Shown here piece after piece: positions 1 to 47,328 of a stretch of DNA of 47,328 nucleotides. The stretch's first letter is position 1. Each line of letters begins with the position of its first letter. Origin of the DNA: Clostridia bacterium (GTDB taxonomy: Bacteria; Bacillota; Clostridia; Oscillospirales; Acutalibacteraceae); NCBI GenBank assembly GCA_017521365.1, contig JAFXCT010000008.1:1-47328 (forward strand). The letters run 5' to 3'. The translations under genes and the position numbers were made by a program. The notes beneath the pieces are model-generated. The model had not been told where the DNA came from and did no database searches. It saw only the letters and a list, made by a program, of their open reading frames with translations.

Positions 1-143
1 ATGCTAGCGCATCTCTGTCTGTTAATTCGTTTCCGAATTACTGTTTGAAGTACTTTACTTCTAAAAGAATCTTCAAGGGTTTGTTCTTTCAATCGTTGTT
101 TAATTTTCAAGGTGCGTTTCGTGCTGCCGTTTAGCGACAACAT
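1..143 (-). promoter_or_regulatory. Leader of a leftward rRNA operon (16S gene lies beyond the left edge)
   Basis: Read on the minus strand, this transcribed leader carries the box CTTGAAAATTAAACAACG (94-112), the type of sequence found just upstream of 16S rRNA genes in Firmicutes. It is followed by a perfect 7-bp stem with a GAAA loop (23-40), probably part of the processing and antitermination region. No 16S sequence is present inside the window, so the operon itself is inferred from the leader and from the two very strong promoters behind it. Confidence 0.75.
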
Positions 144-149
144 TTATGA

Positions 150-178
150 AGTATACCACAAACTTCTCCGCTTGTCAA
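150..178 (-). promoter_or_regulatory. rRNA operon promoter P2 (proximal)
   Basis: On the minus strand TTGACA (173-178), a 17-bp spacer and TATACT (150-155). This is a near-perfect sigma-A promoter placed just before the rRNA leader box. With P1 it forms the tandem pair typical of rrn operons. Confidence 0.85.
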
Positions 179-256
179 CACTTTTTTTAAACTTTTTTCA
201 AAAACTCTTTCAAGCTCTTGTCTGAAGTTTTGCTGCGCTCTTGCGAGTGCTTTGCT

Positions 257-285
257 ATAATAGCACTAATCGCCGTGGATGTCAA
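257..285 (-). promoter_or_regulatory. rRNA operon promoter P1 (distal)
   Basis: On the minus strand TTGACA (280-285), a 17-bp spacer and TATTAT (257-262). It lies 107 bp upstream of P2 and both point left. Each is followed by an AT-rich stretch. Confidence 0.85.
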
Positions 286-362
286 CACTTTTTTTCAATT
301 TTTTTACCAATTTTAACGGTTTGTTAAATATAGATATTAATTAAAAGATTATGGAAATACTC

Positions 363-391
363 TTGTATATTTTGATAATATCTGTTATTAT
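363..391 (+). promoter_or_regulatory. Probable metA promoter
   Basis: TTGTAT (363-368), 17-bp spacer, TATTAT (386-391), about 50 bp ahead of the metA start. The resulting leader is only about 40 nt, too short for a SAM or T-box riboswitch, so methionine control would have to act at the promoter or elsewhere. Confidence 0.5.
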
Positions 392-440
392 ATACATTAT
401 TATTGTATCCTATTATTCTGCTTATTCACGGAGGGATGAT

Positions 441-1355
441 ATGCCGATTAAGATTGACGGCAACCTGCCTGCACGCAGCAGCCTTGAAGGTGAAAACATA
501 TTCGTAATGACCAACGAGCGTGCAATGACGCAGGACATTCGACCGCTTAAAATATTAATACTTAATTTAATGCCCACAAAGATTGAAACGGAAACGCAGA
601 TACTGCGCCTGCTGAGTAACACGCCTATTCAGGTTGAGGTTGAGCTGTTACAGACTGCGACACATAAAGCCACTCACGTTTCAAGCGAGCATATGCTTGC
701 CTTTTACAAGACCTTTGACGATATCAAGCACAAGAAGTACGACGGTATGATTGTAACGGGTGCGCCCGTTGAGAAGCTTGAGTTTGAAGAGGTTGACTAC
801 TGGGAAGAGCTTTGCACGATATTTGACTGGGCAGACAAAAACGTATACTCTACCTTCCACATCTGTTGGGGTGCACAGGCAGGGCTTTACCACCGCTATG
901 GATTAAAGAAGCACAAGCTGGACAAAAAGATGTTCGGCGTATTCAAGCACAGAGCGCTTGACCTCTACCACCCGTTGCTGCGTGGCTTTGACGAGGAATT
1001 CTTTGTTCCGCATTCACGCCACACGGAGGTTAGGATAGACGAGATTGCACTTGTCAAGGATTTGCAGATACTCGCCTATTCCACAAAAGCCGGTGTTCAC
1101 CTGCTGTCGGATATGCAGTGCCGCAACTTCTACGCCTGCGGACACGCAGAATACGACCGTGACACGCTGGCAAGAGAGTATTTCCGAGACGTCAACGCAG
1201 GGCTTGAAATTGAAGTGCCCGAAAACTATTTTCCCGACGATGACCCCGAAAAGGTACCCGTTATCAGGTGGAGGGGTGCAGGCAGCCTGCTTTTCAGCAA
1301 CTGGCTGAACTACTTCGTTTACCAGAGAACGCCGTACGACTTATCTACAATGTAA
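441..1355 (+). CDS. metA: Homoserine O-acyltransferase (probably acetyl-CoA dependent)
   Basis: MetA/HTS family enzyme that acylates homoserine for methionine synthesis in the cytoplasm. The start at 441 follows a strong GGAGGG site at 430-435. The frame stays open back to 351, but that part is an AT-rich hydrophobic stretch without a ribosome site and is not part of the family. The product is 304 aa, the usual length. The catalytic triad is visible: Cys142 in HICWG, His235 and Glu237 in GHAEY. Residue 111 is Glu (TGAPVE). In Bacillus-type enzymes this residue goes with acetyl-CoA use, whereas E. coli has Gly and uses succinyl-CoA, so acetyl transfer is inferred. The gene is a single transcription unit with its own promoter and terminator, divergent from the rRNA operon. 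Confidence 0.95.
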
Positions 1356-1365
1356 TAAATATAAG

Positions 1366-1410
1366 AACACCGATGTATTCCGTTTGGAACACATCGGTGT
1401 TGTTTTGTTT
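1366..1410. terminator. Bidirectional terminator between metA and the convergent gene
   Basis: An 11-bp perfect stem (1366-1376 with 1391-1401) is followed on the plus strand by GTTTTGTTT. It lies between the 3' ends of two convergent genes and can serve both. Confidence 0.8.
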
Positions 1411-1415
1411 ATCAA

Positions 1416-2081
1416 TTATGCAAGCAGACCTGATACGAGGCCTTTGAGGAGAATTGAAAGGTCGAAGGCATCGGTCGGGACGGCGAAAACGCTGTCGTCA
1501 ACAGTGAAGGAGATATTCTCGAAATAGGTGTACTGGATTGAGCCTGTCTGAGCATCGGTTACTTTGAGCATTTTGAGGTTATCGCCGACATAGTAGAACT
1601 TGCTTGTGACCTGTGCACGGTCGTCAAACTCCTCGACGTAGTACTCAACACCGTCAACGGTTTCGTTATAGCTCTTAAGGTATCGGAGAACACCGAGAGT
1701 GATATCGCTTGCACCGCCGAGAAGACCCCAGAGGTCGGGCTCACCGATTACGGAAGCATCGAGCTTGACATAGAAGAACGGAAGGAAGGGCAGGATGCCG
1801 TAGATATTGTCGCCGTCGTAGATAGCACGGGCCGAAAGGAAGCCTGCGTTATATTCGTAGGCAAGCTTGTCGCCCTTTATGTAGACAGTATCGGTTGCGC
1901 TTGTGCGAAGGAAGCCAAAGAGATTGACGTCGCCTGCTTTAAGTGTAACGGAAACCTCTTTTGCGTTGTTGATTTTATCGAACAGAGCCTCGGTTTTATT
2001 GGTCTCGGCGGCAGATGCACCGAAGGCAAAGGTTGAAAGCGCAATTACAAGCGCAAGAATGATGCTGAGCGTTTTTTTCAT
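1416..2081 (-). CDS. Secreted protein of unknown function
   Basis: A 221-aa exported protein that I do not recognise as a named family. It has a clear signal peptide: Lys-Lys at residues 3-4, a hydrophobic core at about 5-20, and a likely type I cleavage after the Ala-Ser-Ala at 22-24. There is no lipobox cysteine. The mature part alternates short beta-like strands and polar turns (many Tyr, Val, Asp), loosely like LolA/outer-membrane-lipoprotein folds, but this is only an impression. The start follows AAGGAGGT with good spacing. It is monocistronic, with an extended -10 promoter upstream and the shared terminator downstream. The mature protein would act outside the membrane. Confidence 0.8.
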   Translation of the reverse strand: MKKTLSIILALVIALSTFAFGASAAETNKTEALFDKINNAKEVSVTLKAGDVNLFGFLRTSATDTVYIKGDKLAYEYNAGFLSARAIYDGDNIYGILPFLPFFYVKLDASVIGEPDLWGLLGGASDITLGVLRYLKSYNETVDGVEYYVEEFDDRAQVTSKFYYVGDNLKMLKVTDAQTGSIQYTYFENISFTVDDSVFAVPTDAFDLSILLKGLVSGLLA

Positions 2082-2108
2082 TTTGTTGTACCTCCTTGGT
2101 TTTTGGTT

Positions 2109-2117
2109 ATTATATCA
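2109..2117 (-). promoter_or_regulatory. Extended -10 promoter for the secreted protein gene
   Basis: TGATATAAT on the minus strand (TG at 2116-2117, TATAAT at 2109-2114). No good -35 is present at 16-18 bp, as is common for extended -10 promoters. Confidence 0.55.
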
Positions 2118-2199
2118 TATTTTCATTTATCAATTGTTACATAAAAGTAAATTAGAGTTTGTCGAGCTAATTCGCAATTTGTTTATACACTTCGATTAC

Positions 2200-2751
2200 T
2201 CACCGTTCTGATTTCAGCAAGGCGTAATAGCACGCATCGCAGATGCCTTGATTGTTCCAATCGGACTGACGCAGAGTGCCCTCGTATTTCATACCGCATT
2301 TTTGCATTACTTTGCCGGAATTGGGATTTCGGGGGTCGTGACGTGATTCGACACGGTTTACGCCGACAACGTCAAACATAAAATCCATAACCGCTTTGAG
2401 GACTTCGGACATAATCCCCTTATGCCACCACTTCCTGCCGAGGCAGTAGCCGATATGCACCGAGGAAACCTCCTCGTCCATACGAACGACCGCAATATCG
2501 CCGATTGGCTCGTCACCGTTTTCTTTGAGAGTTATAGCCCAGTGGTAACGCTTGTTGTCGGAATAGTGGGTTATCCATTCATCCGTTATTTTTTGAGTGT
2601 ATTCGGGTGTCGGATGGGTTTTCCACATCAGGTATTTTGTAACCTCGGGGTCAGACGTCCAGTTTCTGAATTTTGCCGGAGCATCCTCGGACACGTAGCG
2701 TCTTAAAATTAATCTGTCTGTTTCGAGCATTTGCGTTCCGACGTGGGTCAT
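2200..2751 (-). CDS. GNAT family N-acetyltransferase (RimJ/RimL-like)
   Basis: A 183-aa acetyltransferase of the GNAT_3/RimJ-RimL type, which moves an acetyl group from acetyl-CoA to a protein N-terminus or a small amine; the substrate is not readable here. The family opening LETDRLILRR is present, the central strand pair is HIGYCLGRKWWHKGIMSEV (the acetyl-CoA-binding region, with a degenerate Q/RxxGxG/A loop), and the C-terminal part has the usual NPNSGKVMQKCGMKYEG segment. The start at 2751 is chosen because AAAGGA lies 9 nt ahead; the longer frame at 2758-2760 begins right against that site. It stands alone between two genes for secreted proteins. Confidence 0.88.
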   Translation of the reverse strand: MTHVGTQMLETDRLILRRYVSEDAPAKFRNWTSDPEVTKYLMWKTHPTPEYTQKITDEWITHYSDNKRYHWAITLKENGDEPIGDIAVVRMDEEVSSVHIGYCLGRKWWHKGIMSEVLKAVMDFMFDVVGVNRVESRHDPRNPNSGKVMQKCGMKYEGTLRQSDWNNQGICDACYYALLKSER

Positions 2752-2770
2752 AATGAACATTCCTTTCTTT

Positions 2771-2813
2771 TTAACACAAAAGGTGTACCTCTTTCATCAA
2801 GAAGTACACCTTT
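2771..2813 (-). terminator. Terminator of the surface-protein gene
   Basis: A 10-bp perfect stem (2779-2788 with 2804-2813) is followed on the minus strand by TTTTGTGTT. It lies directly downstream of the minus-strand surface-protein gene, between it and the GNAT start. Confidence 0.8.
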
Positions 2814-2829
2814 AACTATTATACTAATA

Positions 2830-4335
2830 TCAGTCTTCTTTTCTCTTGACTGCAACAGCTGCGGCAGAAGCGAGGGCTACGACGGAAGCAAGGGCAAAGC
2901 CGAGGCTGAGAGAGGAGCCTGTGCTCGGGCTCTTGGAATCGTCCTTATCTTCTTCCTTTACATCGTCTGCTGTGGGCCAATCTGCATTTACGAGGCTGTC
3001 AACCATTGCCTTGAAGGCGTCAATCGTTTCGTTGATTGCGAAAACCTGAGCCTTTACAAACTGGCTGTAGTCGATACTGCCGAGTGCCTGAGCGGCGGTG
3101 CCGAGAACGGTTGCGGGAACATTGACCTGGTCAAAGTAAACGGTGTAAACGTTCTCACCGCCTTCAACGAAGGTTTCCTTGCCCGTCATCTTTGCGCCGT
3201 TGAAGCCTACGACGGATTCGTCAAGAACAAAGTCGTCAATGCCGTACTTGTCGGCAGACTGTGACTTTATGTACTGATCAAAGGTAGGTGCATAAGCCTT
3301 GACATATGTAAGAATTTCTGCCTGGGATTTAACGGTTTTACCTGCGTTTACTTCCAAAGACATTTCAAAGGGAGCTATATCGGAGCTGTGGTAAAGCGTT
3401 GTGTCCTCAAAAGCGGGTCTGAAAATAACCTCGATTTTTGCGGTGGTCTTCTTAAGCTGCTTGAGGGTTACGGAATAGACGTAGGTCTTGCCCTCTTCAT
3501 AGGTCTTTGCGTCGGACGGAGTAAGGCTGATAACTGCCTTTTCAACGTCAAAATCGTCATAAGAGATTTTTTCGTTGCCTGCAACAAGCTGAATCTTTGC
3601 GGTAATATCCTCAGCCTTCTTATCGAGGAAGGCCTTGATTTCGTCGTTCTTGAGGACTTCCTTGGTGCACATAACGTCGGTCATTTCGAGCGCAATCGTA
3701 TCAACGGGCTGCATTGCCTGCTCACCCTCGCAGGGAACGAGAGTTACGTTGACGTCGATATCCGCAATGGGAGCATCCTTGCCTGCGGACTTGACAGCGC
3801 CCTTGAGACCGATACCTACGAAGTTGTTGTAAACGTCGTCTGCTTCTTCACCGACAACAAGAGAGGAGCCGAATTCCTTTGCGCCGATTGTGCAAGCTTC
3901 TTCGGCATTAATCTTTGCCGTTGTTGCAGTAAGCTCGATAAGACCCTTTGCATCTGAAGCAAAGTCAAACTTGATTGTGAAAAGAGTCATATCAGCGTTT
4001 GTTGCGTTAGCAGCAGAGGTTACGTTGAGAGTAATCTTTCCGCCTTCTTCCGCAACATCAAAACTGCCGCTGACACCCTCAGCAGTTGTAACACCTGCAT
4101 CCTTAAGTGCATCCTTATCCTCGTAGGTGAGGACGATGGAAGCGTTTTTAAGCTCCGTATCCTTAGAAAGGCTTACGGTAACGGTCTGATTCTTTGAGCC
4201 GGTAACAGCGTTTGAAATGCTTGAAACCTTAACATAGGGGTTTTCGTTAACAGCACCTGCCGCAACGGAAACCGCACCGAAAACAAGTGCAATTGCCAAA
4301 AGAGCGGCAACAAGCTTGTTCATTCTGATTTTCAT
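2830..4335 (-). CDS. Large cell-surface protein: cohesin-like N-terminus, sortase-like C-terminal anchor
   Basis: A 501-aa exported protein. Residues 1-28 form a signal peptide. Residues about 35-150 resemble a cohesin-type beta-sandwich (VKVSSISNAVTGS, a mid-part with FTIKFDF, then strand-rich sequence), a fold used for protein-protein contact on clostridial surfaces; this is by pattern and not proven. The middle is Thr/Val/Lys-rich without a catalytic motif that I recognise. The C-terminus is an acidic linker, SPSTG, a hydrophobic segment of about 20 residues and KRKED, the layout of an NPxTG/SPxTG sorting signal. No sortase gene is in the window. The start has AAAGGA 10 nt upstream. A consensus-quality promoter suggests strong expression, and its leader contains two short palindromes. 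Confidence 0.85.
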   Translation of the reverse strand: MKIRMNKLVAALLAIALVFGAVSVAAGAVNENPYVKVSSISNAVTGSKNQTVTVSLSKDTELKNASIVLTYEDKDALKDAGVTTAEGVSGSFDVAEEGGKITLNVTSAANATNADMTLFTIKFDFASDAKGLIELTATTAKINAEEACTIGAKEFGSSLVVGEEADDVYNNFVGIGLKGAVKSAGKDAPIADIDVNVTLVPCEGEQAMQPVDTIALEMTDVMCTKEVLKNDEIKAFLDKKAEDITAKIQLVAGNEKISYDDFDVEKAVISLTPSDAKTYEEGKTYVYSVTLKQLKKTTAKIEVIFRPAFEDTTLYHSSDIAPFEMSLEVNAGKTVKSQAEILTYVKAYAPTFDQYIKSQSADKYGIDDFVLDESVVGFNGAKMTGKETFVEGGENVYTVYFDQVNVPATVLGTAAQALGSIDYSQFVKAQVFAINETIDAFKAMVDSLVNADWPTADDVKEEDKDDSKSPSTGSSLSLGFALASVVALASAAAVAVKRKED

Positions 4336-4357
4336 TTAAAATTCATCCTTTCGATTG

Positions 4358-4387
4358 AGCGTAAACGCTTTGGGGAACCGAGGTTCC
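4358..4387. promoter_or_regulatory. Two short palindromes in the leader of the surface-protein gene
   Basis: AGCGTAAACGCT (4358-4369) and GGAACCGAGGTTCC (4374-4387) are both near-perfect dyads lying just downstream of the -10. The first, read on the minus strand as AAAGCGTTTACGC, fits about 11 of 14 positions of the CcpA cre consensus as I remember it. They may be operators or leader hairpins; the sequence does not decide. Confidence 0.4.
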
Positions 4388-4399
4388 TTCCTAATTAGC

Positions 4400-4429
4400 A
4401 TTATAATACTGATTAGAAATATTTGTCAA
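4400..4429 (-). promoter_or_regulatory. Strong sigma-A promoter of the surface-protein gene
   Basis: TTGACA (4424-4429), 18-bp spacer, TATAAT (4400-4405) on the minus strand. Both hexamers are perfect. The leader to the start codon is about 58 nt. Confidence 0.85.
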
Positions 4430-4466
4430 CAATATATTGTGTATTTTACACTAAAAAGCCACAAAA

Positions 4467-5795
4467 TCAGTACGCTTTTTGTGTTTTTCTCTTTTTGCTC
4501 TGCTCAACGGAAAAATTGAGGTCAGTCGTGAGCACCTTCTCCTGCCTCGTGCTGTCCTTGACAAGCACGGGCTCACCGCCGTTTTTAACGCAGTCGGCAG
4601 TAATTACAACCTTGCATACGGTTGCCTCCGAGGGAATGGAATACATTATGGGAATAAGCGTTTTTTCCATAATGGAGCGCAGACCTCTTGCACCGGTCTT
4701 CTTTTCCAGAGTCATATCGGCAATTGCCTCAAGTGCCTCGGGCTCAAACTCAAGCTCAACATCGTCCATACCGACAAGCTGAGTATACTGCTTGACGATA
4801 GAGTTTTTGGGCTCCTTGAGAATACGGACGAGTGACTCTCTGTCCAGCTCGTGCAGGGCAGTCATAACGGGCATTCGGCCGACAAGCTCGGGAATAAGGC
4901 CGAACTTGACCAAATCCTGATGAATGGCCTGACCCATAATATAGTCGGAATCGAGCTGGCTCTTATCTCTGATTTCAGCCTCGAAGCCGAGTGCAGAGCC
5001 GCCGATACGCTTTTCGATTATCTTTTCAATTCCGTCAAACGCACCGCCGCAGATAAAGAGAATATTTGCGGTATTAATCTGGATAAACTCCTGCTGGGGA
5101 TGCTTTCTGCCGCCTCCGGGAGGAACGTTGGAAACAGTACCCTCAATAATTTTGAGAAGTGCCTGCTGTACGCCCTCGCCGCTTACGTCACGGGTGATGG
5201 AGGCGTTTTCGGATTTTCTTGCAATCTTGTCAATTTCATCAACATAGATAATGCCTCGCTCGGCCTTTTCTATATCGAAATCTGCTGCCTGAATAAGGCG
5301 AAGGAGGATGTTTTCAACGTCCTCACCGACATAGCCTGCCTCTGTAAGCGTAGTTGCATCGGCAATTGCAAAGGGCACGTCAAGGGTCTTTGCAAGCGTC
5401 TGGGCAAGCATAGTTTTGCCGACACCCGTTGGACCGAGCATAAGAATATTGCTCTTCTGAATTTCCGCACCCGAATCGCGGCCGAAGAAAATGCGCTTAT
5501 AGTGGTTATAAACAGCAACGCTCAGCACGATTTTAGCCTCGTCCTGACCGATTACGTATTCGTCGAGCTTTTCTTTAATCTGCATAGGCTTGGGAAGCGT
5601 GAAGGCACCGGGCTGAGCATTTCTTTTGCTCCCTCGGGTCTCCCCTTCTTCCTCAATTATGCTGCGGCACAGCTCGACACATTCGTCGCAGATAAAGACA
5701 CCCGGGCCTGCGATAAGCTTATCGACCTGGCTCTGGAGTTTATTGCAGAACGAGCAGCGAACTGCCTTTTCTCTCATATCGCCGTCTCTTGGCAT
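4467..5795 (-). CDS. clpX: ATP-dependent Clp protease, ATP-binding subunit ClpX
   Basis: AAA+ unfoldase that recognises, unfolds and feeds substrates into ClpP in the cytoplasm. The 442-aa product begins with the zinc-binding dimerisation domain (Cys14, Cys17, Cys36, Cys39), then the AAA+ module with Walker A GPTGVGKT, Walker B IIYVDEID, the pore loop GYVGED and the arginine-finger region. The ClpP-docking loop reads LGF where many ClpX have IGF. The tail is a short basic extension. The start at 5795 has AGGAGA 7 nt upstream. It is the last gene of tig-clpP-clpX, 24 nt after clpP, so co-expression with the protease is expected. No strong terminator follows; only a weak 5-bp stem is seen near 4440. 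Confidence 0.97.
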
Positions 5796-5819
5796 TGGTA
5801 TTTCTCCTAAAAATAAAAT

Positions 5820-6401
5820 TTATCTCTTGTAAAGAACCTTATCAACAAGGCCGTAAGCGGCTGCTTCTTCAGCGCTCATCCAGTTGTTTCTGTCTGTATC
5901 GAGCGCAATTGTCTCAATATCCTTGCCTGTGTTTTCAGCGAGGATTTTGTTGAGGTTGTTCTTGATTTTGAGGATATGCTCAGCCTCAATTGCGATATCG
6001 GATGCCTGACCCTTTGTACCGCCGAGGGGCTGATGAATCATAATTTCGCTGTTGGGAAGGGCGTAACGCTTGCCCTTTGCGCCCGAGGAAAGCAGGAAAG
6101 CACCCATACTTGCGGCCATACCCATACAGATAGTGGAAACGTCGCACTTGATATACTGCATAGTATCGTAAATTGCAAGGCCTGCGGAAACTGAACCGCC
6201 GGGGCTGTTGATATAAAGGCTGATGTCCTTTTCGCTGTCCTGACCCTCGAGGAAGAGAAGCTGGGCAACGACAAGGCTTGCCGTTGCATCGTTAACCTCG
6301 TCGGAAAGAACGATTATTCTGTCGTTGAGCAGGCGTGAAAAAATGTCAAACTGTCTTTCGCCTCTGCTCGTCTGTTCGATTACGTACGGTACCAAACTCA
6401 T
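5820..6401 (-). CDS. clpP: ATP-dependent Clp protease, proteolytic subunit ClpP
   Basis: Serine protease that forms the double-heptamer chamber of ClpXP. With the start at 6401 (AAGGAG 8 nt upstream; an ATG two codons earlier lies too close to that site) the product is 193 aa, the normal size. The triad is Ser98 in GMAASMG, His123 in MIHQPLGG and an Asp, most likely Asp168, in the DTDRN segment. INSPGGSV and the C-terminal AAYGLVDKV are also typical. No propeptide is evident. It lies between tig and clpX on the same strand, the conserved Firmicute order. Confidence 0.97.
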
Positions 6402-6441
6402 TTTCATTTCTCCTTTTCAATATATACTGAAATTGATTTAT

Positions 6442-6479
6442 GACCGGCAGAAACTTTTGCAACAAAGGCTCTGCCGGTC
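6442..6479. other. Strong hairpin between tig and clpP
   Basis: A perfect 10-bp GC-rich stem (6442-6451 with 6470-6479). On the minus strand the following bases are ATAAATCAATTT, a poor U-tract, so partial termination, attenuation or mRNA processing between tig and clpP is more likely than full termination. Confidence 0.55.
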
Positions 6480-6521
6480 TTACAGACATTAAATCTTATT
6501 ATTGGCCGTTACGCTTTATGA

Positions 6522-7925
6522 TTATTCAGCGTCTTCTGCCTTTTTCTCTGCGGCCTTCTTGGTTGTGCGCTTCTTGGGAGCGGGCTTCTCCTCGCCCTCG
6601 GCAGCCTCTGCCTTGGGAGCAGCCTTCTTCTTGGGAGCTGCCTTCTTCTTTGCAGCCTTTGCGTTGTCAACGACAACCTTCATAGCCTTCTGTACGGAAA
6701 CGTCAGCCTTTACGCTTTCAACGGAAGCGAACTTCTTGACTGTTTCAAGGTCGATGCCGTAGGTTGTGGCAATCTTGTCGTACTCTGCGTTAACGTCGTC
6801 GTCTGTAACTTCGATATTCTCAAGCTTTGCAATCTTCTCAAGTGCAAGGCGGAGCTTAACCTGCTTTTCAGCCTCGGCTCTGATCTGCTCGTCGAGAACC
6901 TTCTCATCCATACCTGTGTATGCAAGGTACTGCTCGTAGCTGATGCCCTGAGACTCGAAGCGCTGGATAAAGCTGTCCTTATTCTGCTTTGCAGCCTCGT
7001 CAATGATGATTGCGGGGATTTCTGCCTTTACGTTTTCAACGAGCTGCTCTCTGAGAGCGTTTTCAAAAGCATCGTCGGCATTTCTCTGCTTTGCTTCGCC
7101 GAGCTCCTTCTTGATGCCTTCCTTGAGCTCTGCTATAGTATCGTACTCGCCGAGATCCTTTGCAAACTCGTCGTCAACCTCGGGAAGCTCCTTGAAGGAG
7201 AGCTTGTTGAGCTTGCACTTGAAAACAGCTTCCTTACCAGCAAGCTCGGGTGTGTATTCTGTGGGGAAGGTAACGTTTACGTCGAACTCTTCGCATATGT
7301 TCTTGCCAACAATCTGCTCCTCGAAGCCGGGAATGAATGCACCGGAGCCAAGAACAAGGTCATAATCCTCTGCCTTGCCGCCTTCGAAGGCTACGCCGTC
7401 AACAAAGCCCTCGAAGTTGATGTTTGCCATATCGCCGTCCTTGGCTGCTCTGTCGTCAACATCGACAAGTCTGGAGTTCTGCTCACGAAGGTGGTCAATC
7501 TCACGGTTGATTTCTTCGTCTGTAACCTCTGCAGAGGGCTTCTCTGCGCTGAGACCCTTATATTCGCCGACATCTGCATCGGGCTGAGTTGCAACCTTAA
7601 CGGTGAACTCTACGCCGTTGTCGCCGATTTCGACTACGTTTGCATCATAAGCGCCGCTTGCGGCTTCAATGCCTGATTCTTTGATTGCTTCATCTACTGC
7701 ATCGGGAAAAAGGTCGTTGAGAGCATCCTCGTAGAAAACGCCCTTGCCGTACATTCTCTCTACCATCTGCATAGGTACCTTACCCTTACGGAAGCCGGGG
7801 ATAGCAATATCCTTCTTCTGCTTGTTGTAAACCTTGACCGTAGCTGCCTTGAAGGTAGCGGCGTCGATGGTTACGGTGAGTTCCTGAACGTTAGCTTCTG
7901 CTTCTTTGATTGATTTTAAGCTCAT
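6522..7925 (-). CDS. tig: Trigger factor (ribosome-bound chaperone) with a lysine/alanine-rich tail
   Basis: Chaperone and peptidyl-prolyl isomerase that docks on ribosomal protein L23 and shields nascent chains. The start at 7925 follows TAGGAGGA; the ten residues before it in the open frame have no ribosome site. The 467-aa product shows the ribosome-binding signature GFRKGKVP, an FKBP-type central domain (about 150-245) and the SurA-like C-terminal domain. After about residue 420 there is an extra tail of some 45 residues rich in Lys, Ala, Pro and Glu, of the KKKAAPKKKAAPK type. Most trigger factors end near 430 aa without this. The gene starts the tig-clpP-clpX unit from an extended -10 promoter. 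Confidence 0.96.
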   Translation of the reverse strand: MSLKSIKEAEANVQELTVTIDAATFKAATVKVYNKQKKDIAIPGFRKGKVPMQMVERMYGKGVFYEDALNDLFPDAVDEAIKESGIEAASGAYDANVVEIGDNGVEFTVKVATQPDADVGEYKGLSAEKPSAEVTDEEINREIDHLREQNSRLVDVDDRAAKDGDMANINFEGFVDGVAFEGGKAEDYDLVLGSGAFIPGFEEQIVGKNICEEFDVNVTFPTEYTPELAGKEAVFKCKLNKLSFKELPEVDDEFAKDLGEYDTIAELKEGIKKELGEAKQRNADDAFENALREQLVENVKAEIPAIIIDEAAKQNKDSFIQRFESQGISYEQYLAYTGMDEKVLDEQIRAEAEKQVKLRLALEKIAKLENIEVTDDDVNAEYDKIATTYGIDLETVKKFASVESVKADVSVQKAMKVVVDNAKAAKKKAAPKKKAAPKAEAAEGEEKPAPKKRTTKKAAEKKAEDAE

Positions 7926-7957
7926 TTTTAAAATCCTCCTACTGTTTAGACCCAAGC

Positions 7958-7986
7958 ATTATAGCATATAAAAAACTAAATGGCTA
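7958..7986 (-). promoter_or_regulatory. tig promoter (extended -10)
   Basis: TGCTATAAT on the minus strand (TATAAT at 7958-7963) with a partial -35, TAGCCA, 17 bp upstream (7981-7986). The ribosome site of tig lies about 20 nt downstream. Confidence 0.6.
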
Positions 7987-8015
7987 TAGTTTTAATAATA
8001 AATTTTGGCATTTTT

Positions 8016-8708
8016 TCAAATTTTTTCTATTAATTTCGGACAAAAACCGAGGCTGTCACCCGAAATGAGGTTAAACTGTATCCCCTCATACTCCGAAACG
8101 AAGGCGTTTTTAATTGAAGCCCCGTGGAGATGGGCATAGTAGCAACGCTTTACGTCAAACTCGTGCAGCACTTCTATCAGCTCGTTGACCGCTATTTTGT
8201 TGCTCACGGGCGGATAGTGAAGAAAGGCAATCGGCTCACCGCCGAAATACTTTGCAACCGACAGCGAGCGTCTGAGTCTTCCGGCTTCACGCCTGAGCGC
8301 TTTTTCCTCGTCCTCTGCTCCGCTCTCATAAAACCAGCCCTTTGTGCCGGCAATGCAGATATCGCCGAAGCGGAAGGCGTTGTTAAAGAGAAAGTCAATC
8401 GAGTCAATACCGTTGTCGGCAAGAAACCTCTGCATTTTCGCCTTGGTTTCCCACCAATAATCGTGGTTGCCCTTCATAAGGATTTTCTTGCCGGGCAGAG
8501 AGTGGAGAAAGCGGAAATCCTCAAGCGCTTCGGGCAGCTTCATACCCCACGAAACGTCACCGCAGATAAGCACGGTATCGTCCTCTTTTACTATTTTCCG
8601 CCAGTTTTCCTCAAGCCTTTGCTCGTATCCGCTCCAGCCGTGAAAAACGTCCATAGGCTTTTCAACGCCGAAGGAAAGGTGTGTATCCCCTATTGCAAAA
8701 AGCGACAT
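8016..8708 (-). CDS. Calcineurin-like metallophosphoesterase (COG1768 type)
   Basis: A 230-aa cytoplasmic phosphoesterase. The two-metal motifs appear in order: GDTH (Asp8, His10), GDVSWG, GNHDYWW, HYPP and HLHG. GDVSWG and GNHDYWW are typical of the COG1768 branch of predicted phosphohydrolases, whose natural substrate I do not know. The start lies 5 nt after the thrC stop, with GAGGG 9 nt upstream inside the end of thrC, so the two are probably translated together. It is the last gene of the unit that begins at rplS; nothing in the neighbourhood points to a substrate. Confidence 0.85.
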   Translation of the reverse strand: MSLFAIGDTHLSFGVEKPMDVFHGWSGYEQRLEENWRKIVKEDDTVLICGDVSWGMKLPEALEDFRFLHSLPGKKILMKGNHDYWWETKAKMQRFLADNGIDSIDFLFNNAFRFGDICIAGTKGWFYESGAEDEEKALRREAGRLRRSLSVAKYFGGEPIAFLHYPPVSNKIAVNELIEVLHEFDVKRCYYAHLHGASIKNAFVSEYEGIQFNLISGDSLGFCPKLIEKI

Positions 8709-8713
8709 TCAAA

Positions 8714-10210
8714 TCAGCCCTCAATGCCTAACATATTGTAAACTGCGCCGTACATTTCCGTTTTGTCGATAACGGAGGAGAAGCGGATTTCCTTGTTTTC
8801 AAGGCCGGTAAGCTGTGCGGGACAGGGCACGCCCGTTTCGTCCTCAAGCACCTTTGCCATTTCGTATTCCTCGCCCTCAACAAGTGCGGGATTGATTGCA
8901 GAAAGAACGCTTGCTGTAAACTTGAACGGGCTTGCGGTTGAAGCGATGACAGTAGGTGTGCTGTCGCCCGCAGCCTTGCGGTATTCATCGTAAACCTTGA
9001 CAGCAACTGCCGTATGCGTGTCACACAGGTACTTCTTGTCTGCATAAACAGAGCCGATTGTTGCCTTGGTCTGCTCATCGTCGCAGCAACCTGCGGAGAA
9101 GACAGCCTTTATTTTCTCAAGAATATCGGCATCTACGGTGTACTTGCCGTTCTTTGAAAGCTCTGACATATAGCCGCTGACCTTCTTGTCGTCACCGCCG
9201 CTGAGAATGTAGAGAAGACGCTCAAGGTTGGAGGAAATAAGAATATCCATTGAGGGTGAAATAGTCGTGAAGAAGTTACGGTTTCTGTCATAAGTGCCGT
9301 TTGACAAAAAGTCCGTGAGAACGTTGTTTGCGTTGGAGGCACAGATGAGCTTGCCTACAGGCAGACCCATTTCCTTTGCATAGTAAGCAGCAAGGATATT
9401 GCCGAAGTTACCTGTGGGAACGGCAACGTTAATCTTGTCGCCGAGCTTGATTGCGCCCTGCTCAACAAGGTCGCAGTAAGCGGAAATATAGTAAACAATC
9501 TGGGGAGCAAGTCTGCCCCAGTTGATGGAGTTTGCAGAGGAGAACTGCATACCGTTGTCTTCAAGAAGCTTTGCTACGTCGGGGCTTGTGAAGATAGCCT
9601 TTACGCCGCTCTGTGCATCGTCAAAATTGCCCTTGATTGCACATACGCCGACGTTACCGCCCTCCTGCGTTACCATCTGGAGCTTCTGCATTACGCTGAC
9701 GCCGTCCGACGGATAGAAAACGAGAATTTTCGTGTTGGGAACATCCTTGAAGCCTTCAAGGGCAGCCTTACCCGTATCGCCCGAGGTAGCAACGAGAATA
9801 ACAATCTGCTTGTCGCCGACCGTTTTGCCTGCCGCACGGGTGAGAAGATGAGGAAGAATCTGCAGAGCCATATCCTTGAACGCACAGGTAGGACCGTGCC
9901 AGAGCTCCTGAATATATGCGCTCTCGTCGAGCTTTACGACGGGAGCTGTTTTATCGCTGCTGAATTTACCGCCGCCGTAAGCACCGCTTACGCAATCGGT
10001 GAGCTCTTGAGCCGTAAAATCGGAAAGATATTTGCCGAGCACCTTTACTGCCCTGCCCTGATAATCCATACCGACCAATTCATTGAGCTCATCAAGTGTG
10101 AGTGTAGGAATTTCGGTGGGAACGAAAAGTCCGCCATCCTTTGAGATACCGTTGGCAATAGCCTGTGCAGCCGTTACCTTTACGGAATTATCTCTTGTGC
10201 TTGTGTACAT
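8714..10210 (-). CDS. thrC: Threonine synthase
   Basis: PLP enzyme that turns O-phosphohomoserine into threonine. The start at 10210 is chosen over a GTG five codons earlier because AAAGGTGG lies about 11 nt upstream. The 498-aa product is of the longer fold-type II class, with an N-terminal YTSTRDNSV segment typical of ThrC and the PLP lysine at Lys112 in HGPTCAFKD. SGDTGKAAL and PTGNFGNILA are the phosphate-binding loops. It follows yraN after 48 nt containing a small hairpin. It sits apart from other threonine genes (hom, thrB are not in the window). metA, which draws on the same homoserine pool, lies 7 kb away on the other strand. Confidence 0.96.
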   Translation of the reverse strand: MYTSTRDNSVKVTAAQAIANGISKDGGLFVPTEIPTLTLDELNELVGMDYQGRAVKVLGKYLSDFTAQELTDCVSGAYGGGKFSSDKTAPVVKLDESAYIQELWHGPTCAFKDMALQILPHLLTRAAGKTVGDKQIVILVATSGDTGKAALEGFKDVPNTKILVFYPSDGVSVMQKLQMVTQEGGNVGVCAIKGNFDDAQSGVKAIFTSPDVAKLLEDNGMQFSSANSINWGRLAPQIVYYISAYCDLVEQGAIKLGDKINVAVPTGNFGNILAAYYAKEMGLPVGKLICASNANNVLTDFLSNGTYDRNRNFFTTISPSMDILISSNLERLLYILSGGDDKKVSGYMSELSKNGKYTVDADILEKIKAVFSAGCCDDEQTKATIGSVYADKKYLCDTHTAVAVKVYDEYRKAAGDSTPTVIASTASPFKFTASVLSAINPALVEGEEYEMAKVLEDETGVPCPAQLTGLENKEIRFSSVIDKTEMYGAVYNMLGIEG

Positions 10211-10236
10211 CAAATTAAAGACCACCTTTATTTATC

Positions 10237-10251
10237 GGCTTCTCCGAAGCC
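10237..10251. other. Small hairpin between yraN and thrC
   Basis: GGCTTC-TCC-GAAGCC, a perfect 6-bp stem with a 3-nt loop. No U-tract follows on the minus strand. It may stabilise or process the mRNA ahead of thrC. Confidence 0.35.
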
Positions 10252-10258
10252 CAATTAT

Positions 10259-10612
10259 TTAAAAAGCATTTTCTATATAGTTAAATTCTTTTACCCTGTC
10301 CGATTCGGTGATAACCTCCGCTATATCAAAGCGAGGTTGTAAACCGCTCGGATGAGCAGAAAGATAATGCTGTGCAGTTGTAATTATTCTGCGCTGTTTG
10401 TTACCGTCCACCGCCGCAACGGGTCTGCCCACGGAATTTAACGAGCGTGTTTTGACCTCAATAAAGCAGATATATTTACCCTTGCGGGCAATGATATCAA
10501 TTTCGCCGAAACGGCAGGAATAGTTGGTATCAAGAATTTTATAAAACTTTCTTTTAAGGCGTTTACGGGTGTACGCTTCGCCCATATCGCCCTTTATCCG
10601 TTTTGTATTCAT
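10259..10612 (-). CDS. yraN: YraN/UPF0102 family endonuclease-fold protein
   Basis: A 117-aa protein of the UPF0102 family, which has a restriction-endonuclease-like fold. The nuclease-type core is visible: GEIDIIA followed by FIEVKTR, the D...ExK arrangement. The N-terminal GDMGEAYTRKRLK helix is also typical. The cellular role is not well settled; links to DNA processing have been proposed. The start ATG overlaps the rnhB stop (ATGA), so the two are translationally coupled. The rnhB-yraN pairing is common in Firmicutes. Confidence 0.9.
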   Translation of the reverse strand: MNTKRIKGDMGEAYTRKRLKRKFYKILDTNYSCRFGEIDIIARKGKYICFIEVKTRSLNSVGRPVAAVDGNKQRRIITTAQHYLSAHPSGLQPRFDIAEVITESDRVKEFNYIENAF

Positions 10613-11205
10613 AGTATTTTTTTGAGGAACGAACGCCTGTGCACGGGTGATATGCCGTGCTTTTCGAGCATTTCGTAGTGAAGCGCCGTGCCGTAGCCCT
10701 TGTGCTGTGAAAAGAGATACTGCGGATATTCCTTATCTATTTCAAGCATAAGCCTGTCACGGGTAACCTTTGCGATTATTGAGGCGGCGGCAATGCTCAT
10801 TGAAAGCGAGTCGCCCTTGATAACCGTTTCACCGTTTATGTCAAGCGGCGGCATACGGTTGCCGTCAATCAGCGCATAATCGGCTTTTATCGGCAGACCT
10901 TCAACAGCTCTTTTCATTGCAAGAAAGGTTGCCTGAAGGATATTTATTTCATCAATTTCCGCTTCGCTTGCAAAGGCAACAGACCACGCAAGAGCGTTTT
11001 CGGTAACCTTGTCGTAAAGCATTTCACGCTTCTTTTCGCTGAGCTTTTTGGAATCGTTAAGCCCTTCAATAACCAAGCCCTGCGGCAGTATTACTGCGGC
11101 GGCACAGACGGGACCTGCAAGAGGACCTCTGCCTGCTTCATCGACACCGCAGACGGCTGTGAATCCGTTTTCGGCAGCCCTTGCTTCGTATTCGTAATCG
11201 GGCAT
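10609..11205 (-). CDS. rnhB: Ribonuclease HII
   Basis: Removes ribonucleotides from RNA/DNA hybrids, including single ribonucleotides in DNA. The 198-aa product has the type 2 signature CGVDEAGRGPLAGPV (the catalytic Asp-Glu pair), LNDSKKLSEKKRE, an Asp in DYALIDGN, and the GDSLSMSIAAASIIAKVTRD segment with the last catalytic Asp. KHGISPVHRRSF closes the protein as usual. It starts 6 nt after the rbgA stop, with AAAGG inside the rbgA end, and overlaps yraN by 4 nt. Its place in rplS-lepB-rbgA-rnhB is conserved. Confidence 0.96.
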   Translation of the reverse strand: MPDYEYEARAAENGFTAVCGVDEAGRGPLAGPVCAAAVILPQGLVIEGLNDSKKLSEKKREMLYDKVTENALAWSVAFASEAEIDEINILQATFLAMKRAVEGLPIKADYALIDGNRMPPLDINGETVIKGDSLSMSIAAASIIAKVTRDRLMLEIDKEYPQYLFSQHKGYGTALHYEMLEKHGISPVHRRSFLKKIL

Positions 11206-11211
11206 ATTATG

Positions 11212-12075
11212 TCACGGCCTTTCAAGTGTGATTTTACCGAGCTTACCGCCCCTGTATTCATCAAGCAGGGTTGTAGCCGCACGCTGTGTATCTATCTCTC
11301 CCCTGCTGATAAGCATACCTCTTTTTCTGCCTATGAGCTCAAGGATTTCGTAGGTTTCAAGCCCGTCTATACTGCCGAGCTTATAGCGCTCAAGCAGCAA
11401 GTCACGGTAGTCCCTTGCAAGGACTTCGATAAGGCGCACCGCCATTGTTTCGGCATCAACAACCTCGTCCTTGACAGAGCCGATAAAGGAAAGCTTATCT
11501 CCCACGGCAGGGTCATCGAATTTCGGCCAGAGGACACCCGGGGTATCAAGAAGCTCGATACCGTTGCCTATGGCAAACCACTGATTGCTGCGTGTGACAC
11601 CGGGCTTATCCGCAACCTTGGCACGGTTGGAGCCTGCCATACGGTTGATAAACGAGGATTTGCCTGTGTTGGGAATACCGACAACCATCATACGAAGCGG
11701 CTTACCTGCCATACCCTTTTCCTCGTTGGAGCGGATTTTATCGGCAAGCACCTTTCGCACAAGCGGACGGTAGTTATTGAGACCCTTTCCGCTGCGGCAG
11801 TCAACGGCAATTGCGGCGGCACCGTTGGAATTGAAATAGTCCAGCCAGAGCTTGGTTGCTCTTTCGTCTGCCATATCGCATTTATTGAGCAGGATTATCC
11901 TTGGCTTTTTACCCGTCATTTCGTCAAGCTCGGGATTGCGGCTTGACACGGGCACACGTGCATCGAGCAGCTCCGTTACGGCATCAACAAGCGGCAGGCT
12001 TTCTTTTATAAGCCTGCGTGTCTTTGCCATATGGCCCGGAAACCACTGCACTACCTGCTTTTGTGTATCATTCAT
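11212..12075 (-). CDS. rbgA: Ribosome biogenesis GTPase RbgA (YlqF)
   Basis: Circularly permuted GTPase that helps late assembly of the 50S subunit. The motifs come in permuted order: G4 LLNKCD, then G1 GIPNTGKSS, then G3 DTPGVLWP. The N-terminal WFPGHMAK is the hallmark of this family. The start at 12075 (287 aa) uses GGTGA 8 nt upstream and overlaps the lepB stop by 8 nt; a TTG start eight codons earlier would have no ribosome site. It sits in the unit rplS-lepB-lepB-rbgA-rnhB; an L19 gene together with RbgA matches their shared role in the large subunit. Confidence 0.95.
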   Translation of the reverse strand: MNDTQKQVVQWFPGHMAKTRRLIKESLPLVDAVTELLDARVPVSSRNPELDEMTGKKPRIILLNKCDMADERATKLWLDYFNSNGAAAIAVDCRSGKGLNNYRPLVRKVLADKIRSNEEKGMAGKPLRMMVVGIPNTGKSSFINRMAGSNRAKVADKPGVTRSNQWFAIGNGIELLDTPGVLWPKFDDPAVGDKLSFIGSVKDEVVDAETMAVRLIEVLARDYRDLLLERYKLGSIDGLETYEILELIGRKRGMLISRGEIDTQRAATTLLDEYRGGKLGKITLERP

Positions 12076-12670
12076 AATCGTAATCACCGAAAAATTCAAA
12101 GTACGCTATGGGAGCAAACCTGACCATAACCTGACCAAGGATATAGTTTTCGTCAATCAGACCTATGTCGGGCGAGCGGCTGTCGGTTGAATGCTCACGG
12201 TTATCGCCCATTACGAAAACCTGACCCTCTTTAAGGGTAATGGGATAGTTCCACGCAAGCTCGTCCGTAGTAGTGGGGGTGGCAAGGTACTGCTCGTTGA
12301 GCACCTCGCCGTTGATGTATACGGTTGCCGTTTCAAAATCAATGTCTATCGTGTCGCCGCCAACGGCAATAACACGCTTTACTATGGGCTCGTTAAAAGA
12401 GTTGGGCTGGGTGACGATAACGATATCGCCTCTTTCCGGCTCGGTTATAAAAGCGGAAACCAGAAGCCAGTCACCGTTGTGAAGTGTATTCATCATTGAA
12501 GGTCCGCTCACGCCTACGATACGGCAAACGAAGGTGAACAGAAGCATAATAACGACGATAGCCGAAGCCAATATGGAAACAAATTCAACAACTGCCTGTG
12601 CTACGGTATGTTTTTCGTGTGAATTGCCGGCATTGTGCGTTCCGACACTGAATTTAATTTCTTCGTTCAT
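12068..12670 (-). CDS. lepB: Type I signal peptidase (second of two)
   Basis: Membrane-bound serine-lysine protease that removes signal peptides from exported proteins. One membrane segment is visible at about 28-50. The catalytic Ser58 lies in SGPSMMNTL and Lys98 in VKRVIAVGGD; GDNREHSTDSR is the conserved late box. The 200-aa length is normal for the Firmicute single-span type. The start has AAGGAG 7 nt upstream. It follows another signal peptidase gene after 4 nt. The two differ clearly in sequence, so they are an old pair and not a recent tandem copy; different substrates are plausible but not shown. Confidence 0.93.
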   Translation of the reverse strand: MNEEIKFSVGTHNAGNSHEKHTVAQAVVEFVSILASAIVVIMLLFTFVCRIVGVSGPSMMNTLHNGDWLLVSAFITEPERGDIVIVTQPNSFNEPIVKRVIAVGGDTIDIDFETATVYINGEVLNEQYLATPTTTDELAWNYPITLKEGQVFVMGDNREHSTDSRSPDIGLIDENYILGQVMVRFAPIAYFEFFGDYDYE

Positions 12671-12674
12671 CTGC

Positions 12675-13286
12675 TTACTCCTTTGGCAAATTCAAAAAAT
12701 CTGTTTCAAACGGCATAACTCTCATCTTCACGCTGCCCAGCACGTAACGCACGTCGATAAGACCTATGCGTGTTGTACGGCTGTCAAGAGAGTCATTCCT
12801 GTTGTCGCCCATTACGAAAAGATAGCCCTCGGGCACGGTGAGCGGAAAAGAAACGTCAAAGCTGCGGTAGGTAGGGTCCTTGATATAGGGCTCGTCCAAC
12901 GCCTTGCCGTCGATATAGACAACACCTCGGTCAAAATCTATATCCACGGTCTGTCCCTCGGTTGCGATAACACGCTTTATAACCGGCTCGCCTGACTGGG
13001 TTTTGTTGGGCTGGGTTGAAACGATAATGTCACCGTAATCGGGTGAAAGGTCAAACGCTGATATGATAAGCCAGTTGCCGTCCTGAAGAGTGGGAAGCAT
13101 CGAATCCCCGACAACCTTTACGGGGCGAAGCACAAACGTGAACACAATAAACAGCACGCATATTGCCACCACGACCGACTGAGCCCACTCAAACATACCT
13201 GCTTCACGGCTTCTTGAGCTTTCTTTGGCTTCGGATACGGGAGCAACAGGCTCGTCATAATATTTACGGTATTCGGTAATTTTCAA
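12675..13286 (-). CDS. lepB: Type I signal peptidase (first of two)
   Basis: Signal peptidase I with a cytoplasmic N-terminal tail, one membrane segment (about 36-54), catalytic Ser62 in VGDSMLPTL, Lys104 in IKRVIATEG and the box GDNRNDSLDSR. The open frame extends to an ATG at 13364, but a TATAAT lies only 6 nt before that ATG, so transcripts from that promoter would start at or inside it. I therefore prefer the TTG at 13286, which has AGGTGA 4-5 nt ahead and gives 203 aa. A leaderless start at 13364 (229 aa) remains possible. A nine-codon frame (13283-13312) overlaps the TTG and may feed ribosomes to it. Confidence 0.88.
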   Translation of the reverse strand: MKITEYRKYYDEPVAPVSEAKESSRSREAGMFEWAQSVVVAICVLFIVFTFVLRPVKVVGDSMLPTLQDGNWLIISAFDLSPDYGDIIVSTQPNKTQSGEPVIKRVIATEGQTVDIDFDRGVVYIDGKALDEPYIKDPTYRSFDVSFPLTVPEGYLFVMGDNRNDSLDSRTTRIGLIDVRYVLGSVKMRVMPFETDFLNLPKE

Positions 13287-13369
13287 AGTGTCACCTGCTG
13301 ATTCTTTTTCATAATTCCTTTTTTGAGCAATAGCGCAGGTAAAGATACCTATAAAATCGCTCATTTTAC

Positions 13370-13398
13370 ATTATAGCAAAAAAAAGGAACAAGTACAA
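13370..13398 (-). promoter_or_regulatory. Promoter for the signal peptidase - rbgA unit, inside the rplS terminator
   Basis: TTGTAC (13393-13398), 17-bp spacer, TATAAT (13370-13375) on the minus strand. The -35 lies in the hairpin of the rplS terminator, so one short stretch ends one unit and starts the next. Confidence 0.65.
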
Positions 13399-13408
13399 GA
13401 CTTGTTCC
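13378..13408 (-). terminator. rplS terminator
   Basis: An 8-bp perfect stem (13386-13393 with 13401-13408), followed on the minus strand by eight T residues (13378-13385). It lies 24 bp downstream of the rplS stop. Confidence 0.9.
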
Positions 13409-13432
13409 CGTTTTTGTTGAGAAAATTTTCGA

Positions 13433-13777
13433 TTACTTAAGGTCCTGCTTAACCTTTGCAGCCTTACCGACTCTGTCACGAAGGTAGTAGAGCTTTGCTC
13501 TGCGAACCTTACCTTTTCTGATTGTTGTGACCTTGTCAACATTGGGAGAGTGAACAGGGAATACTCTCTCGATGCCTACGCCGTAGGAAACACGGCGAAC
13601 TGTAAAGGTTTCAGAAATGCCGCTACCCTTGTGAGCAATAACGATACCCTCGAAAGCCTGAATTCTCTCTCTTTCGCCTTCGCGAATCTTAACGTCGACT
13701 CTTACTGTGTCGCCGACCTCAGCAACGGGCTTTTCTGCCTTGATGCTGTCCTGTGCAATGAGTTTCAATGCGTCCAT
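13433..13777 (-). CDS. rplS: 50S ribosomal protein L19
   Basis: Ribosomal protein of the large subunit at the 30S-50S interface. The 114-aa product has the full L19 pattern: [13 protein letters not shown] at the start, then [20 protein letters not shown] and FEGIVIA, and the basic [13 protein letters not shown] end. The start follows GGAGGA 8 nt upstream. It has its own promoter, a structured leader of about 135 nt and a strong terminator, so it is a single-gene unit able to control itself. trmD, its usual upstream neighbour, is absent; the upstream gene is a radical-SAM-linked protein. Confidence 0.97.
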
Positions 13778-13912
13778 CTTGATTTTCCTCCAAATAAATT
13801 TTCAGGCGTTCGTAACAATTATACTTTGTGAAAAAGTATTTGAAAGAGGACCGCCAGCATTAATGTTTTTTGCATTAATTCCCGTCCTTGGAACATGACG
13901 GATAACAAACGC
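13778..13912 (-). promoter_or_regulatory. Structured rplS mRNA leader, candidate L19 autoregulatory element
   Basis: The leader contains three clear hairpins: GACGG/CCGTC (13897-13901 with 13882-13886), a 7-bp ATTAATG/CATTAAT stem (13859-13865 with 13873-13879) and a 7-bp stem ATACTTT/AAAGTAT (13821-13827 with 13833-13839). Bacilli have an L19 leader that represses rplS; whether this one is homologous needs a covariance search. Confidence 0.55.
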
Positions 13913-13918
13913 TAAAGT

Positions 13919-13947
13919 ATATTAACACAAACATTTCCAAAATGCAA
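13919..13947 (-). promoter_or_regulatory. rplS promoter
   Basis: TTGCAT (13942-13947), 17-bp spacer, TAATAT (13919-13924) on the minus strand, just downstream of the preceding gene's stop. Confidence 0.6.
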
Positions 13948-13955
13948 GTGTTTTT

Positions 13956-14612
13956 TTAAAATTTTTCAAGGTTTGCAAGCAAAATTCCTTTACGGGTGAT
14001 GTTTTTGTATTCTATGCTCTCCCCCGTTACGGCTGAAAGCGCTTCAAGAAGCAGGAACGGACTTGCGTTTTTCGTGCTGCCTGCGGCAAGAACTATGTCT
14101 ATTTCAACAAATTCTCCGTTTTCGCTTACGGTGTAATCGCCCATCATTTCGGCAATATTGACCTGCTTTGTAACCTTATGTCTGCCTGACTTACCCGTCT
14201 TTTCGGCAGGAAGGTTTCCCGAAGCGAGGGCCGAGAGGATTTTTTCCTTTGCACCGTCAAAGCCGTAAATTACGATACTGTACTTTGCAAAGGCTATATC
14301 GCCGGGCTTATTGACCGCATTTTCAACACGGACAACCTCTATACCCTCGGGCAGAACGGGGTTGAGCTTTCTTTTTACTTCGGTGTTGGAAATATCGCCC
14401 TCAAGGCGTATATCAACGGGCTCACCCTCACTTTCAACGCCAAGAGGCAGAGGAAGTGCAAAGGTTACGTACGGGTGAGGGTTGAAGCCCTCGGTGTACC
14501 ACAGGTCAATGTCTGCACGGCGCACGGCACGCATCATACACCTCTGCATATCAAGGTGTGACGTGTATTTAGCCCTGCCCTTTTTGGCAAGCACCACTCT
14601 TACGCAGCGCAT
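13956..14612 (-). CDS. Radical-SAM-linked protein (TIGR03936/DUF2344)
   Basis: A 218-aa protein of DUF2344, nearly always encoded next to or fused to the TIGR03960 radical-SAM protein. KYTSHLDMQRCMMRAVRRADI and YTEGFNPHPYVTFALPLPLGVES near the N-terminus are the family signature. The function is not known; a role with the radical-SAM partner in modifying RNA or protein is inferred only from their constant pairing. The start at 14612 uses GGAGG 8 nt upstream and overlaps the partner's 3' end by 44 nt. In other Clostridia an RNase G-type gene and rplU-rpmA often follow; here rplS follows. Confidence 0.9.
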   Translation of the reverse strand: MRCVRVVLAKKGRAKYTSHLDMQRCMMRAVRRADIDLWYTEGFNPHPYVTFALPLPLGVESEGEPVDIRLEGDISNTEVKRKLNPVLPEGIEVVRVENAVNKPGDIAFAKYSIVIYGFDGAKEKILSALASGNLPAEKTGKSGRHKVTKQVNIAEMMGDYTVSENGEFVEIDIVLAAGSTKNASPFLLLEALSAVTGESIEYKNITRKGILLANLEKF

Positions 14613-16443
14613 CGCATTCACCTCCGTTTATTTTGTTTGCACCGCAGCCCGAGCACTTTTCACGGCAATGAGGAGTTGTTTCGTTTCTGTGTGCCTTAGT
14701 ATATTCTCTGATTAAATGGTTCTTGGTCACGCCGTAGTCAAGGTGGTCCCACGGCAGAATTTCATCGAGGCTTCTTTCTCTGCCTGCATAGAAGGCTGGG
14801 TCTATGCCGCAGTCGTCAAAGCTTGCCATCCAGTCGTCAAGACGGAAGCACTCATCCCAGCCGTCAAGCTTACAGCCTCGTTTCCACGCTGTTTCAATAA
14901 CGGCGGAAAGGCGTCTGTCACCCCTTGCGAACACACCTTCAAGGAAGCTCATATCCGTATTGTGGCGGGTGAGCGAAATTTTACGGCTTGTAAGGCTGCT
15001 GATGACAAGCTGCTGCTTGCGAAGAAGCTCCTCCTTGCTGTTCTGACCCTCCCATTGGAAGGGTGTGAAGGGCTTGGGTACAAAGGGGGCAACGCTGATG
15101 CTTACGTTTACGCCCTTACCCTTGGGCTTGTTGGGGTTGCGGTAGAATTCGTCAACCACCTTCTGTGCAAGCTGAGCTATGGCAACAATATCCTCATCCG
15201 TTTCCGTGGGAAGACCGAGCATAAAGTAGAGCTTAACGCTTGTCCAGCCTGCATCGAAAGCCTTCCTTGCGGCGGAAAGGATTTCTTCCTCGGTAAGGTT
15301 TTTATTTATTACGTCACGCATACGCTGTGAGCCTGCTTCCGGCGCAAAGGTAAGACCGCTCCTTCTGACAGAAGCAAGGCGCTCGGAAAGCTCTTTTGAG
15401 AAATTGTCTGCACGAAGCGAGGGCAGAGCTATATTGACCCTGTCCTTGACAGTCCAGTCGAGCAGCTTATTGAGAAGCGGCTCAAGCTCGGTGTAGTCAC
15501 TGGTGCTCAGTGAGCAGAGGGAAACCTCGTCATAACCCGTTGAATCGCAGATACGCTTACAGTCACGGTTGACAGTTTCAGCCGTCTTTTCTCTTATCGG
15601 GCGGTAGATATAACCTGCCTGACAAAAGCGGCAGCCGCGGATACAGCCGCGGAAAATTTCTGCAACCGTTCTGTCGTGAATAATCTCAACGGAAGGCACG
15701 ATAAACGTTTCGGGGAAATAGACCTTATCAAGGTCGCTGATTATTCTTTTTTCAACTCTTTCGGGTGCCGTGCCCAAAGGCTTTATTGACTTTACGGTTT
15801 TGTCCCCGTTATATTCAACATCATAAAGCGACGGCACGTAAATGCCCTTGATTTTAGCCGCTTCGAGCAGAAACTCCTGCTTTGTCGAGCCCTTTGCCTT
15901 ATGAATTTTAAGCAGGTCTATAAGGTCGTTTGTAACCTCTTCGCCCTCACCGGGGAGCATAATATCAAAGAAATCCGCCATAGGCTCCGCATTACATACG
16001 CAGGGACCGCCTGCAATAACGATAGGAGCAAGGTCTTTCCTGTCCTTGGCATAAATAGGCAGACCTGCAAGGTCAAGCATATTTAGCACGTTGGAATAGC
16101 TCATTTCATACTGCAGTGTGAAGCCGATAAGGTCGAAATCCTTTATCGGGTCGCCGCTTTCAAGTCCGTAGAGCAATATGCCGTTTTCACGCATCTTCTC
16201 TTCCATATCGACCCACGGTGCAAAGACACGCTCGCACCAGGCATCCTCACGCTCATTGACGAGCGAATAGAGAATCTTGATACCGAGGTGTGACATACCC
16301 ACTTCATAAGTATCGGGGAAGCAGAAGGCGTAGCGGATGTCAACTTTTTCTTTATCCTTTACAATACTGTTCGGCTCGCCGCCCGTATATCTGCCGGGCT
16401 TCTGGACAAGCGGAAGTATTCTTTCAAGCTTTTCGGAAAGCAT
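14569..16443 (-). CDS. Radical SAM protein, TIGR03960 family
   Basis: A 624-aa radical-SAM enzyme of unknown substrate. The N-terminal part (about 1-220) resembles a cobalamin-binding-like domain (PDTYEVGMSHLGIKILY, LPGEGEE). The radical-SAM core has the iron-sulfur cysteines Cys267, Cys271 and Cys274 (RGCIRGCRFCQAG) and later LRADNFS and TFAPEAGSQRMR. The C-terminal tail holds a second Cys cluster (CREKCSGCGANK), which may bind a metal. The start at 16443 follows GGAGGA with 5 nt spacing; six more residues upstream in the frame lack a site. It overlaps its partner DUF2344 gene and follows the spoIVF-like pair, an order common in Clostridia. Confidence 0.9.
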   Translation of the reverse strand: MLSEKLERILPLVQKPGRYTGGEPNSIVKDKEKVDIRYAFCFPDTYEVGMSHLGIKILYSLVNEREDAWCERVFAPWVDMEEKMRENGILLYGLESGDPIKDFDLIGFTLQYEMSYSNVLNMLDLAGLPIYAKDRKDLAPIVIAGGPCVCNAEPMADFFDIMLPGEGEEVTNDLIDLLKIHKAKGSTKQEFLLEAAKIKGIYVPSLYDVEYNGDKTVKSIKPLGTAPERVEKRIISDLDKVYFPETFIVPSVEIIHDRTVAEIFRGCIRGCRFCQAGYIYRPIREKTAETVNRDCKRICDSTGYDEVSLCSLSTSDYTELEPLLNKLLDWTVKDRVNIALPSLRADNFSKELSERLASVRRSGLTFAPEAGSQRMRDVINKNLTEEEILSAARKAFDAGWTSVKLYFMLGLPTETDEDIVAIAQLAQKVVDEFYRNPNKPKGKGVNVSISVAPFVPKPFTPFQWEGQNSKEELLRKQQLVISSLTSRKISLTRHNTDMSFLEGVFARGDRRLSAVIETAWKRGCKLDGWDECFRLDDWMASFDDCGIDPAFYAGRERSLDEILPWDHLDYGVTKNHLIREYTKAHRNETTPHCREKCSGCGANKINGGECDALRKSGACQKGQG

Positions 16444-16483
16444 AAACGTCCTCCAAATCAAAATTACACCTTATTGTACACGA

Positions 16484-17080
16484 TTATTCCCTTCTTTTCA
16501 AGAGTGTAAAGGATAAATAAATACTTGCAAGCACGAGAGTTATGTTGTAGCGGCTTCGTATGAGTATATAAAACCCGAAAGCTGAAAGCGGAATCAGGCA
16601 GACCACACCGATTATAAACACGGTTTTTTCAGCCTTTGCGGAATTCATACGGCACATCAGGCGGCACTTGATTGCCCTGCCGCAGTCAAGTGGCTCAATC
16701 GGCAGAAGATTAAACAGAGCAAGGCTGACGTTGACGGCTATGGGCTTGAAAAGTCCGTTTAAATCGCAGATACACATTACAGCCGCCATAACAGCCGCCG
16801 CAAAAAGGTTGGCGGCAGGGCCTGCAAGAGCTATGCACATTTCCCTGCGGTGGCTGCAGCCCGAAAAACGGGTTATGCACATACCGAAGGGCGCAAGGAA
16901 TACCTTGCTCGGCTTTTCGCCGCAGGCAAGCATACAAAGCAGATGACCGCTTTCGTGAATTACGGCGGCAAAAATTGTCAGCACGGCGGTGTTTGTAGTG
17001 TCGAGCACCAAAGCAATGCAAACGGTAAAGAAAAAGAAAAAGCTGATGCTGACACGGCTGCCTTTAACTTTAAAGGTCAT
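16484..17080 (-). CDS. spoIVFB: M50 site-2 metalloprotease, SpoIVFB-like
   Basis: An intramembrane zinc protease of 198 aa. Zinc ligands are His42 and His46 in HESGH with the catalytic Glu43, and Asp132 in NLLPIEPLDCGR. The last motif is usually LDGG; here one Gly is Cys. Four to six hydrophobic segments are visible. In Bacillus, SpoIVFB cuts pro-sigma-K during sporulation and is held by SpoIVFA. The assignment here rests on the size, the motifs and above all the upstream M23 gene, which matches SpoIVFA. It overlaps that gene by 11 nt. A general site-2 protease role is the alternative. Confidence 0.72.
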   Translation of the reverse strand: MTFKVKGSRVSISFFFFFTVCIALVLDTTNTAVLTIFAAVIHESGHLLCMLACGEKPSKVFLAPFGMCITRFSGCSHRREMCIALAGPAANLFAAAVMAAVMCICDLNGLFKPIAVNVSLALFNLLPIEPLDCGRAIKCRLMCRMNSAKAEKTVFIIGVVCLIPLSAFGFYILIRSRYNITLVLASIYLSFTLLKRRE

Positions 17081-17822
17081 TGAGCAGCCACTCCGGGTTG
17101 CAGTATTTACCGCCTATGATAATTGAAAAATGCAGATGTGCACCTGTTGACCAGCCCGTATTACCCACAAGCGCTATTATTTCGCCCTGCCTTACAACTG
17201 CGCCCTCGGGTGCAATAATCTCGGAGCAGTGCATATAAAGCGTTTTTGTTTCGCCGCCGTGCGCAACGAGGATATAATTGCCTCTGACATTGTTACAGCC
17301 TACCTCTTCTACAATGCCGTTGAAGGCGGCGGAAATTTTAGTGCCCTCGGGTACGGCAATATCAAGCCCGTTATGTATGCCGAATTTACCCGTTATCGGG
17401 TGTGTGCGGTAGCCGAAGCGTGAGGTGAACTCGCCGTCAACTGGCAAACAGATGTCAACCGTGGTTTCTATGGGCGCAAAGCAAACATTTTCCGTTGCCT
17501 CGTAAAGTGCAACGTCCTCACCGCCCGACGGAAGACTCGTTTCCTCCTCGGCAGGAGATATATCGGGAATAAGATTTTTAACTGCGTTTACAACCTGCGA
17601 AACGCTCATATCATTGCTCATAATCGCATTGAAACGTGTCCTTAATTCGTTAAAGCCCGCCGGAGAAGCCTTTGAAATAAGCAGAAGCAAGGCTATTCCG
17701 ATAACAGCCAGCGTAAGCTGTGCAGAAGAAATACCGACAAGCCAGTCGGGCTTTGCGTTCTGCCTTTTCTTTTTGGAATTTACCGTGCGTTTTCTCGGAT
17801 ATGTTTCATCAAAGCCTTCCAT
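17070..17822 (-). CDS. spoIVFA: M23 (LytM) domain membrane protein, SpoIVFA-like
   Basis: A 250-aa protein with a basic N-terminal tail, one membrane segment (about 33-51), a linker and a C-terminal LytM/M23 domain (about 125-245). Metal ligands look intact: His150 and Asp154 in GIHNGLD, His229 and His231 in GAHLHF. In Bacillus, SpoIVFA carries a LytM domain and controls the SpoIVFB protease in the outer forespore membrane. The tandem M23-M50 arrangement with an 11-nt overlap supports that pairing. The start at 17822 has GGAGG 6 nt upstream; the two-codon extension starts with TTG. A peptidoglycan endopeptidase role remains possible because the active site is complete. Confidence 0.7.
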   Translation of the reverse strand: MEGFDETYPRKRTVNSKKKRQNAKPDWLVGISSAQLTLAVIGIALLLLISKASPAGFNELRTRFNAIMSNDMSVSQVVNAVKNLIPDISPAEEETSLPSGGEDVALYEATENVCFAPIETTVDICLPVDGEFTSRFGYRTHPITGKFGIHNGLDIAVPEGTKISAAFNGIVEEVGCNNVRGNYILVAHGGETKTLYMHCSEIIAPEGAVVRQGEIIALVGNTGWSTGAHLHFSIIIGGKYCNPEWLLNDL

Positions 17823-17850
17823 ATTCAACCTCCCTATAACAACTTGTAAA

Positions 17851-17879
17851 TAAATATGTAATTAAAATTACAGATATTA
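17851..17879 (-). promoter_or_regulatory. Candidate sigma-E promoter of the spoIVFA-like gene
   Basis: On the minus strand TAATATC (17873-17879), 14-bp spacer, CATATTTA (17851-17858). The -35 fits the sigma-E pattern well; the -10 shares only CATA with CATACAAT. The same TAATA - 14 - CATAT layout occurs ahead of spoIIID. Confidence 0.35.
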
Positions 17880-17887
17880 CACGAAGC

Positions 17888-17920
17888 TGTTGCCAAAATG
17901 TTAAATGACTGTTAAAACCG
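17888..17920. promoter_or_regulatory. Three tandem 11-bp repeats: probable response-regulator operator
   Basis: Three 11-bp units begin with TGTT (17888, 17899, 17910) and end exactly at the -35 of the downstream promoter. Two read TGTTAAA. On the minus strand this is TTAACA, the half-site of Bacillus PhoP boxes, at the 11-bp period used by OmpR/PhoB-family dimers. It lies between the spoIVF-like genes and the two-component operon and could serve either direction. Confidence 0.6.
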
Positions 17921-17949
17921 TTGCTTAAAAATCAACATTATGATAAAAT
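17921..17949 (+). promoter_or_regulatory. Promoter of the response regulator - kinase - relQ operon
   Basis: TTGCTT (17921-17926), 17-bp spacer ending in TGA, TAAAAT (17944-17949), so also an extended -10. The weak -35 and the repeats directly upstream fit activation by a bound regulator. Confidence 0.65.
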
Positions 17950-17969
17950 CTGATTAAAGGAAAGGAAGA

Positions 17970-18659
17970 ATGATAGCTATGAAAAGAATTATTGTTGCAG
18001 ACGACGAGGCAAGAATCCGCAGACTTGTGTGCGATTTCTTAAGCTGTGAGGGCTACGAGGCAATCGAAGCAGCCGACGGTGACGTGGCACTTGAAATATT
18101 CAACACTCAGGGCAATATCGACGCACTCATACTCGACGTTATGATGCCGAATATGGACGGCTGGGAGGTTTGCAGGAAAATCCGTGAAAAATCCAACGTG
18201 CCTATCTTGATGCTCACCGCAAGAAGCGAGGAATTTGACGAGCTTATGGGCTTTGAGGTCGGCGCAGACGATTACGTCACAAAGCCCTTCAGCCCCGGTG
18301 TGCTTATGAAGCGTGTTGCCGCACTTCTCCGAAGGGCAGGCGGCGAGGCTGAGGACACAAACAGCCTGCCCGGGCTTGACGGACTCAAGGTGGACGAGAT
18401 TGCTCACGTTGTAACGCTTGACGGCACGGCGCTTGAGCTTACTTTAAAGGAATACAACATACTCCTCAAGCTGCTTTCCTCCGTGGGCAGAGTTTTTTCC
18501 AGAGAACAGCTGCTTGACGATATCTGGGGCTACGACTATGCAGGCGACATACGCACGGTTGACAGCCACGTTGCACGCCTTCGCACAAAGCTTGGCATAT
18601 GGGGCAACGAGCACCTGAAAACGGTTTACGGAATAGGCTACAAAATAGAGGCTGAATGA
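17970..18659 (+). CDS. OmpR/PhoB-family response regulator
   Basis: A 229-aa DNA-binding response regulator. The receiver domain (about 4-118) has the acidic pair Asp11-Asp12, phospho-acceptor Asp56 in LILDVMMP, and Lys105 in TKPFSP. The C-terminal winged helix (about 135-227) has LTLKEYNILLKLL, SREQLLDDIWGYDY and RTVDSHVARLRTKLG. The start at 17970 has AAAGGA 8 nt upstream; an ATG three codons on (17979) is a close alternative. The stop overlaps the kinase start (ATGA). Closest in type to PhoP/ResD-like regulators; the PhoP-box-like repeats upstream agree with autoregulation, but phosphate is not shown to be the signal. Confidence 0.94.
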   Translation: MIAMKRIIVADDEARIRRLVCDFLSCEGYEAIEAADGDVALEIFNTQGNIDALILDVMMPNMDGWEVCRKIREKSNVPILMLTARSEEFDELMGFEVGADDYVTKPFSPGVLMKRVAALLRRAGGEAEDTNSLPGLDGLKVDEIAHVVTLDGTALELTLKEYNILLKLLSSVGRVFSREQLLDDIWGYDYAGDIRTVDSHVARLRTKLGIWGNEHLKTVYGIGYKIEAE

Positions 18660-20191
18660 TGAAAAAAAGAATCCGAAGCAGAATTCAAAAAATAAAAGGC
18701 AAAAAGTATTCCCTGAGGACGCAGTTCTTCGGGGTTACTGCTTTTTTTATCTGTGCAGGCACCTTTGCAATACTGCTGGCAAACACGCAGCTGATTCCGC
18801 TGATTTACACGCTCAGGCAAACAAAAAACCTGACCATTGCCGCCGAGCAGGTAGGTATGGCGCTGTATGAAAGCAAGGATTTTTACGCCGACATGACAGT
18901 TATAGAGGACAACTACAATGTCGAGGTTGAGCTGTACAACAGCGACGGCAGACTCGTTTATATTTCTGCCGTAAACGACTTTTTACAGGACTGGGTTGAG
19001 GATTCGGGCATTAACCTTTTCGATGTAATGCGCACACGAAACCTGACCCTGATTGAACGCAAGGTACTTAACAACGGAACGTACTTTGAAACGCTGAAAG
19101 ACGACAGCAACGGTCTGCAATATCTGATGTTCGGCACACCCATAGGCACTGCAGGTACGCTTAAGGTTTATGCGCAGATGGATTACCTTTCCGCAACGGC
19201 GAACGCAACGACACGGTACGTGAGCATAGTTGCCTGCGGCACGTTTATGTTCATCATCATATCCGTATACTTCTATCTTCACCATTTCAGCAAGCCGCTT
19301 ATAGAAATGAACAAGATAACAAGAGATATGGCGAAAATGGACTTTTCGCAGAAATGTCCGCCGTACGCAAACAACGAAATCGGTGAGCTGGGCCAGAGCA
19401 TCAACACGCTTTCCGCTTCGCTTGATGCTACACTCAAGGATTTGCAGCAGAAAAACAAACAGCTTGAAGCGGATATCGAGCACAAAATAAAGGTTGAGCA
19501 GGCACGCAAGGAATTCGTTTCCAACTCCTCGCACGAATTGAAAACCCCGATTGCAATTATTCAGGGCTATGCGGAGGGCTTAAAGCTCGGAATGAAATCC
19601 GGCAAGATGAACACGGACGATTACTGCGACATCATTATTGAGGAAACGCACAAAATGAACAGACTTGTGTGCGATATGCTTGAGCTTTCAAAGTACGAAA
19701 CGGGCAGCTACACGCTTGAAGAGAGAAGCTTTGACATAGGCGAATTCGTGCGCACGAGCATCGAAAGTTACGATATACTCGCAAAGGAAAGCGGCATTGA
19801 AATCATAAACAATATTCCGAACGGCTTGACGGGATACGGAGACCCGCAGCGGCTTGAAATGGTTATACACAACTACGTTTCAAACGCACTTTCCCACGCA
19901 AAGTACGACAAAAAGATAATTCTGTCCGCAGCCGAAGCCGAAGGCAGCATAAGCGTAAGCGTTTTCAACACGGGCGACCACATTGCGGAAAACGACCTTG
20001 AAAATATATGGCAGAGCTTCTACAGAGCGGACAAGGCACACTCAAGAGATGAAGGCAGATTCGGACTCGGACTCTCAATCGTCAAGGCTATTCAGGAGCT
20101 TCACGGTATGCCCTACTCTGCCCAAAACGTTGAGGGCGGAGTAACGTTCAGCTTTGATATAAAGAAACCCGACGGAGAAAGTGAAAAATGA
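18656..20191 (+). CDS. Membrane sensor histidine kinase
   Basis: A 511-aa sensor kinase that should phosphorylate the regulator encoded just upstream. Two membrane segments at about 19-42 and 182-207 enclose an extracytoplasmic region of roughly 140 residues, of a type that I do not recognise. A HAMP linker (about 208-262) and a coiled-coil stretch lead to the HisKA domain with His293 in SSHELKTP. The ATPase domain has Asn410 in NYVSNALSH and the glycine-rich GLGLSIVKA. The gene overlaps both neighbours by 4 nt (ATGA), so regulator, kinase and alarmone synthetase are translated as a set. Confidence 0.95.
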   Translation: MMKKRIRSRIQKIKGKKYSLRTQFFGVTAFFICAGTFAILLANTQLIPLIYTLRQTKNLTIAAEQVGMALYESKDFYADMTVIEDNYNVEVELYNSDGRLVYISAVNDFLQDWVEDSGINLFDVMRTRNLTLIERKVLNNGTYFETLKDDSNGLQYLMFGTPIGTAGTLKVYAQMDYLSATANATTRYVSIVACGTFMFIIISVYFYLHHFSKPLIEMNKITRDMAKMDFSQKCPPYANNEIGELGQSINTLSASLDATLKDLQQKNKQLEADIEHKIKVEQARKEFVSNSSHELKTPIAIIQGYAEGLKLGMKSGKMNTDDYCDIIIEETHKMNRLVCDMLELSKYETGSYTLEERSFDIGEFVRTSIESYDILAKESGIEIINNIPNGLTGYGDPQRLEMVIHNYVSNALSHAKYDKKIILSAAEAEGSISVSVFNTGDHIAENDLENIWQSFYRADKAHSRDEGRFGLGLSIVKAIQELHGMPYSAQNVEGGVTFSFDIKKPDGESEK

Positions 20192-20877
20192 GGTCTGAAA
20201 GAGCAAATGAAGAAAGGCTTTTCAAGGAAAAGCTGATAGATTCGGCAAACGAAATCACACTTGAGATAGTACAGGAAAAGGCAGTTGAATTCAGGCGGCT
20301 TCTATCCTACTACCGCTGTGCGCTTATGGAAGTTGAAACCAAATTCAGGGTGCTCAACGAGGAATTCTCGCTCAAATACGACAGAAATCCCATAAGCTCA
20401 ATTAAAACAAGAATAAAATCCGTACCGAGCATTATTGAAAAGCTTGAACGCAGAGACCTTGCATTTGACGTTGACAACATAGAAAACTACATCAATGATA
20501 TTGCGGGAATCAGAGTTACCTGCCCGTTTCCCGAGGACGTTTATCTGCTTGCCGAATCACTGCTCAAGCAGGACGATGTAATGCTGATAAGGAAAAAGGA
20601 TTATATTGAAAATCCGAAAGAAAACGGCTACCGCAGCCTGCACCTGATAGTTGCCGTACCGATTTACCTCGCACACGAGAAAAGGCTGATGAAGGTTGAA
20701 ATTCAGCTGCGCACGCTGGCTATGGATTTCTGGGCAAGCCTTGAGCACCAATTAAGATATAAAAAGGATTTTGATTTCACGGAAGAAATGGCAAAAGAGC
20801 TGTTTGAATGTGCAGAACAAAGCGCCGCACTCGACAAGCGTATGGGCGAGCTGAGAAAAAAGGTAATGAGCGAATAA
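20188..20877 (+). CDS. relQ: Small alarmone synthetase, RelQ/YjbM type
   Basis: A 229-aa single-domain GTP pyrophosphokinase that makes (p)ppGpp from ATP and GTP/GDP. It has no hydrolase, TGS or ACT domain. Synthetase motifs are complete: SSIKTRIKSVPSIIEKL, Asp104 in DIAGIRV, NPKENGYRSLHL, and Glu171 in VEIQLRT followed by MDFWASLEHQLRYK, which is typical of RelQ. Such enzymes form tetramers and are often controlled by transcription. Here the gene is the third in a two-component operon, overlapping the kinase by 4 nt. That suggests alarmone output tied to an outside signal. In Bacillus this gene sits with NAD kinase, not with a two-component system. Confidence 0.93.
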   Translation: MRSERANEERLFKEKLIDSANEITLEIVQEKAVEFRRLLSYYRCALMEVETKFRVLNEEFSLKYDRNPISSIKTRIKSVPSIIEKLERRDLAFDVDNIENYINDIAGIRVTCPFPEDVYLLAESLLKQDDVMLIRKKDYIENPKENGYRSLHLIVAVPIYLAHEKRLMKVEIQLRTLAMDFWASLEHQLRYKKDFDFTEEMAKELFECAEQSAALDKRMGELRKKVMSE

Positions 20878-20882
20878 ACAAA

Positions 20883-20925
20883 AAGCAAGGTAAAAGCCAA
20901 TCGGCAATTACCTTGCTTAATTTTT
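20883..20925. terminator. Bidirectional terminator between relQ and putP
   Basis: An 11-bp perfect stem (20883-20893 with 20908-20918) followed by AATTTTTAT on the plus strand and by TTTTTG on the minus strand. It ends both convergent units. Confidence 0.88.
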
Positions 20926-20934
20926 ATATGTTGA

Positions 20935-22422
20935 TTAGTCTTCGATTGAAATGTTGCTTGCCTTTTCAAACATTGCTACAACTTCCTTCGTGGGCTCCTT
21001 ATCAAGAAGCGAAACGACGATACAGCTAAGACCGCCTGCAATAAAGCCGGGAAGAAGCTCGTAGATACCTGTTTCGGAAAGAAGGAGCATCCACGCAACG
21101 TCAATGACAGCACCGACGACAACGCCTGCGATAGCACCCTTGTATGTAGTTCTCTTCCAGAAGAGTGAAAGGAGAATTACGGGGCCGAAGGCTGCGCCGA
21201 AGCCGCCCCAGGCATTGTCAACAAGGCTCATAATCGTTGATGCACCTTCCGACTTGCTGCTTGCGATAAAGAAAGCAACAACCGCGATAATAAGAACAAC
21301 TATACGGCCTACCCAGAGGGTTTCCTTATCGGAAGCGTTCTTGCGGAAAACGGGCTTGTAAATATCGCTTGTAAAAGAGGAGGAAGCAACGAGAAGCTGA
21401 GAGTCAGCCGTGCTCATTGCAGCCGCAACGATAGCGGAAAGAAGAAGACCTGCAATAAAGCCGGGGAAAAGCTTCTGGGCAAGGGTTACGAAAACAAGCT
21501 CCTGCTGGCCTGCGTCGACAAGTGCCTGTGTGGGAGCGAAGGCTCTGCCCAGGATAGCCATAGCAATAGCTGCACCGAGGGAGAGAACAACCCATACGAT
21601 ACCGATTGTTGCAGACTTCTTGAGAACCTTAACGTTCTTTGTAGACATAAATCTGACAATGATGTGAGGCATACCGAAGTAGCCGAGACCCCATGCAAGA
21701 CCCGAAACGATATCCTTCCAGGATGCTGCAAAGGGATTGAGGGGATTGACACCGCCGTCAGCAGCTTCAAATACGCTGAAGTCAAGCTCCTGAACAAAGA
21801 TGAGCATAAAGGGAACGGCAAGAAGTGCGGCAAGCATCATAAGGCCCTGGAAAAAGTCCGTCCAACAAACTGCCTTGAAGCCGCCGAAGAATGTGTAAAC
21901 AATAATAATTGCTGCAAAAATGACAAGTGCAAGGTTGGGGTTATCCGCAAGCTGGGGAACAACCTGGATGAATACCTTCTGACCTGCAACGAAGCTTGAC
22001 GCAACGTAGATTGTGAAGAAAACAAGGAATACGATTGCACAGATAATCTGAAGAGCACGGCTCTTCGCCATAAAACGGTTTGAAAGATACTGCGGAATTG
22101 TGATTGAATCGTTGCAGACCTGTGAGAACTTACGGAGTCTTCTTGCAACGAAAATCCAGTTTGCTGCTGTACCGAGCGCAAGACCGATACCAATCCAGAC
22201 CTGACCCATACCGAAGGCAAGGATACTGCCGGGGAAGCCCATAAGCAGCCAGCCGGACATATCGGAGGCCTGTGCGCTGAGCGCTGTTACCCACGGACCC
22301 ATTGAACGGCCGCCAAGGAAATAATCCTTTTCGCCTGTACCCTTCGACTTGAAGAAGAAGAAAAGACCAATGCCGAGGACAACAACAAAATAGAGAACAA
22401 ATGCTAAAAGCTGTGATGTCAT
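20935..22422 (-). CDS. putP: Sodium/proline symporter
   Basis: A 495-aa membrane transporter of the SSS family (LeuT fold) with about 13 membrane segments, driving uptake of proline with Na+. Typical PutP features are SDMSGWLLMGFPG in the second helix, FTIYVASSFVAGQK, FGMPHIIVRFMS and STADSQLLVASSSF in the Na+ site region. The start follows GAGAGG 7 nt upstream. It is monocistronic, with its own promoter and terminator. Proline could serve as osmolyte or as Stickland-type substrate, but no proline catabolic gene is present in the window, so the role is open. Specificity within the family is inferred from overall similarity. Confidence 0.92.
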   Translation of the reverse strand: MTSQLLAFVLYFVVVLGIGLFFFFKSKGTGEKDYFLGGRSMGPWVTALSAQASDMSGWLLMGFPGSILAFGMGQVWIGIGLALGTAANWIFVARRLRKFSQVCNDSITIPQYLSNRFMAKSRALQIICAIVFLVFFTIYVASSFVAGQKVFIQVVPQLADNPNLALVIFAAIIIVYTFFGGFKAVCWTDFFQGLMMLAALLAVPFMLIFVQELDFSVFEAADGGVNPLNPFAASWKDIVSGLAWGLGYFGMPHIIVRFMSTKNVKVLKKSATIGIVWVVLSLGAAIAMAILGRAFAPTQALVDAGQQELVFVTLAQKLFPGFIAGLLLSAIVAAAMSTADSQLLVASSSFTSDIYKPVFRKNASDKETLWVGRIVVLIIAVVAFFIASSKSEGASTIMSLVDNAWGGFGAAFGPVILLSLFWKRTTYKGAIAGVVVGAVIDVAWMLLLSETGIYELLPGFIAGGLSCIVVSLLDKEPTKEVVAMFEKASNISIED

Positions 22423-22446
22423 AATTTAACCTCTCTTTCTCCGTTG

Positions 22447-22466
22447 CGCTTTATTGTATTAAAGCG
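22447..22466. promoter_or_regulatory. Inverted repeat in the putP leader
   Basis: CGCTTTA - 6 nt - TAAAGCG, a perfect 7-bp dyad between the putP promoter and its ribosome site. It may be a hairpin or an operator. It shares AAAGCGTT with the palindrome ahead of the surface-protein gene. Confidence 0.4.
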
Positions 22467-22488
22467 TTACAAAGATAAAATATAAATT

Positions 22489-22517
22489 ATTCTATCACTA
22501 ATTTTAAAAATATGCAA
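22489..22517 (-). promoter_or_regulatory. putP promoter
   Basis: TTGCAT (22512-22517), 17-bp spacer, TAGAAT (22489-22494) on the minus strand, about 60 nt ahead of the putP start. Confidence 0.6.
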
Positions 22518-22544
22518 GTTTTTTCGGATAAAAATTTATAAATA

Positions 22545-22585
22545 TGCAAAAAATCCCCACAGTAATAAAGGCCCGTTATCTGCGG
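22545..22585 (-). terminator. Terminator of the small membrane-protein gene
   Basis: On the minus strand a 6-bp stem CCGCAG/CTGTGG (one G-U pair), extended by ATAA/TTAT with a bulge, is followed by GGATTTTTTGC. The stem begins within the last codons of the small gene. Confidence 0.5.
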
Positions 22586-22752
22586 TTTAAATACAAAATT
22601 GTAAAGGTTGATATTGATACTATTACAATAAAACTAATACCCCAAAAAAGTTTAGGATTTTTTTGCCTTAAATATTCCAACGGCTTACTCAAAATAAACA
22701 TTAACAGCATACAGCTCAAAAATACCACTGCAAACAATAAAACAAATTTCAT
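22576..22752 (-). CDS. 58-aa membrane protein, two hydrophobic helices
   Basis: A small gene in what otherwise looks like an AT-rich gap. The product (58 aa) begins MKFVLLFAVVF and ends LYLNRR. It has two hydrophobic segments (about 2-21 and 37-55) joined by a short polar loop with Lys, Glu and Arg, so both ends probably lie on the same side of the membrane. GAAAGG lies 9 nt ahead of the ATG and a terminator follows. The gene lies downstream of the sugar isomerase on the same strand, with a hairpin between them. I do not recognise the family. A plus-strand frame over the same bases lacks a ribosome site and is a shadow. Confidence 0.6.
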   Translation of the reverse strand: MKFVLLFAVVFLSCMLLMFILSKPLEYLRQKNPKLFWGISFIVIVSISTFTILYLNRR

Positions 22753-22786
22753 ATCAATAAACCTTTCGGTTGTAAATTGATTTGTA

Positions 22787-22805
22787 CGGTTTGCGCTGCA
22801 AACCG
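22787..22805. other. Hairpin directly after the sugar isomerase stop
   Basis: CGGTTTGC - GCT - GCAAACCG, a perfect 8-bp stem 1 nt beyond the stop codon of the minus-strand gene. There is no U-tract, so it is more likely an mRNA-stability or attenuation element ahead of the small membrane-protein gene than a full terminator. Confidence 0.5.
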
Positions 22806-22806
22806 C

Positions 22807-23631
22807 TTACGGCATATACGGGTTTTCGTCGTAGGAATAGTCCTCGGGCATAATAAAGGGCTTGACGAAATTGATTGTGTAATCAACGCCCCACTGGCCG
22901 ACTGCGCCCTTCCACTTACCCGAATGAGGCTCGATTGAGAGCATACCGTTATATTTCTTTATGTAGAGAAGTGCGAAAACGGGGCCCCACTTGACGTCGT
23001 CAAGGCCTGCGGGCGGATCATCGTAATGCTCGCCGCCGACGTAGAGTGTACCCTTGATATGGAAGTGGTAGAATCTGTCGCCCCATTTTTCCATTTCGGC
23101 AAGGTAGTCGCCGCCGCGGTTTATGCAATGAGACGTGTCGTACTTTATGCCAAGCTCGGGAAGTCTGCCGAGGACAACGCTCCACGCAGGGTCTTCAACA
23201 ACGAAGTTTGCCCAATCGCAGTTATAAACGGCAATTTTTACGTTTCTCTCCCTGCCGTATTCAATCAGCTGCGAAAGATAGTTGATTGCGATATCGCAGT
23301 TTTCCGTAAAGCTCTTACCCTCAACCTCGTTACAGCCGCAGTTGAACACGGGACAGCCGACCCTTGAGGCAAAGTCGATACAGTTTTTGTCGTGCTGAAG
23401 GGCTTCGGGAATAATTTCACCGTTATCGTCAACCCTGTCCATACCCCAGCGGCCTATTGAGCCGACCTTAACACCGTATTTTGCACAGCTTTCGTTGATT
23501 CGGTCTGCCTCGGCAAGCACCTGAGCGCTGTCGTAGTTGTGGTTTACGCAGAATTCAACCCACTTGAGACCCTTTTTGCTTACGGCTTCAATACAGCCGT
23601 CCGACCAACCGTTGATAATACCAAGATACAT
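22807..23631 (-). CDS. Sugar phosphate isomerase/epimerase family protein (TIM barrel)
   Basis: A 274-aa protein of the xylose-isomerase-like TIM barrel superfamily. Likely metal and substrate residues are Asp165 and His168 in KYDTSH, His189/His191 in YHFHIKG and Glu234 in SIEPHSG. The first metal Glu expected on a middle strand is not obvious: that strand reads IAVYNCDW. The family covers many sugar and polyol isomerases, so the substrate cannot be named. The start has GGAGGT 6 nt upstream. It follows tmcAL after 14 nt but is not linked to it in function. A GCAAACC hairpin and a small membrane-protein gene follow. Confidence 0.82.
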   Translation of the reverse strand: MYLGIINGWSDGCIEAVSKKGLKWVEFCVNHNYDSAQVLAEADRINESCAKYGVKVGSIGRWGMDRVDDNGEIIPEALQHDKNCIDFASRVGCPVFNCGCNEVEGKSFTENCDIAINYLSQLIEYGRERNVKIAVYNCDWANFVVEDPAWSVVLGRLPELGIKYDTSHCINRGGDYLAEMEKWGDRFYHFHIKGTLYVGGEHYDDPPAGLDDVKWGPVFALLYIKKYNGMLSIEPHSGKWKGAVGQWGVDYTINFVKPFIMPEDYSYDENPYMP

Positions 23632-23645
23632 AAGAATACCTCCGT

Positions 23646-24809
23646 TTAAAAAATCTTTGTTCTATAATAAGCGCCGCACTCACGGGCCGGCGCAAAGCTC
23701 AACGAATAAATATCGTCTGCCTTACATTCAAGAGCAAATATCTCCCCTGCCCTGCCGTCAAGCCCCATTAACTGTGAGGCTCTTCCGACCACGGGCAAAG
23801 CGGGCTTTGCGGCAGAGAGTATTTCCCTGCCCTTTTCATTGCAGGTAAGAATTCTGATATAAGGCGGTGTGCCGAGTGAATCCGTTGCCCTCACGCCGAG
23901 GAAAAGGCTGAGAATAATTCTTCTTATTCTTGCCGCGGTATAGCGCTTGGTTTTGATTTTTTGGAGCAAATCATCAACGCTTGCCGCTTCACGGATTGCG
24001 GAATAAATGCGGTTTTCCAACCCCTCCGAAATATCGGGCGCAAGCGCAATTTCCTGCACGGAAATGGTACGAAGCTTTGAAAGCACCGCCAAATCAAGCC
24101 GTGAAAAGTCGGAAAAATCCTGAGTATACAAAGCACTTAACTCTTCGGGCACGAGTAACGGATTGAAGCTGTTGCTTCTTATTGTTTCTCTTACAGCGGT
24201 TGCCGAAGCAAAGCCGCTGCCGCTGTAGACGTTTTCGTTATAGCCGTCACCTGCACGGGAAACGGCGTTAAATTCAAAATTACAATTCATATTCTTTGCC
24301 GCCGCAATATATTCAACGGCAAGAATGTTGTTGGGCTTTTCGAGCAGCTTTGCAATATCCTCACCGCACAGAGCTTCAACGGCACTCTGTCGGATTGAAG
24401 CAAAGGTTTTGTTTTGAGAAAGCTGAGAAGAAATTACGGCTTCGTATTCTTCGCAATAAAGCGTATCGGCAATTTTCTCAAGCGCAGGCAAATCGGAATT
24501 TTCACAGCCGAAGGACAGCATATCAACACCGCCGAGTGCTTTAGCGATACCGACGGCACCTCTTGCAAAGGTCTGCGCCGTACCCGTTGCCCACGGCAAG
24601 GGAAGCTCGGCAACAAGGTCTGCACCGCACTTGACAGCAGCGGAAGCACGAAGGTACTTGTCGTAAATTGCCGCTTCACCGCGCTGTACAAAATTACCGC
24701 TCATCACGGCGACAATATGTGTTGCGCCTGCGGCACGTGTTTGTTCAAGCTGATATTTATGCCCCGAATGGAAGGGGTTGTATTCGGCAACAACCGCCGC
24801 AGTTTTCAT
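23646..24809 (-). CDS. tmcAL: tRNA(Met) cytidine acetate ligase
   Basis: Makes N4-acetylcytidine at the wobble position of elongator tRNA-Met from acetate and ATP (TmcAL, formerly YlbM). The N-terminal nucleotidyltransferase domain has the motif FHSGH at residues 13-17 (HxGH type) in AEYNPFHSGHKYQLEQ, then MSGNFVQRGEAAIYDKY and ADLVAELPLPWATGTAQ, all typical. The C-terminal half binds tRNA. The start at 24809 (387 aa) uses GGTGGT 6 nt upstream; 18 further residues in the open frame have no site. It lies downstream of sigE on the same strand with a 65-nt gap. Confidence 0.93.
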   Translation of the reverse strand: MKTAAVVAEYNPFHSGHKYQLEQTRAAGATHIVAVMSGNFVQRGEAAIYDKYLRASAAVKCGADLVAELPLPWATGTAQTFARGAVGIAKALGGVDMLSFGCENSDLPALEKIADTLYCEEYEAVISSQLSQNKTFASIRQSAVEALCGEDIAKLLEKPNNILAVEYIAAAKNMNCNFEFNAVSRAGDGYNENVYSGSGFASATAVRETIRSNSFNPLLVPEELSALYTQDFSDFSRLDLAVLSKLRTISVQEIALAPDISEGLENRIYSAIREAASVDDLLQKIKTKRYTAARIRRIILSLFLGVRATDSLGTPPYIRILTCNEKGREILSAAKPALPVVGRASQLMGLDGRAGEIFALECKADDIYSLSFAPARECGAYYRTKIF

Positions 24810-24874
24810 TTTTTCACCACCAAAACAAAATGGACAGAAAGCCCTTCTGTCCATATAATACATTATTTTAAATT

Positions 24875-25579
24875 CTATTTCAATACCGTTTCCATTTCAT
24901 TTTTTATGCGTTCGATAATTCTTTTTTCAAGCCGTGAAATATAGCTCTGCGATATTCCGAGCAAATCGGCAACCTCCTTTTGCGTGCGCTCGGCTTCGCC
25001 GCACATACCGAAGCGCATACACATTATCATCCTTTCTCTTTCGCCCAGAGAGTTTACGATTTTTCTTAACATTCTGGCTTCGTCCTCGTGCTCAAGGTCG
25101 GCGTTGATAAGGTCAACGTCGCTGCCCAGCACGTCGGAGAGCAGCAGCTCGTTTCCGTCCCAATCGACGTTAAGCGGCTCGTCAATTGAAACCTCTGCTT
25201 TAAGGTTGGAGATTTTTCTCAGGTGCATAAGTATTTCGTTTTCCACACAGCGTGAAGCATAGGTGGCAAGCTTTATATTCCTTGACGGGCTGAAGGTATT
25301 GACAGCTTTAATAAGCCCTATAGTACCTATTGAAATAAGGTCTTCAATTCCGACGCCCGAATTTTCAAATTTCCTTGCAATATAAACTACAAGCCTGAGG
25401 TTGTGAACAATCAGCAGCTCACGTACCGAATCGTCACCCTGCTCTATTCTTTGCATTATCTCGCTTTCCTTTGCCTGTGTCAGGGGTGCAGGAAGGGTCT
25501 GCGGACCGTTTATGTAGTAAACTTCGTTTTTCTTTTTTGTAAACAGCAGCTTTATTTTCCGCAACAGCTTTTTCAGCAT
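24875..25579 (-). CDS. sigE: Sporulation sigma factor SigE (mother cell), with pro-sequence
   Basis: Early mother-cell sigma factor, made as an inactive precursor and cut by SpoIIGA. The 234-aa product starts with an amphipathic basic pro-sequence of about 21 residues, and Tyr21-Tyr22 in NEVYYINGP corresponds to the Bacillus cleavage site. Region 2 ([47 protein letters not shown]), [15 protein letters not shown] and region 4 ([19 protein letters not shown]) match SigE closely. The start at 25579 has GGAGG 8 nt upstream. It overlaps the 3' end of spoIIGA by 146 nt. sigG, often the next gene, is missing; tmcAL follows. Confidence 0.96.
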
Positions 25580-26462
25580 TGAGTTCACCTCCCGCTTTTT
25601 CTTTTATAAGTTGAAGAATATCCGCATTTACAAGCACGGATACACCGTTGCCGAAGCTTTCGGTTTTACTCACGGCGAGGGCACAGCCCCGTATTTCGGC
25701 ACAGCCCGTGTCGGTCGTAACCTGCATCTTCTCCGCAGTAAAAACGGGCAGCAGACCTTCTCCGCCGACGGTGCTCGAAACTGTAAGATGCATACCCTCG
25801 GGCAGATTCCCTTTGAAAACGCTATCAGCAGTTTTTTCATCAAACAGCAAAAAGGCTGTTGCACGGTCAACAATGCTGATGCTCTTACCCGTAAAGCTGT
25901 CGGTGAGTGTGTTGCCCGTATCGATTATTCCCTTAAGGCTTAACACCTTACCATTATAGTACAGCGAAACCGAGCAGGCACAGCTATCACGTGCGGTACG
26001 CGAAAAGAAGCGCATAAACAAGGTGACCGTCAGGTATATTGCCGCCGAAAACAGCACAAGCGGCAGAAAGCCTATATCGAGATAAAGCCCCGAATTGCGG
26101 ATTACCAAGCCCTGCGGCTTAAACACAAGCCATATTCCCAGCACCGCACCTGCAAACAGAAAGCTGACCGCACAAAGACAGCCAAACAGCCTGAAAAAGC
26201 GTTTTTTGCGGCCGAAGCCGAATACGCACAGAGTAACCGCAAGCAGAAAAGCCAGCCTTAAAGCAAGGCTTACAGGCGTTGGAAGCTCGGGCAAAAATAC
26301 GCAAAGCGAATAAGCTCCGCCAAAAAAGCTGCCCGCCAATATGCGCCACCGCTTTGGGTTTTCACGGCAAATCAGCCGTACTGCGCCGAGCATAAAAAAG
26401 CTGATTATCGTATTAAGGCAAACCAGCACGTCAACGTATATTACCTGCTTTATTTCTCTCAC
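25434..26462 (-). CDS. spoIIGA: Sporulation sigma-E processing protease SpoIIGA
   Basis: Membrane aspartic protease that cleaves pro-SigE after engulfment signals from the forespore. The N-terminal half has five hydrophobic segments (within about 8-160). The C-terminal protease domain carries the catalytic motif DTGNTLTD after a LKGI strand, and later [13 protein letters not shown]. At 342 aa it is longer than the Bacillus protein (about 309): the last 48 or so residues are a basic, polar tail encoded over the beginning of sigE in another frame. The start is GTG with AAAGGGCG close ahead, which is a poor site, so the start is less certain. It is the first gene of spoIIGA-sigE. Confidence 0.92.
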
Positions 26463-26537
26463 CGCCCTTTGTGTATTAATTCTATACCCGCAGGGGTGAA
26501 AAATAAGTCGGATTTGAATGAGAAAAAAATTATATAT

Positions 26538-26584
26538 AAAAACAAAAAACTGCTCACACAGGAAGCTGACCCGTGTGAGCAGTT
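26538..26584 (-). terminator. Terminator of the secreted esterase gene
   Basis: A 12-bp perfect stem (26548-26559 with 26573-26584) followed on the minus strand by TTTTTTGTTTTT. It isolates spoIIGA from the upstream unit. Confidence 0.92.
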
Positions 26585-26592
26585 GAGATTAT

Positions 26593-28005
26593 TTATTTCT
26601 GGGGTGTCATCTCACCCGTCTGAATGTTGCCCTCAAGGAACTGCGGATAATCGGGGTTATCCCATACCGTGGGCTGACCGTCAAAGGACTTGAGCCATTC
26701 AACAAGGTCGTCGTGCTCGTTCCAATGGTTGAAGCCAGAAACAAACCACGTGCTCTCGGGGAACATACAGGTTGAAGCGTCAACACAGCCGTCGGGAGAA
26801 AGGTGGTTATGGCCGTCGGCATTCTTCTGTGCGTAGCTTGTGCCGAGGGTTTCGCCTACGGGGGCAAAGGTTGCACCGCCCGAAGTAAACCTTGCATCAA
26901 TCAGGGAGTCTGACTGGTAGCGGTCACTGCCGACAAAGGGCATCGGGTCGCAGCCGTAGTTTGTGATGATACAGATTGCCGTACCGCTGTCCTGACAGGC
27001 CTTGAGGATTTTTCCGGCATTGACCTGTGCATTGTGGTAGCGGTCGTACTTTGCAACGAGCTCGGCATACTTCGGGTCGTCGCCGAAGAGCATTTCAATT
27101 GCATCGTCGTAGTATTCTGCAGGCATAAAGTTGAACACACCCGGCATTGAAGCAAAGGTGTTGCGGGCAAAGCCGTAATAAATAGTTTCAAAGCAGTTGT
27201 CAAGAACAACGTCGCAGATTTTTTCAGCAAGGTCGTAGATGCCGATATACTTAAGGCCGACAATAAGATTTGTAAGGCTGCTGTCAAGGCCGGCTGTAGG
27301 CAGCATTGTGGAAAGGAAGTTTACGAGGCCCTCCTTTTCGATAGTGCACTGCTTGGTGAAAAGCTTGCCGATAACGGTAAGGCCCTGGAAGGCAGAACAT
27401 TCCGCAATATACTTTTCAATCTTATCCGAGCCGTAGGCATCAAGGTAGGCAAGGGTAATTTCGCCGCCCTCGCTGAAGGCGTTGAGAATAACCTTGTCGT
27501 GACCCGTTACCTCGATGATTTCATCGATATAAGCGTCAAGCTTTGCGGCGGTTTCATAGGGGTCAAGGCGCCAGTCGTACTCAAAATGGAAACGGTTTTT
27601 GGTCTGGTGTCTTTCAACCGTTACCTCGTCACTGTCGTCAACAAAGGTTTCCTTTACGGGGTTGCCCTTGTTGTCGCACATCATATCGGCAAAAAGGTCG
27701 TTGAGCAGAGTGTCAAGAGCCTTGGCAACGTATTCCCAGCCGCCGAAAACACCCGTAATCAGTGCAACGGGCAGGAAGCCTATAACACCAGGTATCAGCT
27801 TGCTGTTTTCAATCGGGAAAACGGAATACTCCTCGCCGTTTTCATCTACGGAGGAAATTACCGCACCGATACCCGGAACAAAAACCGTAGGTGTGTGACC
27901 GCAGTCACAGCTTTCAGCTTCGGTTGCAAACGCCGATGAGGTGATTGAAAAAACAAGGACGAGGGACATAAGAACAGAGATTATTGCCTTGAAAGTTTTT
28001 TTCAC
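26593..28005 (-). CDS. Secreted alpha/beta-hydrolase, lipase/acyltransferase-like
   Basis: A 470-aa exported protein with a signal peptide (1-28, cleavage near SAFA-TE). VFVPGIGA resembles the oxyanion strand of lipases. FEYDWRLDP and a following amphipathic helix lead to VILNAFSEGGEI, a nucleophile elbow with Ser178; the usual GxSxG is changed to AFSEG. Similar layout occurs in lecithin-cholesterol acyltransferase/PGAP1-like lipases. A late His in FNHWNEHDD and an Asp in NYGCDPMPFVG could complete the triad. Eight Cys may form disulfides outside the cell. The start is GTG with AAAGGCGG 7 nt upstream. The substrate is unknown. Confidence 0.8.
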   Translation of the reverse strand: MKKTFKAIISVLMSLVLVFSITSSAFATEAESCDCGHTPTVFVPGIGAVISSVDENGEEYSVFPIENSKLIPGVIGFLPVALITGVFGGWEYVAKALDTLLNDLFADMMCDNKGNPVKETFVDDSDEVTVERHQTKNRFHFEYDWRLDPYETAAKLDAYIDEIIEVTGHDKVILNAFSEGGEITLAYLDAYGSDKIEKYIAECSAFQGLTVIGKLFTKQCTIEKEGLVNFLSTMLPTAGLDSSLTNLIVGLKYIGIYDLAEKICDVVLDNCFETIYYGFARNTFASMPGVFNFMPAEYYDDAIEMLFGDDPKYAELVAKYDRYHNAQVNAGKILKACQDSGTAICIITNYGCDPMPFVGSDRYQSDSLIDARFTSGGATFAPVGETLGTSYAQKNADGHNHLSPDGCVDASTCMFPESTWFVSGFNHWNEHDDLVEWLKSFDGQPTVWDNPDYPQFLEGNIQTGEMTPQK

Positions 28006-28057
28006 AGGAAATCCGCCTTTCTTAATTATATTTCTTTATTACTTAAGTAAAGTTTGA

Positions 28058-28981
28058 TTATTCGATACCGAGCTGCTCCTTGACACGCTGAGTAACCCTG
28101 TGCATCTGCTCGATTTCGTATTTACGGCCTACGAAGAAGTCCTCCATCTTGCGTGCACGGGAGGTATAGCCCATATCAATACCCTCAAGTCCGAGGTAGT
28201 ATTTTGCATTGATGGGGTAAACCTGGCACTCTGCAACGGAGAAGAAGCCGACAACATCCTGTACCATTTCTGCCTTTTCGGGCTCCTTTTCAAAGTTCTT
28301 GCAAAGCCATGCATAAAGCTCGGGGTGGAAGTTTGCCATAACGCCGGAGAAGCCTGCACAGCCCATACGGAGTGTTTCGAGCAGAGTTGCGGAGTTGGCA
28401 TTGTAAATCTTGAGACCCGTACCCTTTACTGCATCAAGCTTTGCCTGAATCATAGCGGGGTTACAGCAGGTATCCTTGAGGAAAGTAAATCTGCCCGTGC
28501 GTGCAAGCTCGCCGAGGGTTTCGGGAGTCATAAGGCGCTTGTAGGGATAGGGACACTCGTAGATACCGAAGGCGATATCCTTGATTTCATCCATAAAGAT
28601 ATCAACGTTGCGAAGAAATACGCTGTCATCCTCATCCTGCTTTGCAAGGCGGTTGGAAATGAAAACGTAGCCGTCAATACCGACGTCAACGAAGGCCTTT
28701 GCCTCCTCAATCTGTGTGCCGATATCGTCTGCCGTGTGGCCGGAAGCAACGATTGAAATGTTCTTGGGCGCACGCTCAACAATGAACTTGAGAAGCTCAA
28801 GCCTTTCCTCGAAGGAGAGGAAGAAAATTTCGCTGGACTGACAGATTGCAAATATACCGTCAACGCCCTTTTTGACGTACCAGTCAATGAGCTGCTCTAC
28901 AGCGTTGTAGTCAATCTTGTTGTCTGCTGTGTAGGGTGTAATCATAGTCGGGAAAACACCGTTGGGAATTGATTTGATCAT
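28058..28981 (-). CDS. DapA/NanA-superfamily Schiff-base aldolase
   Basis: A 307-aa TIM-barrel lyase of the dihydrodipicolinate synthase / N-acetylneuraminate lyase superfamily. The Schiff-base Lys169 (FTFLKDTCCNP) and Tyr141 (GIYECPYPY) are present. The family box GxxGE at 47-51 reads CQSSE, so it is unlikely to be the lysine-pathway DapA; a sugar-acid or sialic-acid-like keto acid is more probable. The reaction would be a reversible pyruvate aldol cleavage. The start has GGAGA 8 nt upstream. It follows pcrA after 22 nt and precedes the secreted esterase by 52 nt; the order gives no clear substrate. Confidence 0.85.
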   Translation of the reverse strand: MIKSIPNGVFPTMITPYTADNKIDYNAVEQLIDWYVKKGVDGIFAICQSSEIFFLSFEERLELLKFIVERAPKNISIVASGHTADDIGTQIEEAKAFVDVGIDGYVFISNRLAKQDEDDSVFLRNVDIFMDEIKDIAFGIYECPYPYKRLMTPETLGELARTGRFTFLKDTCCNPAMIQAKLDAVKGTGLKIYNANSATLLETLRMGCAGFSGVMANFHPELYAWLCKNFEKEPEKAEMVQDVVGFFSVAECQVYPINAKYYLGLEGIDMGYTSRARKMEDFFVGRKYEIEQMHRVTQRVKEQLGIE

Positions 28982-29003
28982 AGCATATATCTCCTTTTAA
29001 AAA

Positions 29004-31382
29004 TTAATTTTTCTTTAATTTTGCAAATTTCGCCATAAGCTTCTTTGTGCCCGCCTTATCAAAGGCAATTTCAAGCAGGGCATCGTTGCCCATAGGCTTT
29101 ACGGAAAGCACAACACCCGTGCCGAAGGTGGCGTGGGAAACGCTGTCGCCCGTGTTGAAGCTTTCAACCGGTGCGTCGGGCTTTTTGGGTGAGGTGAGCG
29201 GTGCCGCCTTGGGCTTTGAAGCTGAAACAGGCGTTCTCGTACCGCCCGAAAATCCGCCGAAGCCTCCCGTTGCCGACATAAACGGTGACTGCTGTCTGGC
29301 AACACCCGTTTCCTTAATCAGCTCCATCGGGATTTCATCGGCAAAGCGTGAGGTGCGGTTGTGAGTGGTTGAGCCGTAAAGCATTCTCGTCTTTGCCTTG
29401 GTGAGGTAAAGCTGTTTTTTGGCTCTTGTAATGCCGACGTAGGCAAGTCTGCGCTCCTCCTCGATTTCAGCAGGGTTATAAACCGCCTGCATACCGGGGA
29501 AAACGCCCTCCTCCATACCGACAATAAATACGTTGTTGAACTCCAGACCCTTTGCGGAGTGGAGCGTCATCATAACCGCTCTGTCCGCTTCCTCGTTCAT
29601 TGCGTCGAGGTCTGTCATAAGGGCAACCTCTTCCAGGAAGCCAGTGAGGGTTGGCTCGTCGTTTTCTTCGGTGTAGCGCTGTAAGTTATTTGAAAGCTCG
29701 TTTATGTTGGCAAGCCTGTCCGTTGCGGTTTCGGCATCGAGCATTAACGAATCAACGTAGCCGCTTTCCTTCATTGCGTAATCGAACAGCTCTTTAAGCG
29801 AAAGCTCCTCCGATTTTACAGTAAAATCCTTTATCATATCGGCAAAGGCAACGAGCTTTGACGAAGCACGGCTGAGCTGAGGATAATCCTGCGCCTGCGA
29901 AATAATTTCAAATATGCTCACCCCGAGCGAGTTTGCGATATCCGCTGCGTGGGCAACGGTGGTGTCGCCTATTCCCCTTTTCGGCTCGTTAATAATTCTG
30001 CGAAGCCTTATATCATCGGAAGTGTTATTTATAACGGTAAGATAAGCAATTGCATCACGGATTTCCTTACGGTCGTAGAACTTGTGGCCGCCGAAAATCG
30101 AGTAAGGAATGCCCATACGCACGAAGGCGTTTTCAACTGCGTTGGACTGTGCGTTTGCCCTGTACAGCACGGCAAAATCGTTAAAGTGCTGGCCGCCTGC
30201 AACACCGTCAAGCACGGTGTCGGCAATATACCTTGCCTCGGACTGCTCGTCGTAGGACGTGTTGAGTATAATTTTTCCGCCCTCGCCGTTATCCGTCCAG
30301 AGGTTTTTGCCCTTGCGCTGTGAGTTGTGGGCAATAACCGCATTGGCGGCATCGAGAATGGTCTGGGTTGAGCGGTAATTCTGCTCAAGGCGGATAACCT
30401 CGGCATTAAACTGCTGTTCAAAAGAGAGAATATTCTCGATAGTTGCGCCTCGGAATTTGTAGATGCTCTGGTCATCGTCACCGACAACGCAGAGATTTCT
30501 GTGCTTTGCGGCAAGCAGGCTAACAAGCTCGTACTGTGCGTGGTTGGTATCCTGATACTCGTCCACCATTATGTATTTGAACCTGTTCTGATAGTATTCA
30601 AGCACTTCTTTGTCCTGCTTTAGCAGATAGACGGTATTTACGATAATATCGTCAAAGTCCATTGCATCGGCTTTTTTGAGGTTTGCCTGATACATTTCAT
30701 AAAGGTCGGCAATTTTTTTGAGCCTGAAATCGCTGCCTGCACTTTGCCTGAACTCCTCGGGAGTTATGAGGCTGTCCTTTGCACGGCTGATTTCCGCAAG
30801 AGCCGCCTTATGGTTAATCACCCTGTCCTCAATGCCCAGTGCACGCTGACACTCCTTCATTGCACGGCGTGAATCATCCGTATCATAAATCGTGAAGTGA
30901 TTTGAAAAGCCTAGCCTTTCGCCGTAGCGGCGTAAAATTCGGGCACAGGCCGCGTGGAAGGTGCTTGCCCAGATTTCACTGCCGTCGGGGCCGAGCATTT
31001 TTTCGAGCCTTTCCTTAAGCTCGTTTGCGGCTTTGTTTGTGAAAGTGATTGCGAGGATTTCCCACGGACGGGGTGCATCAACCTGCATCAAATCCTCAAT
31101 ATACATATATGTAAAATCGTCACCGTCGAGATACGCCTCAATTGCATCGATATCCCTTTGGTCAACGGGTCGGCAGGTGTAATCGGAATAATAAGCCTTG
31201 CCGAACTGCATAATGTTTGCAATGCGGTTGACGAGAACGGTCGTTTTGCCGCTGCCTGCACCCGCAAGCACGAGCAAGGGACCCTGCGTGCGGAAGATTG
31301 CCTTGCGCTGCATACCGTTCATCCTGCCGAACTGCTTTTCTATCGCCTGCTGTCTTAACTGAATAAATTTATCGCTGAACAT
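29004..31382 (-). CDS. pcrA: ATP-dependent DNA helicase PcrA (UvrD family)
   Basis: Superfamily 1A helicase for repair and for clearing proteins from DNA. The 792-aa product has Walker A AGAGSGKT (40-47), motif Ia ITFTNKAANELKER, Walker B MVDEYQDTNHAQ, QSIYKFRGA, QNYRSTQ, HSAKGLEF and VGITRAKKQLYL. Between motifs I and Ia (about 61-104) there is an extra stretch of some 45 residues with many Asp and Tyr, absent from typical PcrA. The C-terminal part ends with the usual SH3-like segment (GDSVSHATFGTGVV). The start follows GGTGGT 5 nt upstream. It leads a unit with the aldolase and the esterase. Confidence 0.95.
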   Translation of the reverse strand: MFSDKFIQLRQQAIEKQFGRMNGMQRKAIFRTQGPLLVLAGAGSGKTTVLVNRIANIMQFGKAYYSDYTCRPVDQRDIDAIEAYLDGDDFTYMYIEDLMQVDAPRPWEILAITFTNKAANELKERLEKMLGPDGSEIWASTFHAACARILRRYGERLGFSNHFTIYDTDDSRRAMKECQRALGIEDRVINHKAALAEISRAKDSLITPEEFRQSAGSDFRLKKIADLYEMYQANLKKADAMDFDDIIVNTVYLLKQDKEVLEYYQNRFKYIMVDEYQDTNHAQYELVSLLAAKHRNLCVVGDDDQSIYKFRGATIENILSFEQQFNAEVIRLEQNYRSTQTILDAANAVIAHNSQRKGKNLWTDNGEGGKIILNTSYDEQSEARYIADTVLDGVAGGQHFNDFAVLYRANAQSNAVENAFVRMGIPYSIFGGHKFYDRKEIRDAIAYLTVINNTSDDIRLRRIINEPKRGIGDTTVAHAADIANSLGVSIFEIISQAQDYPQLSRASSKLVAFADMIKDFTVKSEELSLKELFDYAMKESGYVDSLMLDAETATDRLANINELSNNLQRYTEENDEPTLTGFLEEVALMTDLDAMNEEADRAVMMTLHSAKGLEFNNVFIVGMEEGVFPGMQAVYNPAEIEEERRLAYVGITRAKKQLYLTKAKTRMLYGSTTHNRTSRFADEIPMELIKETGVARQQSPFMSATGGFGGFSGGTRTPVSASKPKAAPLTSPKKPDAPVESFNTGDSVSHATFGTGVVLSVKPMGNDALLEIAFDKAGTKKLMAKFAKLKKN

Positions 31383-31411
31383 AATATACCACCATTTTAA
31401 TTATGTTTTAT

Positions 31412-31440
31412 ATTTTACTATATATAGGATTAAAAGGCAA
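31412..31440 (-). promoter_or_regulatory. pcrA promoter
   Basis: TTGCCT (31435-31440), 17-bp spacer, TAAAAT (31412-31417) on the minus strand, about 30 nt ahead of the pcrA start. Confidence 0.6.
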
Positions 31441-31470
31441 GACGGAAATCATTAAATATATGTAAATAAA

Positions 31471-31688
31471 TGCAAAATGCAAAGTGCAAAACGCAAAATT
31501 AAGGGAGGGCTGCGCCCTCACCCATTGTAATAGCAAAAACAAAAAGTGATGTCATTCTGAGCGTAAGCGAAGAATCTTAAAGGTTTAAAAGCTCCTTCAC
31601 TTCTTTCAGAAGAACACGATTTAAAGTTTCATATTATAATCGGAGCGAAGCGACCCTCAATTTTGCACTTTGCGTTTTGCACTTTGCA
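31471..31688. repeat. MITE-like element with 31-bp inverted ends
   Basis: The two ends (31471-31501 and 31658-31688) are inverted copies of a stretch built from TGCAAA(A/G)TGCAAA units, matching at about 27 of 31 positions. The interior has a GAGGGC-TGC-GCCCTC hairpin (31506-31520) and the phrase GTCATTCTGAGCG...GAAGAATCT (31551-31576), which I recall as a widely scattered bacterial intergenic repeat. There is no coding frame. It occupies most of the 436-bp gap between pcrA and blaI. Confidence 0.6.
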
Positions 31689-31695
31689 CTAATTG

Positions 31696-31725
31696 CGGTA
31701 TATCTGTCTGTTGACAGATATACCG
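31696..31725. other. 13-bp perfect hairpin upstream of blaI
   Basis: Arms 31696-31708 and 31713-31725 pair perfectly around TGTT. TAAATTTAAAATTTCC follows on the plus strand. It may be a terminator insulating blaI from the repeat element, or a regulator site 18 bp before the -35. Confidence 0.55.
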
Positions 31726-31743
31726 TAAATTTAAAATTTCCTC

Positions 31744-31793
31744 TTGACAATCCCGTTCTAATGCGTTAGAATAGCGTTGTACTAATGCATTAG
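31744..31793 (+). promoter_or_regulatory. blaI-blaR1 promoter with two BlaI-type operators
   Basis: TTGACA (31744-31749), 17-bp spacer, TAGAAT (31767-31772). Operator 1, TTCTAATGCGTTAGAA (31756-31771), covers the spacer and -10. Operator 2, CTAATGCATTAG (31782-31793), covers the transcription start. Their centres are 24 bp apart, about two turns, so two repressor dimers could sit on one face. The half-site CTAATG differs from the TACA/TGTA core of staphylococcal bla and mec operators. Confidence 0.8.
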
Positions 31794-31818
31794 AACAAGC
31801 AAAAAGGAAGTGAAAAAT

Positions 31819-32169
31819 ATGTCTGCACCCAAGGTATTTGAAAGCGAATACCGCTTCTGCCTCATTCTGTGGGAAAACGAGCCCGTTTCCTCCCGCCGTT
31901 TAAGCGAGCTTTGCAAGGAGCAGCTCGGCTGGTCGAAAACGACGACCTACACGGTAATCAAGCGCCTTTCCGACAGAGGCGTGCTCAAAAACGAAAACAC
32001 GGTTGTAACCTCGCTCGTTTCAAAGCAGGAGGTACAGCAGGCGGAAATTGAGGAGCTTATGGAGAAGAAGTTTGAAAACTCCGTGCCCGCCTTCATTGCC
32101 GCCTTTGCAAAAAGCAAGGCACTAAGTGACGATGAAATCGAGCAGATTCGCAGAATTATCGAAAAGTAA
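31819..32169 (+). CDS. blaI: BlaI/MecI-family transcriptional repressor
   Basis: A 116-aa winged-helix repressor that should bind the two dyads at its own promoter and be cut when the partner BlaR1 protease is triggered. The N-terminal DNA-binding domain (about 5-75) has RRLSELCKEQLGWSKTTTYTVIKRL and the wing. The C-terminal helical dimerisation part ends with SDDEIEQIRRIIEK. The start at 31819 has AAGGA 10 nt upstream; a GTG three codons earlier overlaps the site. It precedes blaR1 by 12 nt. No beta-lactamase gene is near, so the regulon target is unknown. Confidence 0.93.
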   Translation: MSAPKVFESEYRFCLILWENEPVSSRRLSELCKEQLGWSKTTTYTVIKRLSDRGVLKNENTVVTSLVSKQEVQQAEIEELMEKKFENSVPAFIAAFAKSKALSDDEIEQIRRIIEK

Positions 32170-32181
32170 GGAGGGGTGAGA

Positions 32182-34371
32182 ATGGACGAAATCATTTACT
32201 TAATTCAGAAGTTTTTAACCTTTATTACCGTGCCGTTTCTCGAAATTGTAAACATCAGTATTACGGCAGGCTGGATTGTGCTTGCGGTGCTTGTGCTCCG
32301 CTTACTGTTCAGAAAAGCTCCGAAATGGCTCAACTGCGTGCTCTGGGGCATAGTTGCGCTGAGGCTCGTATTTCCGTTTTCAATCGAAAGCGTGTTCAGC
32401 CTTATTCCCAGCGCACAGACCTTTGAGCCCAACCTTCCCTACCTGAACGAATTCAAAATCAATTCGGGAATAGAGGTGCTTGACAACGCGGTAAACACAC
32501 AGTACGCCGACTTTGCACCCATAGCGGAAAGAACGGTTGACGTGACGATTATTCTCGCCTGCGTGTGGCTGTCGGGGCTTGCAATTATGCTGCTTTACGC
32601 CCTTGCGAGCTGGGCAAGGCTTAAAATGAGCCTTAAAACCGCAACGAAAAAGGAAGGAAACATATACCAAAGCGAGTTTGTGCAGTCGCCGTTTGTGCTC
32701 GGAATCATAAAGCCCAAAATTTATATTCCGTACAAGACAAACGAAAACGACCTGCCGCTTGTAATTGCGCACGAGAAAGCACACATCAAACGCCTTGACC
32801 ACCTTATAAAGCCGCTCGGCTTCCTGCTGCTTAGCATTTACTGGTTCAATCCTCTGCTGTGGGCTGCCTACGTTCTGCTTTGCAGGGATATTGAAGCCGC
32901 CTGCGATGAAAAGGTAGTAAAGGAGCTTGACGAGCAGCAGCGCAGGGATTATTCGGCGGCTTTGCTAAACGCGAGCATCAGCCGCAAATCCATTGCCGCG
33001 TGTCCCCTCGCCTTCGGTGAAACGGGCGTAAAAGAAAGGATAAAAGGAGTAATGAATTACAAAAAGCCTGCGTTCTGGGTTATTATTGCGGCTGTCGTTA
33101 TCTGTATCGTTACGGCGGTCTGCTTCCTGACAAACCCGACCGATACAAGAAGAATCGACTACTCGCCGAATATTTCAAATGAGCTTGACACACTTATAAG
33201 AACAGAAATCATCAACTATAACAAGGGCAATTACCTTGACGGTGAGGTTTCCTGTGCAGCATTTAAAGTGCTTGCAACCGAAACCGTGAGCAAGCCCGAC
33301 GAAAACGGAATAGCAATTACGGTTTACCTTGTATCAAGCTACAACGAATACAGCGTTGAGGACGGAAAGCTCATTGAAATGGGCGGTAACGGCACTCCGC
33401 TTGCGCTCTCATTCGTTGTAAACGGCGAGGACAGCTATGCGCTTTACGATTACTGGGAGCCGGGTATGGGAAGCTCATACATCAAGGATTTGCAGGCAAA
33501 ATTCCCGACCGCTTTAGTTAACAAGGTTATCGACGGCGACTATTCCCAAGAACTTATAGATAACTGCAAAGCACAGGCAATTGCCTACTTCGGACTTAAC
33601 CCTGAGGACGTTACCGTTACCTACTCCGAACCTTACTCAACGGTTGCACTCGAAGCAAAATTTGACTATGAGCTGACCGTTGAAAGAAGCAAGACAAGCG
33701 GCGTTACGTGGATGACGGATGAAACCTTCTATAAAAAGAACGGTTTTCACGCTTACCTCTACTGCCTTGACAAGGCTTACGTAACGCTCGGCAGTAAGAG
33801 CATTTACATCGGCGATGCGCTCAATTCCGAAAAGCTGTATGTTGACACGCTGCTGAAAAAAGCGGAAGAAGACGTCAAAAACAGCAAGGCAAAAACGGAT
33901 ATGCTCAAGGACGGCGGAACGAAGTTTTATTGGTACGACGGCTACACGATAATCAAGCGCAACACGGTTGACGGCAACAAGGATTTGATTATCACTTACG
34001 CCGATATAAGCACAACGGAATACTCTGCGGCGGTTAAGTTTATAAGCGGAAGTATCCCGACGGAAAAGGAAACGACTACAGACTATATCGTCGGCGTTAC
34101 AGCACCCGTGGGTTATGATGATGAACCACATTTTGATGCTGTAATCATAGAAAACAACGGCAGCAGTCTGCTTGTCAAAGCCTACGGCGACAACGCAGGA
34201 ATTACGGAAGGCTCGCAGGCCTACGTCAGCCTTAAAAGCGTACTGTCGCACATTGAACTGCCCGAAATGAAAAAGGGTGACAAGGTACGCTTTATCTACG
34301 ACGGCACAGTTCAGGAAACCTATCCCCTCCAGATTCCCACAGTATGGGCAGTTTATGAGTTAGAAGAATAG
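32182..34371 (+). CDS. blaR1: BlaR1-like M56 membrane metalloprotease with non-PBP sensor
   Basis: A 729-aa signal-transducing protease. The N-terminal part has about four membrane segments and the cytoplasmic zinc motif HEKAH (His197, Glu198, His201), followed by CRDIEAACDEKVV, both typical of M56. A further membrane helix at about 287-306 leads to an outer region of some 420 residues. That region is not a penicillin-binding domain: I see no SxxK, SxN or KTG motifs. Its last 90 residues resemble the DUF3221 pattern ending in VWAVYELEE. The start at 32182 follows AGGAGG with 7 nt. The signal is therefore probably not a beta-lactam; it should inactivate BlaI when activated. Confidence 0.88.
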   Translation: MDEIIYLIQKFLTFITVPFLEIVNISITAGWIVLAVLVLRLLFRKAPKWLNCVLWGIVALRLVFPFSIESVFSLIPSAQTFEPNLPYLNEFKINSGIEVLDNAVNTQYADFAPIAERTVDVTIILACVWLSGLAIMLLYALASWARLKMSLKTATKKEGNIYQSEFVQSPFVLGIIKPKIYIPYKTNENDLPLVIAHEKAHIKRLDHLIKPLGFLLLSIYWFNPLLWAAYVLLCRDIEAACDEKVVKELDEQQRRDYSAALLNASISRKSIAACPLAFGETGVKERIKGVMNYKKPAFWVIIAAVVICIVTAVCFLTNPTDTRRIDYSPNISNELDTLIRTEIINYNKGNYLDGEVSCAAFKVLATETVSKPDENGIAITVYLVSSYNEYSVEDGKLIEMGGNGTPLALSFVVNGEDSYALYDYWEPGMGSSYIKDLQAKFPTALVNKVIDGDYSQELIDNCKAQAIAYFGLNPEDVTVTYSEPYSTVALEAKFDYELTVERSKTSGVTWMTDETFYKKNGFHAYLYCLDKAYVTLGSKSIYIGDALNSEKLYVDTLLKKAEEDVKNSKAKTDMLKDGGTKFYWYDGYTIIKRNTVDGNKDLIITYADISTTEYSAAVKFISGSIPTEKETTTDYIVGVTAPVGYDDEPHFDAVIIENNGSSLLVKAYGDNAGITEGSQAYVSLKSVLSHIELPEMKKGDKVRFIYDGTVQETYPLQIPTVWAVYELEE

Positions 34372-34388
34372 AAACTTCACAAAAAAAT

Positions 34389-34425
34389 CCACCCGAAAGA
34401 AAGCGAATTTTTTCCGGGTGGTATT
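34389..34425. terminator. Bidirectional terminator between blaR1 and pfkA
   Basis: CCACCCG (34389-34395) pairs with CGGGTGG (34415-34421) and is followed by TATTTATTT on the plus strand and ATTTTTTTG on the minus strand. It lies between convergent genes. Confidence 0.85.
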
Positions 34426-34442
34426 TATTTGCTATTAAAAAC

Positions 34443-35420
34443 TTACAGAGAAATCTCCATAGCGCAGTTGTAGAGGTCCTTATCAATGGTCTTCTTCATA
34501 TTGAGAGCCTCATTGATATCGTGGTCGGTAATCTGCTCGCCGTGCATTACGACAACACGGTTGCTCTTACCCTCGTGAAGGAGGTGAACGGCCTTGTTAC
34601 CCATCTGGCTTGCGATAACACGGTCACGTACCGTGGGAGTACCGCCGCGCTGAATATGGCCGAGGACAGTTGCACGGGTTTCAATACCCGTCTTTTCCTC
34701 GATTTCCTTTGCCATCTGCTCAACAGTTACACCGTCACGGAAACGGACACCCTCTGCAACCATAACGATGAAGTGGTTTTTGCCCGTTGCCTTTGTGCGG
34801 TTAAGCTTGCTGATAACGTCCTTTTCGATATCGTAGGGAATTTCGGGAATAACGATAGCGGTAGCGCCGACAGCAATACCTGCGTTGAGGGTCAGGTAGC
34901 CTGCACGGGCACCCATAACCTCTACTACGGAGCAGCGGCTGTGGCTTTCGATAGTGTCACGAAGGCGGTCAACAAGCTGCTGAACGGTGTTAAGGCAGGT
35001 GTCAAAGCCGATTGTGTAGTCTGTGCAGACAATATCGTTGTCGATAGTACCGGGAACGGCAACACAGGGAAGACCGAAGTTGGAAAGGTCTCTTGCGCCA
35101 CGGAACGAGCCGTCGCCGCCGATAACGACAAGACCCTCGATACCGTTCTTCTTTGCAATTTCAACTGCCTTGCGGACTGCTTCTTCGCCCTTGAATTCGG
35201 GGCAGCGTGCAGTATAAATCTTCGTACCGCCGCGGTGGATAATATCGCAGACGTTACGCATATTCATTTCAATAAAATCCTCTTCAAGAAGGCCCTTGTA
35301 GCCGTAACGGATACCGACAACCTCCATATTGTTGTAAAGAGCTGTACGGACAACTGCGCGTACCGCAGCGTTCATACCCGGTGCGTCGCCGCCGCTTGTG
35401 AGAACACCAATCTTTTTCAT
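34443..35420 (-). CDS. pfkA: ATP-dependent 6-phosphofructokinase
   Basis: Commits glucose to glycolysis by phosphorylating fructose 6-phosphate. The 325-aa length is that of the bacterial ATP-PFK. GGDAPGMNAAVR binds ATP, VIGGDGSFRGA has the Gly that marks ATP and not PPi use, PGTIDNDI carries the catalytic Asp, and MGARAGYLTLN, EGV and HIQRGGTPTVRDR are in place. Arg residues for ADP/PEP allostery appear at usual places. The start has AGGAGA about 10 nt upstream. It has its own promoter, and follows dnaE on the same strand, the classic Firmicute neighbourhood. The genes for a ROK glucokinase and HprK lie upstream. Confidence 0.97.
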   Translation of the reverse strand: MKKIGVLTSGGDAPGMNAAVRAVVRTALYNNMEVVGIRYGYKGLLEEDFIEMNMRNVCDIIHRGGTKIYTARCPEFKGEEAVRKAVEIAKKNGIEGLVVIGGDGSFRGARDLSNFGLPCVAVPGTIDNDIVCTDYTIGFDTCLNTVQQLVDRLRDTIESHSRCSVVEVMGARAGYLTLNAGIAVGATAIVIPEIPYDIEKDVISKLNRTKATGKNHFIVMVAEGVRFRDGVTVEQMAKEIEEKTGIETRATVLGHIQRGGTPTVRDRVIASQMGNKAVHLLHEGKSNRVVVMHGEQITDHDINEALNMKKTIDKDLYNCAMEISL

Positions 35421-35466
35421 AATAAAAATCTCTCCTATGGTTAATGCTTAAAAATCATTCCCTAAT

Positions 35467-35494
35467 ATAATACACAAATAAAAAAATATGTCAA
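35467..35494 (-). promoter_or_regulatory. pfkA promoter
   Basis: TTGACA (35489-35494), 16-bp spacer, TATTAT (35467-35472) on the minus strand in the 101-bp gap after dnaE. It allows pfkA to be expressed apart from the replication gene. Confidence 0.7.
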
Positions 35495-35521
35495 GTTTTA
35501 TAGAAAAATATACTATTCTGA

Positions 35522-38500
35522 CTACTGCAAAACAACATTTTCCGCACCTAAAAGCCGTTTTAATTCATTTACAAGCGGCTCGTTGACGCCAACTCCGACA
35601 GCCTGCTTTGAATATTCCTTAATATCATTATAGTAAATATACGCCGGTGTGTTTCCCTCGTCAAAAATGCCCAGCAAATTCAGCGCACGCTTTTCCTGTT
35701 CACCGCCCCTTGTTTCAACACGCAGGAACAGTCCGTGCTTTTTCTTTTTTTCGGTTGTTTGTTCGGGCACGTCCTTGGGGCAGGGTGAAAGCTTTTCGCA
35801 CACGAGGCTCGGCTCTTTATCCTCACGAAGGCTCAGCCTTCCCTCAAGGAGCACAACGTTACCCGTCTTTAAAATCTCCATTGTCGAGGCAACGGTTTTC
35901 GGGAAGAGAAGCGCTTCAATATTGCCGCTCATATCTTCAAGGGTAACGAAAGCCATCTCGGCGTTGCTTCTCGTTATTTTTTTCTTAACCGAGGTTATTA
36001 TTCCCAATACTTTTACGTTTTCATTGTCGGAATAGCCTTCGCCTTCCGTCAAATCAAAAATTTTTGCACAGCCGAGCTTTTCGGCAAGCGGAGAAAAGCC
36101 TGCCATCGGGTGACCGCTGACGTAAAAGCCGACAACCTCTTTTTCACGCATCAGCTTTTCGTCCTGCGGCAGCTCACTCACCTGCGGAATTTCGGGCTCT
36201 GTGCTCTTTTCCTCGCCGATGAGGCTGAACAGATTAATCTGACCGCTCATACTGTAGGCCTTGTCCGCCTCAAGCTGTGACATAACGGTGGGAAGCATCT
36301 GCAGCATCTGACGGCGGTTTAAGCCCAGCCCGTCAAGAGCGCCCGAATAAACGAGGCTTTCTGCGGCACGGCGGTTGAAATTGTTGCCGTAAACACGCTT
36401 GCAGAAGGAGTAAAACGACGTGAATCTGCCGTTTTTCTCTCTTTCCTCCACAATAGCCCTGATAAGATTTCTGCCGAGGTTTTTCACGGCGAGCAGGCCG
36501 AAAAGAATTCTGCCGTTTTCAGCCACAAAGCCGCCGTAGCTTGAATTTACGTCAGGCGGCGTAACCCGTATCCCCAAGCGCTCACACTCGTTGATATAGC
36601 CGCAGACCTTGGCTGTCTGGTCGAGCACGCTTGTGAGAAGCGCCGCCATAAACTGCTGCGGATAGTGGCATTTGAGATATGCCGTGCGGTAAGCCACCAG
36701 GGAATAGGCGGCGGCGTGGGATTTATTAAAGGCGTAGGAAGCAAACGATGACATATCCTCAAAAATCGAATTTGCCGCGGCAGGCTCAACTCCCCTGCTG
36801 ACAGCACCCTCGATAAAGGTTTTGCGCTCCATTTCCATAACGTCGTGCTTTTTCTTGGACATTGCACGGCGCACGACGTCTGCCCTGCCGTAGGAATAGC
36901 CTGCAAGCTCACGGAAAACCTGCATTACCTGCTCCTGGTATATAAGACAGCCGTGCGTAACCTCCATAATACTGCGCAGCTTGTCCGCTTTATAGCTTGT
37001 CTTTTCGGGATTTCTTCTGTTTTCTATATATGTGTCAATCGAGTCCATAGGGCCGGGACGGTAAAGCGAAACAACGGCTATCAGGTCTTCAAGCACGGTC
37101 GGCTTAATTCTGGTAAGCACGCTTCGCATACCTGCGGATTCAAACTGGAAAACGCCCAGAGTCTGACCCGAAGCAAACATTTTATAGGTTGCCTTGTCGT
37201 CAAGCGGAATTTTTTCAATATCAAAATCGGGCTCAATTTTCTTAACCGCTTTTTCGGCATCGGAAATAACGGTGAGTGTTTTAAGCCCGAGGAAATCCAT
37301 TTTAAGAAGACCCAGTTCTTCAAGGGAAACCATAGTGTACTGGGTAACAGCCAAATCGTCACTCAGCGCAAGCGGCACGTATTCCTTGACGGGGTCACGG
37401 GTGATAACAACGCCTGCGGCGTGCTTTGAGGCGTGTCGGGGCATACCCTCAATCTGCATAGCGTTGTCAATAAGCTCTTTCACAGTTTCGTCGGAATCAT
37501 AACGCTTGCGTAAATCGGACGAGCGTGCAAGAGCCTTGTCAAGAGTGATATTCAGCTCAAACGGAATGAGCTTTGCAACGGAGTCCACCGTTGCGTACGG
37601 CAGACCCATAACCCTGCCTACGTCACGCACGGCGGCCTTTGCGGCAAGCGTACCGAAGGTGACAATCTGCGAAACGTGGTCGGAGCCGTATTTTGAAATA
37701 ACATAGTCGATAACCTCCTGCCGTCTTTCATAGCAGAAGTCAATGTCAAAGTCGGGCATACTCACCCTTTCGGGGTTGAGAAAGCGCTCAAAAAGAAGGT
37801 TATACTTCATCGGGTCAATGCCCGTTATGCCTATACAGTAGGCGGCTATACTGCCTGCGCCCGAGCCTCTGCCCGGGCCGACGGGAATGCCGTTATTCTT
37901 TGCGTACTGAACGAAATCGTTGACTATAAGGTAATAGTCCGTATAGCCCATTTTGTTGACAACGCCGAGCTCGTATTCCAGCCGCTCCCTGTATTCCTCG
38001 GGAGCGTTTTCGCCGTAACGCTTTTTAAGGCCCTCACGGCAGAGTGAAGCAAAATATTCAAAATGGTCCTCACCGTTGGGGGTATCGAAATTGGGCAGCT
38101 TCGTGTTGCCGAATTCTATTTCAACGTTACATCTTTCGGCAATTTTTGCGGTATTGTCCACAGCCTCGGGGAAATCGGCAAAAAGCTCCCGCATTTCGCT
38201 TTCGCTCTTGAGGTAAAACTCGTCTGCCTCAAATTCAATTCCGGTGTTTTCGCCGAGGATATGGTTAGTCTGTATGCAAATCAGAATCTGCTGGATTTTG
38301 GAATGCTGTTTTTCTATATAGTGGGTATCGTTCGTAGCAACAAGGCCTATCCCCTGCTCACGTGCAAGGCGGACAAGCTGAGGCAGGACACGAAGCTCCT
38401 CCTCAATGCCGTGGTTCTGAATTTCGATAAAGTAGTTGTTTTCGCCGAAGGTTTCCTTATACCACTGAGCGGTTTTGACAGCCCGCTCATAGTCGTTTTT

Positions 38501-38944
38501 GAGAAGTGCCTGCGGAATTTCACCCGCAAGGCAGGCAGAAAGGGCAATTATACCCTCGTGATATTTTTCGAGCAGCTCCTTATCCACACGGGGCTTTGTG
38601 TAAAAGCCCTGAGTCCACGCATCCGACACTATTTTGATAAGGTTACGGTAGCCCGTGTCGTTTTCGGCAAGCAGGACAAGGTGGTAACGCTCGCTGTCGA
38701 TACCGTGCACCTTGTCAAAGCGTGTTCTTGCCGCAACGTAAACCTCACAGCCGATAATCGGCTTTATACCTTGCTTTTTGGCTTCCTTATAGAAATCTAT
38801 TGCACCGAAAAGCGAGCCGTGGTCGGTAATGGCAAGGCTTGTCTGCCCCAGCTCCTTTGTAGCGGCAATAAGAGGCTTGATACGGCAGGCACCGTCAAGC
38901 AAGCTGTACTCGGTATGCAGATGTAAATGTGTAAAGCCCGACAT
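35522..38944 (-). CDS. dnaE: DNA polymerase III subunit alpha (DnaE)
   Basis: Replicative polymerase subunit of the DnaE type; in Firmicutes it works beside PolC, probably on the lagging strand. The 1140-aa product has an N-terminal PHP domain (HLHLHTEYSLLDG, TDHGSLFGAIDFY), the polymerase core with GPGRGSGAGS and the catalytic Asp pair in PDFDIDF (about 396-402), GVFQFES, the helix-hairpin-helix and a C-terminal OB domain (VKVLGIITSVKKKITRSN). There is no N-terminal exonuclease insert as in PolC. The start follows GTGAGG 7 nt upstream. It lies 25 nt after whiA and before pfkA, a conserved order. Confidence 0.96.
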   Translation of the reverse strand: MSGFTHLHLHTEYSLLDGACRIKPLIAATKELGQTSLAITDHGSLFGAIDFYKEAKKQGIKPIIGCEVYVAARTRFDKVHGIDSERYHLVLLAENDTGYRNLIKIVSDAWTQGFYTKPRVDKELLEKYHEGIIALSACLAGEIPQALLKNDYERAVKTAQWYKETFGENNYFIEIQNHGIEEELRVLPQLVRLAREQGIGLVATNDTHYIEKQHSKIQQILICIQTNHILGENTGIEFEADEFYLKSESEMRELFADFPEAVDNTAKIAERCNVEIEFGNTKLPNFDTPNGEDHFEYFASLCREGLKKRYGENAPEEYRERLEYELGVVNKMGYTDYYLIVNDFVQYAKNNGIPVGPGRGSGAGSIAAYCIGITGIDPMKYNLLFERFLNPERVSMPDFDIDFCYERRQEVIDYVISKYGSDHVSQIVTFGTLAAKAAVRDVGRVMGLPYATVDSVAKLIPFELNITLDKALARSSDLRKRYDSDETVKELIDNAMQIEGMPRHASKHAAGVVITRDPVKEYVPLALSDDLAVTQYTMVSLEELGLLKMDFLGLKTLTVISDAEKAVKKIEPDFDIEKIPLDDKATYKMFASGQTLGVFQFESAGMRSVLTRIKPTVLEDLIAVVSLYRPGPMDSIDTYIENRRNPEKTSYKADKLRSIMEVTHGCLIYQEQVMQVFRELAGYSYGRADVVRRAMSKKKHDVMEMERKTFIEGAVSRGVEPAAANSIFEDMSSFASYAFNKSHAAAYSLVAYRTAYLKCHYPQQFMAALLTSVLDQTAKVCGYINECERLGIRVTPPDVNSSYGGFVAENGRILFGLLAVKNLGRNLIRAIVEEREKNGRFTSFYSFCKRVYGNNFNRRAAESLVYSGALDGLGLNRRQMLQMLPTVMSQLEADKAYSMSGQINLFSLIGEEKSTEPEIPQVSELPQDEKLMREKEVVGFYVSGHPMAGFSPLAEKLGCAKIFDLTEGEGYSDNENVKVLGIITSVKKKITRSNAEMAFVTLEDMSGNIEALLFPKTVASTMEILKTGNVVLLEGRLSLREDKEPSLVCEKLSPCPKDVPEQTTEKKKKHGLFLRVETRGGEQEKRALNLLGIFDEGNTPAYIYYNDIKEYSKQAVGVGVNEPLVNELKRLLGAENVVLQ

Positions 38945-38969
38945 ATCAAAACCTCACTTTCTGTAAAAA

Positions 38970-39863
38970 TTAATCCTCGCTGTTTGCGATACTGACTATT
39001 CTGTTAAGCCTGTGGTAAACACCCGAGCGTGAAAGGCTGACCGACAGCATATTGCCAAGCTCCTTCAGACTGCTTTCGGGATTTTCCTCTCTTAAGGTTG
39101 CAAGCTCACGTAGCTCCTCCGGCAGACCGTCAAACTTACCGCTTGCGTGAAGCTTTCTGATAGCCTCTATCTGCCCCATTGCCGCATCTACAGAGCGGTC
39201 AATGTTTGCTGTTTCAAAATTGATTTTGCGGTTGATTTTGTTGCGCATATCCTTTTCAATTTTGACCTGCATTATTTCAAGTGCGGATGACTGTGCGCCG
39301 AGCATCATAAGAATATCCTCAATCATTTCGCTGCTCTTGAAATATATAACGTAGCTGCCCTTGCGCTTGGTCATTTTTGCATTTATTTCAAGCTCCTGCA
39401 TCAGTTTAAGCATATCGTCACTCAGGTGCAGGAAGGGCAGAATAAAATCGAGCTGATAGCTTTTCTGCGGCTGTGTCACCGTTGCACACGCAAGAAAAGC
39501 GCCCTTGAGAAAGGCTGAAAGGCAGCATTCCTCGGCAAGGTTTGAACGGTTGATGCGTACACCGACCATTCTTTCCGACACACCGAAGTGCTCCAAAATT
39601 TTGAGCCTGTCCTCTTTTTTGGTAACGCTAACGGAAAACTTACCGCTTTCCGAGCCCTTTACGGCAGGTGCCCTGCCCGTAATTTTTTCAACAGCCGAAG
39701 CGTACATTTTTGCCGTGCCCTCGTGCTCCGTAACGAGCATCATAGAGGTAGAACCAAAAGACCTGCCGCACAGCAACAGCCCGTAGGTCATCGCATGGTA
39801 GCAGCAGGTCTGCATATCGGCTGTTGAACAGATTTCATCTTTTACCGCAGATGTAAATGACAT
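38970..39863 (-). CDS. whiA: WhiA family DNA-binding protein
   Basis: A 297-aa protein with an N-terminal LAGLIDADG-like domain (degenerate, no nuclease activity expected) and a C-terminal helix-turn-helix. The C-terminal LRELATLREENPESSLKELGNMLSVSLSRSGVYHRLNRI is the family hallmark. WhiA regulates sporulation in actinobacteria and affects cell division and chromosome segregation in Bacillus. The start at 39863 has GGAG 8 nt upstream; seven residues more are open but lack a site. Usually rapZ and yvcK precede whiA; here murB does, and neither of the two is found in the window. Confidence 0.94.
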   Translation of the reverse strand: MSFTSAVKDEICSTADMQTCCYHAMTYGLLLCGRSFGSTSMMLVTEHEGTAKMYASAVEKITGRAPAVKGSESGKFSVSVTKKEDRLKILEHFGVSERMVGVRINRSNLAEECCLSAFLKGAFLACATVTQPQKSYQLDFILPFLHLSDDMLKLMQELEINAKMTKRKGSYVIYFKSSEMIEDILMMLGAQSSALEIMQVKIEKDMRNKINRKINFETANIDRSVDAAMGQIEAIRKLHASGKFDGLPEELRELATLREENPESSLKELGNMLSVSLSRSGVYHRLNRIVSIANSED

Positions 39864-39903
39864 AAATTTTTCTCCGTCAACCATCGTGGAATCTTAAATA
39901 GAT

Positions 39904-40812
39904 TTACCCGATATATTTTACTTCTCTTTCAAGCTCAACGCCTGTTTCATTGAGCACCTTTTCGGCAACCAATCTGCCAAGCTCCATAATTTCAGCCGTC
40001 GTTGCACCGCCCTTGTTCACAACAAAGCCCGAGTGCTTTTCGCTCACCTGTGCACCGCCGACCGAAAAGCCCTTAAGACCGCACTGCTCAATCAGCGCAC
40101 TGGCATAATAGCCCTTCGGATGCCTGAAAAAGCTGCCTGCGCTTGGCAAATCAAGCGGCTGCTTTTCAATACGCTTTCCCATAATCTCCTGCATTTTTGC
40201 GTTGATTTCCTCTTTAACGCCCTTCTGCAGGGAAAATACGGCGCCGGTAATAACGAAATACTTGCCCGTATATATGCTTGTTCTGTAGCTGAAGCCGAGC
40301 ATATCACCGGTCAGCTTTCCGGGATTGCCTGCGTAGTCAATATGCGTACAGCAGGTAATAACATCCTTCATATCTCCGCCGTAGGCACCTGCGTTCATAT
40401 AAACCGCACCGCCTACCGAGCCGGGAATACCGTAGGCAAATTCAAGCCCTGTGAGCGAATGCTCCATAGCGAATTTGCAGAGCGTGGCAAGCTTAGTACC
40501 TGCCGAGCAGTATATTGTTGTTTCGTCAAGAAGGCGGATTTCCTCGAAATTGTTGGCAAGGCGGATTGAAACGCCCCTTATTCCGTCATCCGAAACAAGG
40601 AGATTAGAGCCGTTGCCGAAAACGAAGGGCTTCACCTCTTCATCCGAGCACATACGCAGCAGACTGCGAAGCTGCAACTCAGAGGACGGCAGAAAGACAA
40701 CGTCTGCCTTTCCGCCCGTTCTGAAGCTCGTGTATTCGGACATAGGCGCATCAAGGCGGTAGCTGATACCTGCCTTTTCCGCACCTTCAATTATATTCTG
40801 GATATTGTTCAT
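39904..40812 (-). CDS. murB: UDP-N-acetylenolpyruvoylglucosamine reductase
   Basis: FAD-dependent enzyme that reduces the enolpyruvyl group to make UDP-MurNAc for peptidoglycan. The 302-aa product has SFRTGGKADVVF, the FAD loops FVFGNGSNLLVSDDG and LEFAYGIPGSVGGAVYMNAGAYGGDM, Arg177 in SYRTS, and the proton-donating Ser227 in PSAGSFFRHP. The short C-terminal domain is of the Firmicute type IIb form. The start has AAAGGA about 10 nt upstream. It lies between the ROK glucokinase gene and whiA. Confidence 0.96.
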   Translation of the reverse strand: MNNIQNIIEGAEKAGISYRLDAPMSEYTSFRTGGKADVVFLPSSELQLRSLLRMCSDEEVKPFVFGNGSNLLVSDDGIRGVSIRLANNFEEIRLLDETTIYCSAGTKLATLCKFAMEHSLTGLEFAYGIPGSVGGAVYMNAGAYGGDMKDVITCCTHIDYAGNPGKLTGDMLGFSYRTSIYTGKYFVITGAVFSLQKGVKEEINAKMQEIMGKRIEKQPLDLPSAGSFFRHPKGYYASALIEQCGLKGFSVGGAQVSEKHSGFVVNKGGATTAEIMELGRLVAEKVLNETGVELEREVKYIG

Positions 40813-40827
40813 TGAAAAAATGTTCCT

Positions 40828-41778
40828 TTATTCGTCGAGCATTGCGGCACCGATGATACCTGCATCGTTACCGAGTGTTGCACAGCAGATTTCGGTCTGC
40901 TTTTCTGAATAGAGACTGTATCTGCCGCGGTTGATGTGCTTGCGAAGCGGAATGAGAAGATTATCCTTCTCGTGGCTGATACCGCCGCCGATACATATAA
41001 CGTCGGGCTGTAAGGCATTGATAACGTTTACAAGGCCGACAGCAATATAGCGGATGTAATTGTCAACGACCTGCTTACCTGCAGCGTCGCCCTTACGCAT
41101 TGCATCAAAGGCTGTTCTGCCGCTGACCTTTGCTATATTATCGTCAACAAGATCCCACATTATGCTGTCAACGTTCTTTTTCATAGCGTCCTTGGTCTGT
41201 GCAATGAGAGCCGTTGCGGAGGCGTATCTCTCCCAGCAGCCTCTTCTTCCGCAGTTACACTGCTCGCCGTCCATACAGATAACCATATGACCCATTTCGC
41301 CTGCGGCGTAGTTACAGCCGACTACAAGCTTGCCGTCGATAACGATACCACTGCCGACACCTGTACCGAGTGTGATTGCAACAAAGCTGTCCGTACCCTT
41401 GCCTGCACCTGCAAGTGCTTCGCCGAGAGCGGCACAGTTAGCGTCGTTGTCAATATAAATTTTATCCATACCGAGATTTTCGGAAAGCAGTTCCTTTGCG
41501 GGAACGTGGTCGAAATCGAGGTTGTTTGCAAAGTCGATAACACCCTCAGCCTTGTTTACGGAGCCGGGTGTACCGATGCCGATTGACTTAACCTCATCAA
41601 GGGTAATTTCCGCATCGGAAACAGCCATTCTGATAGCCGTAGCAATATCGTCAAATATTGCCTTTGCGGGACGGGGAGCATTTGTCTTCATTTTGCCTCG
41701 GCCGATGATGTTGAAGTTCTTGTCAACAACGCCAACAGCAATGTTTGTGCCGCCGAGATCTACGCCTATTCTGTACAT
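40828..41778 (-). CDS. glcK: ROK family glucokinase
   Basis: Sugar kinase of the ROK family, most like Firmicute glucokinases. The 316-aa product has the ATP-binding GVDLGGTNIAVG, the catalytic Asp in DNDANCAALGE, TLGTGVGSGIV, and the zinc-binding CNCGRRGCWE with all three Cys. The His upstream of it (GEMGHMV) also binds zinc. The start has CGGAGGT 8 nt upstream. It lies in a gene group with hprK and pfkA, all linked to glucose use, though hprK is 218 bp away behind a repeat region. Other hexoses are possible substrates. Confidence 0.9.
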   Translation of the reverse strand: MYRIGVDLGGTNIAVGVVDKNFNIIGRGKMKTNAPRPAKAIFDDIATAIRMAVSDAEITLDEVKSIGIGTPGSVNKAEGVIDFANNLDFDHVPAKELLSENLGMDKIYIDNDANCAALGEALAGAGKGTDSFVAITLGTGVGSGIVIDGKLVVGCNYAAGEMGHMVICMDGEQCNCGRRGCWERYASATALIAQTKDAMKKNVDSIMWDLVDDNIAKVSGRTAFDAMRKGDAAGKQVVDNYIRYIAVGLVNVINALQPDVICIGGGISHEKDNLLIPLRKHINRGRYSLYSEKQTEICCATLGNDAGIIGAAMLDE

Positions 41779-41996
41779 AATTTGTTACCTCCGATATATC
41801 TTTCTTTTCATTTGTTTTACTGTGTTTTTTGTGTGCACGGATAATACTCTGAGTGCAAAGATTGTGTAGCAATTTTTTCGTCAGAGAAGTTTCAAAAGCA
41901 CAGATAATACTTTGTGTATTGCCGAGCATTTTGGAACGATATGGCGGAAAAAGAGCACACAAGATTTGTGCGATGAGTGTTAGTCGGGCACACCTT
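41779..41996. repeat. Repeat-bearing gap between glcK and hprK
   Basis: Two imperfect direct copies of GCAC(G/A)GATAATACT(C/T)TG (41837-41853 and 41900-41916), plus a third stretch GCACACAAGATTTGTGC (41957-41973) that can fold. On the minus strand the third forms GCACAA/TTGTG followed by CTCTTTTT, a possible hprK terminator. No coding frame is seen. Confidence 0.45.
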
Positions 41997-42920
41997 TTAT
42001 TCTTCCATACCTAAGCCGTTTAAAAGCTCACGGGCTGCGTTGTAGCCGAGCTTTTTCTGGCGGTTGTTCATAGCCGCCGCCTCGATAATAACCGAAAGGT
42101 TTCTGCCCGGATGAACGGGAACGACGTGGCTGGGAATATCAATACCGAGAATTTCGGTATACTGTTCGTCCAAGCCCAAACGTTCGTAAGCCTTTTCGCT
42201 GTCCCACGGCTCAAGCTCAACCACCATATCAATCTTTTCGGTGAGCTTTACGGAGCCCATACCGAAAATGCGCTGGGCGTTGATTATACCGACACCGCGC
42301 ACCTCGATAAAATGGCGGATATTGTCTGGTGCGGAGCCGACGAGAGTACGTGAGGAAACCTTGCGGATTTCAACCGCATCGTCCGCAATAAGTCGGTGGC
42401 CTCGCTTGATAAGCTCAAGTGCCGTTTCGCTCTTACCTACGCCGCTGTCGCCGAGGATGAGCACACCCTCGCCGTAAACCTCGACAAGAACGCCGTGGCG
42501 TGTGATACGGGGCGCAAGCTGAACACCGAGGAAGGAAATAATTGCCGACATACACGCCGAGGTTGAATCCTTCGTTGAAAGCACGGGTACACCGTATTTT
42601 TCGGCAAGCGGTAAAAACTCCCCGGGCAGCTCAAGCGAGCGTGTAATTATGCACACGACGGGCTTATGCGAAAGATAGAAATCGAGCCTTTGCGCCCTCA
42701 CCTCGTCAGGAAGGCCGCGAAGATATTCGATTTCTGTAAGACCGAGGAACTGAACTCTGCCGGAGTCAAAATAATCGTCATAGCCCGTGAGTATAAAGCC
42801 GGGACGTATAACCTCCTGCATCGTTACGTCAATATCGCCGGGGTCGCAGGGAGAATAAAGCACGCTGAAGCCGTGTTCATCTATAATCCTCTTCAGCGAA
42901 ACGGAATATTTGGAAGCCAT
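41997..42920 (-). CDS. hprK: HPr kinase/phosphorylase
   Basis: Bifunctional enzyme that adds or removes phosphate on Ser46 of HPr and so sets carbon catabolite control through CcpA. The 307-aa product has Walker A GDSGVGKSE (157-165), the preceding RHGVLVEVYG, and the signature EVRGVGIIN with the C-terminal helix for HPr binding. The start at 42920 has GGTGGT 8 nt upstream; forty more residues in the frame are AT-rich leader. It has its own promoter, TTGCAG - 17 - TATAAT. The gene for HPr is not in the window. In Clostridia hprK often lies by murB and whiA as here. Confidence 0.96.
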   Translation of the reverse strand: MASKYSVSLKRIIDEHGFSVLYSPCDPGDIDVTMQEVIRPGFILTGYDDYFDSGRVQFLGLTEIEYLRGLPDEVRAQRLDFYLSHKPVVCIITRSLELPGEFLPLAEKYGVPVLSTKDSTSACMSAIISFLGVQLAPRITRHGVLVEVYGEGVLILGDSGVGKSETALELIKRGHRLIADDAVEIRKVSSRTLVGSAPDNIRHFIEVRGVGIINAQRIFGMGSVKLTEKIDMVVELEPWDSEKAYERLGLDEQYTEILGIDIPSHVVPVHPGRNLSVIIEAAAMNNRQKKLGYNAARELLNGLGMEE

Positions 42921-42951
42921 TTTAACATACCACCAACAAACTTTTTGGTAT

Positions 42952-42980
42952 ATTATAAATAACTTCTCTAAAAACTGCAA
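42952..42980 (-). promoter_or_regulatory. hprK promoter
   Basis: TTGCAG (42975-42980), 17-bp spacer, TATAAT (42952-42957) on the minus strand, in the gap after spoIIID. Confidence 0.65.
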
Positions 42981-43005
42981 GTATTTTACAAAAAATAAGT
43001 AAAAT

Positions 43006-43257
43006 TTATTGTGCGGATTTATATTTTTCTTTCGTCGCAAGGCCTCCCCGTATGTGGCGCTGGGCCTTGTTCACCTCAAGCACCGCCCTCACCTCTTCAA
43101 AAAGCAAGGGGTTAAGCTTTGCAAGCCGTCTGGAAACATCGGTGTGTACCGTGGATTTGCTTATGCCGAACTGCTTTGCCGCAGTGCGCACGGTTGCGCC
43201 GTTTTCAACTATGTAGCGGCCAAGCTCAACCGCACGTTCTTCAACAATACATCTCAA
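43006..43257 (-). CDS. spoIIID: Sporulation transcriptional regulator SpoIIID
   Basis: Small mother-cell regulator that acts after sigma-E to switch genes on and off. The 83-aa product matches SpoIIID along its length: RAVELGRYIVENGATVRTAAKQFGISKSTVHTDVSRRL contains the helix-turn-helix, and RHIRGGLATKEKYK is the conserved C-terminus that contacts DNA. The start is TTG at 43257, with GGAGGT 8 nt upstream. That ribosome site is wholly inside a strong hairpin followed by seven T residues. A sigma-E-like promoter begins within the hairpin. It lies after a SIS-domain gene on the same strand. Confidence 0.93.
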   Translation of the reverse strand: MRCIVEERAVELGRYIVENGATVRTAAKQFGISKSTVHTDVSRRLAKLNPLLFEEVRAVLEVNKAQRHIRGGLATKEKYKSAQ

Positions 43258-43305
43258 AAAAATAACCTCCCGAATTCATATCGGTAAATTGATATGACGG
43301 GAGGT
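43256..43305 (-). terminator. Terminator-like hairpin that contains the spoIIID ribosome site
   Basis: ACCTCCCG (43265-43272) pairs with CGGGAGGT (43298-43305), and CATATC/GATATG (43277-43282, 43291-43296) extends the stem inside. On the minus strand TTATTTTTTT follows. Transcripts coming from the SIS gene would be terminated or have the spoIIID ribosome site masked. Confidence 0.75.
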
Positions 43306-43317
43306 GAAAATTTATTA
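43289..43317 (-). promoter_or_regulatory. Candidate sigma-E promoter of spoIIID
   Basis: TAATAAA (43311-43317), 14-bp spacer, CATATCAA (43289-43296) on the minus strand. Transcription would start about 7 nt further on, inside the hairpin, so the masking arm would be left out and the ribosome site stays free. Confidence 0.4.
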
Positions 43318-43329
43318 CTTGCTTGTCCG

Positions 43330-43347
43330 TCAGCACAGCCGTGCTGA
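43330..43347. other. Hairpin after the SIS-domain gene
   Basis: TCAGCAC - AGCC - GTGCTGA, a perfect 7-bp stem 7 bp beyond the stop of the SIS gene. It has no U-tract of its own; the terminator-like hairpin follows 25 bp later. Confidence 0.45.
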
Positions 43348-43354
43348 ACTAAAC

Positions 43355-43972
43355 TTAATTTTCAAAGAAATCCGCTTCGAGCATTGCACAAAGACAATGG
43401 TAAACGGGAAGCGTAAGCTCCTGTATCTTAAAGGTTTCGGTTTCAGGCAATTTTATACAGACCGTACATTTTTCGCTCATTGCGCTTTGTCTTTCGCCCG
43501 TTATGCCGATGCTTGCAATTCCGGCGGCAGAGGCGGCACGGACGGCATTGACAACGCTTTTGGAATTTCCCGAGGTGCTCAGAGCTATAAGCACGTCGTT
43601 TTCACGGGCATAGCCGTAAACCTGCTGAGCGTAGGCACAGTCAAACTCAAGGTCGTTTGCAAATGCGGAAAGCAGCGCAGAATGGGCGTTGAGCGAAATT
43701 GCAGGTAACGCACCCTGAAGACGTAAAAGTATTTCATCGTCACCGTTTGCGGCAGAGCGTTCAATTCTCCTTTTCAGCAGAAAGCCCTTCATCAGCTCGC
43801 CTACGATGTGGTCGGCATCGGCAGCGCTTCCGCCGTTGCCGCAGACGAGCACCTTGCCGTCCTTGTCATAGCAGGCTTTTATCAGTTTATACGCACTGTA
43901 TATATCGTCCTTGCAGGCTTCGAGCACGGGATAACGCTGTAAGAGCTCGTCAAATATCTGTAATGAAGTCAT
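43355..43972 (-). CDS. SIS-domain sugar isomerase (GmhA/phosphoheptose isomerase-like)
   Basis: A 205-aa SIS-domain protein most like GmhA, the sedoheptulose-7-phosphate isomerase, or DiaA. LVCGNGGSAADADHIVGELMKGF is the characteristic GmhA segment, with STSGNSKSVVNAV as the phosphate-binding loop. It ends in a helix with the metal/catalytic region (ELTLPVYHCLCAMLE). The start follows AAAGGTGAT 5 nt upstream. It lies 20 nt after a ROK kinase gene, so the pair may handle one sugar phosphate. No heptose-nucleotide genes are near, and a spore-former has no LPS, so the true substrate is open. Confidence 0.85.
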   Translation of the reverse strand: MTSLQIFDELLQRYPVLEACKDDIYSAYKLIKACYDKDGKVLVCGNGGSAADADHIVGELMKGFLLKRRIERSAANGDDEILLRLQGALPAISLNAHSALLSAFANDLEFDCAYAQQVYGYARENDVLIALSTSGNSKSVVNAVRAASAAGIASIGITGERQSAMSEKCTVCIKLPETETFKIQELTLPVYHCLCAMLEADFFEN

Positions 43973-43992
43973 AGTATATCACCTTTACATAT

Positions 43993-44982
43993 TTATTCAT
44001 TCATAAATGTGACACCCAATGCGGCAAAATCGCCTATTGAGTCGCCCAATTCGGCAGGCAGAATACGGCAGACACCGCAGGAGAGAGAAAGCGCCTCTTT
44101 TTCAAGCGTTTCCTGCATTTTTTCCTTGAGCAAAGCGGATGAACGCTCGTAAATACTGCCGATAACAATTGCCTCGGGATTTAATATATCAATTATAACG
44201 GCAAGGCCTTTGCCGAGATGCTCACCGCATATGCCGTAAATTTCCTTTGCGGTTTCATCGCCTGCGGCAGCCGCTTCGGCAACTGATTTTGCGGTAATTG
44301 AATCAAGCTCCGATTTATCCTTACAGAAGGACATCTCAACGCCCTCATCAAGCTTCTTTTCGGCTATGCTTTTAGCCAGCCTTGCTATACCGCCGCCGCT
44401 GCAGTAGCCCTCGAACGAGCCTTTTTTGCCGTAGCCCTCGGGACCGTCGGGTGCAATGCGGATATGCCCGACCTCACCAGCCATATCGTTCGTGCCGCTG
44501 TACAGCCTGCCGTCAAGTATAAGTCCGGCGCCCATACCCGTGCCGAAGGTGAGAAAAACCATATTGCTCGTGCCCCTGCCTGCACCGAATTTCCATTCCG
44601 CAACCGCACAGGCATTCGCATCGTTCTGCAGAATTGTTTTAACGCCGAGCCTTTTTTCCGTCATTTCAACAAGGGGTACGTTATCCCAATCGGGCAGATT
44701 GGGCGGACACATAATAACGCCCTTTCTGCTCTCAAGCGGTCCTCCGCAGCTTATGCCGCAGCCGATAACCTGCTCTGCCCTGACAGAATTTCTTTCAAGT
44801 ATGTTTTCAGCACAGGATAAAAGCTCTTCGACGATTTCTCTCCAGCCTCTTTCCTGCCTTGTTTCAAAGCGGATTTTGTCAACTATAAATTCTTTTGTCG
44901 GCTTTTCGGGAATTTCCCCTCTGCCGAGTATGACGGCACATTTCGTACCGCCTATATCAAATCCGAGCGAATATTTTTCCAT
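43993..44982 (-). CDS. ROK family sugar kinase lacking the zinc cysteines
   Basis: A 329-aa ROK protein without the N-terminal DNA-binding domain, so a kinase and not a repressor. FDIGGTKCAV binds ATP, the catalytic Asp is in QNDANACAVAEW, and TFGTGMGAGLI and GEVGHIRI are present. The zinc motif CxCGxxGCxE is replaced by GYGKKGSFEGY, so all three Cys are lost; such variants are known among ROK kinases for amino sugars and allose. The start has GAGGTG 7 nt upstream. It heads a unit with the SIS-domain gene. Glucose, ManNAc or GlcNAc are possible substrates. Confidence 0.87.
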   Translation of the reverse strand: MEKYSLGFDIGGTKCAVILGRGEIPEKPTKEFIVDKIRFETRQERGWREIVEELLSCAENILERNSVRAEQVIGCGISCGGPLESRKGVIMCPPNLPDWDNVPLVEMTEKRLGVKTILQNDANACAVAEWKFGAGRGTSNMVFLTFGTGMGAGLILDGRLYSGTNDMAGEVGHIRIAPDGPEGYGKKGSFEGYCSGGGIARLAKSIAEKKLDEGVEMSFCKDKSELDSITAKSVAEAAAAGDETAKEIYGICGEHLGKGLAVIIDILNPEAIVIGSIYERSSALLKEKMQETLEKEALSLSCGVCRILPAELGDSIGDFAALGVTFMNE

Positions 44983-45001
44983 CGGCTGTCACCTCGTAAG
45001 A

Positions 45002-45031
45002 AATATATCATATAAAAATGTTTCAGGTCAA
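45002..45031 (-). promoter_or_regulatory. Promoter of the ROK kinase - SIS unit
   Basis: TTGACC (45026-45031), 18-bp spacer, TATATT (45002-45007) on the minus strand. The gap is shared with the divergent DUF421 gene, for which I see no convincing sigma-A promoter. Confidence 0.5.
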
Positions 45032-45071
45032 CATTTTTCGCACATAATCATATAAAAAAGGAGGACGGATT

Positions 45072-45740
45072 ATGGCTACGCTGCTTATCAGGACGTTTAT
45101 ACTTTTTCTGCTTGCGGTCATTTCCGTGAGGCTGATGGGCAAAAGGCAGATAGGCGAAATGCAGCCCACGGAGCTCGTGGTGACGATACTGCTGTCGGAG
45201 CTTGCGGCGGCACCGATGCAGGACCTTGATATGCCGCTTATCAATTCCGCAATGAGCGTATTTTTGCTCGTTGCGCTGTCAATTATCTGCTCCGTGCTGT
45301 CAATGCGTTTCGGCAGATTCCGTGAAGCGTTTGACGGACACCCTGCCGTAGTAATAAACGACGGAGTGCTTGACCAGAAAAAAATGCGTGCATTAAGGCT
45401 GACCGTGCAGGATTTGATGTCTTCTCTGAGGCAGAAGGATGTTTTTGACATTGAACAGGTGCAGTATGCGATAGTTGAAACCAACGGCACGGTAAGCGTT
45501 ATGCTAAAGCCCGAATACACACCGCTGACGAGCTCACTCGCAGGAAAAAAAGCCCCCGACGACGGACTGCCCCACCTTGTGATTTGCGACGGAAAAATAA
45601 TTGAAAAGGCTTTGCCCGGAGTAGGGCTTGACGTAAAGCTGCTGAAAAAGCATCTAAAAAAAATCGGACGTGACGAAAGCGAAATAATGGCGCTGACATA
45701 CAGCAAAAACGGCTTCGGAAAGGCTATAGACAAAAAATGA
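45072..45740 (+). CDS. DUF421 (YetF/YdfR-type) membrane protein
   Basis: A 222-aa membrane protein of the DUF421 family, with relatives in spore-formers (YetF, YkjA, YrbG). Three hydrophobic segments at about 3-20, 30-46 and 57-78 are followed by a cytoplasmic domain with DGHPAVVINDGVLDQKKMRALRLTVQDLMSSLRQK, the family signature. MGKRQIGEMQPTELVVTILLSE near the N-terminus is also typical. The molecular role is unknown; some relatives are made in the forespore. The start follows AGGAGG 7 nt upstream, and the stop overlaps the DUF4363 gene by 4 nt, so the two are coupled. Confidence 0.88.
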   Translation: MATLLIRTFILFLLAVISVRLMGKRQIGEMQPTELVVTILLSELAAAPMQDLDMPLINSAMSVFLLVALSIICSVLSMRFGRFREAFDGHPAVVINDGVLDQKKMRALRLTVQDLMSSLRQKDVFDIEQVQYAIVETNGTVSVMLKPEYTPLTSSLAGKKAPDDGLPHLVICDGKIIEKALPGVGLDVKLLKKHLKKIGRDESEIMALTYSKNGFGKAIDKK

Positions 45741-46078
45741 ACAGAGGAATTATTGCACTTGTAATCATTGCGGCAATCGGGCTGCTGTCCGTCCTTGCCG
45801 GCAACGAGGTTATTGACAGGGCAGCGGCACTTAAGGAAGCCGCACTTTATGCCTGCGAGGATGAAAAATTCATCGGGCCGCTCAAGGATAGCTGGGAGCA
45901 AAACAAGGACTTTTTCTCGCTGTTTGTCAGCCACGTTCACCTTGAGCCGATTGACCAGCGGATAAATTCAATAGATTACGTCAGCCGTGACGAGATTGAA
46001 GAAAGCTGTGCCGAAATCATTGCCTTTGCAGATGAAATCGGTGAGCTCGTAAAGCCGTCGCTGTACAATGTTTTTTAG
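45737..46078 (+). CDS. DUF4363 family protein
   Basis: A 113-aa protein with one N-terminal hydrophobic helix (about 5-21) and a helical, acidic outer part (DSWEQNKDFFSLFVSH). It fits DUF4363, a family that regularly accompanies DUF421 in Clostridia. The function is unknown. The ATG overlaps the DUF421 stop (ATGA). The constant coupling suggests that both act as one membrane complex, but this is inference. No clear terminator follows. Confidence 0.78.
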   Translation: MNRGIIALVIIAAIGLLSVLAGNEVIDRAAALKEAALYACEDEKFIGPLKDSWEQNKDFFSLFVSHVHLEPIDQRINSIDYVSRDEIEESCAEIIAFADEIGELVKPSLYNVF

Positions 46079-46217
46079 CGTTTTTTCGTGTGTGTTCACA
46101 AATTATTTACAAGTAAAAACCATACAAGAGCAAGTATCACCCTTTTGCCAATCCACAACCTGTAGTATTAAAAAATGTTCCAAACACATTATGTTCCGAA
46201 TTTCCAACTGAAAATTA

Positions 46218-46246
46218 TTGCAAAGAATTTTGATTTGTGGTATTAT
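46218..46246 (+). promoter_or_regulatory. Promoter of nfeD - SPFH unit
   Basis: TTGCAA (46218-46223), 17-bp spacer, TATTAT (46241-46246). Transcription would start only a few bases ahead of the nfeD ribosome site (46254-46261). Confidence 0.65.
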
Positions 46247-46267
46247 TCAGACAAAGGAGGTGATAAT

Positions 46268-46708
46268 GTGGTTTTCGTATGGATCGGCGCACTCATAGCG
46301 TTCATCGTAATTGAAGCACTGACGGTACAGCTGCTGACAATCTGGTTTGCTCTCGGCTCTCTTGCGGCGCTTATTGCAACACTTTGTTCGGCAAGCGTAC
46401 CCGTTCAGATTGCAGTCTTTGCCGCCGTTTCGCTTGTTGCCCTTATTGCAACGAGGCCGTTTGTCAAGAAATTCACGGGCCGCAAATACGCCCCTACCAA
46501 TGCAGATAGGTTTATAGGCGAAGCAGGCATCGTAACCCAGACTATAGACAACCTGCGTGAAACAGGCTGTGTCAAGGTCAAGGGCAGCGTATGGACAGCT
46601 CGTTCTGCCGATAACGGCATTATCGAAGAGGGAGAAACCGTTACCGTAAAACAAATTGAGGGCGTTAAAGTCATCGTCGAAAAACAGACGCAGACGGCAC
46701 AGGTTTAA
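46268..46708 (+). CDS. NfeD family membrane protein
   Basis: A 146-aa protein of the short NfeD class. Two or three hydrophobic segments (about 2-20, 25-42, 47-65) are followed by a cytoplasmic OB-fold domain with GEAGIVTQTID, GSVWTARSADNGIIEEGETVTV and VEGVKVIVEK-type strands. Short NfeD proteins partner with SPFH proteins at membrane microdomains. The start is GTG at 46268 with a perfect AAGGAGGT 6 nt upstream; 31 more open residues before it are not preceded by a site and overlap the promoter. The SPFH gene follows after 48 nt. Confidence 0.9.
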   Translation: MVFVWIGALIAFIVIEALTVQLLTIWFALGSLAALIATLCSASVPVQIAVFAAVSLVALIATRPFVKKFTGRKYAPTNADRFIGEAGIVTQTIDNLRETGCVKVKGSVWTARSADNGIIEEGETVTVKQIEGVKVIVEKQTQTAQV

Positions 46709-46756
46709 ACGATTTTTGAGGAATTTTTCAATTTTTTATCAGGAGGAAATTTTATA

Positions 46757-47328
46757 ATGGATGCATTACCGTACATCATTTTAGGCTTATTTATTCTTGC
46801 AATTGTCATAGTCGCATTTAATATCAAAATCGTTCCCCAGTCCAAGGCCTATGTCCTTGAAAGGCTCGGCGCATATCAGACAACCTGGCAGACGGGTATC
46901 CACTTCAAAATACCGCTTTTTGAAAGAGTTGCAAAGATGGTTTCGCTCAAGGAGCAGGTTGTGGATTTCCCGCCGCAGCCCGTTATTACCAAGGATAACG
47001 TTACAATGCAGATAGACACGGTCGTTTTCTACCAGATTACAGACCCGAAGCTTTACTGCTACGGTGTTGAGCGTCCCCTTTCAGCTATTGAAAACCTTAC
47101 CGCAACTACACTGCGTAACATCATTGGTGAGCTTGAGCTTGACCACACGCTTACCTCCCGTGACACAATCAACGCAAAAATCAGAGGTATTCTTGACGAA
47201 GCAACAGATGCATGGGGTATCAAGGTAAACCGTGTTGAGCTGAAAAACATTCTTCCGCCCAAGGAAATTCAGGACGCCATGGAAAAGCAGATGAAGGCAG
47301 AGCGTGAGCGCCGTGAAGCTATCCTTCG
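46757..47328 (+). CDS. SPFH (stomatin/prohibitin, QmcA-like) protein, 3' end beyond the window
   Basis: Open to the right edge, 190 codons visible. AGGAGGA lies 9 nt ahead of the ATG. An N-terminal hydrophobic segment (about 5-22) is followed by the SPFH/band-7 domain: IVPQSKAYVLERLGAY, GIHFKIPLFERV, KEQVVDFPPQPVITKDNV and the long helix region ILPPKEIQDAMEKQMKAERERRE, as in QmcA and stomatin-type proteins. Such proteins form ring or cage assemblies at the membrane and stabilise FtsH or other partners. Pairing with the upstream NfeD gene is the classic arrangement. The C-terminal part is not visible. Confidence 0.92.
   Translation, partial: MDALPYIILGLFILAIVIVAFNIKIVPQSKAYVLERLGAYQTTWQTGIHFKIPLFERVAKMVSLKEQVVDFPPQPVITKDNVTMQIDTVVFYQITDPKLYCYGVERPLSAIENLTATTLRNIIGELELDHTLTSRDTINAKIRGILDEATDAWGIKVNRVELKNILPPKEIQDAMEKQMKAERERREAIL

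Follow-up and report, generated by a model that had tools for sequence, protein, structure and literature searches.

Small alarmone synthetases (SAS), the single-domain enzymes that make (p)ppGpp, have been connected to two-component systems in several published cases. In Streptococcus mutans, the SAS gene lies in one operon with a two-component system (relPRS, SMU.926-928; PMC4963387, PMC7545056, PMC6563777, PMC7674665), and RelRS is said to activate relP (PMC7674665). Similarly, the two-component system sptRS of Streptococcus pyogenes is in an operon with spy0873, a relA homologue, and SptRS is described as regulating the metabolism of complex carbohydrates (PMC6013163). WalR controls sasA/relP in Bacillus subtilis and VraRS controls relP/relQ in Staphylococcus aureus (PMC10117726). 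The wiring of a two-component system to the synthesis of alarmones was already in print before this analysis, contrary to what was implied by an earlier reading of the locus described below (hereafter the sequence-only reading).

This locus lies in the window, that is, the whole stretch of 47,328 nucleotides that was analysed, from a Clostridia bacterium (genome G000). Three contiguous genes of the forward strand encode an OmpR/PhoB-type response regulator (RR; 17970..18659; PF00072 and PF00486), a membrane histidine kinase (HK; 18656..20191) and a single-domain SAS (20188..20877), in this order. The RR and HK genes share an ATGA at 18656-18659, and the HK and SAS genes share another at 20188-20191. 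The three reading frames and the two 4-nt overlaps are exactly those that the sequence-only reading had given. Overlaps of 4 nt are common within operons and alone prove little. The RR gene and an M23 peptidase gene are transcribed divergently, an M50 peptidase gene comes after the M23 gene, and a convergent sodium/proline-symporter (putP-like) gene lies downstream of the SAS gene. An Rfam scan of the window gave no match at gathering scores. One gene in the compared neighbourhoods is threonine synthase-like.

The HK has a stretch of about 145 residues between two hydrophobic segments, followed by HAMP, HisKA and HATPase_c domains. This stretch is a putative extracytoplasmic sensor domain, for which a PDB search returned no match at E≤1 and a Pfam search nothing better than E 0.004. 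The pair does not reach the scores of the WalRK models: the HK scores 205 bits with the WalK model (cut-off 725) and the RR 189 bits with the YycF model (cut-off 340), cut-offs that may be narrow for Clostridia.

The gene layout can be compared with that of the known systems. In relPRS as in the window, the SAS gene is contiguous with the RR and HK genes, but the order is SAS-RR-HK in relPRS and RR-HK-SAS in the window. The sptRS/spy0873 operon, likened here by its published description, also joins a two-component system to a relA homologue. In the WalRK and VraRS cases, the two-component system sets the transcription of the SAS gene (PMC10117726). The SAS gene of the window is the third cistron of the operon of its presumed regulators, whereas in the WalRK and VraRS cases the SAS gene lies apart from those of the two-component system.

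The SAS of the window matches PF04607 with 110 bits (cut-off 27) and has no other Pfam domain, in particular no HD hydrolase domain. With PF04607 and the synthetase motifs, and without HD, its sequence is that of a single-domain (p)ppGpp synthetase. Fourteen aligned SAS linked to two-component systems have in common R75, K77, D104, G107, R109, K144, NGYRS 146-150 and H152, and also E171, Q173, R175, W182, A183, L185, E186 and H187; we take these invariant residues to be the catalytic motifs. The sequence-only reading had called this enzyme RelQ, a label that did not hold. Indeed, its best scores in the PDB are 184 bits with 6ewz, which we take to be S. aureus RelP, 170 with B. subtilis YwaC and 131 with YjbM, which we take to be RelQ, and the NCBIfam model of YjbM gives 177 for a cut-off of 320. 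The RelQ (YjbM/SasB) identity was rejected on these grounds. In a SAS tree of 180 rows, in which 74 of the 176 inner branches are weak and which carries a warning of meeting long branches, a branch with support 99 separates the window clade and its group of 109 rows from all three references. This same branch joins the RelP, YwaC and YjbM references, which are on long branches, with 68 other rows. Because of the PDB scores, the missed YjbM cut-off and the position in the tree, the enzyme would be best named a SAS of unsettled subfamily, and "RelQ" is not a safe name.

A single PF04607 match was found in G000, that of this SAS. The possibility that it is the only alarmone source of the organism was rejected: a long Rel-type match is present in all 10 other genomes of the genus (open frames of 732-795 aa) and G000 is 86% complete, so that rel is more probably missing because of a gap in the assembly. 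A search of G000 with the 12 kb around the rel gene of G005, run without a positive control, gave no match.

The genus sample comprises 11 genomes (G000 to G010). Each has one ortholog of the HK (E≤1e-60), and in all 11 the RR-HK pair occupies the same site, its genes pointing away from those of the M23 and M50 peptidases. The SAS gene directly follows the HK gene in seven of them (G000, G001, G003, G004, G005, G007 and G010), always in the order RR-HK-SAS. The interpretation given in the sequence-only reading is supported in part. The three genes form one operon that extends beyond the genome in which it was noticed, and its refuting case of a single genome does not apply, even if the arrangement was seen in this genus alone; the novelty that it implied and the RelQ name do not hold. 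The start of the SAS gene overlaps the HK gene by 4 nt in G000 and G007, 11 nt in G004 and G005, and 23 nt in G001, G003 and G010; in G001 and G003, a later alternative ATG would leave a short gap and no overlap. That an overlapping start is kept in seven genomes out of seven is more telling than the ATGA overlaps as such.

The SAS of these seven genomes group in a single clade (support 99). Across the five genomes that are more distant, the identity to the window proteins is 73-78% for the SAS, 80-85% for the RR and 60-74% for the HK. Within the HK, the sensor is 43-65% identical in these genomes, compared to 67-80% for the kinase part, and the C-terminal tail is variable. The three proteins therefore seem, from their sequences, to have diverged in step, the sensor being the fastest. 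The N-terminal part of the SAS differs between two sub-clades. Identities between G000 and G005, calculated per 150 bases, are 75-97% over 15001-20250 and 95-100% over 20251-24000; this step shows that the locus has also been affected by recombination.

In the four other genomes, the RR-HK pair is kept without this SAS (G002, G006, G008 and G009), and the two-component system must therefore have other outputs. The case of G006 differs in that its HK is 91% identical to that of the window and the SAS gene is cleanly absent from an otherwise intact syntenic site; its sole PF04607 match is the long Rel, with no other SAS. The simplest history would be that the RR-HK pair is older than the link, that the SAS gene joined it in one clade and that G006 has lost it.

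The intergenic region between the M23 and RR genes contains, on the forward strand, a direct repeat TGTTAA-ATGAC-TGTTAA (17899..17915) with a period of 11 bp, a candidate binding box for the RR. The WalR consensus is TGTWAH-N5-TGTWAH, a form shared by regulators of the PhoB/PhoP class, and we take the window box to have this WalR/PhoP-class form. It is followed by a -10-like element, TATGATAAAAT (17939..17949, forward strand), conserved with small changes in the alignment. The motif TGTWAA-N5-TGTTAA is exact in five of the 11 genomes (G000, G004, G005, G006 and G007), three have, at the corresponding position, a variant that differs by one base (G001, G003 and G010), and it is absent from G002, G008 and G009. 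The box and the -10-like block are thus kept across a clade of eight genomes, including G006, which has no SAS. This speaks for autoregulation and not specifically for an alarmone output. The candidate box is taken as evidence that the two-component system would control its own operon, with the SAS gene included as the third cistron; that the system exists mainly to produce alarmone does not follow from it.

Genome-wide, TGTWAA-N5-TGTWAA occurs at 7 sites in G000, compared to 1 for the reversed control, and at 50 sites compared to 23 in five genomes; outside G000 the excess is modest (e.g., 11 versus 7 in G004). Inspection by eye of the surroundings of the six other sites of G000 and of two of the 11 others in G005 gave no coherent set of targets, and two of the G000 sites fall inside open reading frames. 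Two box-site sequences are common to G000, G005 and G006.

A simple promoter scan of the region gave 4 sites, compared to 4.3 in shuffled sequences, and did not list the TATGATAAAAT element. It returned a weak site at 19891-19920, inside the HK gene and about 270 nt before the SAS gene, which could in principle serve the SAS gene alone. On the downstream side, a hairpin bordered by runs of A and T (20883..20918) lies between the SAS gene and the convergent putP-like gene. The segment 20870-20945 folds with -21.9 kcal/mol (z of -4.96), which corresponds to a strong hairpin, even if a simple terminator scan did not list it. The hairpin is likely to be a two-way terminator.

We consider, with a probability of roughly 60%, that at this locus a two-component operon under its own control has taken up a SAS gene as its last gene. 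Regarding signalling, expression and alarmone levels, we infer the following course. The HK would sense an extracytoplasmic signal and phosphorylate the RR; the phosphorylated RR would bind the 17899-17915 box and increase the transcription of its own operon; and the SAS would be produced in step with the RR and the HK through coupled translation. The additional SAS would make (p)ppGpp or pGpp, which would slow growth until the hydrolase activity of Rel clears the alarmone. Control would thus be exerted on the amount of enzyme, as reported for relPRS. The points that count for this proposal are the RR-HK pair in 11 of 11 genomes, the overlapping start in seven of seven, the single SAS clade (99) that diverged in step with the RR and the HK, the box and -10-like element kept in the clade of eight genomes, the genome-wide excess of box sites, the hairpin (z -4.96), the intact motifs and the published precedents. 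Those that count against it are the presence of the box in G006 without SAS, the four genomes out of 11 without SAS at the site, promoter-like sites that do not exceed the shuffles, the weak one among them inside the HK gene, the modest excess of box sites outside G000 and the lack of a clear regulon.

The arrangement was searched in 150 other SAS loci, 138 of which have at least 1 kb of upstream sequence. They consist of 80 named loci, the top-scoring 80 among at least 581 confirmed relatives of the SAS, and of 70 loci from the class (30 + 40), found with a receiver-SAS protein as the query and taken non-randomly from the higher-ranked matches, about 10 of which were omitted. In each of the two sets, 69 loci extend 1 kb or more upstream. 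The search for RR and HK genes relied on phmmer and a few query proteins, which very divergent ones may escape, and the SAS starts outside the overlap comparison in the genus are longest-ORF guesses. The order RR-HK-SAS was found in none of these 150 loci, including none of the 70 class loci. Among the best 80 named loci, none has a co-oriented RR or HK gene in the 120 nt that precede the SAS gene; L138 has an HK gene at a distance of 754 nt upstream and L123 an RR gene as the next one downstream, each being the sole such case. In two close relatives the HK gene ends 370 nt upstream of the SAS gene (G284 and G372), and in G284 an RR gene precedes it. Overlapping RR-HK-SAS genes were thus seen only in this genus among the surveyed loci.

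In the family, HK homologs are present at E≤1e-80 in 29 of 150 genomes; those of G012, G013 and G018 are on different contigs from the SAS gene. No plasmid relative of the HK was found at E≤1e-60, and neither RR nor HK genes were found near the SAS genes of three viral contigs.

The scarcity of RR or HK genes as neighbours in the 150 other loci would fit a passenger SAS gene that came to lie after the genes of a housekeeping two-component system and is maintained at low level, co-transcription having no signalling meaning. Its clean absence from the intact site of G006, which has no other SAS, and its absence at this site in G002, G008 and G009 also go in this direction. On the contrary, a passenger would not be expected to keep an overlapping start in seven of seven genomes and intact motifs while the SAS has diverged to 73-78% identity in the distant genomes, and SAS genes are also linked to two-component systems in a second SAS group (adjacent RR gene in 16 of 16 operons) and in fusion proteins. 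This explanation is considered rather unlikely.

The second group consists of operons in which the order is SAS-RR-HK (L148-L152, L154, L279, L280 and L295-L302), and whose SAS are 31-41% identical to that of the window. They occur in G002 (two copies), G008, G009, G013 and G033, in only two of 391 genomes of the class at E≤1e-48 (G505 and G479) and in eight of 398 genomes of the phylum at E≤3.5e-44. An RR gene is adjacent to the SAS gene in 16 of 16 operons and an HK gene was seen in 15; the HK gene was not detected in G630, where the locus is near a contig end.

The group was first noticed by its neighbours. Three weaker matches in the phylum (G728, G053 and G613; E from 2e-41 to 7e-41) have no RR or HK gene, and the line between these and the eight members was drawn after the neighbours had been seen. 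The SAS of G053 is placed elsewhere in the SAS tree, while those of G728 and G613 are outside the tree. The eight phylum members were assigned on the basis of identities of 51-59% and of their place in the RR tree, and not by the SAS tree, where the first eight SAS-RR-HK rows hold together weakly (72). In the RR tree, the 16 regulators of the second group form their own clade (93/84), apart from that of the window RR (100/99). The gap between the SAS and RR genes is mostly below 30 nt or replaced by an overlap, and reaches 102 nt in L279. The kinases have about 365-465 aa (longest ORFs), and Pfam finds HisKA and HATPase_c but no HAMP in those of L148 and L152.

The gene order of this second group is that of S. 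mutans relPRS, to which these operons may be related. The window operon could itself be imagined as a member of the relPRS family whose genes have been reshuffled, considering that it has the same three parts and that SAS-RR-HK operons exist in three genomes of the genus, one of which has two copies. However, in our trees, from which streptococcal RelP and RelR are absent, neither the SAS nor the RR of the window groups with its counterparts in the relPRS-ordered operons; the RR-HK pair exists throughout the genus, in four of 11 genomes without this SAS; and in G002, G008 and G009 this pair coexists with a SAS-RR-HK operon at another site. A reshuffling is thus very improbable, and neither gene order nor the trees made here would place the window operon in relPRS. 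With its reversed gene order and separate SAS and RR clades, it appears as a new variant of a known wiring.

A third form of linkage was found outside the window. Seven of the best 80 named loci (L113, L114, L122, L123, L125, L129 and L130) encode proteins of 356-384 aa that consist of a receiver and a SAS domain; in L129 the gene spans 7536-8606. Five of these seven are labelled Lachnospiraceae. The fusions form one clade in the SAS tree (support 94, or 99 together with the unfused L106), separate from the window SAS clade. The receiver Asp, one acidic partner and a Lys are invariant, the Asp presumably being the phosphorylatable residue and the others having their usual receiver roles, and the synthetase motifs are invariant as well. 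As in the window operon, a two-component input is joined to a SAS, but here in one polypeptide, and control by phosphorylation would be direct. No protein covers both domains among the matches listed in 391 genomes of the class or among 24 plasmid records related to the receiver-SAS protein, which indicates that the fusion is rare. No description of a receiver-SAS fusion was found in the available portions of the open-licence literature; it is the most novel element of this study. One purified protein would make direct switching of a SAS by phosphorylation testable.

Fusions of a receiver to a SAS, together with the overlapping SAS start behind the HK gene in seven of seven genomes, also speak for a post-translational coupling in the window system, in which the SAS would bind the HK or the RR, or (p)ppGpp would feed back on the kinase, the position at the end of the operon favouring co-assembly. 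This mechanism is improbable, as the window SAS has no extra domain, its N-terminal part is not the same in the two sub-clades and the C-terminal tail of the HK is variable.

Considering all three forms, the evidence that two-component systems were repeatedly wired to alarmone synthesis is stronger than the sequence-only reading could know. We see about even odds that this connection arose on three or more independent occasions in Clostridia and elsewhere in the phylum: in operons of the order SAS-RR-HK, in those of the order RR-HK-SAS, and in receiver-SAS fusions that phosphorylation would switch directly. In the fusions, the SAS stands where the related L268 has an HD-type output domain, and on this reading response regulators would act directly through (p)ppGpp as they do through c-di-GMP. 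A link in print for streptococci is thus extended to Clostridia, which suggests more than one evolutionary origin, and its repetition points to repeated selection for a route from an outside signal to the alarmone without starvation.

In G504, a receiver is joined to an HD-type domain, and this protein is 54% identical to L129 over the receiver and the linker, which suggests an exchange of the output domain. In Petralouisia muris (L123), the fusion gene is followed by a gene for an OmpR-type RR and then by an HK-like gene.

Small alarmone synthetase (SAS) genes accompany two-component genes in several other arrangements. The operons that follow the SAS-response regulator (RR)-histidine kinase (HK) order of relPRS from Streptococcus mutans form a second SAS group (loci L148, L149, L150, L151, L152, L154, L279, L280 and L295-L302), and one genome, G002, carries two copies of this operon. 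At two loci an RR-HK pair lies upstream of an SAS gene on the same strand, at a distance of 370 nt in L278 (4534-7403, minus strand) and 754 nt in L138 (5302-8663, plus strand); these are possibly looser forms of the RR-HK-SAS linkage.

In L113, L114, L122, L123, L125, L129 (7536-8606, plus strand) and L130, a single protein combines a receiver domain and an SAS. The fusion gene of L123 (Petralouisia muris) is immediately followed by an RR gene and an HK-like gene. L268 encodes a protein made of a receiver and an HD-type domain (3803-4927, plus strand), close to an Hpt gene. Its receiver is 54% identical to that of one fusion, and from this comparison the output domain appears to have been swapped.

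The TGTWAA-N5-TGTWAA pattern of the candidate RR box occurs at two further sites, each identical in sequence in the window's genome (G000) and its sisters G005 and G006: G000:C45:1540, G005:C36:26649 and G006:C13:24254, and G000:C125:7514, G005:C32:39560 and G006:C26:192710. These may be other targets of the window regulator. When window 20100-24000 is compared with the G005 stretch (L142), identity climbs sharply around the 3' end of the HK gene, which points to recombination between relatives at the operon locus.

The G000 assembly, 86% complete, yielded no long Rel synthetase/hydrolase; the absence apparently extends to the entire region around the gene and is not confined to the gene itself.

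SAS genes also occur on three contigs filed as viral (L292, L293, L294), around which no two-component system was found. Elsewhere in the window, a BlaR1-type M56 peptidase gene (PF05569; 32176-34371, plus strand) is preceded by a 119-aa ORF (together 31810-34371, plus strand), and their putative products possibly form a BlaI/BlaR-like sensor pair.
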